From Alistipes sp. Marseille-P5061 (GTDB lineage: Bacteria > Bacteroidota > Bacteroidia > Bacteroidales > Rikenellaceae): a stretch of 64,000 bases of DNA. Below, in pieces: positions 1-64,000 of this stretch. The notes beneath the pieces were generated by a model. That model was given only the letters and a program-made list of their open reading frames with translations. It ran no database searches and had not been told where the DNA came from. A program made the translations under genes and the position numbers. The stretch lies in the NCBI RefSeq assembly GCF_900290115.1, contig NZ_LT985748.1, forward strand, positions 191,120 through 255,119, given 5' to 3'. How positions within the stretch are numbered: position 1 is the stretch's first letter; each line of letters starts with the position of its first letter.

Positions 1-548
1 ATGCCCCTCACCCATTCGGGCCGGGCATCGACCTTGCCGCGGCGTCGTCCGGTCTCGGTGCCGACGACGATCCACTCCACGCCCGTCAGGTCGAGCCCTT
101 CGATCGGCCCGAACAGCGGTTCGAAGGTCACGTGGTAGTGACGGGCCCTAGCGTGTTGGCGCAGTGTGGCGATACGTCCCTTCTCCGCCTCGCACGTCAC
201 GGTGACACCCATCCAGACGTTGTCGTCGTCGGTCTGCAGGTCGAGCCGTTCGGGTCGTTTGGTCAGAAAGAGGTAGGCGTGCTGCGGATTACGGGCCATG
301 CGATCGAAAACTTCCGTCGTCCACTCGGGCCGCCAGTCCGAGAAGTCGCTCATGCCGGTCATTAGAAAGACCCGCGGGTCGCGGCTTTCGAGAATGCGGA
401 GCTTGCGGGGCATGTACTCCGGGACGGAAAAATCGTCGGTCATGTGGAAGCGTCGGCAGTTGTTGCGGGCATAGCAGTAAGTGCAGCCAACGGTGCAGCC
501 GACTACCAGATTCAGATTGCGGATCAACGATTTGATGCAGACACTCAT
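1..548 (-). CDS. Radical SAM protein (mobile-pair A / DUF5131-like), 3' part outside window
   Basis: Reading the minus strand from ATG at 546-548 gives an open frame running off the left edge, about 182 residues visible. Three cysteines at residues 18, 22 and 25 (GCTVGCTYC) form a CX3CX2C cluster expected to bind the [4Fe-4S] of a radical SAM enzyme. Further on are FLMTGMSDFSDW and YLFLTKRPERL, which recall the 'radical SAM mobile pair' proteins and the DUF5131 family. Substrate and reaction are unknown for that family. It is divergent from the AraC-type regulator starting at 704, with about 155 bases between them. The C-terminus and any partner gene lie outside the window. The family assignment is from memory of the motifs; the radical SAM call is firm. 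Confidence 0.7.
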   Translation of the reverse strand, partial: MSVCIKSLIRNLNLVVGCTVGCTYCYARNNCRRFHMTDDFSVPEYMPRKLRILESRDPRVFLMTGMSDFSDWRPEWTTEVFDRMARNPQHAYLFLTKRPERLDLQTDDDNVWMGVTVTCEAEKGRIATLRQHARARHYHVTFEPLFGPIEGLDLTGVEWIVVGTETGRRRGKVDARPEWVRG

Positions 549-670
549 GGACGGATGTTTTTTCACAGACGAATCCGTATCGGATCCTCCGTCGGCAAAG
601 GTCCGAAGATTTTTTGCGCAAAACTATGCCCGAAAGGGGGTAATGTATGCCATTTTGATAAATGATGTCG

Positions 671-678
671 TATCTTTG
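671..678 (+). promoter_or_regulatory. Predicted -7 promoter element of the AraC-type gene
   Basis: TATCTTTG matches the Bacteroidetes -7 consensus TAnnTTTG. No TTTG was found at the usual 19-21 base spacing upstream, so only the -7 element is supported. It implies transcription beginning near 683, which rules out the upstream ATGs at 662/665 and favours 704 as the start codon. Confidence 0.45.
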
Positions 679-703
679 TCTTCGGACAAACCGGATGCGA
701 GCG

Positions 704-1603
704 ATGAAGACAACGACAAATCCCCGACGGCTGGTCACCGTGCCGTTCAGCAAGACGCAGTGCGGCGTCGACTTCTACATCAATACGGGCCGCAGCGAAG
801 AGATCCGCGGCGTACTGACCGAGAATCCGCTCTTCCGGACCGACTTCTTCGAGTTCTTCTTCCTGCACAGGGCCCGAGGCGTGCTGTTGCTCGGCGGACG
901 CCGCATCGAGCTGCACGACGGCATGGTGCTGCTCCTCTCGCCCCACGAGCAGCAGCAGTGGCTCGTCGACGAAGAGGAGCTCGACTACACGTTTCTGATT
1001 TTCCGTGAGAATTTCATGCGCACGTTCCTCTCCGACAAGCTCTTCGTCTACCGCCTGCTCTACTGCTACCAGAGCGATACGCCGCCCTGGTTCGACGCCC
1101 CTCGGGAGCGCTTCGGAGAGTACCTCCGGCTGCTGGCCAAAATCAAGACGGAGCTGCAGGCCCCGACCTCGGACAGCTACAACCTGATTGTCGCGGTGCT
1201 CTACTACCTGCTGGTAACGCTCAACCGCGACTACGCCACCGCCTACGGGTTGCCCGTCGCGCTGCCGCGCAACAACTGCGCGTTCCGCTTCAAGGCGCTG
1301 CTCGAGGAGCATATCCGCACCGTCCAGCGCGTCGGGGAGTATGCCGCGATGATGCGCGTGAGCCGCGTGACTCTGAATCGGGCCGTCGTGGAGCAGTTCG
1401 GTGTCACGGCCGTACACCTGCTGAAACAGCGGCTGCTGGAGGCTGTGAAGAACGACCTGCTGTTCGAGGGGCGCAGCGTCAGCCAGCTGGCCGAAACGTA
1501 CGGTTTCTCGGACCCGAGCCACCTGATGCGTTTCTTCAAGCAACAGACCGGAAAGACCTGTACGGCATACCTTTCCGACTACCGACGCGGGGCAGGCGAG
1601 TAG
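704..1603 (+). CDS. AraC-family transcriptional regulator
   Basis: About 299 residues from the ATG at 704. The N-terminal part (roughly residues 15-190) is a cupin-like sensing domain, typical of AraC regulators that bind small molecules. The C-terminal 100 residues carry two helix-turn-helix motifs: the first around RVGEYAAMMRVSRVTLNRAV, the second around SVSQLAETYGFSDPSHLMRF, followed by the conserved FKQQTGKT. The open frame extends up to 662, but a -7 promoter element at 671-678 lies inside that extension, so 704 is preferred. It is divergent from the radical SAM gene and may regulate it; the ligand is unknown. Confidence 0.85.
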   Translation: MKTTTNPRRLVTVPFSKTQCGVDFYINTGRSEEIRGVLTENPLFRTDFFEFFFLHRARGVLLLGGRRIELHDGMVLLLSPHEQQQWLVDEEELDYTFLIFRENFMRTFLSDKLFVYRLLYCYQSDTPPWFDAPRERFGEYLRLLAKIKTELQAPTSDSYNLIVAVLYYLLVTLNRDYATAYGLPVALPRNNCAFRFKALLEEHIRTVQRVGEYAAMMRVSRVTLNRAVVEQFGVTAVHLLKQRLLEAVKNDLLFEGRSVSQLAETYGFSDPSHLMRFFKQQTGKTCTAYLSDYRRGAGE

Positions 1604-1673
1604 GGCAATTCGTCATCCCTGTCCTGGTATATGGTTAGCTACCCATCGACAGCCTGCCAACCCCGACTCAGCG

Positions 1674-2435
1674 TCAGAGATAGAGTTCGCACGCCTTTCG
1701 CTGCGAGCAGGCCTTCTTGAGCATCCGGCCGACGAGGGCCAGCAGCAGCCTGTTGACGCGTCGGGCATGGTGGGGGCATACGGCCACGCAGCGCATGCAG
1801 GAGATGCAGCGCTTTTTGTCCACCCGTGCCGGCTCCTTAGCATCGATGGCCCCGACGGGGCACTTCGCCGCACAGAGGCCGCACTTCACGCAGGCGCGCG
1901 TTGCCTTGGGAACGATGCCGGCACCTGCAGCCTTGCGGTAGGGGCGGTTGCCCGGAATCACCGGTTCATCGAGCCCGCCGTCGTCAATCTTGCGGCGAAT
2001 CCGTGCGGCAAAGCTGCGCAGCATCGCTTCGTCCTCCGCATCGGGTCGGCCCGCGGCGTATTGGCGGGCGATTGAGTGTTCGGCAACGGCCGCTACGGCG
2101 GCAATCACCTTGAACCCTGCCCCGGAGGCCTTGTCACGCAGCTCCACCAGCGTATCCTCGTAGGCCCGGTTGCCATAGACGCAGAGCAGGACGGCCCGGG
2201 TTCCGTTGCCGTGCATCGCGGCCAGACGTGCCGCAGCGACGGTCGGCACCCGTCCGCTGTAGGAGGGCACGGCAATCAGCGCCACCTCCTCGGGGCTCAG
2301 CTCCACCTGCCCGAAATCGACCTCGCGAGCCGTCAAGTCGACCTCGACCGTCTCGTCGGTCAGTGCACGGCTCAGCATCGAGCTCACACGCTTCGTCCCA
2401 CCCGTCGGGCTGAAGCAGATTTCATGAATTTTCAT
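1674..2435 (-). CDS. EFR1-family ferredoxin-flavodoxin protein
   Basis: 253 residues. The N-terminus has a flavodoxin-like fold with the phosphate-binding segment FSPTGGTKR (residues 8-16) and the VPSYSGRVP loop. The C-terminal third holds two [4Fe-4S] ferredoxin motifs, CVKCGLCAAKCP and CISCMRCVAVCP. This is the EFR1 architecture, a cytoplasmic electron carrier of unassigned partner. Its start is 13 bases downstream of the stop of the oxidoreductase pseudogene, so it probably lies in one transcript with hxlR and that gene. It converges with the AraC gene, 70 bases away. Confidence 0.85.
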   Translation of the reverse strand: MKIHEICFSPTGGTKRVSSMLSRALTDETVEVDLTAREVDFGQVELSPEEVALIAVPSYSGRVPTVAAARLAAMHGNGTRAVLLCVYGNRAYEDTLVELRDKASGAGFKVIAAVAAVAEHSIARQYAAGRPDAEDEAMLRSFAARIRRKIDDGGLDEPVIPGNRPYRKAAGAGIVPKATRACVKCGLCAAKCPVGAIDAKEPARVDKKRCISCMRCVAVCPHHARRVNRLLLALVGRMLKKACSQRKACELYL

Positions 2436-2448
2436 GCTCTGAAAAGTT

Positions 2449-3450
2449 TTACATCCGAATGATTACCTTCCCCCTGAGCGGCCCTTCGGCCACAAGACGC
2501 AGGGCGTCGTTAATCTCCTCGAGCGAGAAGCAGTGCGGGTCAATGGCCGGGACGATGTGTTCGCGCTCGACAAGCTCCGTGATTCGGCGGAGCTGTTCTC
2601 CGTCGGCATGCACGAAGAGGAAGCGGTACTCTTTGCCCTGACGGCGGGCCGCCCGGTCGTATTTTATTCCGGCCAGCGTGAAGAGGGCCCGCTTGTACCA
2701 GGGGAAACCGTTGCGTCGGGCAAACTCCCCGTTGGGGGCGGTCCGCAGGCTCAGCAGCCGTCCGCCCGGCTTTAGTACGGAGAGCTCGTGTTAGAATTCG
2801 CCGGCTCCGAGCGTGTCGATGACCGCATCTACCCCCGAGAGCTCTTCCCAGTAGTTCTCCCTGCGATAGTCGATGTAACGCTCGGCGCCCATGGCCAGAA
2901 ATGCTTCGCGCGACCGTTCGTTGCCCGTCACCACGACGCGGAGTCCCAGCGACCGGGCTATCGGTACGGCCATCTGCCCGAAGCTGCCCGACCCGCCGGG
3001 AATGAGCAACCTCTGTCCCGATTGCACCTGCAGCTCCTCGACCGGCCCCTGCCAGGCCGTCAGACCGGTCAGCGGGATGGCGGCCGCCACGTCGAATGCA
3101 TATCCGGCGGGCATCTTCGCCACCACCTGCTCCCTTACGGCGACGTATTCGGCAAAGGCGCCAATCCGCTCCAGCGGAAGGCGTGTATAGACGGCATCGC
3201 CCGGTCGGAACTTCCCGACGCGGCTTCCGACCTGCTCGACAACGCCCGAGCACTCGTTGCCCAGCGTCTGCGGCAGACGGTAATCCTGTATCAGCCGGAT
3301 GCTTCCCCGGACGATGAGCTGCTCCAGTGGATTGACGGCCGCCGCGCGTACCTTGATGAGTACCTCATCGGCAGCCGGTTCGGGTACGGCGACCTCCCGT
3401 ACGGTGAGCCGTCCCTCCCTTGAATAACGGTCTAACTGTGCAGCTTTCAT
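2449..3450 (-). pseudogene. NADPH:quinone-reductase-like zinc-type alcohol dehydrogenase, interrupted by an in-frame stop
   Basis: The frame encodes an MDR-superfamily oxidoreductase: a GroES-like N-terminal half (VPEPAADEVLIKVRAAAVNP near residues 22-41) and a Rossmann half with LLIPGGSGSFGQMAVPIA. A TAA stop at 2791-2793 cuts it after 219 residues (VIDTLGAGEF). The same frame continues without a shift through HELSVLKPGGRLLSLR and ends naturally at 2449-2451, giving the normal length of about 333 residues. A single base change (GAA to TAA is one option) would explain it. Its start overlaps the hxlR stop by 4 bases. It is either a recent pseudogene or a sequencing error; stop-codon readthrough is less likely. 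Confidence 0.8.
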
Positions 3451-3866
3451 TCCTTTCCTTTCTTGTGTTCGTTTGCTTGATTCGACCCGTTGGCTGCGTT
3501 ATGAGCCCTTTTGCGCTCCTTCATGATGTCATCCATCTGTTCCACAGCCCAGGCGAGCAGCTCTTCGAGAATCGGGCGCAGCGTCTGGCCGCGCTCCGTG
3601 AGTGCATACTCCACCCGGGGCGGAACCTCGGCGTGGAGCCTCCGTGAGATGTAGCCGTCCTCCTCGAGCGTGCGCAGGGTCGTCGATAGCATCTTCTGCG
3701 AGATGTCGGGCATGGCCTGCTTCAACTCCGTGAAGCGCAGCTTGCCCTGCTCAGAGCGTGCCAGCAGGTAGAGGACCAGCAGCGCCCACTTGTCGCAGAG
3801 CCGCGCCAGAATGTTTCTCACCGGGCAGGCCGGGAACATGGCATCCTCGATGGTTGACCGTTTCAT
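3447..3866 (-). CDS. HxlR-family transcriptional regulator
   Basis: About 139 residues from the ATG at 3864-3866 (MKRSTIEDAMF). It has the HxlR winged-helix pattern: an N-terminal Cys in CPVRNILARLCDKWALLVLY, then LRFTELKQAMPDISQKMLSTTL as the recognition region and PPRVEYALTERGQTL as the wing. HxlR proteins usually sense redox or aldehyde stress through the N-terminal Cys and control a neighbouring oxidoreductase, which fits the gene overlapping its stop by 4 bases. The frame stays open upstream to 3977 through a 9-bp tandem repeat; since transcription is predicted to start near 3993, a 37-residue N-terminal extension cannot be fully excluded. Confidence 0.85.
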   Translation of the reverse strand: MKRSTIEDAMFPACPVRNILARLCDKWALLVLYLLARSEQGKLRFTELKQAMPDISQKMLSTTLRTLEEDGYISRRLHAEVPPRVEYALTERGQTLRPILEELLAWAVEQMDDIMKERKRAHNAANGSNQANEHKKGKE

Positions 3867-3934
3867 TGTTGCAGTCTGATTGGGTTGTGTGTTCTTGTTT
3901 CTCCTTGTTTGTTCTGTCCGACGTTTCGCTTCGT

Positions 3935-3974
3935 TTGCTCGGCTTGCTCGGTTTGCTCGGTTTGCTCGGTTTGG
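3935..3974. repeat. 9-bp tandem repeat in the hxlR leader
   Basis: The unit TTGCTCGGY is repeated four times (3935, 3944, 3953, 3962) and followed by a partial copy. It lies between the predicted hxlR promoter and the preferred start codon. A change in copy number would alter leader length by multiples of nine. Confidence 0.8.
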
Positions 3975-3999
3975 CAAACCACGTCGGTCCGTCGGTCTG

Positions 4000-4032
4000 C
4001 AAAGATATCAATAGTCTCTTTTTTATACCAAA
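4000..4032 (-). promoter_or_regulatory. Predicted promoter of the hxlR operon
   Basis: On the minus strand TTTG (4029-4032), 21 bases, then TATCTTTG (4000-4007). This matches the Bacteroidetes -33/-7 consensus in both elements and spacing. The predicted start is near 3993, leaving a leader of about 125 bases to the ATG at 3866. Confidence 0.7.
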
Positions 4033-4430
4033 TATATTTTGCATATTATTACGAACAGAACAGCAGACAGGAGTTTTTTGCGAACAGGAAACCAGATTCG
4101 TTGGGGCGGATGAGCCTTCTTCGTGCCCCGGCCGGGTCGGCGGGGTGTGAACTGTTCGGCGGGAAAAGGCGACAACGGGACGAAGAGGGGCGGTTTGTCG
4201 AGAGGTGGCTGACGAGGGGATGAAGATTCTGTTCGGCAAAGAGAGGCCGACAAGGCGGGTAGGGCAGACAGACTAGGGATGGCCGACGGATGCTTGGACG
4301 TGTCGGTCTTTCTGCGGCAAGGTCGGCAGCCAATTCCGGGGCAGACGCGTGGGGCGCATCCACATGACCGACCGGAGGCAGCATTTCCGTACCGGAGCTC
4401 ACGTCGGAGCGCACAGGGAGCATAAAACAA
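4033..4430. other. Intergenic stretch without a recognisable gene
   Basis: The open frames here (for example 4023-4526 on the minus strand) have no family resemblance and a composition typical of GC-rich shadows. Apart from the hxlR promoter on one side and a terminator on the other, nothing is supported. Confidence 0.6.
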
Positions 4431-4463
4431 CATCGCCCCGCGGCACCAAACCGTGGGGCGATG
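4431..4463 (-). terminator. Rho-independent terminator after the GNAT/hydrolase gene
   Basis: CATCGCCCC pairs with GGGGCGATG around a short loop, followed on the minus strand by a T-rich stretch (TTGTTTTATG). It lies about 100 bases past the stop at 4567. Confidence 0.7.
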
Positions 4464-4566
4464 GTCGTATTGTCCGTGTCGCGTTGCGTGGGGCGTACCG
4501 GCTTCGGGAACGGAGGGGCGGTGCAAATCGACGCGGCCCCGGGAAAACCGTCCGGAACCGGAATCC

Positions 4567-6102
4567 CTACTTGTTGCGGATGCGCAGCTCGTAGAGGTCC
4601 TTGCGGCGGTCCTTCAGGTTGCGGACGCTGCCGTAGGTGTGCAGCTCGTTGAGCAGGTCGAGGTCAACGTCCGAGATGAGAATCATCTCGGTGTTGGGCG
4701 TCGCCTCGGCGCGGCGGCCGTCGGTCGGGAAGGCGAAGTCGCACGGCGTGAAGACGCCCGACTGCGCATACTGGATGTCCATGTTGTGGACGCGCGGCAG
4801 GTTACCCACGCTGCCGGCGATGGCCACGAAGCACTCGTTCTCGATGGCGCGTGCCTGGGCGCAGACCCGCACGCGCGAGTAGGCGTTCTGCGTATCGGTC
4901 AGGAAGGGGACGAAGAGAATCTGCATCCCCTCGTCGGCCATGATGCGCGAGAGCTCGGGAAACTCCACGTCGTAGCAAATCAGCACGCCGATGCGCGCGC
5001 AGTCGGTCTCGAAGGTGCGGATGGCGTGGCCGCCGCTCAGACCCCAGCACTTCATCTCGTCGGGGGTGACGTGCAGCTTCTCGTACATCTCGTAGGTGCC
5101 GTCGCGGCGGCAGAGGAAGCCCACGTTGTAGAGCTGCCCGTCATCGCGGATGTAGGGCATGCTGCCCGTGACGATGTTGATGTTATACTTGATGGCCAGC
5201 CCGATGAAGCGCTCGCGGATATCGTCCGTGTAGCCCGCCAGGCCACGGATGGCCTGCGACTCGCCGGCGTCGTTGAAGCGCGCCATGAGCGGGGCGTTGA
5301 AGTATTCGGGGAAGAGGACGAAGTCGCTCTGGTAGCGGCTCACCGAGTCGACGAAGAACTCCACCTGCTCGAACAGGTCGTCGAGCGTATGGTAGCTGCG
5401 CATCTGCCACTGCACCAGACCCACGCGGACCGTTGTCTTGGGCTGGACATACTCCTCGGTGGGAGCCTGGTAGTAGATGTTGTCCCACTGGAGCAGGCAG
5501 GCATAGTGGCGCGACTCCTCGTCGTTGGGCAGGTAGTTGCGCATGACCTTGCGCACGTGGAAGTCGTTCGAGAGCTGGAAGAGCAGCACCGGGTCGTAGA
5601 TTTCACGCTTGCGCACCTTGTCGATGTACTCCTTGGGGCGCATCTTGTCGGCATACTTGTGGTAGTTGGGCAGGCGCCCGCCGAACATGATGGCCTTCAG
5701 GTTGAGCTTCTCGCAGAGCTCCTTGCGGTATTCGTACATGCGCCGGCCGAGCCGCAGACCGCGGTAGTCGGGATGGATGAAGACCTCGATGCCGTAGAGG
5801 ATGTTGCCCTTGCGCGTATGGGTGTCGAAGGTCTCGTTGCCCGTCACCTGGGCGTAGGTATGGTCCCCCTTGACCAGGTCGTAGTCCACGATAATCGAGA
5901 GGGCGCAGCCCACGATTTTGTCATCGACCACCACCACAATCTGTCCTTCGGGGAAGATGCGGATGAGTTTGTCAATCTGTTCCGGCGTCCAGAATACGTC
6001 GCTGCCGTCGGCATAGACGCGGGTGAAGGATTTGGCCAGCTGGTCGTAGTCCTCACGCTGGAGGTTGCGGATTTCCACCTTGTTGATTTTCGTCACGTTC
6101 AT
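4567..6102 (-). CDS. Bifunctional GNAT N-acetyltransferase / carbon-nitrogen hydrolase
   Basis: 511 residues from ATG at 6100-6102 (MNVTKINKVEIRNLQREDYD). The first 175 residues are a GNAT domain with the acetyl-CoA-binding segment IHPDYRGLRLGRRMYEYR. Residues 225-500 are a nitrilase-type amidase with the Glu-Lys-Cys triad in FPEYFN (about 265), YEKLHV (about 338) and LICYDVEFPE (about 374). This two-domain protein is common in Bacteroidetes and other bacteria; the substrate is not established. The frame stays open upstream to 6531, but that part is compositionally shadow-like, and a -7 promoter element at 6124-6131 supports the start used. Monocistronic, with its own terminator. Confidence 0.88.
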   Translation of the reverse strand: MNVTKINKVEIRNLQREDYDQLAKSFTRVYADGSDVFWTPEQIDKLIRIFPEGQIVVVVDDKIVGCALSIIVDYDLVKGDHTYAQVTGNETFDTHTRKGNILYGIEVFIHPDYRGLRLGRRMYEYRKELCEKLNLKAIMFGGRLPNYHKYADKMRPKEYIDKVRKREIYDPVLLFQLSNDFHVRKVMRNYLPNDEESRHYACLLQWDNIYYQAPTEEYVQPKTTVRVGLVQWQMRSYHTLDDLFEQVEFFVDSVSRYQSDFVLFPEYFNAPLMARFNDAGESQAIRGLAGYTDDIRERFIGLAIKYNINIVTGSMPYIRDDGQLYNVGFLCRRDGTYEMYEKLHVTPDEMKCWGLSGGHAIRTFETDCARIGVLICYDVEFPELSRIMADEGMQILFVPFLTDTQNAYSRVRVCAQARAIENECFVAIAGSVGNLPRVHNMDIQYAQSGVFTPCDFAFPTDGRRAEATPNTEMILISDVDLDLLNELHTYGSVRNLKDRRKDLYELRIRNK

Positions 6103-6123
6103 CGCTTTGTCGTTTTCAGGCCT

Positions 6124-6131
6124 CAAAGATA
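6124..6131 (-). promoter_or_regulatory. Predicted -7 element of the GNAT/hydrolase gene
   Basis: TATCTTTG on the minus strand, 22 bases from the start codon. No clear -33 element was seen. Confidence 0.45.
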
Positions 6132-6340
6132 CCGATTTTCCGGTCAGCTTGTCATCGCCGAGGACAACTTGCCGCCTTTCGGATGGCTTTTTTGCGCATT
6201 GCGGGGCGGTTCGGACCTCCGAAGAGGGTGTCGCGGCGCTCCTCGCGGCCCGCAGAGGACGCGGCGTGGAGATGTCCGCCGAGTTTGCCGAGAGTGCAGC
6301 GAGGAGCGGCAAACATTCCCGGCACACCCGAAAACGAGGC

Positions 6341-6377
6341 AGGGCGGCGCCTCCCCCGTATAGGGAAGCACCGCCCT
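6341..6377 (-). terminator. Terminator of the thiamine operon
   Basis: On the minus strand AGGGCGGTGCTTCCC pairs with GGGGAGGCGCCGCCCT around a 4-base loop, with one mismatch. It lies 30 bases past the thiD stop. Confidence 0.7.
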
Positions 6378-6406
6378 GCAATCGGGTGTGAGGTTCGTCG
6401 CGGAGC

Positions 6407-7228
6407 CTACTCCCAGAAGCGGTAGAAGTGGTGCACGGGACCGTGGCCGTGGCCGATGCGGTAGTGCGCGCCGGCGGCAATGGCCCCGGCGATGTACTCC
6501 TTGGCTGCGGCCGCGGCGTCGTCGAGCGCATATCCGCGGGCCAGGAAGGCGGCGATGGCCGACGAGAGCGTGCAGCCCGTGCCGTGGGTGTTCACCGTCG
6601 CGACGCGCTTCGAGCGCAGCGGCACAATCCGGTCGCTCTCGGCGTCGTAGAAGATGTCGACCAGCTCCTCGTCGTCGAGGTGTCCCGCCTTGAGGAAGAC
6701 CGAGACGCAGCCCCCCTGCGAGAGCTCTCGCGCGGCGTCGGGAAGCTCCTCCTGGCGGGGCAGCCTGCGGCCCAGCAGGATTTCGGCCTCGGGAATGTTG
6801 GGCGTGATGACCCGGGCGCGGGGAATGAGCTCGTCGCGCAGCGTTGCGACGGCCTCGCGCTGCAGCAGCGGGTCGCCCGACGTAGCCACCATCACCGGGT
6901 CGAGCACCACGTTGCGGATGTCGTAGCCCGCGAGCGTGTCGCGCACGGCCAGAATCAGCTCCGAGGAGTGGAGCATGCCGATTTTGATGGCGTCGGCGCC
7001 GATGTCGTCGAGCACCGAGCGGATTTGCCCCACCACGAAGTCGACCGGCACGGGGTGTACGCCCGTGACGCCGACCGTGTTTTCGTCCACGACGGCGACG
7101 ATGGCCGAAGTGCCGAAGCATCCGCAGGCCGAGAAGGTCTTCAGGTCGGCCTGAATGCCCGCACCGCCGCTCGGGTCGCTGCCGGCGATGGTCAGGGCGC
7201 GTTTGTAGGTTTTCATGTCGCTGTTCAT
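6407..7228 (-). CDS. thiD: Hydroxymethylpyrimidine/phosphomethylpyrimidine kinase
   Basis: 273 residues from the ATG at 7226-7228 (MNSDMKTYKR); an ATG at 7252 would overlap tenA by 20 bases. Ribokinase-fold kinase with the N-terminal IAGSDPSGGAGIQADLK signature of ThiD, the VVLDPVMVATSGDPLL segment and the C-terminal anion hole/catalytic base VNTHGTGCTLSSAI. It phosphorylates HMP to HMP-P and HMP-PP for coupling by ThiE. Last gene of the thiamine operon, directly after tenA. Confidence 0.93.
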   Translation of the reverse strand: MNSDMKTYKRALTIAGSDPSGGAGIQADLKTFSACGCFGTSAIVAVVDENTVGVTGVHPVPVDFVVGQIRSVLDDIGADAIKIGMLHSSELILAVRDTLAGYDIRNVVLDPVMVATSGDPLLQREAVATLRDELIPRARVITPNIPEAEILLGRRLPRQEELPDAARELSQGGCVSVFLKAGHLDDEELVDIFYDAESDRIVPLRSKRVATVNTHGTGCTLSSAIAAFLARGYALDDAAAAAKEYIAGAIAAGAHYRIGHGHGPVHHFYRFWE

Positions 7229-7232
7229 AGCT

Positions 7233-7904
7233 TCAGATTTTCCAGTTTTCAAGCCTCCAGGCGCTCTCCCAGAAGAGCCACTCCATCCGGGTGCAGCGCA
7301 CGAAGAGTTCGGTCATCCGCTGCCGCGTCGCCGAGCCGGCCTCGGCGGCCAGCTCGTCGCAGATGCGCGTGGCGCGGTCGGCAGCCTCGGCGAACGAGGG
7401 GTCGGCATAGGTCTCAATCCAGCGGCGGTAGGGGTTCTCCGCATCCCCTAACCGGGCGTAAATCTGCTCGCCGACCCGCTGGTAGACGCGGAAGCAGGGG
7501 AGCACGGCGGCCGCCTCGACCTCGACGGGAGCCATCGCCTGGCTCTCGAGCAGCGAGGTGTAGAGCAGGCAGGCGGGCGAGATTTCCCCGGGCTCGAGGT
7601 GGCTGCCCTCGAGGAACTGCTCGTGAAGCGCCCGCTCGACCTCTATCCCCTCGAGGGCGAAGTGCAGGAAGGCCTCCGTGTGCTCCTTGCGCACGAGGCG
7701 CGAGGCGATGTGGGCCAGCCGTCGTGCGTAGCCGTCCAGATAGAGGGCATCCTGGCGGATGTAGAAGCGGAAGCGCTCCGCGGAGAGCGTTCCGGCGGCG
7801 AGCTCCCCGACGAAGGGGTGCTCGAGTATCCTGCGGTAGACCGGTTCGGCGGCCTCCCAGGCTTCGTCACTCCAGCGTTTCATGGCCTTGTCCGCGGTGT
7901 TCAT
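7233..7904 (-). CDS. tenA: TenA-family aminopyrimidine aminohydrolase (thiamine salvage)
   Basis: 223 residues, all-helical TenA fold. The active-site Cys is visible in VLPCFRVYQRVG and the C-terminal catalytic Glu in LFWESAWRLE. TenA hydrolyses aminopyrimidines derived from degraded thiamine, feeding HMP to ThiD, the next gene. Its ATG overlaps the stop of the upstream methyltransferase by 4 bases, so the two are translationally linked. A longer frame to 8144 is the shadow of the methyltransferase. Confidence 0.9.
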   Translation of the reverse strand: MNTADKAMKRWSDEAWEAAEPVYRRILEHPFVGELAAGTLSAERFRFYIRQDALYLDGYARRLAHIASRLVRKEHTEAFLHFALEGIEVERALHEQFLEGSHLEPGEISPACLLYTSLLESQAMAPVEVEAAAVLPCFRVYQRVGEQIYARLGDAENPYRRWIETYADPSFAEAADRATRICDELAAEAGSATRQRMTELFVRCTRMEWLFWESAWRLENWKI

Positions 7905-8602
7905 CGCTTGTAGGCCACGACGGCCACGTAGTCGCCCCGGTCGCACCCCTCGACGGGCTGCTCCTCGGCACGGTCCGAATAGAGCGGGTGGGTGGTGAGC
8001 GTCTGCGAGAAGTGCAGGTCGCGGAAACCGGCCTTCTCGAGCAGCTCCACCTTCTCGGCCGTCGTGCGCCAGGCGGCCACCTCGACGAACTCGATGGGGT
8101 AGGGGTTGGGCGGGTAGACCCCCTCGAGCAGCGGATGGTTCCACGTCCCGAGCGCCTTGGCCAGGTTGTACATGATGCCGTAGGAGCTCTCCTTCGGGAC
8201 GTCAATCAGCACGATGCGTCCCCCCTCGGGCAGCGCGTCGTAGGCCTTGCGGACCACGCCCGCCAGATCGCCGATGTAGCTCGGCGTGCCGTTGAAGAGC
8301 AGCGTGTCGTAGCGTTCGCGGCCGAAGTCGGCCTCCTCGGCCGTTGCGACGGTTACCTCGAGGCCCCGCTTGCGGGCGATGTCGGCCATGCCGGTCGAGG
8401 GCTCGATGCCGTCGGTGATGCGGATGTCGTACTCCTCGCGGAGAATCTTCTCGAAGAGGCCGCTGCCGCAGCCCACCGAGAGGATGCGTCCCGCATCGCG
8501 GAGTGTCGAGGCAACGAGGTTGACCTCCGAGTAGAGTACGTTCCGGTTTTCGAGAAACCACGCATCGTAGGCCGATGCGTATTCGTCAAATCCTTTTCCC
8601 AT
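7901..8602 (-). CDS. Class I SAM-dependent methyltransferase of unknown role in the thiamine operon
   Basis: 233 residues from ATG at 8600-8602 (MGKGFDEYASAYDAWF). The Rossmann-type SAM site is clear: RILSVGCGSGLFEKIL (motif I, about residues 39-54), then GIEPSTGMADIARKRG, and LLFNGTPSYIGDL as motif IV. The N-terminal YDAWF is usual for UbiE/Coq5-like methyltransferases. It sits between thiF and tenA and overlaps tenA by 4 bases, so it is co-expressed with thiamine genes, yet no methylation step belongs to the standard pathway. It may modify or repair a pathway intermediate; this is inference only. Confidence 0.8.
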   Translation of the reverse strand: MGKGFDEYASAYDAWFLENRNVLYSEVNLVASTLRDAGRILSVGCGSGLFEKILREEYDIRITDGIEPSTGMADIARKRGLEVTVATAEEADFGRERYDTLLFNGTPSYIGDLAGVVRKAYDALPEGGRIVLIDVPKESSYGIMYNLAKALGTWNHPLLEGVYPPNPYPIEFVEVAAWRTTAEKVELLEKAGFRDLHFSQTLTTHPLYSDRAEEQPVEGCDRGDYVAVVAYKR

Positions 8603-8636
8603 GGTGTGGTGTTTTCGGTAGGTGAATTTTTTGTGT

Positions 8637-9335
8637 TCAGATATCGATTGTTTCGCAATGCATCGTCTTGAGGTCGAAGAGGAGCAGCCGTCCGTCGAGC
8701 GAGGGCTCCATGCCGGCGAGCAGCTTGAGCGCCTCCGTGGCCTCGATGGCCCCGATGACGGCCGGGACGCCGCCAAGCACCCCCAGCGTGCGGCGCGGTG
8801 CGCTGCACAGCGCCTCGCGGTCGGGATAGAGCGTTGCGTAGCGGACCCCGCGGCGGTGGTTGAAGAGGCTCACCTGCCCGTCGAAGGGGCCAATCGAGCC
8901 GTAGACCCACGGCCGCCCCGCGGCGGCGCAGGCGTCGTCGATGAGGTAGCGCGTCGCGAAGTTGTCGCAGCAGTCGACCACCAGGTCGTAGGAGGCCACG
9001 AGCCGCTCGGCGTTTTCGGGCGTGAGCCCCTCGGCGATGCAGTCGAAGCGCGTCGCCGACGAGAGGGCCGCAAGCCGGCGGCGGGCCATCTCGCACTTGG
9101 GACGGCCCACCTCCTCCTCGGTATAGAGCGTCTGCCGCGGCAGGTTGCTCCACGAGACCACGTCGGGGTCGCAGAGGCCGAGGCGCCCCACGCCGGCCCC
9201 CGCAAGCGAGGGGGCCACCGTCGAGCCCAGACCGCCCAGACCCACGAGCAGCACCGACGCCGAGGCCAGCCGCCGCTGCCCCTCCTCGCCGATTTCGGGC
9301 AGCATGACCTGCCGCGCGTAGCGTTCGTCGAACAT
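8637..9335 (-). CDS. thiF: ThiF-type sulfur-carrier adenylyltransferase
   Basis: 232 residues from ATG at 9333-9335 (MFDERYARQVMLPEIG). E1-like fold with the ATP-binding VLLVGLGGLGSTVAPSL, the SNLPRQTLY segment and the DLVVDCCDNFATRYLID region. It adenylates the C-terminal Gly of ThiS. The usual zinc-binding CxxC pairs of MoeB/ThiF proteins are absent: the region reads RYATLYPDREALCSAPRRTLG, with a single Cys. The end (GVPAVIGAIEATEALKLL) is normal. It follows thiH by 2 bases. It could be a zinc-less variant within the family. Confidence 0.9.
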   Translation of the reverse strand: MFDERYARQVMLPEIGEEGQRRLASASVLLVGLGGLGSTVAPSLAGAGVGRLGLCDPDVVSWSNLPRQTLYTEEEVGRPKCEMARRRLAALSSATRFDCIAEGLTPENAERLVASYDLVVDCCDNFATRYLIDDACAAAGRPWVYGSIGPFDGQVSLFNHRRGVRYATLYPDREALCSAPRRTLGVLGGVPAVIGAIEATEALKLLAGMEPSLDGRLLLFDLKTMHCETIDI

Positions 9336-9337
9336 CG

Positions 9338-10447
9338 TCAGTCGAAGATTTTGTCCCAGTCCTTCCAGACCACTTCGTACCCTTCGCGACGGATGTCGGC
9401 CTCGACCTGCGCCGGCGTGCGCTCGTCGCTCACGACGAACTGCTCGAGCGACGTGGGGTAGACGCGGTAGCCTCCCGGGTCGGTCTTCGAGCCGGCGCTC
9501 ATCGAGGTGGCGCCCAGCGTGGCGATGTGGTTGCGGAACTCGGCCCGCTCGCGCGTCGAGAAGGAGATGTCGACGTCGTGGTCGAAGATGCGGAAAGCGA
9601 AGGTCAGCTGCGCCAGCTCGCGGTCGCTCATCACCACGTTGGGCTGGAAGTGACCCTCCGACGGGCGCATGCGGGGGAAGTTGACGCTGTAGCGCGTCTT
9701 CCAGTAGTGCTTGCGCAGGTACTGCAGGTGGAGCGCCATCATCGTCACGTCGGTGCGCCACTCCTCAAGGCCGATGAGCACGCCCATGCCGATTTTGTGG
9801 ACGCCGGCCTGTCCCATGCGGTCGAAGCCGTTGACGCGCCACTCGAACTTCGACTTCATGCCGGCCGGGTGGTAGATGTTGTAGTTGGCGCGGTTGTAGG
9901 TCTCCTGGAAGCAGACCACGCCGTTGAGCCCCGAGTGGGTCAGCCGCTCGTACTCCTCGGCCGCCAGCGGCATCACCTCGATGGTGAGGTTGTTGAAGTA
10001 GGGGCGGCAGATGTGGAGCGCCTGCTCGATGTAGTCGACACCCGCCGCACGGGGATTCTCGCCCGTGACCAGCAGCAGGTTCTCGAAGGGACCGAGCTCG
10101 CGGATGGCGCGGCACTCCTCCTCAATCTGCTCGGGGGTGAGAATCACGCGCGGAATGGCGTTGTGGCGGTTGAAGCCGCAGTAGATGCACGAATTGGTGC
10201 ACGAGTTGGTGATGTACATCGGGATGTACATCGAGATGGTCTTGCCGAAACGCTCCTGCGTGTAGCGGCGGCTCAGACGGGCCATGGGCTCGAGGTAGGC
10301 GGCCGCAGCCGGCGAGATGAGCGCCATGAAGTCGTCGAGCGTGAGGTGCTCGCGTCCGAGGGCCGCTTCGACGTCGGCCGGACGTTTCGACTGGATGCGA
10401 CGGGTGGTCTCCTCCCAGTCGTATTTGGCTAATTCTTCGGAAAACAT
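9338..10447 (-). CDS. thiH: 2-iminoacetate synthase (tyrosine lyase)
   Basis: 369 residues, normal length for ThiH. Radical SAM enzyme with CTNSCIYC as the CX3CX2C cluster at about residues 83-90, preceded by MYIPMYITNS. It cleaves tyrosine to dehydroglycine (2-iminoacetate), the glycine-imine donor for the thiazole in anaerobes. It is encoded between thiC and thiF, as in many Bacteroidetes; no thiO-type oxidase gene is present, fitting an anaerobe. Confidence 0.95.
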   Translation of the reverse strand: MFSEELAKYDWEETTRRIQSKRPADVEAALGREHLTLDDFMALISPAAAAYLEPMARLSRRYTQERFGKTISMYIPMYITNSCTNSCIYCGFNRHNAIPRVILTPEQIEEECRAIRELGPFENLLLVTGENPRAAGVDYIEQALHICRPYFNNLTIEVMPLAAEEYERLTHSGLNGVVCFQETYNRANYNIYHPAGMKSKFEWRVNGFDRMGQAGVHKIGMGVLIGLEEWRTDVTMMALHLQYLRKHYWKTRYSVNFPRMRPSEGHFQPNVVMSDRELAQLTFAFRIFDHDVDISFSTRERAEFRNHIATLGATSMSAGSKTDPGGYRVYPTSLEQFVVSDERTPAQVEADIRREGYEVVWKDWDKIFD

Positions 10448-10482
10448 GTATTCTTGATACTCTTTTTACGTACGTATACGGT

Positions 10483-13621
<3,139 letters not shown>

Positions 13622-13631
13622 ATCGTTCTGT

Positions 13632-14225
13632 CTATGGCCTGTTGTATTGTTGAATCCGTTGCAGCGTCTCGCGCAGCCCCGCTGAGGAGACGTCGCGCCA
13701 GATGCACCCCAGCAGGGCAGCTCCGCCGAAGCCCAGGTCGCGCAGCGTCGGAAGCAGCTCGGGCCGGACGCCTCCCAGCGCCGCGACCCGCTCGCCGAGC
13801 AGACCGCGTGCGGCCGCCTCACGCAGCGTGGCGGGGGTGAAGGCCGAGCGGTAGCCCTCCTTCGAGATGCTGTCGAATATGGGGCTCAGGAAGAGGTAGT
13901 CGCTCGTGCGGTCGGCCGCCACCTCGTCGAGCGTGTGGCACGAGCGGCTGACCAGCCCGTCGAAGCCGGCGGGCGGCTGCGGGTTGCGGCTGTTCAGGTG
14001 GACGCCCCCGACGCCGTACTCCGACGCCAGGTGGAGGTGGTCCTGCAGCGTGAGGCGTCGGTGCAGGTTGGCCGGAATGGCCTCAAGCAGCCGGCGCATC
14101 TCCTCCTCGCGCGAATGGGGCTTGCGCAGGTGGACGCGGTCGATGCCTCCGCGCAGCAGCGCGGCGATGACATCGGCCTCCCCTTCGGGAAAGGTCTCGG
14201 GCGTGATGACGTACAGATGCATCAT
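13632..14225 (-). CDS. tenI: ThiE-like / TenI-type protein
   Basis: 197 residues, TIM-barrel of the ThiE/TenI family: MMHLYVITPETFPEGEAD, VHLRKPHSREEEMRRLL, LTLQDHLHLASEYGVGGVHL and YLFLSPIFDSISKEGY. The loop that in ThiE reads NDR/DDR is LQDHLHLA here, and the LGxxD segment is HLNSRNPQ, so it probably lacks synthase activity. TenI proteins aromatise the thiazole product of ThiG. It overlaps the thiS stop by 4 bases. Confidence 0.85.
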   Translation of the reverse strand: MMHLYVITPETFPEGEADVIAALLRGGIDRVHLRKPHSREEEMRRLLEAIPANLHRRLTLQDHLHLASEYGVGGVHLNSRNPQPPAGFDGLVSRSCHTLDEVAADRTSDYLFLSPIFDSISKEGYRSAFTPATLREAAARGLLGERVAALGGVRPELLPTLRDLGFGGAALLGCIWRDVSSAGLRETLQRIQQYNRP

Positions 14226-14422
14226 CCTCCGCAGACGGCCCGGATGACCGTGACTTTGGCCCCCTCCTCGAGCTGCGTCGAGGCCCAGTCGCGACGCGCC
14301 ACCACGCGGTTGTTCACCGCGACGGCGACCCCTTCGGCGGGAACCCCGGCCTTGGCGAGCGCCTCTTCGAGCGACGCACCGGCGCCCACCTCGAAGGGCT
14401 TGTGGTTGATTTGAATCTCCAT
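14222..14422 (-). CDS. thiS: Sulfur-carrier protein ThiS
   Basis: 66 residues, ubiquitin-like beta-grasp protein ending in AVCGG; the C-terminal Gly-Gly is adenylated by ThiF and converted to a thiocarboxylate. AVAVNNRVVARRDW is a typical ThiS segment. First gene after the riboswitch. Confidence 0.95.
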   Translation of the reverse strand: MEIQINHKPFEVGAGASLEEALAKAGVPAEGVAVAVNNRVVARRDWASTQLEEGAKVTVIRAVCGG

Positions 14423-14440
14423 GTGAATTCCGTTTTACGC

Positions 14441-14560
14441 CAGAGGTGTGCCCGAGCGGACGGCGTTACGGTCTATGAACAAGTCCTTTCGGCGGTATTG
14501 CCCGCATCAAGTTCATAGGGTATAATCTCAGCCTCTCTGCGCCAGCAGCGGGGCACCCCT
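14441..14560 (-). promoter_or_regulatory. TPP riboswitch (THI element)
   Basis: Read on the minus strand: GGGGTGCCCC starts P1, followed by GGCTGAGATTATACCC (the pyrimidine-sensing CUGAGA core), GAACTTGATGCGGGCAATACC (the P4/P5 core close to the consensus ACCUGAUCUGGAUAAUGCC) and a closing GGGCACACCTC. It lies between the predicted promoter and thiS and so controls the whole operon by thiamine pyrophosphate. Confidence 0.93.
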
Positions 14561-14575
14561 CTTGTGTTGTGCAGA

Positions 14576-14583
14576 CAAAGATA
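14576..14583 (-). promoter_or_regulatory. Predicted -7 element of the thiamine operon
   Basis: TATCTTTG on the minus strand, placing the transcript start about 10 bases before the riboswitch. No good -33 element was found at the standard spacing. Confidence 0.55.
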
Positions 14584-14923
14584 CGAAAATTTCCGAACGG
14601 TGTACCTCCCGGCCCGAAAAATCTTTGCGGCGTGCCTTTCCCCTGCCTCCGCGAAGGGTGGTCCCGTCCGCTGTGCGGCTGCGCCGTGGCTGCAACATTG
14701 CTCCCGTACTGACGACCGTCCGTTCTCCGTGCGTCCCTCCGTTCAGCGCGAGCCCCCTCCCCGCCGTGCGGCGCGGCTCCCTGCCCAATGCCGCCCGACC
14801 TCCTGCCGGCGCCTGCCCCGGGCCGGCTCCGGCTCTCTTCTTCAACAAGGCTTCGGGCGCGGAAACCGGGAAAATGGTAACTCCAACCGTAATTCGGCTA
14901 TCTCCATTTCGCGGCAAAACGGT

Positions 14924-14931
14924 TACCTTTG
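14924..14931 (+). promoter_or_regulatory. Predicted -7 element of the alpha/beta hydrolase gene
   Basis: TACCTTTG fits TAnnTTTG and lies 60 bases before the ATG at 14991. This argues against the longer open frame that begins at 14562. Confidence 0.45.
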
Positions 14932-14990
14932 TATCGGAAAAAGGGGCGGTGCCGCCGCCCCATGTTGAACCCCGCAAAACGGACCACCCA

Positions 14991-16094
14991 ATGAAGAAGA
15001 TGAGTCTGCACGCCTGGCTGCTGCTCTCCGCCGTGAGCCTCACGCCGGCTGCGGCCCGCACCGCCTGTGAGGCGGATATACCCGAACCTGTAAAAACATA
15101 CGATATGGAGACGTTGGAACTGACCCGTGAATGGGACAAGACCTTCCCGCAGAGCGACAAGGTCGAACACTCGAAAATTACCTTTCACAACCGCTACGGC
15201 ATCACCCTTGCGGCCGACCTCTACAAGCCCCGCGGGGCCGAAGGCCGTCTGGCGGCCATCGCCGTCTGCGGCCCCTACGGCGCCGTCAAGGAGCAGGTCT
15301 CGGGCCTCTACGCCCAGTCGCTGGCCGAGCGCGGCTTCCTCGCCATCGCCTTCGACCCCTCCTTCTGCGGCGAGAGCGGCGGCACGCCCCGCAACCTCAC
15401 CTCGCCCGAAATCAGCACCGATGACTTCAGCGCCGCCGTCGACTGCCTGCTCACGCGCGACGACGTTGACTCGCTGCGTGTCGGCATCTGCGGCATCTGC
15501 GGCTGGGGCGGCTTTGCGCTCAACGCCGCGGCCATCGACCCGCGCATCCGCGCCACGGTCACCTCGACGATGTACGACATGAGCCGCGTAAGCGCCAACG
15601 GCTACTTCGACGCGATGACCCCGGACGACCGCCAGGCGCTGCGCGTGCGGCTCAACGAGCAGCGGCTGAAGGATTACCGCTCGGGCGTGGGCGAGCGCGA
15701 CGGCGGGGTAGTCGACCCCGTGCCGGAGGATGCGCCGCTCTTCGTGCGTCAGTACCACGATTACTACAAGACTTCGCGCGGCTACCACCACCGCTCGCCC
15801 AACTCCAACGACGGACTGCTGCGCACCAATGCGCTCGCCTTCGTCAACATGCCGCTGCTCACCTACATCGGCGAAATCCGCAGCGCCGTGCTGATGCTCC
15901 ACGGCTCGGAGGCTCACTCGCGCTACTTCAGCGAGGATGCCTTCAAGCGGCTCAAGGGCGACAACAAGCATCTGGTGATTATCCCCGGGGCCTGCCACGT
16001 CGACCTCTACGACAATCTGAAGGTGATTCCCTTCGACCGCATCGCCTCCTTCTACCGCGAGGCGTTCGACCAGCCGGCCGTGCAGGAGCAATAG
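14991..16094 (+). CDS. Secreted alpha/beta hydrolase (DLH/YcjY-like)
   Basis: 367 residues with a signal peptide (SLHAWLLLSAVSLTPAAA). The core shows ADLYKPRGAEG, AVCGPYGAVKEQ (oxyanion region), AIAFDPSFCGESGG and the nucleophile elbow GICGICGWGGFAL at about residues 164-176; the elbow appears to carry Cys (GICGWGG), as in dienelactone-hydrolase-type members. The late His is in IIPGACHVDLYD. Substrate unknown. The frame is open up to 14562, but the signal peptide and promoter element support 14991. Monocistronic, followed by a strong terminator. Confidence 0.8.
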   Translation: MKKMSLHAWLLLSAVSLTPAAARTACEADIPEPVKTYDMETLELTREWDKTFPQSDKVEHSKITFHNRYGITLAADLYKPRGAEGRLAAIAVCGPYGAVKEQVSGLYAQSLAERGFLAIAFDPSFCGESGGTPRNLTSPEISTDDFSAAVDCLLTRDDVDSLRVGICGICGWGGFALNAAAIDPRIRATVTSTMYDMSRVSANGYFDAMTPDDRQALRVRLNEQRLKDYRSGVGERDGGVVDPVPEDAPLFVRQYHDYYKTSRGYHHRSPNSNDGLLRTNALAFVNMPLLTYIGEIRSAVLMLHGSEAHSRYFSEDAFKRLKGDNKHLVIIPGACHVDLYDNLKVIPFDRIASFYREAFDQPAVQEQ

Positions 16095-16114
16095 TTAGCT
16101 GCAGCTGAAATCGA

Positions 16115-16150
16115 AGCGGGGCATCCATCATCGGTGGATGCCCCGCTTTT
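16115..16150 (+). terminator. Rho-independent terminator of the hydrolase gene
   Basis: AGCGGGGCATCCA and TGGATGCCCCGCT form a perfect 13-bp stem with a 7-base loop, followed by TTTG. Confidence 0.85.
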
Positions 16151-16336
16151 GTTCCGTCCCGCTTTGCCGCGGGCTGCCTTGTTGTTTATCGGTTATGCCT
16201 GTCGTCTCTGCGCCCCTTCCCTCCGTTTGCTTCATGCCGAAGGGTCACTCCCGAACTGTGTTCCCACAACCGTTCCGGACCTCGTTCAGGAGCCATTTTC
16301 GTGCCGCACTGCCGCCGCCGTTCCCGGGACGCGCAT

Positions 16337-16732
16337 TTACAGCCGCTCCAGCACCGCCCAGAAGCGGGCGGGGAGGCAGATGTTCTCCACCTCGCGGGCC
16401 CGGGCGAAGAGCGGCGCCATCTGTGCGGGGGTGAAGCCGGCGATGCCGCATCCGATTTCCGTCACGAGGAACCTCAGCTGCGGATTGCGCCGTGCGAAGT
16501 CGATGAAGGCGTCTACGTAGGGGGCGATGCGCTCCGTGCCTCCATGCATCGTGGGGATGGCGTAGCTTCGCCCCTGCAGCCCGACCCCCTGTCCCCAGCG
16601 GGCGCCGAACCGGCTGCAGGCGAGCCGTGCGGCACCGCCGCCGTGCATGCCCTCCAGGTTGCTTCCGAAGACGAAGATTTCACCGGGACGGAGCTCCTCA
16701 ATCCAGTCGGGTGTCGTGCGCTTGTCGTGCAT
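16337..16732 (-). CDS. Small macro-domain-like protein (A1S_2505-type)
   Basis: 131 residues. The signature EIFVFGSNLEGMHGGGAARL near the N-terminus, GVGLQGRSYAIPTM, and FLVTEIGCGIAGFTPAQMAP resemble short bacterial and phage proteins related to macro domains, some of which bind ADP-ribose-like ligands. The ligand here is not known. It lies between a hydrolase and the LacI regulator of the ADP-ribosylglycohydrolase locus, on the minus strand like lacI and about 145 bases downstream of it. Whether it is functionally tied to that locus is an open, testable idea. Confidence 0.65.
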   Translation of the reverse strand: MHDKRTTPDWIEELRPGEIFVFGSNLEGMHGGGAARLACSRFGARWGQGVGLQGRSYAIPTMHGGTERIAPYVDAFIDFARRNPQLRFLVTEIGCGIAGFTPAQMAPLFARAREVENICLPARFWAVLERL

Positions 16733-16876
16733 GTTGTTTGCGTTTTTTTGCCTGTGCGTATGATTGTGTTGTCGCGTTGCCTCATTATCGTGCTGCCGGC
16801 GTTCTGTCGTGCGCCCTGTTGTGGCTGCCTGACTCTCTGCTCAATCGGTTGCGCCCGCAAACGGCAGCGGCGGCCG

Positions 16877-17914
16877 CTATGCAGTCTGTTCGGCCTTCAG
16901 AAGGATGTTGGCAACCGAATCGCAGACAATCAGTTGCGGCTGAAGCTGCATGTGGGTCCCCATGGGCTGCTTTTCGTTGATGCTCTGCAGGAGCAGCTTG
17001 ACGGCCAGCGTACCGATTTCATTCACCGGCTGACTCATGCGCGTGATGGGCGGGTCGATGAAGTCGAGGAAGGTGTTGTTGTCGAACGTGACGGCCGAGA
17101 TGTCGTCGGGCATCACAAGCTCCGACTCCTTGATGGCCTTGATGGCCCCGAGCAGAATCGTGTTGCTCAGGGCGAAGATGGCCGTGGGGCGTGACGGCGA
17201 GTTGAGCGCCAGCTTCGTCTCGAGGTAGCCGTTCTGTATCGAGAAGCTGTCGCCGACAATCCTCGCCCGGGCGTCGAGCCCCTTGTCGCGCAGTGCGTCG
17301 ATATAGCCCCGTACGCGCTCGCGCACCGGCATCGAGTAGGGGGTGCCCTGTATGCAGAGGATGTTCTCGTGGCCGTTGTTGAGCAGGTAGCGCGTCGCTT
17401 CGTAGCCACCCTGGTAGTTGTCCGTGCAGACGTAGGAGAGCTCCGTCGCGTTGAAGTAGCGGTCGATGAGCACCACGGGGGCGATGTTGCGGTTGATGTT
17501 TTCGAGCCATTCGGGGTCCTGGCCGCAGGGGGTGACGATGATGCCGTCGACGTTGCGCGCCAGCAGCGATTCGATGCCGTTGCGCTCGTTGTGCTCGTCC
17601 TCCATCGTGTCGACCGTCACGGTTGTATATCCGTACGCGCGCGCGTCCCGTATGATGGTGCTCGCCAGATTGGCGAAGTAGAGGTTCTCCATGCTCGGAA
17701 TGACGAGCCCTATCGTGTCGGTTTTGCTCGTGCGCAAACCTTTAGCCAGCAGGCTGGGTCTGTAGTTGCACCGTTTGGCCTCTTCCTGAATCGCCTCTAC
17801 GGTCGACTTGCTGATGCGTGCAAGTTCGGCCTTTCCGTTCAATACGCGCGAAACCGTTGATACAGAGAATCCGGTGCGCTCCGAAATGGAGACAATCGTG
17901 CTTTTTTTCTTCAT
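16877..17914 (-). CDS. LacI-family transcriptional regulator
   Basis: 345 residues. The N-terminal helix-turn-helix SERTGFSVSTVSRVLNGK with the following hinge CNYRPSLLAKGLRTSKTDTIG is typical. The periplasmic-binding-like domain runs from about residue 65 to 335, with GIIVTPCGQDPEWL and FALSNTILLGAIKAI segments. It is divergent from ribokinase and the SusCD/ADP-ribosylglycohydrolase locus; a perfect LacI-type palindrome lies in between. It probably represses that locus until ribose or a related sugar binds. In characterised Bacteroides rus loci the regulator (RusR) is of another family, so this is a different control solution. Confidence 0.9.
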   Translation of the reverse strand: MKKKSTIVSISERTGFSVSTVSRVLNGKAELARISKSTVEAIQEEAKRCNYRPSLLAKGLRTSKTDTIGLVIPSMENLYFANLASTIIRDARAYGYTTVTVDTMEDEHNERNGIESLLARNVDGIIVTPCGQDPEWLENINRNIAPVVLIDRYFNATELSYVCTDNYQGGYEATRYLLNNGHENILCIQGTPYSMPVRERVRGYIDALRDKGLDARARIVGDSFSIQNGYLETKLALNSPSRPTAIFALSNTILLGAIKAIKESELVMPDDISAVTFDNNTFLDFIDPPITRMSQPVNEIGTLAVKLLLQSINEKQPMGTHMQLQPQLIVCDSVANILLKAEQTA

Positions 17915-17935
17915 GGAGCATTTTAATTTCTACAT

Positions 17936-17943
17936 CAAATGTA
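17936..17943 (-). promoter_or_regulatory. Predicted -7 element of lacI
   Basis: TACATTTG on the minus strand, 22 bases before the start codon. The nearest TTG is 23 bases upstream, slightly longer than usual. Confidence 0.4.
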
Positions 17944-17972
17944 CTATTTTTTTTCAAAAAAATCCACAATAA

Positions 17973-18003
17973 TTGCTAAAGTTTTGAATTTTTATTATAC
18001 TTG
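17973..18003 (+). promoter_or_regulatory. Predicted promoter of the ribokinase-SusCD locus
   Basis: TTG at 17973-17975, 20 bases, then TATACTTG at 17996-18003, one mismatch from TAnnTTTG. The LacI-type operator begins directly at its 3' edge. Confidence 0.5.
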
Positions 18004-18017
18004 CACAAACGTTTGCG
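18004..18017. promoter_or_regulatory. LacI/GalR-type operator
   Basis: The core CAAACGTTTG (18006-18015) is a perfect palindrome with a central CG, as in LacI-family operators. It touches the -7 element and covers the predicted transcription start, so binding would block the promoter. Confidence 0.7.
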
Positions 18018-18079
18018 TAAAATATGTGCCGCAAAAAGGCCCGAATGAGCTGCTGAAACAACACTAACCTATCATAAAT

Positions 18080-18982
18080 ATGAGTAAAATAATCGTAATA
18101 GGAAGTTCGAACACCGACCTTGCCATCAAGACCGATTCGATTCCCGAGCCCGGCGAGACCGTTATCGGCGGGAAATTCATGATGACGGCCGGCGGCAAGG
18201 GCGCCAACCAGGCCGTTGCGGCTGCCCGACTGGGCGGCGACGTGGCCTTCGTGACCAAGGTCGGCGACGACATGTTCGGCGACGAGTCGCGCGCCCGCTA
18301 CGTGAAGGAGGGGCTGCCCGAGAAGTTCCTGCTGGTGGAGAAGGGGACGCCCTCGGGCATGGCGCTCATCACCGTCGACGCCAAGGGCGAAAACTGCATC
18401 GTTGTGGCCCCGGGAGCCAACAACACCCTTTCGCCCGCCGACGTGGACGTCGTGCGCGGCGAGATTGAGGCGGCCGAATACCTGCTCATGCAGTTCGAGG
18501 TGCCGATGGAGACGGTCGAGCATGCCGCCGAGATTGCCGCCGCCAGCGGTACGAAGGTGATTCTCAACCCGGCGCCCGCCGCCAAACTCTCCGAAAAGCT
18601 GATTGCAAATCTCTACCTCGTGACCCCCAACCGCACCGAGTGCCAGCTGCTCTCGGGCCTTCGCATCGACAGCGATGAGGATGCCCGGCGCGCCGCAGCC
18701 CGGCTGATGGAGATGGGGGCGCGCAACGTCATCATCACGCTCGGCTCGCGCGGCTCGCTGGTCTGCACGGCCGACGGATGCACCCTCGTCGAGGCCTGCC
18801 GCGTCGAAGCGGTCGATACCACGGCCGCCGGCGACGTATTCAACGGAGCGCTCTGCGTGGCGCTCTCCGAGGGCCGCACGCTGGTCGAGGCGGCCCGCTT
18901 TGCAAGCCGCGCGTCGGCCATCTCCGTAACGCGCATGGGGGCGCAGTCGTCGATTCCCTACCGTGCGGAACTCGAACGCTAA
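18080..18982 (+). CDS. rbsK: Ribokinase
   Basis: 300 residues, PfkB fold. The N-terminal substrate signature TAGGKGANQAVAAARLG (about residues 36-52), VNPAP-like NPAPAAKLSE, the TPNRTEC segment and the C-terminal DTTAAGDVFNGAL (catalytic Asp; normally DTTGAGD) are present. It phosphorylates ribose to ribose-5-phosphate in the cytoplasm. First gene of the plus-strand locus, which implies that the sugar released by the following secreted enzymes is ribose or very similar. Confidence 0.92.
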   Translation: MSKIIVIGSSNTDLAIKTDSIPEPGETVIGGKFMMTAGGKGANQAVAAARLGGDVAFVTKVGDDMFGDESRARYVKEGLPEKFLLVEKGTPSGMALITVDAKGENCIVVAPGANNTLSPADVDVVRGEIEAAEYLLMQFEVPMETVEHAAEIAAASGTKVILNPAPAAKLSEKLIANLYLVTPNRTECQLLSGLRIDSDEDARRAAARLMEMGARNVIITLGSRGSLVCTADGCTLVEACRVEAVDTTAAGDVFNGALCVALSEGRTLVEAARFASRASAISVTRMGAQSSIPYRAELER

Positions 18983-19018
18983 CACCCCACCAACGAAGAA
19001 CCTAACAAACAAACTACT

Positions 19019-21976
19019 ATGAACTGCAAACTTTACCAACGCTTGATGCTCAACATCGTCTGCGTGCTGCTTTTCGCGACGGGAGCATCGGTGGCCGTTG
19101 CCCGGGAGCAGGGGAACGGTCCCAAAACGGTCAGCGGACAGATTGTCGATGCCGGCACGAAGGCCCCTCTGGTCGGTGTGTCGGTCGTCGTCGAGGGTAC
19201 GACCCGCGGTGTTGTATCGGACGAGGCGGGACACTACGCCATCGAGGCCGACGGCGAAGAGTCCGTGCTGAACTTCTCCTACCTGGGCTACGTCGCCCAG
19301 AGCATTGCGGTGGCAGGCCGCACGGAAATCAACGTTGCACTGCGTGAGGACCAGGAGTCGATTGACGAGGTGGTCGTCATCGGTTACGGCAAGACGACCA
19401 AGAAGGAGGTGACCGGTTCGGTGGCCAGCCTCAAGAGCAACGACTTCAATACGGGTTCGTTCACCAATGCCGCCGGTCTGTTCCAGGGCAAGGTGGCCGG
19501 TCTGAGCGTCGTGAACCCCAACGGCGGTGACCCCAACGCCTCGTATGAGATTCTGCTGCGCGGCGCCAACACGCTGAGCGCAGGCCAGGGCCCGCTGCTC
19601 ATCATCGACGGCGTGGTGGGTGCCGACATCCGCAACATCAACTTCCAGGAGGTCGAGTCCATCGACGTGCTGAAGGACGGTTCGGCAGCCGCCATCTACG
19701 GTACGCGCGGCACGAACGGCGTCATCATCATCACGACCAAGCGTGCACGCTCGGGCGAGACGCACGTCGAGTACGACGGTCAATTCACCGTGCAAACGGT
19801 TGCGCGCCGCGCCGAGCCGCTGACGGCCAAGGAGTTCGAATGGGTGGTGAACAACTACCGTCCCTCGAGCGCCGGGTCGCTCTACGGCGCCGAGACCGAC
19901 TGGTTCGACGAGGTGACCCGCACCCCTATCAGCCACAAGCACAGTCTGGCCGTCTCGGGCGGTTCGGAGAAGTTCTCGCACCGCACGGTCGTCAACGTCG
20001 AGCAGAACCAGGGTCTGCAACGCAAGAACGACGCCGAGAAGTACCTCTTCAAGACCAACATCCATCAGAAGGCCTTCGAGGGGTGGCTCGACCTGGACTA
20101 CAACGCCTACTTCTCGAAGCGCGTCTACTCGCCGGCCGACTACTCGGTCTTCGAGCAGGCCTTCTATCATAACCCCACCGAGCCGGTCTACGACCCCTCG
20201 AACACCACCTCGGGCGGCTACTTCCGCGTCGACAACACGATGGCCTACTACAATCCCGTGGCCATGCTCAACGAGCGCCGTCAGGACTACCGTGCCGACG
20301 ACCTGGGCGGCAACGTGCGCGCAACGCTCAACATCCTGCCGGTCGAGGGTCTGAAGTGGGACAACTTCTTCTCCTACACGCAGCAGGACTTCGAGTCGCG
20401 TGACTACAAGACGCGCTACTATCCCGGCGCTCTGGGACAGGACGGCGTGGCCGACATCGCCAACGAGCTGACACGCGACATCCAGTGGGAGAGCACGCTC
20501 AACTACTCGCGCCAGTTCGGCCGCCACTCGCTGCAGGCCGTGCTGGGCTACACGTGGCAGCGCGGCTACTACGAGAGCTCCTCGATGGAGAACAAGGGCT
20601 TCGATACGGACGACTGGGGCACCGACAACATCGGCTCGGGAAGCGCCCTGCCCGACGGACAGGCGACGATGTCCTCCTACAAGGAGTCGAACACCTACAT
20701 CGCCCTCTTCGGCCGCGTGATGTACAACTACGACGAGCGCTACCTGCTTTCGGTCTCGCTGCGCCGCGACGGTTCGAGCCGCTTCGGTGCCGACAACAAG
20801 TGGGGCTGGTTCCCCGCCGTAAGCCTCGGCTGGCGCATCAGCCAGGAGGAGTTCCTGCGCGACGTGGACTGGATTAACGAACTCAAGCTGCGTGCCGGCT
20901 ATGGCGTGACGGGCAACCAGGACTTCTCGAACTACAAGTCGCTGCTGCTGATGAGCACCTCGGGCCGCTTCTACTACAACGGCAAGTGGATTAACACCTA
21001 CGCCCCCTCGAGCAACGCCAACCCCAACCTGGGCTGGGAGAAGAAGGCCGAGTGGAACGTCGGAGTCGACTTCTCGGTGCTGGACAACCGTCTCTCGCTG
21101 ACGCTCGACTACTATCAGCGCCGTACGACCGACCTGCTCTACACCTATCAGGTCCCCACGCCTCCCTACGTCTACAACGAGCTGTTCACCAACGTGGGTG
21201 AAATCAAGAACTCGGGTATCGAGATTACGCTCAGCGGCACCCCCGTCCGCACGAAGAACCTCGTATGGAACTCGACCTTCATCTTCTCGCGCAACACCAA
21301 CAAGCTGGTGAAGTTCACCAACGAGGAGTTCACCGACGGCGAGTACAAGGTGGGGTGGCTCAACTCGCCCGTTGCGGCCTACTGCCAGCGTCTGGTCGAG
21401 GGTGAGTCGCTCGGTACGTTCTACGGCCCGCGCTATCTGGGCGTCGACGAGGAGGGCAACGACATCTACGCCAACTCGATTGCGGGCAACGTTCCCGAGT
21501 CGGCCTGGGAGAAAATCGGCTGCGCCTATCCCGACTTCACGCTGGCGTGGAGCAACATGTTCCGCATCCGCAAGAACCTCGACGTGAGCTTCACGCTGCG
21601 CGCCTCCATCGGCGGCGATATCCTCAATACCTACGCCCTCTACTACGACAACCTCTCGGAGTTCGGTCTGAAGAACGTCAGCTCGTCGTGGCTCGACAGC
21701 CGCTACACGGGCGGTGTGAAGTACTCGTCGAAGTACATCGAGGACGCCACGTTCCTCAAGCTGGACAACCTCTCGATTGGCTACACCTTCAACTTCAAGT
21801 CGAAGTACATCCGCAGCATGCGTCTCTCGCTCACGGGCCAGAACCTGCTCTGCATCACCGGCTACAAGGGCGTTGACCCCGAGGTGTCGCTCTCGGGCAT
21901 CACCCCCGGTATCGAGAACATCAGCTACTATCCCTCGACGACGAGCTTCACGTTCGGGGTAAACCTCAATTTCTAA
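19019..21976 (+). CDS. SusC-type TonB-dependent outer-membrane transporter
   Basis: 985 residues. Signal peptide, then a carboxypeptidase-regulatory-like domain (VSGQIVDAGTKAPLVGVSVV to about residue 105), the EVVVIGYGKTTKKEVTGSV TonB-box region, a plug domain with VESIDVLKDGSAAAIYGTRG, and a long beta-barrel ending FTFGVNLNF. It forms a pedal-bin transporter with the SusD lipoprotein that follows. In this context the cargo is probably a ribose- or nucleotide-containing molecule. Confidence 0.95.
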   Translation: MNCKLYQRLMLNIVCVLLFATGASVAVAREQGNGPKTVSGQIVDAGTKAPLVGVSVVVEGTTRGVVSDEAGHYAIEADGEESVLNFSYLGYVAQSIAVAGRTEINVALREDQESIDEVVVIGYGKTTKKEVTGSVASLKSNDFNTGSFTNAAGLFQGKVAGLSVVNPNGGDPNASYEILLRGANTLSAGQGPLLIIDGVVGADIRNINFQEVESIDVLKDGSAAAIYGTRGTNGVIIITTKRARSGETHVEYDGQFTVQTVARRAEPLTAKEFEWVVNNYRPSSAGSLYGAETDWFDEVTRTPISHKHSLAVSGGSEKFSHRTVVNVEQNQGLQRKNDAEKYLFKTNIHQKAFEGWLDLDYNAYFSKRVYSPADYSVFEQAFYHNPTEPVYDPSNTTSGGYFRVDNTMAYYNPVAMLNERRQDYRADDLGGNVRATLNILPVEGLKWDNFFSYTQQDFESRDYKTRYYPGALGQDGVADIANELTRDIQWESTLNYSRQFGRHSLQAVLGYTWQRGYYESSSMENKGFDTDDWGTDNIGSGSALPDGQATMSSYKESNTYIALFGRVMYNYDERYLLSVSLRRDGSSRFGADNKWGWFPAVSLGWRISQEEFLRDVDWINELKLRAGYGVTGNQDFSNYKSLLLMSTSGRFYYNGKWINTYAPSSNANPNLGWEKKAEWNVGVDFSVLDNRLSLTLDYYQRRTTDLLYTYQVPTPPYVYNELFTNVGEIKNSGIEITLSGTPVRTKNLVWNSTFIFSRNTNKLVKFTNEEFTDGEYKVGWLNSPVAAYCQRLVEGESLGTFYGPRYLGVDEEGNDIYANSIAGNVPESAWEKIGCAYPDFTLAWSNMFRIRKNLDVSFTLRASIGGDILNTYALYYDNLSEFGLKNVSSSWLDSRYTGGVKYSSKYIEDATFLKLDNLSIGYTFNFKSKYIRSMRLSLTGQNLLCITGYKGVDPEVSLSGITPGIENISYYPSTTSFTFGVNLNF

Positions 21977-21995
21977 CCTTCAACTCCAAACCGAT

Positions 21996-23525
21996 ATGAA
22001 AAACTTCATGCGAAATACGGGTCTTGCGCTCCTCTCGGCCATGATGCTGAGCAGCTGCTTCGACCTCAAGGAGGAAGTCTATTCCGAAATCCCGATGGAC
22101 AACTTCGGAAAGACCGAACAGGAGCTCATCGCCACGGCCGGCCGTGCCTACACCCAGCTCCAGAACTACTGCACCGAGCAGAGCCTGTGGACGCTCTCGC
22201 TCCAGGTCGCGGACGAGTGCGCCGTGCCCATCAACTCCAACGGTTCGTGGGCCGAGGAGCGCTACGGCGAGCTGCAGCGCCAGCAGTACACCCCCTCGAA
22301 CACCCTCGTGCTCAAGGGATGGAACTTCTGCTTCGACGGCATCGCCTCGTGCAACGAGATTCTCTACGAACTGGGCCTCTCGACCGCCGAGTTCGAGGCC
22401 AAGGAGAAAATCACGGCCGAGGTCGAGGTGCTGCGCGCCTTCTTCTACTTCATGGCCATCGACGGCTGGGGCAACGTTCCCTATTCGATTGACTACACCG
22501 ACACGTCGTACCCCGAGCAGAAGGACCGCAAGTTCCTCTTCTCGTTCATCGAGAAGAGCATCAAGGACAACCTGCCGCTGCTCGATGCCGAGCCATCGAC
22601 GTCGACCTACGGCCGCGTGACGCAGGATGTAGCCTACACGCTGCTGGCCAAGCTCTACCTCAATGCCGAGGAGTGGCTCGGCACGCCGATGTGGGCAGAG
22701 GCCGAGGCGGCATGCTACAACGTGATTTCGAAGGGTCATTACTCGATTGCCGACGACTACGCGTCGAACTTCTCGGCCAACAACGAGGGTTCGGTCGAGA
22801 ATATCTTCGTCATCCCCTACAGCACGACCTACACCGAGTCGGACCACAACTCCTTCATTATCTACATCATGGCGCTCGACAGCTGGGCCACCGAGAAGTT
22901 CAACATTCCGGCCAGCGCCTGGGACGGTTTCGTCTGCCAGCCCGACTTCTTCCAGAAGTACGATGCGGCCGACAAGCGTCGTGACGCCACGTGGCTCTAC
23001 AAGGGCAACCAGACCAACGGTGGGGGATACGACGTGACGGACGCCCCCTATAACCCCGTCTTCGACGAGTCGCTCTACTCGACGCGCCGCGCCCTCTACG
23101 ACGGCGCCCGCATCTGGAAGTGGCACTACCAGACCGACGGCCAGCTCATCAGCGACCAGACGAGCATGGACAACGACTTCGTGCTGTTCCGCTACGCCGA
23201 CGTGGTGCTGATGTACACCGAGGCGCTCGTACGCCAGAACCGCGCTGCGGAGGCCGTCCAGCTGGCCGACCTGCAGAAAATCCGCACGCGTGCCGGACTG
23301 CCCGTATACTCGGCTGCCGACCTGACGCTCGACGAGCTGCTCGACGAGCGCGGACGCGAGCTTGCATGGGAGGGATGGCGCCGTCAGGACCTCATCCGCT
23401 TCGGCAAGTACAACGACGCATGGTGGGCAAAACCCACGGCAAGTCCCGCAACCAAGCGGCTCTTCCCGATTCCGACGACCGTCCTTGCGGCCAACCCCCG
23501 TCTGAGCCAGAACCCCGGCTATTGA
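21996..23525 (+). CDS. SusD-type surface glycan/nutrient-binding lipoprotein
   Basis: 509 residues. Lipoprotein signal ending MMLSSCF, then TPR-like SusD/RagB segments: EVEVLRAFFYFMAIDGWGNVP, VAYTLLAKLYLNAEEW, and the C-terminal RGRELAWEGWRRQDLIRFGKY that is diagnostic. The end reads LFPIPTTVLAANPRLSQNPGY. Starts 19 bases after susC. Confidence 0.95.
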   Translation: MKNFMRNTGLALLSAMMLSSCFDLKEEVYSEIPMDNFGKTEQELIATAGRAYTQLQNYCTEQSLWTLSLQVADECAVPINSNGSWAEERYGELQRQQYTPSNTLVLKGWNFCFDGIASCNEILYELGLSTAEFEAKEKITAEVEVLRAFFYFMAIDGWGNVPYSIDYTDTSYPEQKDRKFLFSFIEKSIKDNLPLLDAEPSTSTYGRVTQDVAYTLLAKLYLNAEEWLGTPMWAEAEAACYNVISKGHYSIADDYASNFSANNEGSVENIFVIPYSTTYTESDHNSFIIYIMALDSWATEKFNIPASAWDGFVCQPDFFQKYDAADKRRDATWLYKGNQTNGGGYDVTDAPYNPVFDESLYSTRRALYDGARIWKWHYQTDGQLISDQTSMDNDFVLFRYADVVLMYTEALVRQNRAAEAVQLADLQKIRTRAGLPVYSAADLTLDELLDERGRELAWEGWRRQDLIRFGKYNDAWWAKPTASPATKRLFPIPTTVLAANPRLSQNPGY

Positions 23526-23574
23526 TGAGCGGCCGCAGCACAATGAACCGATTAAACCCAACCGATAACAGAAA

Positions 23575-25557
23575 ATGAAGAAAAAGATTGTAGTGACGTT
23601 GCTTGCCTGCATGGCACTGTGTACGGCGGCGGCGCAGCAGAAGCGCATTGCGCTCGACGAACTGCGCGACAAGATTGCCGGTGCATGGCTCGGCCAGATG
23701 GTGGGCAACATGTATGGCCTGCCCTTCGAGAACAAATTCATCGAGAAGGAGGGTAACGAGGCCGACTTCCCCTATGGATACTCCAAGAGTCTGGCGAAGA
23801 TGGAGCAGTACGACGGCGCCTTCTCGGACGACGATACCGACGTCGAGTACCTCTATCTGATGCTCATGGAGAAGTACGGCACCGAACCGACCTATGCCCA
23901 GATGCGCGAAGGGTGGATGTACCACATCCGCGACCGCGTGTGGCTGGCCAACCGTGCCGCGCTGGGGCTGATGCACTACGGATATACGCCCCCCTTCACG
24001 GGCAGCATGGAGTCGAATCCCCACTGGTATCAGATTGACCCCCAGCTCATCAACGAAATCTGGAGCTACACCGCCCCCGGCATGGTCCGCTATGCGGCCG
24101 GCAAGTCGGCCTGGGCGGCCCGCATCACCAGCGACGGCTGGGCCATCTCGCCGACGATTCACTACGGTGCGATGTATGCCGAGGCCTTCTTCGAGAGCAA
24201 CATCGAGAAGCTGGTGCTCGACGCGCTGAAGTACCTCCCGGCCGACGACCGCTATGCAGCCACCGTGCGCCACATGTGCGAGCTCTACAAGAAGTATCCC
24301 AACGACTGGCAGAAGGCACGCGCCGAGATGGCCGAGGCCTACTACGAGCAGGAGCCCGAGATGACGCGGACCATCTGGAACGCCAACCTGAACGGCGCGT
24401 GCGGCATCCTGACGCTGCTCTACGGCAAGGGTGACCTGCAGCGCACGATGGACCTGGGCTGCGCCATGGGCTTCGACGCCGACAACCAGACGGCGACCGT
24501 GGGCGGCATCCTGGGTGTCATCAACGGCGGCGCCTCGCTGCCCGACCAGCTGCTGATGCCCTTCGAGGGGTGGACCAAGCCCTTCAACGACCGCTACATC
24601 AACATCACGCGCTACGACATGCCCGACGCATCGATTGACGACATGATTGACCGCACGGTGGATATGGCCGTCAAGCTCGTCTGCGAGAAGGGCGGCCGCG
24701 TGGTGGAGCGCGGCGGCAAGAGGTATCTGGTCATCAACCCGAAGGCCGAGTTCAAGGCTCCGCTCGAGTTCTGCGTCGGCCCGATGCCCCGCATGGAGGT
24801 GGGCTGCCCGGTGGACTACAGTTTCAGCTGCGCTGCCAACCGCGACTACACCTGGACGCTTACCGAGGGTGCGCTGCCCGAGGGCGTCGCATTCGACAAC
24901 GGCCGCATCACGGGTACGCCGCAGCGTGCGGGCCGCTATCCCGTCACCCTCACGCTGAGCGACGGAAAGAAGACGCTGACCAAGCACTTCGAGCTGCTCG
25001 TGCGCACGAAGAACATCGCCCCCGAGGCCGACAGCATCCTCACGAACATCCGCACGATGAACGAGGAGGCGCTCTACAAGTGCTGGATTACCTTCGGCAA
25101 GCCGATGTACGCCCACAGCGTCGATGTCATCCGCGACGGACGGCTCAACGGCGAGGGTTCGGTCTTCTATTCGCTGGCCGCACATGCCGACCTGCCGAAA
25201 ATCGACTGGTTCGGCTACGAGTGGAAGGAGCCGCGCACGATTGACATGCTGGCCTTCCATACGGGCTGCCTCGAGGAGTTCGGCGGCTGGTTCTCGTCGG
25301 TTGCCATCCAGTACCGCGGCGAGGACGGACGCTGGTACGACGTGGGCAAGTTCCGCTCGACGCCCGAGCTGCCCGAGAGCGACGATGTCTTCATCCAGCC
25401 CCACTTCGTCGAGTACCTCTTCGAGTTCGAGCCGGTGAAGACCACCGCCATCCGCATGCTGCTCGACTGCAAGGTGCAGGAGCACTGGAACAAGCCCACG
25501 AAGGGTTGCTCGAGCTTCATCTCCATCACCGAACTGAGTGTTTACGAAAAGCAATAG
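23575..25557 (+). CDS. Secreted ADP-ribosylglycohydrolase-family protein with Ig-like and discoidin-like C-terminal domains
   Basis: 660 residues with signal peptide (VVTLLACMALCTAAAQ). The catalytic domain occupies about residues 25-360: AGAWLGQMVGNMYGLPFE, the acidic motif FSDDDTDVEYL (84-89) in place of the TDDT of ARH/DraG enzymes, and GFDADNQTATVGGILG (about 299-314), equivalent to the second metal-binding motif. Residues about 410-485 resemble a putative-Ig (He_PIG) module (ALPEGVAFDNGRITGTPQRA) and 500-660 a F5/8-type C-like beta-sandwich. It is periplasmic or surface exposed; presumed to cleave N- or O-glycosidic bonds to ribose. First of three consecutive family members. Confidence 0.85.
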   Translation: MKKKIVVTLLACMALCTAAAQQKRIALDELRDKIAGAWLGQMVGNMYGLPFENKFIEKEGNEADFPYGYSKSLAKMEQYDGAFSDDDTDVEYLYLMLMEKYGTEPTYAQMREGWMYHIRDRVWLANRAALGLMHYGYTPPFTGSMESNPHWYQIDPQLINEIWSYTAPGMVRYAAGKSAWAARITSDGWAISPTIHYGAMYAEAFFESNIEKLVLDALKYLPADDRYAATVRHMCELYKKYPNDWQKARAEMAEAYYEQEPEMTRTIWNANLNGACGILTLLYGKGDLQRTMDLGCAMGFDADNQTATVGGILGVINGGASLPDQLLMPFEGWTKPFNDRYINITRYDMPDASIDDMIDRTVDMAVKLVCEKGGRVVERGGKRYLVINPKAEFKAPLEFCVGPMPRMEVGCPVDYSFSCAANRDYTWTLTEGALPEGVAFDNGRITGTPQRAGRYPVTLTLSDGKKTLTKHFELLVRTKNIAPEADSILTNIRTMNEEALYKCWITFGKPMYAHSVDVIRDGRLNGEGSVFYSLAAHADLPKIDWFGYEWKEPRTIDMLAFHTGCLEEFGGWFSSVAIQYRGEDGRWYDVGKFRSTPELPESDDVFIQPHFVEYLFEFEPVKTTAIRMLLDCKVQEHWNKPTKGCSSFISITELSVYEKQ

Positions 25558-25563
25558 CAAGCA

Positions 25564-27174
25564 ATGACAAAACGCATATTTCCCATTCTGGCGCTGGCCC
25601 TCTCGCTTGCCGCCTGCAGCGCACCGCAGCGCGCCGTCGAGGTCTCGCTCACGGAGCAGGAGCTCTACGACAAGATTCGCGGCGGCTGGGCCGGCCAGAC
25701 CATCGGCGTCGTCTTCGGCGCCCCGACCGAATTCAAGTTCACCGGTACGACCATCCAGGACTACCAGCCCATCCCCTGGTCGGAGCACTACGTCAAGTAC
25801 TGGTGGGACAAGAAGCCGGGACTCTTCGACGACATCTACAACGACCTGACCTTCGTCGAGACCTTCGAGCAGGAGGGGCTCGACTGCACGACCGAGACGC
25901 TGGCGCGCCGCTTCGCCTTTGCCGAGTACCATCTGGCACACGCCAACCAGGCGGGACGCTACAACATCCGCAACGGCATCATGCCGCCGGCCTCGGGCAA
26001 CTGGGTCAACAACCCCCACGCCGACGACCTCGACTTCCAGATTGAGGCCGACTTCATCGGACTGATGGCCCCCGGGCTGATGCCCGAGGCGCTCGACATC
26101 GCCTCGCGCGTGGGCCACATCATGAACAGCGGCGACGGCTTCTACGGCGGCGCCTTCGTGGCGGGGCTCTACGCCGCGGCCTTCATAAGCAACGACCCGG
26201 CCGAGGTGCTCGACATGGCGCTCGAGCCCATCCCGCACCAGAGCACCTTCTATCAGTGCGTCGACGAGGTGCGCCGTCTCTACCGCGAGTATCCCGACGA
26301 CTGGCAGCAGTGCTGGTTCGAGATGCACAAGCGCTGGAACCGCGACGTGGGCTGCCCCAAGGGTGTCTTCCTGAGCTTCAACATCGACGCCAAAATCAAC
26401 GCCGCCTACGTGGCCATCGGCCTGCTCTACGGCGGGGGCGACTTCGCCCGGTCGATGGAAATCGCCACGCGCTGCGGGCAGGATTCGGACTGCAACCCGG
26501 CAACCGTCGCCGGCGTGCTGGGCGTGATGAAGGGCTATTCGAACATCCCGGAGTTCTGGCGTGCGCCGCTGAGCGAAATCGAGTCGCTCAACTTCAGCGG
26601 CACCGACGTCTCGCTCGAAAAGGCCTATTCGATGAGCTTCAGGCAGGCGCTCGAGATGGTGCGCCGCGCCGGAGGCAAGGTGGCCGACGGGCAGGTGACC
26701 ATCCCCGTGCGTGATGCCGGGGTGCTGCCGCTCGAGCAGAACTTCACCGACACCTATCCGCTCTACCGTGACCGCAAGGACTGCTTCGTCGACGGCGAGT
26801 ACGAGTTCGACTTCAAGGGCAACGGCTTCGTCATCTGGGGCAACATGGTCTGCCTGCGCAGCATCACGCCCGACTACGTCAACCGCGTGTCGACGCGCCA
26901 TATCGGCTCGGAGGTCTTCGCTCTGGCCGAGGCGGACGACCCCTACGTGGCCGAGTTCGAGGTGTGGATTGACGGCAAGCTCGACCAGGTGTCGCGTCTC
27001 CCGATGAAGAACACCGACCGCAAGCTCGAGCCGGCCTGGAAATACGGCCTCGAGGAGGGACACCACACCGTCCGCCTCAAGTGGCTCAACCCCGACAAGG
27101 AGTACCTGCTGCGCATCAACGACATCATGTACTACTCGTCGACCCCCTCGACCGACCCATACTACCACAACTGA
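25564..27174 (+). CDS. ADP-ribosylglycohydrolase-family lipoprotein (second copy)
   Basis: 536 residues. Lipoprotein signal ALSLAACSAP. The catalytic domain has GGWAGQTIGVVFGAPTEFKF, DDIYNDLTFVE (about 91-99, replacing TDDT), NNPHADDLDFQIEADF, and the metal motif RCGQDSDCNPATVAGVLG at about 304. The final 130 residues form a beta-rich domain (DCFVDGEYEFDFKGNGFVIW, HHTVRLKWLNPDKEYLLRIN). Starts 6 bases after the previous gene. It is closer to the third copy than to the first, so these two arose from a local duplication followed by divergence. Confidence 0.87.
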   Translation: MTKRIFPILALALSLAACSAPQRAVEVSLTEQELYDKIRGGWAGQTIGVVFGAPTEFKFTGTTIQDYQPIPWSEHYVKYWWDKKPGLFDDIYNDLTFVETFEQEGLDCTTETLARRFAFAEYHLAHANQAGRYNIRNGIMPPASGNWVNNPHADDLDFQIEADFIGLMAPGLMPEALDIASRVGHIMNSGDGFYGGAFVAGLYAAAFISNDPAEVLDMALEPIPHQSTFYQCVDEVRRLYREYPDDWQQCWFEMHKRWNRDVGCPKGVFLSFNIDAKINAAYVAIGLLYGGGDFARSMEIATRCGQDSDCNPATVAGVLGVMKGYSNIPEFWRAPLSEIESLNFSGTDVSLEKAYSMSFRQALEMVRRAGGKVADGQVTIPVRDAGVLPLEQNFTDTYPLYRDRKDCFVDGEYEFDFKGNGFVIWGNMVCLRSITPDYVNRVSTRHIGSEVFALAEADDPYVAEFEVWIDGKLDQVSRLPMKNTDRKLEPAWKYGLEEGHHTVRLKWLNPDKEYLLRINDIMYYSSTPSTDPYYHN

Positions 27175-27187
27175 AACTGAAGCTGCA

Positions 27188-28720
27188 ATGAACAAAACGC
27201 TCATACTGCTCACCGCACTTACGGCGGCTACGGCCTGCACCCCGACCGCTCCGTCGATTGACTACGGCTCGACCTTCGAAATCGACGAGGCGACCCTCCG
27301 CGACAAGATTCGCGGAGGGTGGGCCGGCCAGACCATCGGCTGCACCTACGGCGGCCCCACCGAATTCAAGTACAAGGGGGCGCTCATCAGCGACGAGGCG
27401 CCCATCGTCTGGTACGACGACTATGCCTACGACACTTTCCGCGACGACCCGGGCCTCTACGACGACGTCTACATGGACCTCACGTTCGTCGAGGTAATGC
27501 AGCGCTACGGCATCGACGCTCCGGCCGAGGTCTACGCCCGTGCCTTTGCCAATGCCGACTACAAGCTTTGGCATGCCAACCAGGCGGCGCGCTACAACAT
27601 CCTCCACGGCATCATGCCGCCCGCCTCGGGCCACTGGCACAACAACCCCCACGCCGACGACATCGACTTCCAGATTGAGGCCGACTTCATCGGCATGATT
27701 TGCCCCGGAATGCCCAACGCCGCCTCGGAAATCGGCGACCACATCGGCCACATCATGAACTACGGCGACGGCTTCTACGGCGGCATCTACATCGGTGCGC
27801 TCTACTCGCTGGCCTTCGTCTGCGACGACATCCCGACCATCGTGCGCGAGGCGCTGCGGACGATTCCGCCCCAGAGCAAGTACCGCCGCTGCATCGAGGA
27901 CGTCATCCGCTTCCACGAGGAGTTCCCCGACGACTGGCGCCGCTGCTGGCTCGAAATCGAGCGCCGCTACGCCTATGAGAAGGGGTGCCCCGAGGGTGTC
28001 TTCAACGGATTCAACATCGACGCCACCATCAATTCGGCCTACGTCGTGATGGGTCTGCTCTACGGCAACGGCGATTTCGAGCGGACAATGGACGTGGCCA
28101 CGCGCTGCGGCCAGGATTCGGACTGCAACCCCGCATCGGCGGCCGGCATTCTCGGCGTGATGAAGGGCTACGACGCGATTCCCGACAAGTGGAAGCCCGC
28201 CATGGAGAAGGTCGTCGACATCGACTTCCCCTACACCTCCATCTCGCTTAACAAGATTTACGACATCAACCTCGATTTGCTGACGCAGATGATTGGACGT
28301 GAGGGAGGCAGCGTCGAGGATGGTGTCTACCGCATCGTGCTCCAGCGCCCCGAGGAGCTTCCCTACGAGGAGTCCTTCGCAACGGTGGAGCCGACCGAGC
28401 GCCGCGTGCTGAAGCTCGACATCACGGACGAGGCTACGCTCCGCTTCACGGGCAACAGCGTCGTCGTAATGGGGCAGGTGCGCCGCCTGGGCCTCGGCGG
28501 CGACGACGGCTACTTGGCCCGCATCGAGGCCTCCATCGACGGCAAATTGGTGGAGAACATCGAGATGCCCTACGACTACATCAAGCGCAAGTACGACATC
28601 TTCTACACCTATGAACTGCCGGTGGACGGTCCCCACACCTTGAACCTCAAGTGGACGAACCCCGACCCGAACTATGTCATCGAGGCCAAGGAGATGGTGG
28701 TCTATTCGGCTAAAAAGTAA
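27188..28720 (+). CDS. ADP-ribosylglycohydrolase-family lipoprotein (third copy)
   Basis: 510 residues. Lipoprotein signal LTAATACTPT. Catalytic segments GGWAGQTIGCTYGGPTEFKY, DDVYMDLTFVE, NNPHADDIDFQIEADF and RCGQDSDCNPASAAGILG (about 307) mirror the second copy; the C-terminal 120 residues form the same beta-rich module (RFTGNSVVVMGQVRRLG, HTLNLKWTNPDPNYVIEA). Probably surface or periplasmic and active on the same kind of bond but a different leaving group. The order and tight spacing place it in the same transcript. Confidence 0.87.
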   Translation: MNKTLILLTALTAATACTPTAPSIDYGSTFEIDEATLRDKIRGGWAGQTIGCTYGGPTEFKYKGALISDEAPIVWYDDYAYDTFRDDPGLYDDVYMDLTFVEVMQRYGIDAPAEVYARAFANADYKLWHANQAARYNILHGIMPPASGHWHNNPHADDIDFQIEADFIGMICPGMPNAASEIGDHIGHIMNYGDGFYGGIYIGALYSLAFVCDDIPTIVREALRTIPPQSKYRRCIEDVIRFHEEFPDDWRRCWLEIERRYAYEKGCPEGVFNGFNIDATINSAYVVMGLLYGNGDFERTMDVATRCGQDSDCNPASAAGILGVMKGYDAIPDKWKPAMEKVVDIDFPYTSISLNKIYDINLDLLTQMIGREGGSVEDGVYRIVLQRPEELPYEESFATVEPTERRVLKLDITDEATLRFTGNSVVVMGQVRRLGLGGDDGYLARIEASIDGKLVENIEMPYDYIKRKYDIFYTYELPVDGPHTLNLKWTNPDPNYVIEAKEMVVYSAKK

Positions 28721-28753
28721 CGGACAATGTTAAAGCTACAAAACAGTACAGTC

Positions 28754-30316
28754 ATGATTAAGTTACTGACACTTCTCACGCTGATGCTCTCGTCGGCCAA
28801 CACGTCGTGCGACAAGGAGCGGTCGCTGCCTGAAACGCCGCCCTCCCGGTTCGAACGCTACACGACCGACCTGACGATGTACAGCGACATCCTCGGCGAG
28901 ACGATTCACTATTCGATTTATCTGCCCGCCGACTATACGACGGCTACCGACAAGCGCTACGGCGTGGTCTACCTGCTGCACGGCTTCGGCGACAACTGGG
29001 GTGCGTGGAACGACCAGTGGCTCCACATCACCACGCTCATCGACAGCAAGGAGGCTGCCGGTGAGATTACGCCGATGATTTACGTCATGCCCCAGGGCTT
29101 CAACAGCTACTACGTGAACCGCTACGACGGCAGCTTCAACTACATGGACATGTTCACCGAGGAGCTCGTGCCCTACATCGACCGCACCTACCGCACCCGA
29201 GCCGACCGCTCCTCGCGCGCCGTGGCGGGCTACTCGATGGGCGGCTTCGGGGCGATGATTCTCCCCTCGAAGCATGCCGAGCTCTTCTCGGTCTCGATTC
29301 CGCTGAGCATGTCGTTCCGCACCGACGAGCAGTACATGGCCGAGCCGCAGAGCGGCTGGGACGGACAGTGGGGGAGCATCTTCGGCGGCGTCGGCCTCGC
29401 GGGCGAAGGCCGTCTGACGGAGTACTACAAGGAGTACTGCCCCTTCTACTTCTTCAACGAGCAGAGCGCGGCGTCGTTCGCCGACCTGCACTACTACTTC
29501 GACTGTGGTGACGACGAGGAGCAGCTGCTCATCGCCAACGACCGGCTCCACCGCCAGCTGCGCGAGCTGGGCATCGCCCACGAGTACCGCGTACGCAACG
29601 GCGCCCACACCTCGGACTACTGGCACGACGCCATGCGCGAGGGGCTCGACTACATCGAGTGCTGCTTCAACGGCGGCACGTGGCCCGACGCTCAGAACAT
29701 CGCGACCGACCCCTCTTATGCGGGAGCTGAGCTGAGCGAGACGGTCGGCGGGGCGGAGGTCGTGGCCTATCCCTCGGCCGGGTACGACGAGTCGAAGAGC
29801 AATTCGGTCGTATACCTGCTCCACGACGGACTCGCCAAGGACGACCTGCACCGCATGATGAATCTGTGGAACGTCGCGGTTAACACCAAGCCCTTCATCG
29901 TCGTCTGCATCCCCTCCGCGCAGGCTGGCAGCGACTTCGCCACGCTGGCGCGGGCCATCGACGCAAAGTATGCCACCGCCGGGGGTGCCGACCGCCACTT
30001 CGGCGCCGGGCTGGGCTCGGGTGCCGGGCTGCTCTACCGCTATGCGGCAGGGGAGGAGGCACGTCTGGCGGCCCTCTACCTCTTCGACGGAGAGGTGGAT
30101 GTCGAGGCGACGGCCCCCTGCTCCGGAACCTACTACTACATCGACACCACCGACGGGGGCGAACACTACGTCGAGGCGGGCGAGCTCTACGAGCGCTGCA
30201 AGGCCGACGGCGTACCCTACGACTACCGTGTGCGCAACGGACAGAGCGGTGCCGATGCCGCAATGGGCGGCTTCCAGGCCTCGAAGAGCAATCTGATGGA
30301 CCGCATCCGTAACTGA
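28754..30316 (+). CDS. Two-domain esterase-like protein, second domain apparently inactive
   Basis: About 520 residues from ATG at 28754 (MIKLLTLLTLMLSSANTSC, lipoprotein-like signal); an ATG at 28727 is also possible. The first half is an esterase-D/feruloyl-esterase fold: YLLHGFGDNWGAWND, MPQGFNSYYVN and the nucleophile elbow AGYSMGGFGAM. The second half (from about residue 325) repeats the fold: VVYLLHDGLAKDD, VVCIPSAQAGSDF, and GAGLGSGAGLLYRYA where the nucleophile Ser of GxSxG is replaced by Gly. The first domain may remove acyl groups from the ligand; the second may bind it. Same transcript as the ADP-ribosylglycohydrolase genes. Confidence 0.75.
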   Translation: MIKLLTLLTLMLSSANTSCDKERSLPETPPSRFERYTTDLTMYSDILGETIHYSIYLPADYTTATDKRYGVVYLLHGFGDNWGAWNDQWLHITTLIDSKEAAGEITPMIYVMPQGFNSYYVNRYDGSFNYMDMFTEELVPYIDRTYRTRADRSSRAVAGYSMGGFGAMILPSKHAELFSVSIPLSMSFRTDEQYMAEPQSGWDGQWGSIFGGVGLAGEGRLTEYYKEYCPFYFFNEQSAASFADLHYYFDCGDDEEQLLIANDRLHRQLRELGIAHEYRVRNGAHTSDYWHDAMREGLDYIECCFNGGTWPDAQNIATDPSYAGAELSETVGGAEVVAYPSAGYDESKSNSVVYLLHDGLAKDDLHRMMNLWNVAVNTKPFIVVCIPSAQAGSDFATLARAIDAKYATAGGADRHFGAGLGSGAGLLYRYAAGEEARLAALYLFDGEVDVEATAPCSGTYYYIDTTDGGEHYVEAGELYERCKADGVPYDYRVRNGQSGADAAMGGFQASKSNLMDRIRN

Positions 30317-30344
30317 ACCGAATGAAACCTAAAAACTCACAACC

Positions 30345-31352
30345 ATGTTTATCGTAGACAACTATTTTCTGGCCGTGGTGTTCTGCTTCGTCACGATGCT
30401 CTGCTGGGGCTCGTGGGGCAACACCCAGAAGCTGGCGTCGAAGAGCTGGCGCTACGAGCTCTTCTATTGGGATTATGTAATCGGCATGGTGCTCTTCGCC
30501 GCACTGCTGGGCTTCACCATGGGCAGCTTCGGCGACGGGGGCCGTCCCTTCGTCACGGACCTGGCGCAGGCGGCCGGCAAGAGCATCGGCTGGGTGCTGC
30601 TCGGCGGCGTCATCTTCAACGCCTCAAACATCCTGCTCTCGGCCTCGGTATCGCTTGCCGGACTCTCGGTGGCCTTCCCGCTCGGCGTGGGCATCGCCCT
30701 GGTGCTGGGCGTGATTGTCAACTACCTCGGCGCACCGTCGGGCAATCCCGTCATGCTCTTCCTCGGCGTGGCGATGATTGTGGTGGCCATCATCTGCAAC
30801 GGCATCGCCTCGGGCAAGCAGCAGAGCGGCTCGGACGCGGCGGTCAACAACCGCAAGGGCCTGATGCTGGCCGTGCTGGCCGGCGTGCTGATGTCGCTCT
30901 TCTACCGCTTCGTGGTCAAGGGTATGGACATCAGCAACTTCGAGACTCCGGCTCCGGGCATGCTCACCCCCTATTCGGCCATCTTCATCTTCTCGCTGGG
31001 CGTTCTGGCCAGCAACTTCCTCTTCAACACGCTGGTTATGCGCTATCCCTTCGTCGGCGAGCGCGTCCGCTATGCGGAGTACTTCCGCGGCTCGCTCTCC
31101 ACGCACCTGACGGGCTGCCTGGGCGGCGCCATCTGGTGCCTCGGCACGGCGTTCAGCTACATCGCCTCGGGGGAGGCCGGCCCGGCCGTCTCGTATGCCC
31201 TCGGACAGGGTGCGCCGATGATTGCCGCCATCTGGGGCGTCTTCATCTGGCGTGAATTCAAAGGTGCGCCGAAGTCGGTCAACCGTCTGCTGGCTCTCAT
31301 GTTCCTCCTCTTCATCGGAGGCCTTGCCCTGATTGTTGCCGCCGGAAACTGA
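30345..31352 (+). CDS. GRP/RhaT-type inner-membrane sugar transporter
   Basis: 335 residues with about ten predicted membrane helices (e.g. YFLAVVFCFVTMLCWGSWGN, LLGGVIFNASNILLSASVSL, LALMFLLFIGGLALIVAAGN). CWGSWGNTQKLA near the start and FPLGVGIALVLGVIVNYLG are typical of glucose/ribose porters in the DMT superfamily. It most likely imports the released ribose to the cytoplasmic ribokinase encoded at the start of this locus. Bacteroides rus loci carry a transporter of this type (RusT). Confidence 0.88.
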   Translation: MFIVDNYFLAVVFCFVTMLCWGSWGNTQKLASKSWRYELFYWDYVIGMVLFAALLGFTMGSFGDGGRPFVTDLAQAAGKSIGWVLLGGVIFNASNILLSASVSLAGLSVAFPLGVGIALVLGVIVNYLGAPSGNPVMLFLGVAMIVVAIICNGIASGKQQSGSDAAVNNRKGLMLAVLAGVLMSLFYRFVVKGMDISNFETPAPGMLTPYSAIFIFSLGVLASNFLFNTLVMRYPFVGERVRYAEYFRGSLSTHLTGCLGGAIWCLGTAFSYIASGEAGPAVSYALGQGAPMIAAIWGVFIWREFKGAPKSVNRLLALMFLLFIGGLALIVAAGN

Positions 31353-31407
31353 TGCCGGAGGAGCGCTGAAAAACGAAATTATGTTCAACCAACAAAAAAC
31401 GACTGAT

Positions 31408-32148
31408 ATGAAAAAGATTTTTGGAATTCTGGCGGCAGTCGCCATGGTGGCTGCCTGCAACACCTCCTGCTCGAAAAGCGACGACAACGGCGGCGGCAAC
31501 GGCGGCGGCGGCACGGCCAACGTACGCATCGCCACCTGGGCCGACGACTGGGACACCTACGCCTACACGTTCGACGCCGAGGGCAAGGTAATCAAGGTAA
31601 GCCGCAACAACGGCGAGCGCGAATGGGACTTCACCTACTCGGGTGACAAGATTGAGGCCACGGGTTATTCGGCCTTCACCATCACGCTCGGTGCCAACGG
31701 ATATGCTTCGGAGTACAAGGACGAATGGGATACGTTCACCTACACGTACGACAACAACGGCTATGTGACGCAGGTTAAGAAGAACGGTGTGGTATGCGCC
31801 AATGCCGTAATCGAGGACGGATGTATCACCAAGTGGTCGAAATTCGAGGACCGCAACGAAGACGGTGTAGCCGAGGAGTGCTGGAAGGAGCACATCTACT
31901 CGAACATGAAGAATGTTGCAGGCATCCACAACATCTACGTTGAGAAGGGCGCCGGCCGCTGGCTTCAGGAGCTGGGCTTCTTCGGCAAGCCGACCAAGTA
32001 TCTGTGTGAGAGCAACGGCTGGGACTATTCGGACACCCCGTCGACGCTCACCTACGAGTTTGACGAGAAGAACTGTGTGACGAAGGAGATTAAGTCGGCA
32101 GCCGACTACGTCGAGAACTACTTCTACAGCTGGACGCCGCTCGAATAA
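31408..32148 (+). CDS. Small lipoprotein (DUF4595-like)
   Basis: 246 residues from ATG at 31408 (MKKIFGILAAVAMVAACNTSC); an in-frame ATG at 31381 is possible. Lipobox-like AAC, then a Gly/Asn linker and YD-like repeats: YAYTFDAEGKVIKVSRNNGE, WDFTYSGDKI, FTYTYDNNGYVTQVKKNG, LTYEFDEKNCVTKE. Similar repeats occur in DUF4595 lipoproteins of gut Bacteroidetes. Function unknown; last gene before the terminator. Confidence 0.7.
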   Translation: MKKIFGILAAVAMVAACNTSCSKSDDNGGGNGGGGTANVRIATWADDWDTYAYTFDAEGKVIKVSRNNGEREWDFTYSGDKIEATGYSAFTITLGANGYASEYKDEWDTFTYTYDNNGYVTQVKKNGVVCANAVIEDGCITKWSKFEDRNEDGVAEECWKEHIYSNMKNVAGIHNIYVEKGAGRWLQELGFFGKPTKYLCESNGWDYSDTPSTLTYEFDEKNCVTKEIKSAADYVENYFYSWTPLE

Positions 32149-32174
32149 CGGCCTCGTCCGAAAATCCGTTGGAC

Positions 32175-32210
32175 GCGGACGGCAGTCGCACTGCCGTCCG
32201 CATTTTTTTT
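32175..32210 (+). terminator. Strong Rho-independent terminator ending the plus-strand locus
   Basis: GCGGACGGCAG pairs perfectly with CTGCCGTCCGC around a 5-base loop and is followed by a run of eight T. Confidence 0.92.
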
Positions 32211-32320
32211 GCCCGCAAAGCGGGACGTGCGGGTAGGGGAGTGCGGTCGGTTGTGCGGCGTAAGGTCTGCGGAGCGAATTACGCACGAAGAGGGGTTGCG
32301 GACAGCCAAGCAGCCGGGAT

Positions 32321-32369
32321 ATAAAAAAGAAGCAGGCCCCGCAGGGAGTAACCCGCTGCAGAGCCTGCC
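32321..32369 (-). terminator. Terminator of the decayed repeat-protein gene
   Basis: On the minus strand GGCAGGC...GCCTGC followed by TTCTTTTTT. It lies about 30 bases past the stop of the BspA-type remnant, as expected for its original gene. Confidence 0.6.
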
Positions 32370-32400
32370 GTTCGAAGGATGATGCGACAACCGGTTTCAG

Positions 32401-32575
32401 CTAAAAGTCGTAACCGACAATCTGCGCGGCATAGCTGCTCCACCCGTCCGCTGATTTGTAGGCCTCGACCGAAGCCTTCGGGACATGGATGGATGCAACC
32501 GAAGTACTGCTAAACACACTCGAGCCCAACGTCGGCGGAGTTGCCGGCATACAGTCCGCCGCAAAATTGCGGCAG
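32401..32575 (-). pseudogene. C-terminal remnant of a BspA-type leucine-rich-repeat protein
   Basis: Minus-strand translation reads CMPATPPTLGSSVFSST, SVASIHVPKASVEAYKS and ADGWSSYAAQIVGYDF then a stop at 32401-32403. This is the characteristic C-terminal cap of BspA-like surface LRR proteins (VPAASVEAYKxAxGWSxYA). Upstream (above about 32575) the sequence becomes AT-rich and the LRR pattern stops, so only about 55 residues remain. It marks the boundary at which foreign AT-rich DNA begins. Confidence 0.75.
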
Positions 32576-32840
32576 TTTATCTTATTGATTATTCTCCGGT
32601 AGTAGCTTACACAGCACCGGATCGTTCTTGATTCGTTCCATTAAATCCAAATATTCGGATTTAATGGAAAAACTGAATATAGATAAAACACAAATTGATT
32701 GATTTAAAAATTTTATATAGCGAATTACGATTAATTTTGTTCGGATTTAATTTCAACTGTAATTTGTTGCCTATTTTGATTATTATAAACGAAGAAGTAT
32801 TATCTTCGAATGTATTTATAAACTTTCTAAATGTATAGTT

Positions 32841-34241
32841 ATGAAAATTAGGAAATTACAATTTAATAACAATAAGATATTGGGAAATCTTGAATTGAAT
32901 TTTATCAATCCGACAACAAATGTTCCTTATGATACAATATTATTAGTTGGTGAGAATGGGGTTGGGAAAACTACTATTTTAACAGGAATAAGCGATTTTT
33001 TAAGTGGACAGGATCTTTCCAGATGTTTTAATTCGATTGAATATACTATTGATGATGAAATTATTACCATGTCCTCTATTCTGGGAGAGCAGGACTCTCA
33101 TAAATTTATTCGTAGAAAAAATGGTGAAGATGAAACGCTTTCTTATGGATGGAGTAAAAATAATGGGGCTAATATAGAGCGTATGGAGCAAGATGCACTT
33201 GATCCTCGTCATTATGGAAGTGCTATTTCGCTTCCACGTTCAGATTTTTCAAACAGAGAAGATTAATACAGTTGGTGTTTCAGAATTAGATACAAATAAC
33301 CATGAAAAAGATGTAAATAATGATTTTACATCCCTAAAACAATTACTTGTAGACTTGAGTAGTCTTGATGCAGAGGATTTTACTGAGCTACATCGAAAAG
33401 GTACACCTATAACAATAGAAGAATTTGATGAAAGATCACGAATGTCACGTTTTACAAAAGCATTTAATAATTTCTTTGAAGATATAGCCTATTCATATGT
33501 GAAAGGAGAAAATGGACAAAAAGAAATTTATTTTGAAAAATTTGGCAAAGAAATACCTATTGATTCATTGAGTACCGGAGAGAAGCAAATAGTTTTTAGA
33601 GGAATATATTTGCTACGTAATTTCAATCGTTTAATAGGAGGTGTTTTATTAATAGATGAACCTGAACTTAGTCTTCATCCTAAATGGCAGAATAAAATAC
33701 TAAAGTATTATCAGACTCTATTCACAGATCCCACAACAAATAATATGCAAGTTCAATTAATAGTTGCAACTCATTCAGAACGTATACTTTCTTCTGCTTT
33801 TAAAGATATAAATAGCAATGGAGTCCTCATATTAAAAAATAATGATGGTGTAGTTTCCGCAGCATCTGTTAATGCGCCAGGAGTGTTACCATCTGTAACA
33901 TCAGCAGAGACTATTTATCTTGCCTATGAAGTTGCTACTGTTGATTACCATATTGAATTATTTTCATACATTCAACGTAATGCTACTGCTTCAAGAGAAT
34001 TGAACGTAAAAGAAACCGATGATTATATTTTGAATCATCGGTTATATGATGCAGCAATACACGAACGTCGAGATAATTTTACAAATCCACGGAGTCTGCA
34101 TACAACAACTTATATGACCTTACCTACTTACCTACTTTTATAAGAAATCGTATTGACCACCCTAATCCAAGCGACACATATTCTTATTCTCAACTACAGA
34201 CTTCTATTGATTTGATGAGGAGTATTATTCAAAATCCTTGA
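32841..34241 (+). pseudogene. AAA-family ATPase, AT-rich, with two frameshifts
   Basis: Together the frames encode an ATPase of about 465 residues. Frame 1 (32841-33266) has the Walker A GENGVGKTT at residues 37-45. Frame 2 (to 34143) carries the signature DSLSTGEKQIVFRG, Walker B GGVLLIDEPELSLHP and the H-loop IVATHSERILSS. The first lesion is an extra T in the T5 run at 33245-33249: with four T the protein reads RSDFQTEKINT. The second is a tandem 8-bp duplication CCTACTTA at about 34122-34137; without it the end reads LPTFIRNRIDHPNP and stops at 34241. GC content is far lower than neighbouring genes, pointing to transfer. Solitary ATPases of this kind are often defence genes, but no partner is seen here. 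Confidence 0.8.
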
Positions 34242-34278
34242 TACGTTTTTATGTGAACTTATTTTTTTATTTGTTACA

Positions 34279-34309
34279 AAAGGGCGATTGTGATTAAATC
34301 GCCCTTTTT
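34279..34309 (+). terminator. Terminator of the AAA ATPase gene
   Basis: AGGGCGAT and ATCGCCCT pair around a 9-base loop, followed by TTTTTG. Its place about 40 bases after 34241 supports that position as the original gene end. Confidence 0.8.
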
Positions 34310-34467
34310 GTTTATAATCCTAATAGATGCTTTTTCTATAAAATAAAATCTCAAAAAAATAGGTAGTGTTTTATAGTAGGGACTGTCGTAAAAAGAATAA
34401 AACTTTATAATGAATTGATTGCCAATGTAATATAAAATTTGTATCTTAGCTAAAGATAAAAAGAATA

Positions 34468-34503
34468 CCTCCAATTGCCCTAGAAAAGCCAAATTTGGAG
34501 GTA
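34468..34503 (+). promoter_or_regulatory. Hairpin upstream of the transposase that buries a GGAGGT
   Basis: TACCTCCAA pairs with TTGGAGGTA 9 of 9 across a loop of about 17 bases. The 3' arm contains GGAGGT about 20 bases before the ATG at 34522. The second IS copy carries the same hairpin (63584-63619). It may limit translation of the transposase. Confidence 0.5.
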
Positions 34504-34521
34504 TCGCAAAAATTAATCTGC

Positions 34522-35907
34522 ATGGCTAAGGTACAAAATTTCTCTGAAATATCACCCGATCTTCCTTTCACGGAGTTCGATTTTTATGAATTGTATAGGC
34601 GGACGTTCGAGACTAGCGAGCTGGGAAAAATCAGGAAGAGGCTGCCGCTTGGTGAGATGGCAGAGAACTTTGGACTGATAAGCAAGAGCATGAGAGCGAA
34701 GAAAGGGCGAAAAACATACTTCACCCCGGAGGGCAAGGTTGCGCTGATGTTCCTGAAGATGTACACAGGTCTGAGCAGCCCGAGGTTGATGGAGCATCTT
34801 AACGGCAACGTCCACTATCAGCTCTTCTGCGATGTGAGAATAGACCCGATGCATCCTCTGACGAACTACAAACTTCTGGACGACGTGTTTTCGGAGCTGG
34901 CCCGCGGGCTGAAGATCCAACAGCAGCAGGAGATACTGGCAAGAGCCTGGAAACCGTACATGAAGGACCTGGACACGATGTATACGGATGCGACCTGCTA
35001 CGAGAGCGAGATGCGCTATCCTACGGATGCGAAGCTTCTGTGGGAAGGAATAGAGAAGTCATATGAGATAATGTGCACTCTGAGTGCCAAGCTGAATGTG
35101 CACCGTCCGAGGACGAAGTACGTAGACGTAGAGAAGGCCAACCTGTCGTACAGGAAGCGGCGCAGGCATACGAAAGCCCAGACCAGGAAACTGACCAGAC
35201 GCCTGCTCAACCTTTTGGGGAAGATACTGAAGCAGACCCGCACACTGGAGAGGGAGAATGCAGGCGCGGAGAAATTGCTGACAGCCAGACAGAAGAGCGA
35301 TATTGAAATCATCACAAGAGTGTACCGCCAGCAGAAGGCCCACTTCGAGAACAACAATCCTCGCGAGAGTGTCAAGGACAGGATAGTGAGCATCAGCAAG
35401 CCGTATGTGAGGCCAATCGTGAGAGGCAAGGAAGTGAAGAGCGTAGAGTTTGGTGCGAAGTGCAACAACATCCAGGTTGACGGACTCTCATTCATCGAGA
35501 AGCTGTCATTCAATGCCTTCAACGAGGGAACCAGGCTTACGCACTGCCTGAAGATGCACCGAAAGCTCTTCGGTGTGGAGGCGAAGAAGGTCGGAGGAGA
35601 TGCAGGCTATGCCGGCAGCGCCAACAGGGGGTACTGCAAGGATAGAGGAATACAGACGTCATTCGTCAAGCGTGGCCGTCCGTCCTTGGAAAAGAAAGAG
35701 AACGACATCATCCGCAACGAGCTGGCGAGGGTGAGGGCAACGAGGATGGAAGGCTCGTTCGGAACGCAGAAGGAACACTATGGCCTGAAACGCATCAAGG
35801 CAAGGACGAAGTTGACCGAAATCCTGTACATCTTCTTTGGCATCCACACGGCGAATGCAGTACAGCTCGTCCGGCGGGAAGTCAACGAAATTGCCCAGGC
35901 TGCCTGA
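34522..35907 (+). CDS. IS transposase, copy 1
   Basis: 461 residues from ATG at 34522. N-terminal DUF772-type segment (EGKVALMFLKMYTGLSSPRL) and the DDE core: DATCYESEMRYP, the KKVGGDAGYAGSANRGYCK block and the C-terminal RMEGSFGTQKEHYGLKRIKA with the last Glu. IS5/IS1182-like. An upstream TTG at 34495 is also in frame but lies in the regulatory hairpin. It differs from copy 2 by one residue (Ala instead of Val in TKAQTRK). Confidence 0.92.
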   Translation: MAKVQNFSEISPDLPFTEFDFYELYRRTFETSELGKIRKRLPLGEMAENFGLISKSMRAKKGRKTYFTPEGKVALMFLKMYTGLSSPRLMEHLNGNVHYQLFCDVRIDPMHPLTNYKLLDDVFSELARGLKIQQQQEILARAWKPYMKDLDTMYTDATCYESEMRYPTDAKLLWEGIEKSYEIMCTLSAKLNVHRPRTKYVDVEKANLSYRKRRRHTKAQTRKLTRRLLNLLGKILKQTRTLERENAGAEKLLTARQKSDIEIITRVYRQQKAHFENNNPRESVKDRIVSISKPYVRPIVRGKEVKSVEFGAKCNNIQVDGLSFIEKLSFNAFNEGTRLTHCLKMHRKLFGVEAKKVGGDAGYAGSANRGYCKDRGIQTSFVKRGRPSLEKKENDIIRNELARVRATRMEGSFGTQKEHYGLKRIKARTKLTEILYIFFGIHTANAVQLVRREVNEIAQAA

Positions 35908-35979
35908 TGTTCGAGGTGAGTGAGAAACGGCCCTTTCACTGGAGTATTGGCTCCAGTTGGGTCCAAAAATGAAAAAAGG

Positions 35980-35996
35980 GGCTCCGAAACGGAGCC
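35980..35996 (+). terminator. Hairpin at the 3' end of IS copy 1
   Basis: GGCTCCG and CGGAGCC with an AAA loop, followed by AAAATATAAAAAG rather than T. It probably acts on transcripts entering from outside (minus-strand reading gives TTTTTTC), so it may insulate the transposase. Confidence 0.55.
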
Positions 35997-36084
35997 GAAA
36001 ATATAAAAAGATGAGTTCGATCGGAAAAATTACCGGGACAGTCTGCCGATTGACTCATAATGACGGTATTAAACGACTGTCCCT

Positions 36085-36303
36085 AATTAGTCTTTTATCA
36101 ACATTTTATGGACACCTCTGTGGAGTAGTCTCGATTTGAATGCTCGATCGGGCTGCCGTCTCTGATGGCTATCCGCCAAAACTTAATTCTGCTCTCGTAA
36201 TTTCGTAAACAGAGGTAATGTTTTCGATTTAAGTCCTTGATTCCTGATCGAAGAGTACACCAGACAAGTTGGTAGCTATTGGTAGAGAGAGATGGGTGGA
36301 TGA
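36085..36303. other. Intergenic sequence without a recognisable gene
   Basis: Moderately AT-rich, with no convincing coding frame between the IS end and the heme-operon terminator. It may be what remains of the DNA into which the IS inserted. Confidence 0.5.
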
Positions 36304-36338
36304 CAAAAATGCCCTCGAAACTCGGTTTCGAAGGCGTT
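36304..36338 (-). terminator. Terminator of the heme operon
   Basis: On the minus strand GCCTTCGAAAC...GTTTCGAGGGC pairs with one bulge and is followed by ATTTTTGTC. It lies about 30 bases past the hmuV stop. Confidence 0.7.
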
Positions 36339-36366
36339 TGGCTATCGGGACAAGGGGGAGGGGAGG

Positions 36367-36693
36367 TCACTCAGGGACGTAGATGATCTCACCGTTTTCG
36401 AGCTCGTAGGCTACGCCAACCTTGCGGCCTCGCTTGCCGCTCTGAGAATCCTGATCCTCCGAAGGAGTATAGCGGTTGATCTTCTCACCCTCCTTGGTGA
36501 TGATCTCCATGTTCTCCTTGCCGGGGTTCTTCACCATCGTGAAATCCTCCTGGCTGAACACCTCGGTCATATTGTATCGGCTCACCAGCGCCACCATCAG
36601 CGCCACGGCGAAGACCATCGCCACGTCGAACAGGTTGCCGACGACGCTCATCGGGTCATTCTCCCCGTCGTGCTTCAGTAAATTGCGTCTCAT
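36367..36693 (-). CDS. hmuV: HmuV-like DUF2149 membrane protein
   Basis: 108 residues. One N-terminal membrane helix (VVGNLFDVAMVFAVALMVAL), then a small soluble domain with the DUF2149 pattern KVGVAYELENGEIIYVPE. In the Porphyromonas gingivalis hmuYRSTUV operon the last gene encodes this kind of protein; together with the ExbB-like HmuU it is thought to act as an accessory energising unit (ExbD/TolR-like position). Starts overlapping the hmuU stop by 4 bases. Confidence 0.85.
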   Translation of the reverse strand: MRRNLLKHDGENDPMSVVGNLFDVAMVFAVALMVALVSRYNMTEVFSQEDFTMVKNPGKENMEIITKEGEKINRYTPSEDQDSQSGKRGRKVGVAYELENGEIIYVPE

Positions 36694-37292
36694 CGCTTCT
36701 CGGTTTGGGCATTCAACAACTCCGCTACGAACTCCAGGTTGGACAGATCCTTCAGGTACCAGCGTTGCTTGACCTGCTGGGTGATGAAGCCGATGGCCGC
36801 GGCGAACAGCCCCACGACGGTTGTGGCAAAGGCCACCTGCATGTTGTAGGCCATCGAGGCGATGTCGCCCGTCGAGAGCCCCACCAACGCCGGGCCCATC
36901 GGGATGAGCGTACCCATCAGCCCGAGCATGGGGCCCATCTTCGAGAGCGTCTTTGAGGTGGCGAGGTCGCGGTCGGCTTCGATCTCGAAATCGGCAAGCA
37001 GCCGTTGGCGGAGAGGGGCATTGTCGCGGGCCTCAAGCAGGCGGTTCAGGTAGACCACGAGCAGCGACGGATTCTTTTTGGGAAGACGCTCGGCAAGCGT
37101 GGCGACCGTCTGCGGAGTGAGCCCATCCAGTTCGCGCCCGATGAGCGAGGCCGTACGGCGGATGGAGAGATACTGCCCGAAGAAGCTGCCGATCAGCAGC
37201 AGCGAGCGCCCGAAGAAAAAGATCAGCAGGACGATGTCCGGAACGAGCAGACCGGTCGAGATCCAATAGAGGATGTCGGAGATGTAATTCAT
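36690..37292 (-). CDS. hmuU: HmuU-like MotA/TolQ/ExbB proton-channel protein
   Basis: 200 residues with three membrane segments (LLVPDIVLLIFFFGRSLLLI; ATSKTLSKMGPMLGLMGTLI; MQVAFATTVVGLFAAAIGFI). The GLMGTLIPMGPALVGLSTGD region is the signature of ExbB/TolQ/MotA channels. It probably supplies energy for TonB-type function or for the HmuS complex. Overlaps hmuV and lies 4 bases after hmuT. Confidence 0.9.
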   Translation of the reverse strand: MNYISDILYWISTGLLVPDIVLLIFFFGRSLLLIGSFFGQYLSIRRTASLIGRELDGLTPQTVATLAERLPKKNPSLLVVYLNRLLEARDNAPLRQRLLADFEIEADRDLATSKTLSKMGPMLGLMGTLIPMGPALVGLSTGDIASMAYNMQVAFATTVVGLFAAAIGFITQQVKQRWYLKDLSNLEFVAELLNAQTEKR

Positions 37293-37296
37293 GGTT

Positions 37297-37995
37297 TTAT
37301 TTCTGTTTTTTATTCATAAGTTTCTGTTTGATGCGGAAAACCGCCATGCCAAGCAGCAATCCAGCAGCGACAAAGGCCATCACTCCACCCAGAGACGGCC
37401 AGTCGACAGCTGTGATACCGGCAACGGCCGTGCGGCCGTTGACCGTGGCGATGACGCCCAGAATGGCAATCAATGCATTGGCAAGGAAGAGCAGTTCAAG
37501 GCGGATCTCCCGTTCGGGCAGGAGGTGCTTCAACGCCCAACGCCCCAGAGGAATCACCGCCGCCACAACCGCGGCCAGCGACCAGGCAACCAACGGAAAC
37601 GACATCCCGGGAAGCGAGAAGATGGCGGCAACCAGCAGGCTGAACAGCACCGGGAAAATGAGCAGCCCCGGGAACCAGCGCAGCAGGCGGTAGAGCCACA
37701 CGACGGAGGGTTTTACGCGCCCCGCCGTGTGGATGTGTGCCGCAACGACACAGAAGGTCATCTGCAAGGCGACCTCCAGCGTGAGGAGAACCGCCAGGTC
37801 GAGCATCAGCGCGGAGTCGGCGAGCCAGTCCGCAATCTGGTTTTTCGACTGCTCGATGGCCCAGGGCCACGCCAGTCCGACGAACAGGGCGCAGACAACG
37901 GCCGAAAGGGCTACAAACCGGGGCTTGCGCCAGGTCTGCTTCAACAGGTAGTTGAAGCAGACCACAATCATCATGACCAATACGACGGTGTCCAT
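37297..37995 (-). CDS. hmuT: HmuT-like polytopic membrane protein
   Basis: 232 residues from ATG at 37993-37995 (MDTVVLVMMIVVCFNYLLKQ). About seven hydrophobic helices, including LLIFPVLFSLLVAAIFSLPG and ELLFLANALIAILGVIATV. No catalytic motif recognised. Its place between hmuS and hmuU, with its ATG overlapping the hmuS stop, makes it the HmuT counterpart, which could carry heme or its products across the inner membrane. Confidence 0.8.
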   Translation of the reverse strand: MDTVVLVMMIVVCFNYLLKQTWRKPRFVALSAVVCALFVGLAWPWAIEQSKNQIADWLADSALMLDLAVLLTLEVALQMTFCVVAAHIHTAGRVKPSVVWLYRLLRWFPGLLIFPVLFSLLVAAIFSLPGMSFPLVAWSLAAVVAAVIPLGRWALKHLLPEREIRLELLFLANALIAILGVIATVNGRTAVAGITAVDWPSLGGVMAFVAAGLLLGMAVFRIKQKLMNKKQK

Positions 37996-40900
37996 TACTC
38001 TTCCATCTTTTTGCGCCGGCGGCGAACCACAAGAACCAGCACCGCGATGAGGCCGATGACGAGCACGGCGACAACGGTGTTGCTGACCAGCGTGGTCGTG
38101 CGGTCGGAGGCGGTGAACTCCTCGCGTTTGAGCACCGTGCCGGCATTCGTGTCGAGCGAAACCTCGCGCACCTCGCGGATCTGCCGCTGGTAGTTCCGGG
38201 CAGCCTCGGGCGCACTCTTCGAGGCGATGAAGTCGCGCAGTTTGGCGTTGTCGCAGACAAATCCCGAGCACGAGGGGCCGTGCTTGTCGACCAGTTCGGT
38301 GTGGAGGGCGGCGAGGGCAGCGAGCTGCTCGTCCGAGGCCTGCCACATCCCCTTGCGGGCCGTTTCGAGCATCACGGCCGAGATCTCCTCCAGCGCCGCG
38401 GGGTTCTGCCGCTCGAAATAGCCGCGGAGCCCCATGCCGAACTTGTCCTGCACGTAGACATCGTAGATCTCGTCCCAGAGTTCGTTGTCCACCACGTCGG
38501 GCTTCATGACGTTCCAGCCGTAGGTGTTCTGCACCACCGCGGCAAAGCCCGCAGCGGCACTCGCCCCGCCCTGCATCTTCGCGCGGATGTAGTTCGGATT
38601 GAAGATCGTCGTGCGGCTCTCGACGCCGATTGCCTCCTTGAGCTCCTGCATCCGCACGCGGTTCCGGTTGCGGTAATCGCTCAGGTAGGCATCGGGCTCC
38701 CGGCCCGTGACGTTGCGCACGGCCAGATTCATGCCGCCCATGAATTCGTAGACATGGTCGAGGCTCAAGGCTCCCCACGTATTGCTCTGGCGGGGCTGCA
38801 CGACGGCATCGGTGTTGACCAGGGCTGCCTCCAACGCATATTGCTGCACCTGCTCCCAAGCCTGCTCGCTGCCGTAATAGGCTCCCATGTTCTGCAGGTA
38901 GACCGCGGCAATCTCCGAGGAGTTTTCCCAACGGTCGCCACTCTGCACCATACCGGTAATGCCCGTGCCATAGTTGCCGTTGACGCCGCCGAAGACCCGG
39001 CGGGTCGAGATCTCGCGCGCCTCCCGTGGCGAAAGTCCCTTGTCGATGAGCGCCTGCTCGGCATCGACGACACCCCGGGTCACGAAGTTCTCGTAGCGGT
39101 CGTCCTTCGCTGCGGCAGCCATCTCGACGGCCCGCGAGATGAGGAACAGCCGCGAAGCCGCCAGGTCGCGCAGCTGGCCGCTGGTCTGTACGACGACATC
39201 GATGCGCGGACGCCCCAACTCCTCGGAGGGGATGAGCCGCAGGTCGCTCACCCGACCGAAAACATCGCGGACGGGCTCGACGCCCAGCATGTAGAATACC
39301 TGCGCAAGGGTTGCCCCCTCGGTCTCGATGAATTCGCCGCTCCAGAGCGTGTAGCTCACCTTGCGGGGCAGCGAGTCGTGGTGGCGTTCGCGGTAGAGGC
39401 GGATGGTCTCGTCGGCCAGTTCGCGGCCGCGTTCCCAAGCCCGTTCACTCGGCGTCGCCTCGGCATTGACGGCATAGAGATTACGACCCGTGGGCAACGT
39501 ATTGGGATTGGCAATCGGGTCGCCGCCCGGCGAAGGGGCCGTGTAGCCGCCGTTCAAAGCGCTGGTGAGCGACGAAAGCTCCGCTTCGGGGCTCTCTTCA
39601 AGCGCGTGTCGGTAGTTGCCGACGTTGCGGATTGTGCGTTCGAGTTCGGTCACCACCCGGGCAAACTCGCGCTCCTCCTTTGTGTACTCCTTGCCGAGGC
39701 CCATCATGGCAGCCATCGCATCGGCCGGCATGGCTGCGGGTTTCTTCTCCTCCGACGGTCCGGCGTTTGCGGGGCGTTTGCCCACTTTCGGGATCCACGA
39801 GGGGTGTTTCGGGGCCCCTTTGCCCGACTTGGAAGTACCGGCCGGATGCTGCATCGGTGAACTCGACGAAGCCATCGCCATCATCCGCGCCATCATCTCC
39901 TGCGGAGCGGTGAGCGACCGCTGAATTTCGCGGGCCTTCTCCAACTCCGCGGCCGAGATGCCCGCCGTCGAGCAGATAAAAGCATCGGTCGGCTGCTGCG
40001 TCCCGCTCAAAAGGCGTCCGACCAGTTCGCGGGCCGGTTCGAGGTAGCGGCGCGTGAAGAGCGTGCGGTGTTTTTCGAGATCGGCAGAGGTCTGGCCCCG
40101 GAATTTGTCCAGCGCCAGCAGCGAATAGGCGATCGGCTCGGTGGACATGGCGAAGACGCTGCTGCGGATGCGTCCCGGCGAATAGGGCTGGCCCATCGTA
40201 TAGAGTTCACCGGTGATCTTCTCCGCGGCAAGCTCTTCGGCAAACGTCTCAATGCGGGCGATCTCGGCCTCGGTATAGGGTTCGGTCAGCAGGGAATCGA
40301 GCCGCAGTTCGCGGTGGATGCCCAGTTCGACGGTCAGCCGTTTGACGCGCAGTGCCGCGGCCCGCGTGTCGGGCTGTCCGTCGGTGTAGAGCAGGTCGTT
40401 GTAGGCCTGGATTGCCGCATTCAGTTCACGATAGATGCCGCGCACGCCGCTCTCCATGAAGGGTGGGGTCAGATACGACTGCAGCGTGGCATACGCGCGG
40501 CGCTTGGCAATCATACCCTCGCCGACGTTCCCAATCGAGTAGACATAGAGGTGCGGTGTGGCCCCAATCAGTGCGTCGGGCCAGTCGTTGCGGCTCAGAG
40601 CTACTTGTTTGCGGGGGGTGAACTCCAGGCTGCCGTGCGTCCCGAAGTGGACGATGGCATCAGCGCGGAAAGCGTAACGCGCCCAAAGGTATGAAGCGAT
40701 ATAGGCGTGAGGCGGTGCGGCATCGGTGCCGTGAACGATGGCGAAGTCGTCATCACCCGCTCCGGCGGCCAGCTGCGGCAGCAGCACGATGTTGCCCAGC
40801 TCGATGCGCGGCAGCGCCAGCCGTCCCTCGTCGTCGGAGAGGTAGTGGCCCGGGAACGGGCCGTCGAGTGCAACTACCTCCTCCATCCGCTCCGCAGGTA

Positions 40901-42257
40901 TTGCTTCAGCGGTCCACGCGGCGTACTCCTCGGAGGAGATGAGCGCCGGTTGGCCCTTTTTCAGAAATTCGGCCTTGGCTCCGTGGGCATAGTCGTTGAA
41001 AACGGCCCCCTGTTGCTGGATGAGGGCTGCCAACCCCTCGGGCGTCGAGGGGAGACGCTCCACGCGGTAACCCTCGCTGCGGAGCCGCACGAGCAGGTTG
41101 TAGAGCGATGGCGTGACCTCCATGCCGGAGGCCGTCAGGACATTCTGCCCGGGGCCCTTGTAGTAGTAGATTGCTACGCGCTTTTCGCTGTTGGGCATGC
41201 GTTGCAGGGCGATGTGGCGATTCACCGTCTCGACGAACCGGTCCAGTCGTTCGGGAATGGCATGGACCTGCTGCAGCCCTTCGCCGTCGAGGCGGTGACC
41301 GAACAACACCTGGGAGCGGATCGCTCCGTCAATCTCGGGCATCACTACACTCTGCGACAGGAAACCGCCGTTCATGCCCATCTTGTCGGCCTCCCATTCG
41401 TCGACCATCCGGTTGACGTTCAGCGGCGAGAAGAGCGGAATGTTCTGGCGCGTCAGGTACTCCACAATGGCATCGCCCAGGCGTCCGTGGGCCATGTTGA
41501 TGACGGCCGACGGACGGATCGAATCGGCCTGTCCGCTCTGAATCGCCGCCTGCAGGTTGCGGAGGGGATAGACCGCGTTGCCGGTCTCCTCGAGCCGGGC
41601 AATCAGTTCAGCCGGTTCACCCATCTGTCCCGTCACGATCACCCGCGGAGCATCCGCTTTCAGCAGGCCGTGCCGCGCGAGGAAGGCCTCGTAGGCCTCC
41701 ACGCTGTCGAAATCCAGCTCCTCCGCCTCGGGATCCGACGGATTGGCGTGGTAAAATTGCCGCAGGTCGCGTACGACGGGCGGCTCGGGCTCATCCGTAT
41801 CGAACCGCTTGCCGTCGACCGTGCGGCGCAGGGTGACGAGCAGGTTGCGGTAGTTCTTCCGGCCGCCGCCGCTGAGGTAGCCCTTGACGGCAGCCAGCGT
41901 CGCGGAGTCCGCCGAGATGATCTCGTTGGCCGGGTTGGTCGCCATGGTCGTGATGACCGTAAGCCCGCGGTCGGCGGCCCGTTGGAGTGCGGCCCGCTGC
42001 TCGGCCGTGATGCGGAGCCCCATGCCGTTCATCAGCACCACGTCGTAACGGCCCAGGCGGTCGAACTCCGACGGTTCGACCGAGGCAAGACGGATCCGCG
42101 CATGGTCATTGGCCCGGGCGATCTGGCCGAGCGTCGTGGCCTGGTAGTTCACGAAGGCGATGCGCGTGGCCGAGAACCAGTGGTTCCACGCTGCGACGCC
42201 CAATAGGACGGCAAGCAGGATCACGCCTGCCCAGATTATTGGTATCTTCTGTTTCAT
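37995..42257 (-). CDS. hmuS: HmuS-like CobN/magnesium-chelatase-family protein
   Basis: 1420 residues, CobN-type chelatase fold throughout. An N-terminal signal anchor (IIWAGVILLAVLLGVAAW) and a C-terminal helix (NTVVAVLVIGLIAVLVLVV) followed by RRRRKK suggest anchoring of a large periplasmic domain. Recognisable blocks are VHFGTHGSLEFTPRKQVALS (CobN HxxLE-type), YSIGNVGEGMIAKRRAYATL and RVFGGVNGNYGTGITGMV. No chlI/chlD-type ATPase genes are adjacent. In Bacteroides and Porphyromonas the heme operon homolog HmuS has been reported to take part in removing iron from heme. Directly after the TonB receptor gene (3 bases). Confidence 0.93.
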   Translation of the reverse strand: MKQKIPIIWAGVILLAVLLGVAAWNHWFSATRIAFVNYQATTLGQIARANDHARIRLASVEPSEFDRLGRYDVVLMNGMGLRITAEQRAALQRAADRGLTVITTMATNPANEIISADSATLAAVKGYLSGGGRKNYRNLLVTLRRTVDGKRFDTDEPEPPVVRDLRQFYHANPSDPEAEELDFDSVEAYEAFLARHGLLKADAPRVIVTGQMGEPAELIARLEETGNAVYPLRNLQAAIQSGQADSIRPSAVINMAHGRLGDAIVEYLTRQNIPLFSPLNVNRMVDEWEADKMGMNGGFLSQSVVMPEIDGAIRSQVLFGHRLDGEGLQQVHAIPERLDRFVETVNRHIALQRMPNSEKRVAIYYYKGPGQNVLTASGMEVTPSLYNLLVRLRSEGYRVERLPSTPEGLAALIQQQGAVFNDYAHGAKAEFLKKGQPALISSEEYAAWTAEAIPAERMEEVVALDGPFPGHYLSDDEGRLALPRIELGNIVLLPQLAAGAGDDDFAIVHGTDAAPPHAYIASYLWARYAFRADAIVHFGTHGSLEFTPRKQVALSRNDWPDALIGATPHLYVYSIGNVGEGMIAKRRAYATLQSYLTPPFMESGVRGIYRELNAAIQAYNDLLYTDGQPDTRAAALRVKRLTVELGIHRELRLDSLLTEPYTEAEIARIETFAEELAAEKITGELYTMGQPYSPGRIRSSVFAMSTEPIAYSLLALDKFRGQTSADLEKHRTLFTRRYLEPARELVGRLLSGTQQPTDAFICSTAGISAAELEKAREIQRSLTAPQEMMARMMAMASSSSPMQHPAGTSKSGKGAPKHPSWIPKVGKRPANAGPSEEKKPAAMPADAMAAMMGLGKEYTKEEREFARVVTELERTIRNVGNYRHALEESPEAELSSLTSALNGGYTAPSPGGDPIANPNTLPTGRNLYAVNAEATPSERAWERGRELADETIRLYRERHHDSLPRKVSYTLWSGEFIETEGATLAQVFYMLGVEPVRDVFGRVSDLRLIPSEELGRPRIDVVVQTSGQLRDLAASRLFLISRAVEMAAAAKDDRYENFVTRGVVDAEQALIDKGLSPREAREISTRRVFGGVNGNYGTGITGMVQSGDRWENSSEIAAVYLQNMGAYYGSEQAWEQVQQYALEAALVNTDAVVQPRQSNTWGALSLDHVYEFMGGMNLAVRNVTGREPDAYLSDYRNRNRVRMQELKEAIGVESRTTIFNPNYIRAKMQGGASAAAGFAAVVQNTYGWNVMKPDVVDNELWDEIYDVYVQDKFGMGLRGYFERQNPAALEEISAVMLETARKGMWQASDEQLAALAALHTELVDKHGPSCSGFVCDNAKLRDFIASKSAPEAARNYQRQIREVREVSLDTNAGTVLKREEFTASDRTTTLVSNTVVAVLVIGLIAVLVLVVRRRRKKMEE

Positions 42258-42260
42258 CCT

Positions 42261-44408
42261 TTATTTGCTCTTGAAAAATTGTTCGAGATTCAGCGAAAGG
42301 CCCACCGAGCAGGTCGTACCGACGGTCGTGGGCGAGTTGCTGTAATAGTAGTCGGGGCGGTAGTTGAAGAGGTTGTCCACGGCCAGCGTGAGGTCCATCC
42401 CGCGCCACAGATGCTGCGTGAGGCTCAGTTTCCAGATCGTGTAGCCCGGATAGGTCTGCCGCACGGTCTGCTCGTAGGAGGTCACCTCGGTATAGACGTC
42501 GCACGTGACTGCCGACAGCCAGCGTCCCGACAGCGACACATTCAGACCGTAGTTCTTCCACTGCTTGTCATAGGCCAGGCGCGCTGTGGCCGCATGGGGA
42601 CGGGTCGAGGAGAGCAGCGGCTGTCCCCGCTCGATCATCTCGCGCGTGTAGGCATACGACACGCGCCACGAGATGCCGCACGTATATCGTCCCGACGCAT
42701 TGGCCTCGGCTCCGGCCACCTGCAGAGGCGACATGTTCGTGTAGACCTGCCCGTCAAGCTCCTGGTTCCAGACCGTGGTGATCCGGCTGTCCACCAAATT
42801 GTAGAATCCCGTTACGGTGAAACTGTGCTGTCCTTTCAGATACTCAGCCGAGAGTGAAAAGTTGTGGCTCGTCTCGGCTTTCAATTCCGGATTTCCGTAG
42901 ATCATGAAGATATTGCCCATATAGAAGTCCATGTACATCTCCTTGAGGGTCGGGGCACGGAATCCGCCTGCGTATGATGCCCGAAGCGAGCAGTTTGCAA
43001 CCTTATACATCACGCCGAGTTTTGGCGAAAGGTGCGAGAGGTTTGCCGCCGAAAAATGGTCGAAGCGCAGGCCCGCAATGAGGTTGAACCGCCGGTGCGG
43101 GTTCCAGTCGAACTGCGCGAAGGCATCGGCCGTATGCTGCGTATGGCTGCCGTTGTCCGTAAACTGGTAGGACATCAGGTAGTCACGCATGTAGTCGCCG
43201 CCGACGGTGAGAATATGTTTCCCGGCAAAGGTATGGTTGTAGAGCGTGCGCAGGGTGTGCTGTACGTTGCTGTAGTCGCGTACGTCGCGTGACGTGGGGA
43301 CCAGATAGTCGCTTTTGTCATACTGGTCAAAGGCATAGGAGAGTTCCAGATCATCGGACGGCGTAATCGCCCAGTTGCCCTTCAGTCCGCCCGAGAAGCT
43401 GCGGTAGCGGTCCTTGATGCTCTCCGAGGCGTCGCGCTCGCGGAAGAAATATCCCGCCCGGGCCGTGAACTTCAAGCCTTCGGTCGCCGTGACGACGAGC
43501 CGCTCCTTGATATTGAGCGCCGTGTGTCCGTAGATGGTGCTGTAATCGCCCACCTCCGCGTTGTCGGTCCCCTTCGAGAGGTCGATGGCGTCAATCGAGG
43601 TGTACTGCACGTTGGTCGTCGAGTTGAACCGGCCCTGGTTGAATCCGACCGATCCTCCGTAACGCTGCTCGTTGTGGGCACCGTAACGGCCGTTCAGATT
43701 GACCGACCACGGCTCCCGCGATTCGCGGCTGATGAGGTTCACCACGCCGCCGATGGCATTCGATCCGTAGAGCGATGAAACGGCCCCCTTGACGATTTCG
43801 ATGCGCCCGACATTGTCCAGGTTCAGGCGGCTGTAATCGACGTTGTCGAGCGTTTCGCCCGCCAGGCGCTCACCGTCGACGAGGAAGAGCACCGAATTGC
43901 CGCCGAATCCCGACATGTTGAGCGAAACCTGCTGGTTCATCGAGTAGGAGAACTCGATGCCCGGCAGTTCGCTTTGCAGCAGGTCGCCGACATGCGTCGC
44001 ATCGACCTGTTTGATATCGGCCTCGGAGATGACACGGGTGACAATCGGGACATCCTTCAACAGTTTCGGGGTGCGTGTGGCCGTCACCACCACCTGATCC
44101 ATCATCGTGGAGCGCTCCGCAAGCCGGAAATTCAAGGGCCCGGTCTGGCCGGCAGCGATCTTTTCGCTGGCCGGTTCGTACCCGACAAACGAGGCGCAAA
44201 GCGTATACGTCTCTTTGCCTGGAAGCGTAATTTCATAGTGTCCCTCCGTGTCGGCCACGGTACCGAGCGACGGCTGCTCCTTCACGGTAACGACGGCCCC
44301 GGCGAGCGGCTGCCCCGCAACATCCGAAACCGTGCCGGATATTTTGTATTGGGCCTGCGTCTGCAGCGTAAACAGCAATCCGAAAAGAGATAGTACCAGC
44401 AGTTTCAT
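42261..44408 (-). CDS. hmuR: HmuR-like TonB-dependent heme receptor
   Basis: 715 residues. Signal peptide (LLVLSLFGLLFTLQTQAQ), CarboxypepD-like domain to about residue 95, plug domain with QVVVTATRTPKLLKDVPIVT and GNSVLFLVDGERLAGETLDN, then a 22-strand-type barrel ending in SVGLSLNLEQFFKSK. Receptor for heme handed over by HmuY. The gap to hmuY is 2 bases. Confidence 0.92.
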   Translation of the reverse strand: MKLLVLSLFGLLFTLQTQAQYKISGTVSDVAGQPLAGAVVTVKEQPSLGTVADTEGHYEITLPGKETYTLCASFVGYEPASEKIAAGQTGPLNFRLAERSTMMDQVVVTATRTPKLLKDVPIVTRVISEADIKQVDATHVGDLLQSELPGIEFSYSMNQQVSLNMSGFGGNSVLFLVDGERLAGETLDNVDYSRLNLDNVGRIEIVKGAVSSLYGSNAIGGVVNLISRESREPWSVNLNGRYGAHNEQRYGGSVGFNQGRFNSTTNVQYTSIDAIDLSKGTDNAEVGDYSTIYGHTALNIKERLVVTATEGLKFTARAGYFFRERDASESIKDRYRSFSGGLKGNWAITPSDDLELSYAFDQYDKSDYLVPTSRDVRDYSNVQHTLRTLYNHTFAGKHILTVGGDYMRDYLMSYQFTDNGSHTQHTADAFAQFDWNPHRRFNLIAGLRFDHFSAANLSHLSPKLGVMYKVANCSLRASYAGGFRAPTLKEMYMDFYMGNIFMIYGNPELKAETSHNFSLSAEYLKGQHSFTVTGFYNLVDSRITTVWNQELDGQVYTNMSPLQVAGAEANASGRYTCGISWRVSYAYTREMIERGQPLLSSTRPHAATARLAYDKQWKNYGLNVSLSGRWLSAVTCDVYTEVTSYEQTVRQTYPGYTIWKLSLTQHLWRGMDLTLAVDNLFNYRPDYYYSNSPTTVGTTCSVGLSLNLEQFFKSK

Positions 44409-44410
44409 CC

Positions 44411-45064
44411 TTATTCAACGGGATAGAGGTAGTCAATGGTCATGTAACCCTTTACGGCGGCGTCGTTCATGAAGTTTGCGAGGCGCAGGGCCGCACAGGT
44501 ACCGTCCTTCAGACGAAGCAGATAGATCTTCCCCGAGAGGGTGTAGATTGGCGGCATGGTCGAGGTGTCTACATTGAGCCAGCGCGAAAGAGTGGGGTTC
44601 CAATAATCCTCGGCATAGAGGATGATGCCGTCCATCATCTGCGACATGTCAATCGTAATGCGGTCGGTGGTCCACTCGTCAGCGGCCCATTGGTCTTCGG
44701 CGACAGTCCCGGGAGCGGGAAGCGCATCGAAAGACCCTGCCTGGCTTTCCCAGACGGTGCCGCCGTTGGTCTTCGTGTCGTATCGGTGTACGGCAAAATC
44801 CCACGTTTCGGGAGCCGCTTCACCCACCGGTGTCGTTGTTACCTGTTTGCCGTGCAAATCGACATAATGCCATTCGGTATAATCCGTGGCGTCGATATAG
44901 ATCCGTCCCGTGCGGGTTCCTTCGTCGATGAGGATAAACCCATATTCGTTCCCGGTCCCGGATGTGGGCATATCATAGATACCCTCGAAGATGCCGTTGC
45001 AGGCCGGGAGCGACAGCAGCAGTGTCGCTCCCGACAGGAACAGCCCAGCCTGTTTGCAGTTCAT
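44411..45064 (-). CDS. hmuY: HmuY-family heme-binding lipoprotein
   Basis: 217 residues from ATG at 45062-45064. Lipoprotein signal SGATLLLSLPACNG, followed by the HmuY pattern RIYIDATDYTEWHYVDLHGK, ETWDFAVHRYDTKTNGG and MDGIILYAEDYWNPTLSRWL. HmuY proteins are surface or released hemophores. The heme-ligand His or Met cannot be assigned by eye. It follows the tandem calycin-like gene by about 25 bases. Confidence 0.88.
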   Translation of the reverse strand: MNCKQAGLFLSGATLLLSLPACNGIFEGIYDMPTSGTGNEYGFILIDEGTRTGRIYIDATDYTEWHYVDLHGKQVTTTPVGEAAPETWDFAVHRYDTKTNGGTVWESQAGSFDALPAPGTVAEDQWAADEWTTDRITIDMSQMMDGIILYAEDYWNPTLSRWLNVDTSTMPPIYTLSGKIYLLRLKDGTCAALRLANFMNDAAVKGYMTIDYLYPVE

Positions 45065-45089
45065 GGCCAATCTCGCTTTTTCCGTAGAG

Positions 45090-45917
45090 TTACTCTTCCG
45101 TGGCGGGAGCCGTTCCCGGCAGCAGCGTGATGGTCAGTCCGCCCATGACGGCCGGTACGTTGAACGCAATCGAGAAGTCGTCCTTGGCGGCATTTGTGCG
45201 GCCACTGAGCGTGAAGTCGTAGTTGCTGGTCGAGTCACCCATTCCCATGGCCACGCTGCCGCTGCCCGTAAAGACGTACTCTTCGCCCTCTTTGGTCGCA
45301 GTGGCCGACTCAACAGTAAAGGTTCCCCACGAGGCGGATTCGAAGACAACCTTCAGAGTTCCGTCGCCGTTGGCCGTCAGTTTTACGCTTTCGCCATCGG
45401 TATAACGATCCTGGAACATCGCACAGTCGGCATCCGTATATCCTTCGTAGGTTCCGGCCAGCAGCAGGTCGGCCGGGGCTTCTCCCGTCTGGAACGTAAG
45501 GGTCATGCCGCCCATGACGGCCGGTATCGAAAACTCCATCCGGGCATCGGTCTGTGACTTGATCTCGGCCGTGAAAGTGCAGTCGTAGGCCGAGGTGCTT
45601 CCACCCATGCCCATCTGCGTCTGCCCGCTGCCCGAGAGTGTGCAGAGGTCTCCGTTTACAGTCGCCTGTGCATCGGTGATGGTGAATGTACCCCACGTGG
45701 CGGAGGTGAACGATACGGAGGCGGTGCCGTCCGTGTTTTTCGTGAGGACGACGGTCTCATCCGCCGAGATCATGTTCTGGAAATAGTTGCAACTGGCCAG
45801 CGTATAGCCGTTGTAGCGGCCTGCAAAGTCGACCGTTTTCGAACCGTTTTCATCCTTGTCACACGCCATCATAAAGACTGCGGCGGATAACATCATAAGT
45901 ACAGATTTGATTTTCAT
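45090..45917 (-). CDS. Tandem calycin-like lipoprotein at the head of the heme operon
   Basis: 275 residues from ATG at 45915-45917. Lipoprotein signal VLMMLSAAVFMMACDKDE. The rest is two copies of one calycin-like (lipocalin-related) domain: repeat 1 at about residues 30-140 and repeat 2 at about 150-265. Matching blocks include GRYNGYTLASCNYFQ/GTYEGYTDADCAMFQ, SGSGQTQMGMGGSTSAYD/TGSGSVAMGMGDSTSNYD and FSIPAVMGGMTLTF/FNVPAVMGGLTITL. The repeated MGMG loop is a possible ligand site. Not part of the classical hmuYRSTUV set; likely a surface binding protein for heme or a related ligand. Confidence 0.8.
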   Translation of the reverse strand: MKIKSVLMMLSAAVFMMACDKDENGSKTVDFAGRYNGYTLASCNYFQNMISADETVVLTKNTDGTASVSFTSATWGTFTITDAQATVNGDLCTLSGSGQTQMGMGGSTSAYDCTFTAEIKSQTDARMEFSIPAVMGGMTLTFQTGEAPADLLLAGTYEGYTDADCAMFQDRYTDGESVKLTANGDGTLKVVFESASWGTFTVESATATKEGEEYVFTGSGSVAMGMGDSTSNYDFTLSGRTNAAKDDFSIAFNVPAVMGGLTITLLPGTAPATEE

Positions 45918-45943
45918 AGGGCTGATTGTTATTTTTCCGGGAG

Positions 45944-45974
45944 CAAAATTACTGGAGTTGTTGTGGTCGGGCAA
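45944..45974 (-). promoter_or_regulatory. Predicted promoter of the heme operon
   Basis: TTG (45972-45974), 20 bases, then TAATTTTG (45944-45951) on the minus strand: full match to the Bacteroidetes consensus in sequence and spacing. The start codon is 27 bases from the -7 element. Confidence 0.75.
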
Positions 45975-46027
45975 TACCTACTTTTTATGATTTATTATAG
46001 CCTGTTCTTGATGTATATTAGGTATTG
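45972..46027. repeat. 9-bp inverted repeat over the heme-operon promoter
   Basis: CAATACCTA (45972-45980) and its exact complement TAGGTATTG (46019-46027) are separated by 38 bases of AT-rich DNA. The inner arm covers the -33 element, so it could be a repressor site (for instance for Fur). Confidence 0.55.
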
Positions 46028-46117
46028 TTAATGCGCAATCTGAACCATATGTTTTGGTGTAGAGCTTTTTCAAACAGTCAATTACAAGATCATGTTGACA
46101 AGATTATCACATTAAGA

Positions 46118-47848
46118 TTATTTACCTTGTTGTGTGTTGACCATCCGGGCAAAGATCCCATTTTGCTGCAGTAAATCATCGGGAGACCCGGATTCCGCAA
46201 TATGACCGTTGTCCATAACCACAATCCGGTCGGCATGGATTACGGTCCGCATGCGGTGAGCAATAACCAGTACGGTCTTGTTGCGAATTAACTCAGATAT
46301 TCCCGCTTGAATTTTTGTTTCATTCTCTGCATCGAGTGAGGCCGTAGCCTCATCCAACAGCACAATTGGAGCATCTTTGAGTAAAGCTCGGGCGATTGAT
46401 ATGCGTTGTCGTTCTCCGCCGGACAGCGTTTCTCCATTTTCACCGATTACCGTATCGTAACCTTGCGGCATTCGTCGGACGAATTCGTCGCAGCAGGCCA
46501 GACGTGCAGCCCGCAGGATTTCTTCTTCCGATGCGTTCTGTCTTCCGATGCGGATATTGTCTCGAATCGAAGCATTGAACAACACGACATCCTGAAAAAC
46601 GACCGAGTAGTTCTTCAGCAGGGTTTCAGGGTCGATCCCGCTTATATTCTCTCCTCCCAGACGGATTGTGCCGTGCTGAATATCCCAAAAACGGGCGGCG
46701 AGTTTGGCTGCGGTGCTCTTGCCTCCGCCCGAAGGTCCGACCAATGCCGTAATCTCTCCTTGGCGGGCCGTGAACGACACTTGCTTCAAGATCGGTTTCC
46801 CCGATTCGTAGGAAAAGTCCACGTCGTCGAATTCAATATCAAAATTCTTCGGGTGAAAGTCTGTCCGTCCCTGCTGTATGGGCATCGCTTCCATCTCGTT
46901 CATGCGATCGATGCGCACATCGAGGTAAAAGAGCGCTGCCAGATTGTTTAACACCTCATTGACCGGGGCATAGACTCGGAATCCTACGACCAGAAAGAGA
47001 AGGTAGGTAAGCAAATCCGTCTCTTGAGCCCCAAGCAGTCCAGCCCCAACCAGGATGACACTCGCAGAGCCGAGCTTCAGAAGGCTCTGTGCCCCATTTA
47101 CCAAAACTCCGATCAACAACTCACCGCGGGTCTGAACCCGCTCATTCGTATCAATCCGTTCGTTGAGTTCTCGCAAAAATTCCGCTTCACGATTGCAGGC
47201 CTTGATCTCACAGATTGCATCCAGCCCTTCTTGAATCTGTTCGCTGACATCCCGCCGGGTGAAGTAGGCTTTGCGATTGTTCCGATGTAGAACCCGTTTC
47301 GCCAGCAGGACGATAGCCAGTGCTACGGGGACTACCCAGAAAAGCGCCAGGGACAATCGCCAGTCATAAACAGACATGCCGGCGGCAATAAGCACCAGGC
47401 AAATCAACGAGGCGATAAGCTGCGGCACTGCATGGGAAAAAGTGTGTTCAAGATCGGTACAGTCGTCCATGATTGTGGCTGTCAGATCAGAAAGATCTTT
47501 CTCGCCGAAAAAGGCCAGTGGCAGTTTACGCAGTTTCTCGGCCAGCGAGATTCGCCGGATGGCGCTCTCTGCATAGACACTCGTATAGGTGCTCCGATAC
47601 TGCCGCAGGGCCACAAGATACATGACCGCCAGAAACGAAAAGCCCAGCGCGACATAATACCATAGCCCCAGCAGCGGCGAACTCCCCGGGGTGAGAACAG
47701 GTCGCAGATAATCTCTGAGGAAGACAAACAGGTAGACCGCCGGCAGCATCAGGGCGAGATCTATTCCTGTCGTCCAGCAAATTCCCTTGCACAGATCTTT
47801 GGCGCCCTGTTTCGAAAGGGCGAAGCGGTGTTGAATGATTCTGAACAT
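46118..47848 (-). CDS. ABC transporter, permease-ATPase fusion (second half of a pair)
   Basis: 576 residues: a six-helix exporter-type membrane domain (about 1-310) and an ATPase domain with Walker A VGPSGGGKST, Q-loop region, signature LSGGERQRISIARALL, Walker B IVLLDEATASLDAENE and H-loop VIAHRMRTV. Resembles IrtAB/YbtPQ-type siderophore transporters and heterodimeric exporters. It follows its partner by 3 bases. The neighbouring heme genes suggest a tetrapyrrole or iron-chelate substrate, but this is inference. Confidence 0.9.
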   Translation of the reverse strand: MFRIIQHRFALSKQGAKDLCKGICWTTGIDLALMLPAVYLFVFLRDYLRPVLTPGSSPLLGLWYYVALGFSFLAVMYLVALRQYRSTYTSVYAESAIRRISLAEKLRKLPLAFFGEKDLSDLTATIMDDCTDLEHTFSHAVPQLIASLICLVLIAAGMSVYDWRLSLALFWVVPVALAIVLLAKRVLHRNNRKAYFTRRDVSEQIQEGLDAICEIKACNREAEFLRELNERIDTNERVQTRGELLIGVLVNGAQSLLKLGSASVILVGAGLLGAQETDLLTYLLFLVVGFRVYAPVNEVLNNLAALFYLDVRIDRMNEMEAMPIQQGRTDFHPKNFDIEFDDVDFSYESGKPILKQVSFTARQGEITALVGPSGGGKSTAAKLAARFWDIQHGTIRLGGENISGIDPETLLKNYSVVFQDVVLFNASIRDNIRIGRQNASEEEILRAARLACCDEFVRRMPQGYDTVIGENGETLSGGERQRISIARALLKDAPIVLLDEATASLDAENETKIQAGISELIRNKTVLVIAHRMRTVIHADRIVVMDNGHIAESGSPDDLLQQNGIFARMVNTQQGK

Positions 47849-47851
47849 ATG

Positions 47852-49615
47852 TCAATTCTTTTTAAGGGTCCATTCGGTGGATTGCTGGTATTCATCCCAC
47901 ATCCGCCGGTAAATTCTGTTTTCGGACAGCAGTTTCTCATGTGTCCCCTGTTCGACCAGACGCCCCCGATCCATCACAAGAATACGGTCTGCATCCGTAA
48001 TACTTGACAAACGATGGGCAATCATCAGTACCGTTTTTCCATGCATCAGATTACGCAAGGCCGACTGGATCAGGTGTTCGTTCTCGGGATCGGAGAAGGC
48101 TGTTGCCTCGTCCAAAAGCACAATGGGGGCATCTTTAAGCAGGGCCCGGGCGAGAGCTATCCGTTGTTGTTCACCTCCGGAGAGAAAGGTGCCGTTCACG
48201 CCAATCTCGGTCCTCAACCCATTCGGCAGCCGTTCGATAATCTCCCGGCAACACGCCGCGTCCGCGGCCTGCATCACCTCGTCGATCGAGGCATCCGGAT
48301 GTCCGTAGCGGATATTCTCGAGCAGGGTGGCCTTGAACATCCGTGGGCGCTGAAAGACGAAGGAAATTCGCTGCATCAGCTCTGCTGGGGGGATCTTCCG
48401 GACATCCACCCCGCCAATCGAGATGCGACCCGCATCCACATCCCAGAATCGTGGTACGAGTCGGGCGAGCGTCGTCTTCCCGCTTCCCGAGGCTCCGACC
48501 AAAGCGACGGTCTCTCCTTCCCGGATTTTGAAACTGACGCCATCGACGGCTCTTTGTCGAGCCCCCGGATAGGTAAAAGTGACCCTGTCAAAGTCAATAT
48601 CGAAATACTGTGGTGATTGGACCGCTTCGGGAACCGGCAATCCGGCGACAGCCGTCAGTTCGTCGAGGCGGGCAATGGCTTCGGAGGCCTGGCCTACCGC
48701 TTGGCTCAGATACATGCTTCTCATGATGCATTGCGAGAAGAGTGGAGTCACGAGGACAAAAAGGAAGAAATCGAGTAAAATATCCATATACTCCCCGGTC
48801 CGGCCGATAAGCAGAATCGCCACCGGGGCCAATATGTAGACGAAACTGTTGATAAGGACCGTATACGCTGACATGGGATGCTTCCAAGCCTGCGTATATC
48901 GGGTGACCATCTCCTTGTAGCACAGAATGCTCTGGTGAAAATTCTTGAATGAAAAGAGGGTCTGTTGGAATACCTTCACTACGGGGATGCCTCGTACATA
49001 TTCTACGGCTTCGGTATTCATCTCTTCCAATGCATTCATGTATTCCCGCATGAAATTTTGCGATTTGCCGCCTATCATGACCGCCATCAATCCACCTGCG
49101 AAGAGCATCGGGACCAGACTGGCCGCTCCGAGTCGCCAATCAAAAAAGAAAATCAATCCGAGAGCCGCGACCGGCACCAATACGGTTGCTGCCAGGTCGG
49201 GCATCTGATGAGCCAGGAAACTATGCGTGATGCTCGCATTGTCGTCAATGATCTTGCGGATGCGGCCGCTGGTAGTCGAGTCAAAGAATCCAAGCGGCAT
49301 ATCGACGATACGGCGCATAGCCTCTTTGCGCAGGTTCGATTCCACCCGGAAGGCTGCCAAATGTGAAGACATTAATGCTGCAAAATAAAAGACTATGCCG
49401 ACAACGGATGTCCCGACAGCCCACCATGCGAAGGCGGAGATTCGCTCCATATCAGTCGGCATGCCGCCGCTGATTAATAGGTCTCTAACAATCAACCAAA
49501 TCAGTGCATATGGAATTATTCCTGTCAATGCGCTCAATCCAGAGAGTATCATGGCAAGAGGCAGTAACCCTCGGCGAGGCCCCATATAGTGCTGCAGTTT
49601 TCTCAGAATTTTCAT
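47852..49615 (-). CDS. ABC transporter, permease-ATPase fusion (first half of a pair)
   Basis: 587 residues. Membrane domain with the exporter segment RIVDMPLGFFDSTTSGRIRK, then an ATPase with VGASGSGKTTLARLVPRFWD, LSGGEQQRIALARALLKDAP, IVLLDEATAFSDPENEHLIQ and MIAHRLSSITDAD. The Walker B/D-loop AFSDPENE is typical of the IrtA/YbtP branch. Works with the following gene as a heterodimer. Starts 29 bases after the methyltransferase gene. Confidence 0.9.
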   Translation of the reverse strand: MKILRKLQHYMGPRRGLLPLAMILSGLSALTGIIPYALIWLIVRDLLISGGMPTDMERISAFAWWAVGTSVVGIVFYFAALMSSHLAAFRVESNLRKEAMRRIVDMPLGFFDSTTSGRIRKIIDDNASITHSFLAHQMPDLAATVLVPVAALGLIFFFDWRLGAASLVPMLFAGGLMAVMIGGKSQNFMREYMNALEEMNTEAVEYVRGIPVVKVFQQTLFSFKNFHQSILCYKEMVTRYTQAWKHPMSAYTVLINSFVYILAPVAILLIGRTGEYMDILLDFFLFVLVTPLFSQCIMRSMYLSQAVGQASEAIARLDELTAVAGLPVPEAVQSPQYFDIDFDRVTFTYPGARQRAVDGVSFKIREGETVALVGASGSGKTTLARLVPRFWDVDAGRISIGGVDVRKIPPAELMQRISFVFQRPRMFKATLLENIRYGHPDASIDEVMQAADAACCREIIERLPNGLRTEIGVNGTFLSGGEQQRIALARALLKDAPIVLLDEATAFSDPENEHLIQSALRNLMHGKTVLMIAHRLSSITDADRILVMDRGRLVEQGTHEKLLSENRIYRRMWDEYQQSTEWTLKKN

Positions 49616-49644
49616 GGATATCCGTATTTATCTTTTAGACAATC

Positions 49645-50466
49645 CTATTTGATTCTATATCCCAGCATGGAACTGAATCCGAAACAAAGCCGGGGCAGGC
49701 GTCCCAGAATCTGCCCGAACAGGAAGCCCCAGCGTGACCGGAAGAACTTCATGTAGTTGGCCTGTTCGATGAGTGCCAGCCGTGCGTCCCAGCGCTCGGG
49801 CAGATGTCCGTCGCTGATTCCCGAACGAATTTCGGCTTTGTGTCCACGCAGCGAATCGGGTTTGATTCCGCGCCGGAACATGATCGTTCCGCAGACATCG
49901 AACCACAGCTCGCTTCCCGGGAAACGGTCGGCAATGCGGTGCACGAACTCCTTGACCTGGTACTCGTAGAAATACATCAGCACCCCTTCAGCGACAAAGA
50001 TAAACTCCCCGTCAGGGTAGTTCGTTTTCAATGTATCCATCCACTCCGTATCCGTCAGCGAGGCAGAGATATAGCGGTCATGCTCGGTTTCGGGAATCAG
50101 TTCCCGCCGCAAGCTGATTACTTCTGGCAGGTCGAGTTCGCAGAAAACCGCTTTCGGATTGTTCCCGAGGCGTTGGGCCCGCGTATCAAGTCCACATCCC
50201 ACATTGATTACAACCGGGTAGTCATGCTGGTCGATGAACCGGCGGACCGCCTGGTCGAAATACCATCCCCGCACCACACAGCCTACCTCACTTAATGGCG
50301 CTTCGTCAAAACGGCTGTAATCGTACCTGATACTTTGTATAAGGCGTTCAGCCTCACTGTCGCGCAGGATGGCTGCATCGCCGCGACGGCTCTCCTTGGC
50401 CCGCATGTAAAGAGGAATCAGCAAGGTCTCGGCGACCACGTTCTTAAAATCATACGTCTGTTTCAT
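49645..50466 (-). CDS. Leucine-carboxyl-methyltransferase-family SAM methyltransferase
   Basis: 273 residues from ATG at 50464-50466 (MKQTYDFKNVVAETL). LCM/PPM-type: YPVVINVGCGLDTRAQRLG (SAM site, about 85-103), AVFCELDLPEVISLRRELI, and FIFVAEGVLMYFYEYQVKEF. These methylate carboxylates in varied small molecules. It lies between a TetR regulator and the paired ABC transporters, suggesting that it modifies the transported compound or protects against it. The target is unknown. Confidence 0.85.
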   Translation of the reverse strand: MKQTYDFKNVVAETLLIPLYMRAKESRRGDAAILRDSEAERLIQSIRYDYSRFDEAPLSEVGCVVRGWYFDQAVRRFIDQHDYPVVINVGCGLDTRAQRLGNNPKAVFCELDLPEVISLRRELIPETEHDRYISASLTDTEWMDTLKTNYPDGEFIFVAEGVLMYFYEYQVKEFVHRIADRFPGSELWFDVCGTIMFRRGIKPDSLRGHKAEIRSGISDGHLPERWDARLALIEQANYMKFFRSRWGFLFGQILGRLPRLCFGFSSMLGYRIK

Positions 50467-50524
50467 ACATCTTTTATTTTTAATGAACAATGTTTCATTT
50501 TGTTCAAAAAAAAGAGGAGAACTG

Positions 50525-51151
50525 TTAAGCTCTCCTCTGTTCGGTCGGTTCGGTCAGGGCTAACCAACCCGCATATTCAAACTGGAAAAATTCCCGAAAA
50601 AACTCCCGGATTCCTGGCCGGTCCAGGCGGTGTGTAACAATCTCTCCCAGTACGCTGACCATCCAGGCCGCCATGATATGGATAAAAAACGGTGATACGG
50701 ATTTTGTTCGGTGGAAATACGAAATTTCCAGTTTTTGATATTCGTGGCTGATGCGCGTGATGTGATCGGTCAATGCGTTCCGAAAGTCGGATTCCGAAGA
50801 GCCGTCTGCGCCGTAAAGCAGCAGCCAAATTTCCTCCCGACATGTCCAAACCAAATCAATATATTTTTCCACGACCTCCATGTCATGACCAAAAGGGGCA
50901 ATCCGGCTACAGGATACATGCTCTTTGCTGTGTTGCTCGGCAATGAATGAAAACAGACGATTCCGGACTGGAGTGACAATCGCCCGGAAAATACTGTCTT
51001 TCCCTTCGAAATAGTTATATAAATTGCTGGTTCCTACTCCGGCCCTACGGGCAATCGTCCGCATGGATGCATTTTTGTAACCATGGAGGAGAAATTCGCC
51101 TCGGGCTGCGTCAAGGATAGCCTTGTATGTTTTGTCTTTAAGCGGTCGCAT
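50525..51151 (-). CDS. TetR-family transcriptional regulator
   Basis: 208 residues from the ATG at 51149-51151 (MRPLKDKTYKAILDAARGEF). The helix-turn-helix is in TIARRAGVGTSNLYNYFEGK. An upstream ATG at 51172 is in frame, but the predicted promoter starts transcription at about 51174, so the second ATG is preferred. The ligand-binding domain is not recognised. First gene of the operon with the methyltransferase and the ABC pair, so it is probably autoregulated and induced by their substrate. Confidence 0.88.
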   Translation of the reverse strand: MRPLKDKTYKAILDAARGEFLLHGYKNASMRTIARRAGVGTSNLYNYFEGKDSIFRAIVTPVRNRLFSFIAEQHSKEHVSCSRIAPFGHDMEVVEKYIDLVWTCREEIWLLLYGADGSSESDFRNALTDHITRISHEYQKLEISYFHRTKSVSPFFIHIMAAWMVSVLGEIVTHRLDRPGIREFFREFFQFEYAGWLALTEPTEQRRA

Positions 51152-51180
51152 ATATGGATGAACCAGGTTCATTGATAATG

Positions 51181-51211
51181 CAAAGGAAGTAGGTCGCCGA
51201 GAAATATCAAA
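51181..51211 (-). promoter_or_regulatory. Predicted promoter of the TetR operon
   Basis: TTTG (51208-51211), 19 bases, then TTCCTTTG (51181-51188), one mismatch to TAnnTTTG. Confidence 0.55.
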
Positions 51212-51286
51212 TACCCATTTTTTAGGATTTTTGCTTTTAATGGAAGCAAGGTACAGCCGATTAGCAAGCGCTATGATGAGTGATAG

Positions 51287-51599
51287 CGTGAAAAAATAGT
51301 AGCTCTACGTAATATTCATTTGCTTATTGCAGATGATAAGGAATCCTTAATTCAGGCCGTGCAGGGAGGAGAGAGTTCTTTCGCATTTATTAATGCATCG
51401 AATCCTTCTGAGGGTATATACGAATGGTACTAGATTGCACTGTAAAATTATCCGTAAAAGAGATAAGTGGAATATAGATGTTTATGAGTTTTCATTTAAT
51501 GTCATTAACATGATTTCCTATTATTATTTAGATCTTCAAAGCCCTAAACACGAGATTGATGCTCTGGATGAACCTCATTTCGGTATACGATTGGTTTAG
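51287..51599 (+). pseudogene. Degenerate remnant of an unidentified AT-rich gene
   Basis: One frame (51287-51433) reads VALRNIHLLIADDKESLIQA and AVQGGESSFAFINASNPSE before a stop; an overlapping second frame continues with LHCKIIRKRDKWNIDVYEF and DLQSPKHEIDALDEPHFGIR to a stop at 51597-51599. Both have protein-like composition and no own start with good context, so this looks like one frameshifted fragment. The family is not recognised. The rest of 51212-51825 shows nothing else. Confidence 0.3.
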
Positions 51600-51825
51600 A
51601 CAGACAGTAAACAGATCTTAGCGGGTTGTTCTTTGCGCTGCATATCAAAGTTCAATAGGTGTACGCCCCGGCTTGTAATGCTATTTCAGCAGAAGAGTGA
51701 GCGATGGAAAATTGGATGCGGGGCGTTGGTCCTCTGTGGGCGTAAAACAGCCATGTATAAGGAATCCTACTTGATGTTACGCTGTATCGATCTGGATTAG
51801 GAATTATCCCTCGATTGGAGACTAA

Positions 51826-51865
51826 AGAAAAAAATAAGTCCAACTCGCTGCAGTGGGTTGGACTT
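51826..51865 (-). terminator. Terminator of the SusCD-M16-ChaN operon
   Basis: AAGTCCAAC pairs perfectly with GTTGGACTT (12-base loop) and, on the minus strand, is followed by ATTTTTTTCTTT. It lies about 120 bases past the chaN stop. Confidence 0.75.
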
Positions 51866-51986
51866 GAAAACAATAAACACTATATTGGCATAGTCGAATG
51901 AGTAGAAGATTGCTTCCCTACCATACTTTAAGACATGCCACTTCCTCATTGCTGAAAAAATGCAGTTTACTGTTCTTTATTTCGGA

Positions 51987-52979
51987 TTAGTAGGTGTTGG
52001 TCATCTCTTCGGGGACGCAAATGTAGAAATCTGCACGTCCGTATTGCCCCTCGGAGAGCTTGTCGATCTCCGACTGTCGGACCGAGGCGATTGTGACCAC
52101 CTGCGTGCCGGGTCGATAACGCTCCAGGTAGGCGATGATACCGTTGTGGAAGTCGGAGTGGAAATTGCCGTTGAAGTGAAGAAATTGGCACCCCTCCTTC
52201 AAATTGCGGGAGATGAACCAGGCCATGGTAGCATCCTTGACAGCCTGAGCCTCGGCCAGCCGACGTGTGTCGCTGCCGTGTCCAAGCATGGCCATCATGC
52301 CGAAAGCAGCCTGACTCTGCTCTTCGTCATATTCGAAGGGTATGGGCAGCGGAGCTAGGTAGCGTTTGGCCTCATCGGAGAGCGAATCGAGGATGCCGAG
52401 ACCGTGGTTGCGGACACTGTTGGCATAGCGCCGCGGAACGTTCGTGGCCACGAACGGAATGCCATGCTCCTTGGCAAAAAAGACGATCGGATGATAATCC
52501 GTCTCGTAATTGTCCCACAGCCGGGCCTCGGCGCCGAAACGGTCTGGCGAGATGAGTCGTTGCATATATTCATCGAGTATCAGCTGGATGTCACTTTCCA
52601 ACATCTCGGCGCCCATAACCAAACTATTGCCGTGGCGTTCGTAGAGTGCTTGGGCAATCTTCAGTTCGAGCCAGTGGGTGATCGGGCAGTTATGGACCTC
52701 GCCAACGAAGACCACCTCGCTCGGTGCAAGCAGATTGATCAACTCCGCAAAGGTGATTTCACGGCCCGCAGCATCGAAAAGTGCATAGGCACGCAACTCT
52801 TCTGTCTGAGGTTCGACTTTCGATACTTTCTGCGCCTCCTCTGCGGTGTACGTCTCGGGGGTATGAACAGAACCTGGCTCTTTCGACCTGTCGCTATCCT
52901 GGTGAGGGGTCCCGGAAACCGTTCCGGCAGATGCCAGGAACATCATGCTCAATAGCATGTTAACGATCGGACGTGTCAT
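51987..52979 (-). CDS. ChaN-family iron/heme-associated protein
   Basis: 330 residues with an N-terminal export signal (MLLSMMFLASAGTVSG). ChaN-domain blocks are VVFVGEVHNCPITHWLELKI (about 88-107), LVMGAEMLESDIQLILDEYM, FVATNVPRRYANSVRNHGLG and FLHFNGNFHSDFHNGIIAYL. Characterised ChaN-like proteins are iron-regulated and bind heme as dimers. It overlaps the end of the M16 protease gene by 20 bases, which implies coupled translation. Here it may hold heme freed by the protease. Confidence 0.88.
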   Translation of the reverse strand: MTRPIVNMLLSMMFLASAGTVSGTPHQDSDRSKEPGSVHTPETYTAEEAQKVSKVEPQTEELRAYALFDAAGREITFAELINLLAPSEVVFVGEVHNCPITHWLELKIAQALYERHGNSLVMGAEMLESDIQLILDEYMQRLISPDRFGAEARLWDNYETDYHPIVFFAKEHGIPFVATNVPRRYANSVRNHGLGILDSLSDEAKRYLAPLPIPFEYDEEQSQAAFGMMAMLGHGSDTRRLAEAQAVKDATMAWFISRNLKEGCQFLHFNGNFHSDFHNGIIAYLERYRPGTQVVTIASVRQSEIDKLSEGQYGRADFYICVPEEMTNTY

Positions 52980-55827
52980 CTTTCAGTTTTTCTTTGCTCA
53001 AATACAACAATACGTAATATTCCGGATCGAGGAGTTGCGAAAAGGATTCTCGCAACTCTGCGGGGGTAATGGTTTCGAGGATCCGGTCGTACTCCTCGAA
53101 ATCGGAAAGCGTCTCCCCATTCCGAATAATGCCCACCAGAACGTTTCGCCAGTTCGATGCGGCATCGTCGGTCAGCGTTTCTCGTTTGGCTATTTGGAAG
53201 GAACGTTTGAGATTTTCCAGCTCTTGAGCCGGAACCTCCCGAATCTGCAGATCGGTGATGATCGTGCGCAGCAGCGTGTCTATGGCCGGCATGTTGCGGT
53301 TGTCGGCTGAAGCATTGATGTCGAAACAGAAACTGCGTGTTGGAATGCCTTCGTAGAAGAGAGCAATATAGGGTGAATAGACCAGCGACTCCCGCTCTCG
53401 AAGAATGGAGATTAATCGGTTGCGCAGAATGTCTCGCATGAGCTTGAGTTTCAAACTGCTGCGCAGTGATGGTTCGTAATATCCCGGATAGATGTAATCG
53501 AACAGGGTCTGGGTTTCGTTGTCGTTATCGAACCCTTCGACCGACCGTTGTCCCGGGAGATGGTGCTGCCGATATCCGAACTCGGGACCGTAGGCTTGAG
53601 CCAGGATTGGAGCAAATGTGGCGGCAAACTGGGTCAAAAGCGTATCGGGATCAAATTCTCCGGTAATTACCGCGCAACTCCCTTCTGTCGGGGTGTAGAG
53701 TCGATGATAGAATGCCGCGATGCTGTCGAGATTGAGTCGTTGGGCAATCACCTTGTTCGAGAGCTTCGTGGCGTGACGCGGAATGGCCGATCCGGTGAGT
53801 TCGTCCATGCGTGCCGAAAGTTGACGGTCGGAGGCACGTTGCAGCATACGGCTCAGCAGCGACTCCTCCTCCTTTTCCTGAAGCATTTCCTGGCGGAGCT
53901 CCTCGAATTCGTCGTATCTGAGTTCCGGATCGAAGATCTTTTCACGGATCAGGTTGAAGAATACCGGTGCGGTCTGAGCCGGGGTCGTGCCGATGAATCC
54001 GTGCCAATGGTTCTCCAGCGTCATCGACAGCGCGATGTCGTTTTGGTAGAGGTATTCCGAGAGCTTTTGCTGGTCGGCCTTGGCGATGCCGCCCATTTCC
54101 AGGTACCCGGCTGTCCCTTCGAGCAGCGGGTATTGATCGTCGGGGATCGCAGAGGTGCCATAGGGGGCGATCAGCGTGAAGAGCACATTGCCGCCTCCGG
54201 GCGTGGGACGCATGATGACCCGCATGCCGTTCTGCAGAACGGCTTCGCGAACGCCGAGACCGGGGTATTCCCGGGTCGAGACGATTATGGCCTGATCGAA
54301 CGGCGGCCGGACGGCCAGACAGTTCGGAGTCTCGATCGGAATCTCTGTTTCGCTGCTTTCCCGCGGCTCATAGACATAGCGCTTGCAGGGAGTTGCCGCA
54401 CCCTTGTGCCAGGCATCGTCGACCTCTTCGGCTGTCAGCGGGGCTCCGAGTCCCGGATGGCTGTGGCAGGCGATTCGGGCTACGGAGTCGTAACCGGCCA
54501 GGCGTTGGCGGAGCATCTCCTGCAGCAGTGCGCCGGGCGTTGCCGCCACGGAGTCGATGATCCGGCGGTAGAGGAGCGTGTCTCGGATCGTGCGGTCGCC
54601 GGCCAGGATGTAATCCGCGAAGTCGTCGCACCAGGCCGAGGAGCTTTGCGGGGCATCGACCTCGAAGTGCGCCATCCGGTTGCAGCGGCGAGTACGGATA
54701 TCGGCGAGCTCTGCCTCATTCCAGCCGACCGTTACCAAATCGTGCAGGGCCGAGGAGAGATGCGCAAGAGCGTCGAGCAACTCTTCGCGCGAAGAACCGG
54801 CCGTTGTCACCGTGAAGTGGCTCTTGTCGCTCAGATACCACGTGTCGGAGATCGTCGTCCGGATGTCGCGGCCGCGCATCCGGGCCGAGACGGCCTCGAT
54901 GAGCAACTCCTCGCGGGCTTTGGCCACGGCGTCGTTCAGCGTTCGGACCGTGATGCTCCGGTGGGGGATCATCACCTCGAGTTGAGTGCGGTTGTAGAGC
55001 GAATCGCGGATCTCGAACACTCGGGTTCCCGGGGTGTATTCGAGCGGATAAACCTTGAAGTCGCGGGCCTTACGGGGGGGGAGCGATGAGAATCGTTCGC
55101 GGATCTTACGCTCCAATTCCGCCGTGTCGAAGTCTCCCACGGCCACTATTGTCGCCAGTTCCGGCACATACCATTTCCGGTAGTAGTTTTTGAGTGTGGC
55201 CGGCGTGATGCGCCGGATGTCCCCGATCGTGCCGAGCGGCAATCGCCGGGCATGGATTCCCTCGCCGATTTTCAGATCGTAGAACGGGTCTCCAACATCG
55301 TATCCGCGTAACTCTTCGAGAATGATTCCGCGCTCGGTCTCAACCCGTTCGGGGCAGATTTTCAGTCCGTCCATCCAGTCGCGCAGGATCAGCAGAGCAC
55401 TGTCAATGACCCCTTTGCGTTGGGAGTCGGTCGGCACGGCGAAGAGGTAGATCGTGCGGTCTTGACTCGTAAAGGCGTTGATATCCACGCCGTACTTCAT
55501 TCCGAGCGTTTCGAGGTAGCTTTGCAGCGACTTGTCGGGGAAGTGACGCGAACCGCCGAAGGCGACGTGTTCCAGAAAATGCGCACAACCCGTCTCCCAA
55601 TCAAGCTCCTGGACCGACCCGGTCCTCAATACAAGTCGGAATTCGATGCGCGAGACCGGGATGTCATTTTGGCGAAGGATGTAGTGTAACCCGTTGGGGA
55701 GCACCCCTTCGCAGGTCCCCTGGGGCAATGGCAGAGGCTTCGGTTGAGCTTGTAATAAAGCCGGAAACAGGGCTGCCAGCATGCCAGCAGCCGAGTTCCG
55801 GATGATTATCTGAATACGTTCGCCCAT
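52960..55827 (-). CDS. M16-family zinc metalloprotease (insulinase/PqqL-like), periplasmic
   Basis: 955 residues, full two-half M16 architecture (active half about 30-470, inactive half about 500-930). The inverted zinc motif HFLEH is at about 81-86 in GCAHFLEHVAFGGSRHFPDK, with the third ligand region RGIILEELRGYD further on. Signal peptide AAGMLAALFPALLQAQ. A run of eight C (55074-55081, coding strand) interrupts the sequence near residue 248. E. coli PqqL, also M16, degrades imported ferredoxin for iron; the SusCD and ChaN neighbours suggest a comparable role on an iron or heme protein. Confidence 0.9.
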   Translation of the reverse strand: MGERIQIIIRNSAAGMLAALFPALLQAQPKPLPLPQGTCEGVLPNGLHYILRQNDIPVSRIEFRLVLRTGSVQELDWETGCAHFLEHVAFGGSRHFPDKSLQSYLETLGMKYGVDINAFTSQDRTIYLFAVPTDSQRKGVIDSALLILRDWMDGLKICPERVETERGIILEELRGYDVGDPFYDLKIGEGIHARRLPLGTIGDIRRITPATLKNYYRKWYVPELATIVAVGDFDTAELERKIRERFSSLPPRKARDFKVYPLEYTPGTRVFEIRDSLYNRTQLEVMIPHRSITVRTLNDAVAKAREELLIEAVSARMRGRDIRTTISDTWYLSDKSHFTVTTAGSSREELLDALAHLSSALHDLVTVGWNEAELADIRTRRCNRMAHFEVDAPQSSSAWCDDFADYILAGDRTIRDTLLYRRIIDSVAATPGALLQEMLRQRLAGYDSVARIACHSHPGLGAPLTAEEVDDAWHKGAATPCKRYVYEPRESSETEIPIETPNCLAVRPPFDQAIIVSTREYPGLGVREAVLQNGMRVIMRPTPGGGNVLFTLIAPYGTSAIPDDQYPLLEGTAGYLEMGGIAKADQQKLSEYLYQNDIALSMTLENHWHGFIGTTPAQTAPVFFNLIREKIFDPELRYDEFEELRQEMLQEKEEESLLSRMLQRASDRQLSARMDELTGSAIPRHATKLSNKVIAQRLNLDSIAAFYHRLYTPTEGSCAVITGEFDPDTLLTQFAATFAPILAQAYGPEFGYRQHHLPGQRSVEGFDNDNETQTLFDYIYPGYYEPSLRSSLKLKLMRDILRNRLISILRERESLVYSPYIALFYEGIPTRSFCFDINASADNRNMPAIDTLLRTIITDLQIREVPAQELENLKRSFQIAKRETLTDDAASNWRNVLVGIIRNGETLSDFEEYDRILETITPAELRESFSQLLDPEYYVLLYLSKEKLKDDTSDR
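55074..55081. repeat. Homopolymer of eight within the M16 protease gene
   Basis: Eight consecutive G on the given strand (CCC CCC CC in the coding strand, around LPPRK). A one-base slip would truncate the protein at about a quarter of its length. Confidence 0.8.
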
Positions 55828-55851
55828 GATTGTTTGGGGTTAACGGTGTTC

Positions 55852-57060
55852 TTATTTCGTGTAGGTGACGTGTACGATTGTATAGTCGCCGGCGTAGTAG
55901 TGGTCCATGACGAACTGGAAGGTCATCTCGCCCTTCTCGAAGTCGATATGACCCTTGCTCTCGATCCAGTTGCCGTTTCCGTAACCATCCTCGTTGATAC
56001 CGTAGGAGAAGAGATAGTAGGCCGGATTGGCGATTCCTCCCTGGTCGTAGATCTCCTGCATCTCGGCATCTCCCTCGTCGAGCAGTTTCTTTTGTCGATC
56101 CCAGGCCGAGAAGGAGTAACAGAACGGAACGACGGTCATCGGGTCGCCGTAGGAGTCCTCTACCTCACCGAGAATGTCGAGGTCAGCACTTGTTGCGGAG
56201 AGGTTCGTGCACTTGATTCCGTCGAGCGAGACGTTGAAGGTCTCTTCACTGGTCGGGGTCCAATCGATGATCTCCATCAGTTTTTTGTTGCTAGGAGAGG
56301 CGTAATCTTCATCCGTGCTATTCCAATATTCGTCATCATCGATGGTATTCTGACGAAAGACCCAGTAGAGGTGTTCGGTCAGTCCCATCGGATTGTCAAC
56401 CATCTTCAGTACGGGCTGCTCGGCCGTGGACTCCTCGCTGAGAGTGATGATCGTCTGACCCGGGATCTCCTCGGTCTTGGGGGTCGAGAAGTCGGTGGTC
56501 ATGCCGTTGCCCGGAATGTTGAGGGTCGTCGTGCACTTCATCACGCCGAGGAATTCGTAGAGGTCGATGCCGAACTTTTCCTTGTAGCCATCGATCAGCG
56601 TTTTCTGCTCCTCGGTCAGTTCGGGAATGGCTGGGTTGGGATTGACACGGATGCGCAGGGCCTCGGCAAGTTCCATGCCTGCGGGCAGCTGTGCAGCATC
56701 GATTCCCACGGTGATATAGGTGCTTTCCGTAAGGAGATTCTTGACGTTCGATACGACCTGGAAGGTGGCGCTCTTCTCACCGGCGGCGATCGTTACGGGG
56801 TTCCCCTCCAGGCTGAGCAGCTCCTGTGTGTCGTCCTCCAGACGGAAGGTCAGCGTCGTGGCCGTCTCGACGGTCGAGGTGAGCATCACTTCTACCTCAA
56901 GCGGTGTGGCATCTGACTCCACGATGACGGCATTGTTGTTTTCGGCCGTCAGATAGATCTTATTCGTACCGGAGTAACCGGTCTCTTTCTTCTCGTTGCA
57001 GGAGGTCATGGCAACGGCTGCCGTCAGCAGAACCCCCCCCCAGAAAAATAAGTGTTTCAT
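55852..57060 (-). CDS. Lipoprotein of the SusCD-M16-ChaN operon, unknown family
   Basis: 402 residues. Signal peptide with lipobox MKHLFFWGGVLLTAAVAMTSCNE. Residues 40-150 resemble a beta-sandwich (Calx-beta/DUF1735-like), e.g. VEVMLTSTVETATTLTFRLE and TIAAGEKSATFQVV. The rest has DGYKEKFGIDLYEFLGVMKC and YWVFRQNTIDDDEYWNSTDE and is not recognised. Probably surface exposed and part of ligand capture with SusC/SusD. A run of nine G sits in the signal peptide at 57033-57041, so it may be phase-variable. Confidence 0.75.
   Translation of the reverse strand: MKHLFFWGGVLLTAAVAMTSCNEKKETGYSGTNKIYLTAENNNAVIVESDATPLEVEVMLTSTVETATTLTFRLEDDTQELLSLEGNPVTIAAGEKSATFQVVSNVKNLLTESTYITVGIDAAQLPAGMELAEALRIRVNPNPAIPELTEEQKTLIDGYKEKFGIDLYEFLGVMKCTTTLNIPGNGMTTDFSTPKTEEIPGQTIITLSEESTAEQPVLKMVDNPMGLTEHLYWVFRQNTIDDDEYWNSTDEDYASPSNKKLMEIIDWTPTSEETFNVSLDGIKCTNLSATSADLDILGEVEDSYGDPMTVVPFCYSFSAWDRQKKLLDEGDAEMQEIYDQGGIANPAYYLFSYGINEDGYGNGNWIESKGHIDFEKGEMTFQFVMDHYYAGDYTIVHVTYTK
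57033..57041. repeat. Homopolymer of nine in a signal-peptide region
   Basis: Nine consecutive C on the given strand encode TGG GGG GGG G (Trp-Gly-Gly) 7 codons after the ATG of the lipoprotein. A slip here would abolish the protein. Confidence 0.85.
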
Positions 57061-57122
57061 TTTACGCTGTTTTTTAATGGTGAATATTCAACTATTTTGC
57101 CCGGTGCGGTTGCCCTGCCGGA

Positions 57123-58535
57123 TCAGTTTTCAATCTTGGGCCACCCCTCGTTCTGGGAGACGTTTTCGTTGTAGAAATACTCCTCCTGCGGAATGGGGAG
57201 TGTCCAACGGTAATCCGTTGCGTCGATGCGCTTGTCGCTGTTGCCCTGGCTCCAGGAAGAGAGCACCCCTTTACGGTAGTGCTTTAGGTCGAACCACCGC
57301 TCTCCCTCGCCGACAAACTCCTTCTGCTTCTCGGCAAGGATGGCACGCAACAGATTGTCGCCCGTAAGCGACTCGTCGAGCGGCTGGGCCTTGCGCCGTG
57401 TAAGGTATTCGTTGATCGCCGTGCGGGCTTCGCCGTCGTGGCTGCCCTGGAGGCAGTAGGCCTCGGCCAACACGAAGCAGGCCGTCACCGTGCGCAGTTT
57501 GTGGATGCACGAGATCTCCGTGGCGTCCCAGTTCATACGGTTGTATTTGCCCAAGCAGCGCATTGTGATCGTCTCGCCCACGGTTTCGCCCGGAAACTCC
57601 TTTGGATAGAGGCTCTCTGCGCCGCGCAGATCCTCCGCGTCGTAACTCCCCGCAAGGTCCTCGGAAACCTCCAGAAAATCGCCCTTTTCGGTGTCGTAAC
57701 GCAGATCCAGATAGAACGGGACGGTCGTGTGACGCGAGAAGAGGCTCTCGGGACCGGCTCCGCCGTTCCACAGCTGCCGGTAGTTCGTCTCCGTGAAAAG
57801 ATCGTACCCTCCAGCCGTGGTCAGCACGAGATTGGCCCACTCGACCGCCTTTTCATACTGCCCGGCATAGAGCTCCAGTTCGGCAAGCAGGCACCGCACC
57901 CCTTGCTGGGAAATCCAATAGGCTGTTTCTGGACTATTCTCCGTGGCAACGGCTTCAGTCAGCAGGGTGCGGATGTAGCTCACACAAGCATCGATGCTCG
58001 AACGGGGCAGGAATCCCAACTCGAACTGCTCCTTGAGGATCACCCCGTCGCGGCTGCCGCCCTCGGAGATGTCCGGGGCAAAAAGGCGCAGCAGGTCGAA
58101 GTAACAGTAGGCCTTCAGAGCCTTGGCTTCGGCATTCACAACCGCAAGGTTGGCCTGCTCGCTTTCGTTCTGCGGTGAGAGCGCAACCGTGCGTTCGAGC
58201 ACGGCATTGGCTATGGCAATCGATTCGTAGTAGCCCTGCCAGAGCGTGAGGGCTAGATTCGTCATGGGCAATGTTTGCCATTTGTAGAGGTTGCCCAGGT
58301 CGCTATTGCGCGAAATGAGCGAGGTGGTTTCGAAATCGTCGCTCAACACAGACAGTTCAAACTCCGGGTTGGGAAGTCGGTCGTAGGCCGAGGCCAACAA
58401 CTCACGGGCCGTCGTCACGGAGGTGATGGCCGACGGGTCGGAGAGCTGGTTTTCGTAAGGAATGTCCAGCGTGCAGGCCGAGCCGCCCACGGCGGCGAAA
58501 AGGACTGCAAGAGCGTATCGGAGAGTATTTCGCAT
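57123..58535 (-). CDS. SusD/RagB-type lipoprotein of the M16-ChaN operon
   Basis: 470 residues from ATG at 58533-58535 (MRNTLRYALAVLFAAVGGSAC). Lipobox GGSAC; helical SusD segments such as LTLWQGYYESIAIANAVLER, NAEAKALKAYCYFDLLRLFA and the diagnostic EKQKEFVGEGERWFDLKHYR. The C-terminus WTLPIPQEEYFYNENVSQNEG is typical. The ATG at 58544 is also in frame. Confidence 0.93.
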   Translation of the reverse strand: MRNTLRYALAVLFAAVGGSACTLDIPYENQLSDPSAITSVTTARELLASAYDRLPNPEFELSVLSDDFETTSLISRNSDLGNLYKWQTLPMTNLALTLWQGYYESIAIANAVLERTVALSPQNESEQANLAVVNAEAKALKAYCYFDLLRLFAPDISEGGSRDGVILKEQFELGFLPRSSIDACVSYIRTLLTEAVATENSPETAYWISQQGVRCLLAELELYAGQYEKAVEWANLVLTTAGGYDLFTETNYRQLWNGGAGPESLFSRHTTVPFYLDLRYDTEKGDFLEVSEDLAGSYDAEDLRGAESLYPKEFPGETVGETITMRCLGKYNRMNWDATEISCIHKLRTVTACFVLAEAYCLQGSHDGEARTAINEYLTRRKAQPLDESLTGDNLLRAILAEKQKEFVGEGERWFDLKHYRKGVLSSWSQGNSDKRIDATDYRWTLPIPQEEYFYNENVSQNEGWPKIEN

Positions 58536-58548
58536 GGTCGTCATCGTG

Positions 58549-61500
58549 TCAGAAGGTGAGACTGAGGTTGAAGGTCAGTACGGGTTGCATCGTCCCGGCT
58601 AGTGATCCGGTTTCGGGGTCCGACTCCTTGTAGGGCGTGATCATGAAGAGGTTCGAGGCCTGGAACGCCACACTGGCATACTTGATCACCCCGCCGCAGT
58701 TGCGTTCGAGCCACGCCGAGGAGAGCCGGTAACGAAGCGACAGCATCGACATCTTGAAGTAGTCGCTCTTGCCGACTGTCATCGTATTGGCGTAGTTGAG
58801 CGAGGCGATTGCCGAGGAGCTAAAGAAGGGCGAGTGGTAGATCTTGTCCTCGTCGCCGCGCTTAAACCACATGTTGTCGACCTGACCGCGGATCGCATTC
58901 TTGTTGGCGTCGTCCGTGCTGCGGACATAAGTGTAGTTGTAGGGGCGCACGCCTCCGAAGACATAGTAGAAGTCCATGTCCAGATCAAAACTGCGGTACG
59001 ACAGACTCACGTTGATCGATCCGCTGTAGGGCGGCGTGCTGTGACCCAATGCCACGATATTCTCTTTGGAGGGGGTCTCCGTGGCGGGAATCTCGCGACC
59101 GTCAGCCCCTCGGAAAACCGGAAGTCCCGTAATGGGATCAATCCCCAGCGACTCCAGACCGTAAAGCATGTCGTACGCCTTTCCCACTTCGTAGTCGGGT
59201 ATGATCGACTCGGCGTTGGCGTAGATCCGGTCGGCATAGTACAGGTCCATGACCTTGTTCCGGTTGTAGGCCAGCGATCCGCGCAACCACAGACGCCAGG
59301 GATCACGATCCACAACCTTGACCGAGGCGGAGAGTTCGTATCCTTCATTCCGCAGTACGCCGATGTTGCGCAGCATGGTCGAGAACCCGTTCGAGAGGGG
59401 GATGGGGACCGACAGCAGCGCATCCTCGGTATCCCGGCGGTAGAAGTTCACGCCGAAAGTCACTCGCTTGAAGAGTTCGAGCGAAAGCCCCGCATCGATT
59501 GATTCGGTCTGCTCGGGCTTGAGGTCCGTATTATAGAAGGCCAGGAGCTCCAGCAGACGGGCATCTCCATAGAAATCCGTCGAATAGGAGAAGGTTCCGA
59601 TTGCCGAAGCCGAGGATACGCCGGCCAGATTGGCCATCTTGCCATACGAAGCCTTGAGGTTGAGTGACGTGATGACACGGCTGTCGCGCAGGAATCCGTA
59701 GCGGGTCGGCGTCCAGCCCACACCGACGGCCCAGGCGGCGTTCCACCGCTTGTCGGCCGGGAGGATCGACGAGGCGTCGATCTTGTAGGTGGCAAACAGG
59801 TCGTAAGTCGAGTCGAACGAGTATCCGAACACCAATCCGAATCCCATCTGGGCACTCTTCTCCTTGAGTGAGCCGACCGATGGTTTGCGGTTGCCGGTGA
59901 TCGACTGGTTGATGGCCGCCGGTGACATCTGCGTACCGACGCCGTAGCCCGTGATCGAGACGTTGTCCTGATCCGTCAGGTAGTAATCCATGTTGCCGCC
60001 GACGGTCAGGTCGTGGCGTTCCGCAAAGACCCGATTATATGTCAGACGGATGTTCGACGACACGTTGGTCGTAACATTTTTGTTCTTGGTCAGACGACCC
60101 CGTTCGTTGATGGCCGCGCCCGACTTGCGCTCCTCAATCGAGGTCGAGGGCAGCAACGTGAGACCTTCGTCCAACATGAAATCCACACCCGCTACGGCAT
60201 CGACGTCGAGACCTTCGACCGGGTGGAGGTTGAGCGATCCGCTTATGCCGGCATGCTTGTCGGTGGATTTGCTCTGGTATTGGCTCAGCAGGTCGTTGTA
60301 GGTGTACTCCGAGGATTCGTTCGAGAAGGAGACCAGCGGGCTGGTTTTGGTCTCGTACGAGTTGAGCTGATAGACGAGGTCCGTCGGCGAGAAGGAGCTG
60401 CCGTTCGGGGTGTTCGTGATCGAGTATCCGGCGTCACTGGCCAGCGAGAGGTAGCCCCAGCGGCCCAGTCGTTGATCGAGGCTCATGCGTGTGGAGATGC
60501 GCTGTACGTCGTTGCCCGGGACGCGGCCGCCCTGCTGCGAGTAGTTGGCCGAGATGAAATAGGAGGTGTTTTCGTTTCCGCCGCGGATGCTGAGGTTGTG
60601 GCGCTGGTAGATGTTCGGGCGGATGAGCTCGCGGAACCAGTCGGTGTTGATCCCTCGCAGCGAGTCGAGCACGCGGGCCCCCTCGGCGATCATTTCGGTG
60701 AGACTCGGATCGTTGGGGTAGTATTTGCGGTAATAGTCGGCGCTGTAGCGATACCCGGGGGTAGATGGGTTTTGCAACAGACGTTCGAGCTCCAGCTTTT
60801 CGTCGCTCTGCATCATCTCCACGCCGCGGCGACCGCGCAGGGTGATGCCGATGCTGAAGTCGTAGTTAACTTTGAGTACTCCATCGGGATTTCCCCGTTG
60901 GGAGGTAATTTCGATGACTCCATTTGCGGCTTTTACGCCGTAGAGGGCGCATGCCACAGCATCCTTGAGGACCTTGATCTCTTCGATGTCGGCAGGATTG
61001 AGCGTTAGAAAGGCATCCGAAGAAATGATCTGTCCGTCCATGACGTAGAGGGGTTCGTTGGCCGTATCTCCGGCTCGGAACGATGAGTTCCCGCGCAGAC
61101 GGATCTGCGGTTTGGATCCCAGATCGCCCGTATTGGTTACGATGAGTCCAGGCACGGCACCCTGCAGGGCGAGCGACATGTCGATCATCGGTTTGTCGTT
61201 CAGACGTTCCATGTCTACGCGTTGTACGACGCCCGATTTGGCACGGATGTCGATTTCGTTGATGTTGCGGCGGGCAACCACGACCACTTCACTCACATCG
61301 GTAGCATCCTGCTGCATGGCGGCATCCTGAACTATCTGTCCGGTATACTTTACAGATACTTCCTTCATGCCGATGAAGGTGAAGAGCACGATGTCTCCCA
61401 TGGCCCATTCTCCGCGCAACGTATAGTGCCCGTTGGTGTCGGTAACGGTTCCCTGCATGGTACCTTTGATGCGTACGGTGGTGCCCGGAAGGGGTTGCCC

Positions 61501-61629
61501 GTGGTTGTCGGTGACAGTGCCGCTCAACTCGCAATGTTGCTTGATAGTTTTTTCTTGAGCCCAGCTACCCATGCTTGGCAACACTAGCAGTATCCAGGAG
61601 AAGAGAATTGCGAGGTAATGTTTTTTCAT
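58549..61629 (-). CDS. SusC/RagA-type TonB-dependent transporter of the M16-ChaN operon
   Basis: 1026 residues. Signal peptide to about 25, carboxypeptidase-like domain (LSGTVTDNHGQPLPGTTVRI), TonB-linked VSEVVVVARRNINEIDIRAK, plug with IEEIKVLKDAVACALYGVKA, and a large barrel ending VLTFNLSLTF. SusC/RagA transporters with RagB partners import peptides or proteins in Porphyromonas; the protease downstream makes a proteinaceous cargo plausible. It has its own promoter. Confidence 0.94.
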   Translation of the reverse strand: MKKHYLAILFSWILLVLPSMGSWAQEKTIKQHCELSGTVTDNHGQPLPGTTVRIKGTMQGTVTDTNGHYTLRGEWAMGDIVLFTFIGMKEVSVKYTGQIVQDAAMQQDATDVSEVVVVARRNINEIDIRAKSGVVQRVDMERLNDKPMIDMSLALQGAVPGLIVTNTGDLGSKPQIRLRGNSSFRAGDTANEPLYVMDGQIISSDAFLTLNPADIEEIKVLKDAVACALYGVKAANGVIEITSQRGNPDGVLKVNYDFSIGITLRGRRGVEMMQSDEKLELERLLQNPSTPGYRYSADYYRKYYPNDPSLTEMIAEGARVLDSLRGINTDWFRELIRPNIYQRHNLSIRGGNENTSYFISANYSQQGGRVPGNDVQRISTRMSLDQRLGRWGYLSLASDAGYSITNTPNGSSFSPTDLVYQLNSYETKTSPLVSFSNESSEYTYNDLLSQYQSKSTDKHAGISGSLNLHPVEGLDVDAVAGVDFMLDEGLTLLPSTSIEERKSGAAINERGRLTKNKNVTTNVSSNIRLTYNRVFAERHDLTVGGNMDYYLTDQDNVSITGYGVGTQMSPAAINQSITGNRKPSVGSLKEKSAQMGFGLVFGYSFDSTYDLFATYKIDASSILPADKRWNAAWAVGVGWTPTRYGFLRDSRVITSLNLKASYGKMANLAGVSSASAIGTFSYSTDFYGDARLLELLAFYNTDLKPEQTESIDAGLSLELFKRVTFGVNFYRRDTEDALLSVPIPLSNGFSTMLRNIGVLRNEGYELSASVKVVDRDPWRLWLRGSLAYNRNKVMDLYYADRIYANAESIIPDYEVGKAYDMLYGLESLGIDPITGLPVFRGADGREIPATETPSKENIVALGHSTPPYSGSINVSLSYRSFDLDMDFYYVFGGVRPYNYTYVRSTDDANKNAIRGQVDNMWFKRGDEDKIYHSPFFSSSAIASLNYANTMTVGKSDYFKMSMLSLRYRLSSAWLERNCGGVIKYASVAFQASNLFMITPYKESDPETGSLAGTMQPVLTFNLSLTF

Positions 61630-61810
61630 TCAGAGCAGGTTTGTTCGTATATATAACATTATGTTGGATATGGAGATGTGCTCGATAGGACTGTAGCTTG
61701 CTCGCTTATGGAGTTCGGAACACATTCTCAAGAGTTTTTGCAGATTTAAATCTATTTAGACTGAAAAACATCATTAGCTGCGTTGTGACTCGCATTTTCA
61801 AATACGGGGA

Positions 61811-61841
61811 CAAAAGTACTTTCAAGGGAAAAGAGAAACAA
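61811..61841 (-). promoter_or_regulatory. Predicted promoter of the SusCD-M16-ChaN operon
   Basis: TTG (61839-61841), 20 bases, then TACTTTTG (61811-61818) on the minus strand, a perfect -7 match at proper spacing. It gives a 5' leader of about 175 bases. The 8-mer TAGGTATT, also in the heme-operon repeat, lies just upstream (61852-61859). The rest of 61630-61995 shows no gene. Confidence 0.75.
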
Positions 61842-61995
61842 TCCCGAGTTTTAGGTATTTTCCAGTATCATGAGAGTTCTGCTTGCATAATAAAAACGGA
61901 GTTCCCTGTGAGCCTGAAATTCTCGTCAATATTCCCATCGATAACCTTGGATTCTTTCGTTGGCAGAGACTGTTATTGAAAGTGATATGGTTAAT

Positions 61996-63705
61996 TAGGG
62001 ACAGTCGTTTAATTCCGTCATTATGAGTCAATCGGCAGACTGTCCCGGTAATTTTTCCGATCGAACTCATCTTTTTATATTTTCGGCTCCGTTTCGGAGC
62101 CCCTTTTTTCATTTTTGGACCCAACTGGAGCCAATACTCCAGTGAAAGGGCCGTTTCTCACTCACCTCGAACATCAGGCAGCCTGGGCAATTTCGTTGAC
62201 TTCCCGCCGGACGAGCTGTACTGCATTCGCCGTGTGGATGCCAAAGAAGATGTACAGGATTTCGGTCAACTTCGTCCTTGCCTTGATGCGTTTCAGGCCA
62301 TAGTGTTCCTTCTGCGTTCCGAACGAGCCTTCCATCCTCGTTGCCCTCACCCTCGCCAGCTCGTTGCGGATGATGTCGTTCTCTTTCTTTTCCAAGGACG
62401 GACGGCCACGCTTGACGAATGACGTCTGTATTCCTCTATCCTTGCAGTACCCCCTGTTGGCGCTGCCGGCATAGCCTGCATCTCCTCCGACCTTCTTCGC
62501 CTCCACACCGAAGAGCTTTCGGTGCATCTTCAGGCAGTGCGTAAGCCTGGTTCCCTCGTTGAAGGCATTGAATGACAGCTTCTCGATGAATGAGAGTCCG
62601 TCAACCTGGATGTTGTTGCACTTCGCACCAAACTCTACGCTCTTCACTTCCTTGCCTCTCACGATCGGCCTCACATACGGCTTGCTGATGCTCACTATCC
62701 TGTCCTTGACACTCTCGCGAGGATTGTTGTTCTCGAAGTGGGCCTTCTGCTGGCGGTACACTCTTGTGATGATTTCAATATCGCTCTTCTGTCTGGCTGT
62801 CAGCAATTTCTCCGCGCCTGCATTCTCCCTCTCCAGTGTGCGGGTCTGCTTCAGTATCTTCCCCAAAAGGTTGAGCAGGCGTCTGGTCAGTTTCCTGGTC
62901 TGGACTTTCGTATGCCTGCGCCGCTTCCTGTACGACAGGTTGGCCTTCTCTACGTCTACGTACTTCGTCCTCGGACGGTGCACATTCAGCTTGGCACTCA
63001 GAGTGCACATTATCTCATATGACTTCTCTATTCCTTCCCACAGAAGCTTCGCATCCGTAGGATAGCGCATCTCGCTCTCGTAGCAGGTCGCATCCGTATA
63101 CATCGTGTCCAGGTCCTTCATGTACGGTTTCCAGGCTCTTGCCAGTATCTCCTGCTGCTGTTGGATCTTCAGCCCGCGGGCCAGCTCCGAAAACACGTCG
63201 TCCAGAAGTTTGTAGTTCGTCAGAGGATGCATCGGGTCTATTCTCACATCGCAGAAGAGCTGATAGTGGACGTTGCCGTTAAGATGCTCCATCAACCTCG
63301 GGCTGCTCAGACCTGTGTACATCTTCAGGAACATCAGCGCAACCTTGCCCTCCGGGGTGAAGTATGTTTTTCGCCCTTTCTTCGCTCTCATGCTCTTGCT
63401 TATCAGTCCAAAGTTCTCTGCCATCTCACCAAGCGGCAGCCTCTTCCTGATTTTTCCCAGCTCGCTAGTCTCGAACGTCCGCCTATACAATTCATAAAAA
63501 TCGAACTCCGTGAAAGGAAGATCGGGTGATATTTCAGAGAAATTTTGTACCTTAGCCATGCAGATTAATTTTTGCGATACCTCCAAATTTGGCTTTTCTA
63601 GGGCAATTGGAGGTATTCTTTTTATCTTTAGCTAAGATACAAATTTTATATTACATTGGCAATCAATTCGTTATAAAGTTTTTATTCTTTTTACGACAGT
63701 CCCTA
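61996..63705 (-). mobile_element. Insertion sequence copy 2 (IS5/IS1182-like), inverted relative to copy 1
   Basis: About 1.7 kb with the same TAGGGAC terminal repeats as the copy at 34377-36084 but in opposite orientation. Differences seen by eye: one substitution in the transposase, one extra A in the left flank and a few terminal bases. The right flank is inside an integrase gene. Confidence 0.85.
62174..63559 (-). CDS. IS transposase, copy 2
   Basis: 461 residues from ATG at 63557-63559. Identical to copy 1 except for Val in TKVQTRK. Same DDE blocks (DATCYESEMRYP, GGDAGYAGSANRGYCK, GSFGTQKEHYG). The near identity means either recent duplication or gene conversion. Confidence 0.92.
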   Translation of the reverse strand: MAKVQNFSEISPDLPFTEFDFYELYRRTFETSELGKIRKRLPLGEMAENFGLISKSMRAKKGRKTYFTPEGKVALMFLKMYTGLSSPRLMEHLNGNVHYQLFCDVRIDPMHPLTNYKLLDDVFSELARGLKIQQQQEILARAWKPYMKDLDTMYTDATCYESEMRYPTDAKLLWEGIEKSYEIMCTLSAKLNVHRPRTKYVDVEKANLSYRKRRRHTKVQTRKLTRRLLNLLGKILKQTRTLERENAGAEKLLTARQKSDIEIITRVYRQQKAHFENNNPRESVKDRIVSISKPYVRPIVRGKEVKSVEFGAKCNNIQVDGLSFIEKLSFNAFNEGTRLTHCLKMHRKLFGVEAKKVGGDAGYAGSANRGYCKDRGIQTSFVKRGRPSLEKKENDIIRNELARVRATRMEGSFGTQKEHYGLKRIKARTKLTEILYIFFGIHTANAVQLVRREVNEIAQAA

Positions 63706-64000
63706 AAGTAGGAGAACAGGAAGATGTCCTTTGTAAATAGGGTGTATTCGGTTTTGTGGCTTGGCTCTATTTCCAATGCCATCAACTTCTGAATGTCTCC
63801 TTTCGTGATGGCACGCTTTCTTGTCCGTGTCCATAAACTGCCGACCTTGTACTTGGCAAACGGATTGACCTTTTGGATAAAGATGCCATCGGCAAGAGCC
63901 TTGTTGTAGGCGGCCTTGAATATGGCGAATTTTGTGGCTATGCTGTTGCTGGCATTGCCGTTCTTCCGCAGGAACAGTTCGAAATCCCGCAAGAAGGTAT
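63663..64000 (-). pseudogene. Tyrosine-integrase N-terminal part, cut by IS copy 2
   Basis: The frame continues to the window edge. DFELFLRKNGNASNSIATKF, FKAAYNKALADGIFIQKVNP and AITKGDIQKLMALEIEPSHK are the core-binding (SAM-like) domain and the start of the catalytic domain of Bacteroidetes tyrosine recombinases. At about 63705 the gene runs into the IS (tail FRDCRKKNKNFITN is IS-derived), so the catalytic domain is missing. It indicates that an integrative element or transposon end lies to the right. Confidence 0.8.

Follow-up and report, generated by a model that had tools for sequence, protein, structure and literature searches.

The 64-kb stretch of DNA analysed here (the window) carries, on its minus strand, a cassette of five genes that we read, with moderate confidence, as encoding an iron-repressed, protease-coupled SusC/SusD importer that brings an iron- or heme-bearing protein or peptide across the outer membrane, with a ChaN protein handling the cofactor. 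The genes encode, in order, a 1026-aa SusC/RagA-family TonB-dependent outer-membrane transporter (58549..61629; Plug and CarboxypepD_reg in Pfam, and TIGR04056), a 473-aa SusD/RagB-family surface lipoprotein (57123..58544; SusD_RagB and SusD-like_3), a 402-aa DUF4929 lipoprotein (55852..57060; E 1.6e-114), a 955-aa periplasmic two-half M16 metalloprotease (52960..55827; Peptidase_M16 and M16_C) and a 330-aa exported ChaN protein with an EreA/ChaN/Tiki-type fold (51987..52979; Cofac_haem_bdg/ChaN, E 1.1e-57). A first-pass annotation had placed these genes in this order within 51987-61629, and the ORF positions and Pfam identities agree with it. The successive intergenic gaps are 4, 62, 24 and −20 bp, with chaN overlapping the M16 gene by 20 bp, and are compatible with a single transcript for all five genes.

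SusC scores 551.7 bits against NCBIfam TIGR04056 (OMP_RagA_SusC; cut-off 368). Its solved matches are all of the SusC/RagA type and RagA is the nearest solved relative, which makes the earlier description of the importer as RagAB-like a fair one. The nearest solved SusD-family chains to SusD are 3MCX and 3MYV, with RagB also matched, and the adjacency of the SusC/RagA and SusD/RagB genes, 4 bp apart, is that of a SusC/SusD importer. The third protein matches DUF4929 (PF16283) over its full length, at 383 bits and from profile position 1 to 374 of 374, above the cut-off, and its lipobox Cys21 is invariant in the 17 sequences aligned; it is a probable surface substrate-binding subunit. DUF4929 is rare: among sampled genomes it passes the curated threshold in 7 of 393 from the order, 3 of 200 from the family and 2 of 396 from the phylum, counts that include the window's own genome, and a literature search found no paper naming it. 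A profile search of the PDB returned weak matches only, mostly to an N-terminal Ig/Calx-like part, and, for the C-terminal part, no relative of known structure; structures predicted from two input sequences were unusable (mean pLDDT 36 for DUF4929 and 43 for ChaN). At two loci (L015:3801-5686 and L047:15509-17402), genes for an ECF sigma factor and a FecR-type anti-sigma factor lie ahead of a longer SusC of ~1104 aa, which probably has an STN domain, and the operator described below sits between the sigma gene and FecR (Pfam/NCBIfam identities checked for L015). This arrangement suggests cargo-sensing in addition to iron control.

The best solved matches to the M16 protein are 9LDY (1.8e-60), PqqL (2.9e-41) and FusC (5e-32), and its periplasmic location follows from a signal peptide judged by eye. 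The HxxEH motif (H83-x-x-E86-H87) is invariant in all 18 aligned M16 proteins, window included, as is Glu165 downstream of it, and an active protease would therefore be expected. The ChaN protein scores 196 bits for the Cofac_haem_bdg domain, for which the curated cut-off is 27.7. Tyr65, Glu94, His96, Glu125, Tyr162 and His274 are invariant in the cassette ChaN proteins and identical in Campylobacter jejuni ChaN (2G5G), Asp249 is likewise common to both, and overall sequence similarity to the C. jejuni protein is weak (phmmer E 0.096). C. jejuni ChaN reportedly binds two cofacial hemes through a Tyr, and the site is said to combine this Tyr ligand with His/Lys contacts to the propionates; Tyr65, Tyr162, His96 and His274 are conserved as candidate heme-site residues. 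A ChaN-like fold also serves as a hydrolase in the Ere enzymes, with a residue set of E47/H50/E78/H289 in EreC (PMC7979712), so that the cassette ChaN may, judging from its residues, either bind heme or act as a hydrolase. Given these hydrolase-like relatives, and the presence of ChaN proteins in 148 of 295 sampled genomes of the order, ChaN alone is no proof of heme. At the 30 best-scoring ChaN loci inspected, all of them elsewhere than in the cassette, no M16 gene lies within ~1.5 kb. At locus L017 the M16 and ChaN proteins form a single ORF of 1252 aa.

In the regions surrounding other DUF4929 genes, the order SusC-SusD-DUF4929-M16-ChaN recurs at 17 loci. Together with the window these represent six families, namely the window's own (L014, L022 and L023, all of its genus), f107 (L015, L016, L046, L047 and L048), f29 (L018, L019, L049 and L050), f88 (L035, L036 and L037), and f9 and f121, the last two represented by one cassette locus each (L017 and L027, respectively). 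The proteins of the most distant loci are ~25-40% identical to those of the window, and gene order has thus been kept across large divergence. A recurrence on this scale is not a chance association. At one of these loci (L046:12545-13762, genome G1060), an additional 405-aa ORF, transposase-like by eye, is present between the DUF4929 and M16 genes.

In two genomes the cassette is joined to genes for heme utilization. In G087, SusC-SusD-DUF4929 is located directly behind hmuS-T-U-V in the hmuSTUV operon, with M16-ChaN as an overlapping pair on a separate contig, whilst in G987, hmuS-T-U-V-SusC-SusD-DUF4929-M16-ChaN are nine consecutive genes on one strand, SusC overlapping hmuV by 4 bp and the CobN, ExbB-like and DUF2149 identities confirmed by Pfam. 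In G1060 the hmu locus is ~12 kb from SusC. In these split and merged forms the importer half is linked to heme handling and the M16 protease stays with ChaN. HmuS is absent from the four f29 genomes examined and from G943, and the f29 genomes carry the cassette without HmuS or HmuY, so the coupling to HmuS is not universal, two families besides the window's having the cassette but no HmuS. At three f29 loci, a fused hemerythrin-LuxR gene lies just downstream of ChaN (Pfam checked for L019).

The window itself also contains a heme operon, at 36367..45974 on the minus strand, that encodes a calycin-like protein, HmuY (44411-45070), HmuR (42261-44408), the CobN-like HmuS (37995-42257) and, by resemblance to L036 proteins, HmuT (37297-37995), the ExbB-like HmuU (36690-37292) and the DUF2149-like HmuV (36367-36693). 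The first-pass annotation had described the cassette as next to a complete heme operon; hmuYRSTUV is indeed complete but is 6-15 kb away and is a separate transcription unit, with genes for a TetR protein, a methyltransferase and two ABC proteins in between. Proximity to hmu in the window was dropped as evidence, as the congeneric locus L022 has different neighbours on both sides. The protein that heads the HmuY operon (45090-45974) has a duplicated calycin-like domain and is possibly an additional heme-binding lipoprotein. Two inverted IS copies, 99.7% identical and each encoding a 470-aa transposase, enclose the region that holds the hmu, ABC and SusC-ChaN genes (34377-36089 on the plus and 61992-63705 on the minus strand), one ending ~360 bp before SusC. 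No clear target duplication was found at these IS copies; the region between them could be mobile as a composite unit or be able to invert.

A conserved element was first seen on comparing SusC leaders within the genus. A pattern search of three genomes found further copies in front of FeoAB and a hemerythrin-LuxR pair, with 0 matches for the reversed control, and a palindrome, AATACCT-N6-AGGTATT, emerged from further sites. With two or fewer mismatches allowed there are 25 matches in 778 kb of loci, as compared with 0-11 (median 4) for 39 shuffled-half-site controls, although the 25 include coding matches and two apparent feoAB operators (in G546 and G559) that were later discarded because they fall inside the coding sequence of a small histone-like ORF. 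The final position weight matrix (PWM), built from six sites, all in FeoAB leaders, was tested on 18 cassette leaders and 113 control leaders; at 12 bits or more it has matches in 10 of the former and 7 of the latter. The threshold was chosen after a first version of the PWM, which contained one coding-DNA site and was used at 13 bits, had also found 10 leaders. None of 1000 column-shuffled PWMs reached 10 cassette leaders (mean 0.22, maximum 7), a comparison that overstates the significance because loci are related within families. The matches come from three families (f1, f107 and f88), and the scan found no operator in the leaders of f29, G943, L017 and L022. The seven control matches comprise two divergent neighbours of SusC that have its site in common, a pair with a single site between them in L048, and one match each ahead of HmuR (G1060), of the M16-ChaN pair that is split off in G087, where the possible operator is 66 bp upstream, and of the TetR/ABC operon of the window. 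The L048 site (L048:17975-17994) is a near-perfect operator between divergent genes, one of them permease-like by eye, and is a candidate member of the regulon.

Within the window, the highest-scoring site, at 18.6 bits, is in the SusC leader (AATACCTAAAACTCGGGATT, 61840..61859, minus strand), where it lies over the −33 region, and a Bacteroidetes-type −7 box (TACTTTTG, 61811..61818, minus strand) is positioned 21 nt behind it. The second (15.3 bits; 51210..51229, minus strand) is in the leader of the TetR-methyltransferase-ABC-ABC operon and the third (11.4 bits; 45973..45992, minus strand) in that of the calycin-HmuY-HmuR-HmuS-T-U-V operon, with a TAATTTTG box 21 nt downstream of it; the next site scores 7.2 bits. 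Both operons would thus appear to belong to the same regulon as the cassette. In 8 of the 10 cassette leaders with a match, TAnnTTTG, which we take to be the Bacteroidetes-type promoter box, is exactly 21 nt downstream of the operator, whereas in random leader positions it occurs at offsets 20-22 in 1.4%. This spacing is seen in the window, L014 (where the site scores 10.1 bits, below threshold), L023, L015, L016, L046, L047, L037 and L028, and places the operator over the −33 region, a position that would suit a repressor. A second promoter-like box, TATATATTTGC, is conserved near SusC in L014, L022 and L023 and has apparently been deleted in the window's genome (~61730-61790). Scans for sigma-70 promoters and terminators gave chance-level results.

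The sharing of the operator by feoAB, hmu and the cassette supports iron control. In G000 the hemerythrin-LuxR pair also carries the operator, and its counterpart in B. thetaiotaomicron is up 16-20-fold in low iron (PMC10434189). Iron depletion of B. thetaiotaomicron induces the hmu genes, an adjacent TetR/TonB/ABC locus and the hemerythrin-response regulator pair (PMC10434189), matching three gene types that carry the operator here. The link to iron proposed in the first-pass annotation thus appears to hold, as judged by the operator common to the feoAB and hmu leaders and by the two genomes in which cassette genes have joined the hmuSTUV operon. As a candidate regulator, PgMntR of P. gingivalis was considered and rejected: the paper describing it detected no binding to the feoB1 promoter, and no sequence like the operator turned up on searching that paper's text.

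A literature search returned no paper on the five-gene set, in line with the earlier view that no characterised system has exactly this composition. The cassette has the SusC/SusD architecture of RagAB from Porphyromonas gingivalis; to our knowledge the characterised RagAB system has no linked M16, DUF4929 or ChaN, and we know of no role for it in iron acquisition. The cassette ChaN is in the same Pfam family as C. jejuni ChaN, with identical conserved Tyr, His and Glu positions, but is genetically tied to, or fused with, an M16 protease. With HmuYRSTUV and its de-chelatase HmuS (PMC12583661) the cassette appears to share an operator and, in two genomes, the SusC-SusD-DUF4929 genes share an operon with the hmuSTUV part; HmuY and HmuR, however, handle heme, whereas the cassette employs a SusCD pair and a protease. 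Also among the closest known parallels are the Fus and YddB-PqqL systems (PMC6793856, PMC6071955), which also combine a TonB-dependent transporter with a linked periplasmic two-half M16 protease that has an HxxEH motif, PqqL and FusC being among the best matches given above, and which are regulated by iron, as the shared operator suggests for the cassette. They differ from the cassette in that its transporter is a SusC/RagA protein with a SusD lid, with no FusA/YddB homologue, in that it adds a DUF4929 lipoprotein and ChaN, and in that its hosts are Bacteroidota; FusA homologues have been reported in Proteobacteria, with SusC treated as a distant family (PMC6793856). As the transporter that defines the Fus system is FusA/YddB and here it is SusC, the cassette is, as classified by its sequences, a SusCD-based variant of protease-associated import and not a Fus homologue, although by analogy it probably works like the Fus system. 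The first-pass annotation had cited E. coli PqqL as a protease that digests ferredoxin, which proved mistaken; when tested, PqqL cleaved neither ferredoxins nor globins, and it is FusC, from Pectobacterium, that digests ferredoxin (PMC6793856).

From these features we infer a cargo, a direction of transport, a proteolytic step, heme handling and a repressor. At the cell surface, the DUF4929 and SusD lipoproteins would bind the cargo, either a protein that carries iron or heme or a peptide from such a protein, and SusC would move it across the outer membrane with energy from TonB. The two-half M16 protease would then digest the polypeptide in the periplasm. ChaN, in partnership with M16, would receive or process the cofactor set free in this way, most likely heme, and the cofactor could then join the HmuS/FeoAB route where present. 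A metal-responsive repressor probably binds AATACCT-N6-AGGTATT over the −33 region and so co-controls feoAB, hmu and the cassette. Uptake of a protein or peptide that M16 then cuts in the periplasm is plausible; RagAB, the nearest solved SusCD pair, takes up oligopeptides, which calls for caution over the entry of a folded protein. A fuller version of this scheme, in which SusC/SusD imports a partly or wholly intact hemoprotein with DUF4929 as its receptor, M16-ChaN is a heme-liberating unit, the operator is an as yet unnamed iron operator that also governs feoAB and hmu, and the system is the first in Bacteroidota to couple a protease to iron-protein import, is put forward tentatively.

A heme-bearing cargo is the best guess on account of the hmu links, with an iron protein that lacks heme as a real alternative. 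The same iron-regulated importer might take up a non-heme iron protein or peptide, for instance a ferredoxin, a rubredoxin or a ferri-peptide, with ChaN as an esterase- or peptidase-like hydrolase that finishes the digestion. This is rather unlikely in our estimation, but it would account for the cassettes in f29 genomes without HmuS or HmuY, for the resemblance of the ChaN Glu/His residues to the catalytic set of the Ere fold (EreC, PMC7979712) and for the M16-ChaN fusion, which fits two successive hydrolases, and FusC, a matched M16 relative, does digest ferredoxin (PMC6793856). Heme is favoured instead by the joining to hmuSTUV in two genomes, by the operators ahead of HmuR and in hmu leaders, by the heme binding of C. 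jejuni ChaN and by the conservation of the Tyr/His heme-site candidates.

Two further readings separate the protease from iron-protein import. The cassette could be a general RagAB-type oligopeptide importer, in which M16 trims peptides for amino acids, ChaN is incidental and iron control is indirect, as would be consistent with RagA as the nearest relative of SusC, with RagB among the matches to SusD and with the digestion of peptides by M16 family members. An operator in common with feoAB and hmu, the fusion and co-inheritance of ChaN with M16 and the operon shared with hmuSTUV make this improbable. Lastly, the cargo could be free heme or a small heme or iron chelate, with M16 used otherwise, for example to process DUF4929 or an imported inhibitory peptide. 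In G087, SusC-SusD-DUF4929 is in the hmu operon with no M16 beside it, and SusCD could there replace an HmuR-like function; G087 nevertheless retains a paired M16-ChaN with its own possible operator, and M16 is retained in all 18 other loci, so that we give this reading very little weight.

Protease-coupled import of iron proteins has been described in Proteobacteria (PMC6793856, PMC6071955). If the iron-repressed, protease-coupled importer proposed here is correct, heme-requiring commensals of the gut and related Bacteroidota could use dietary or host hemoproteins through a SusCD-based version of this process, and DUF4929 would gain a function and the M16-ChaN pair a role. With the operator in hand, the iron regulon of these bacteria can be approached computationally and iron control of the cassette can be tested directly.
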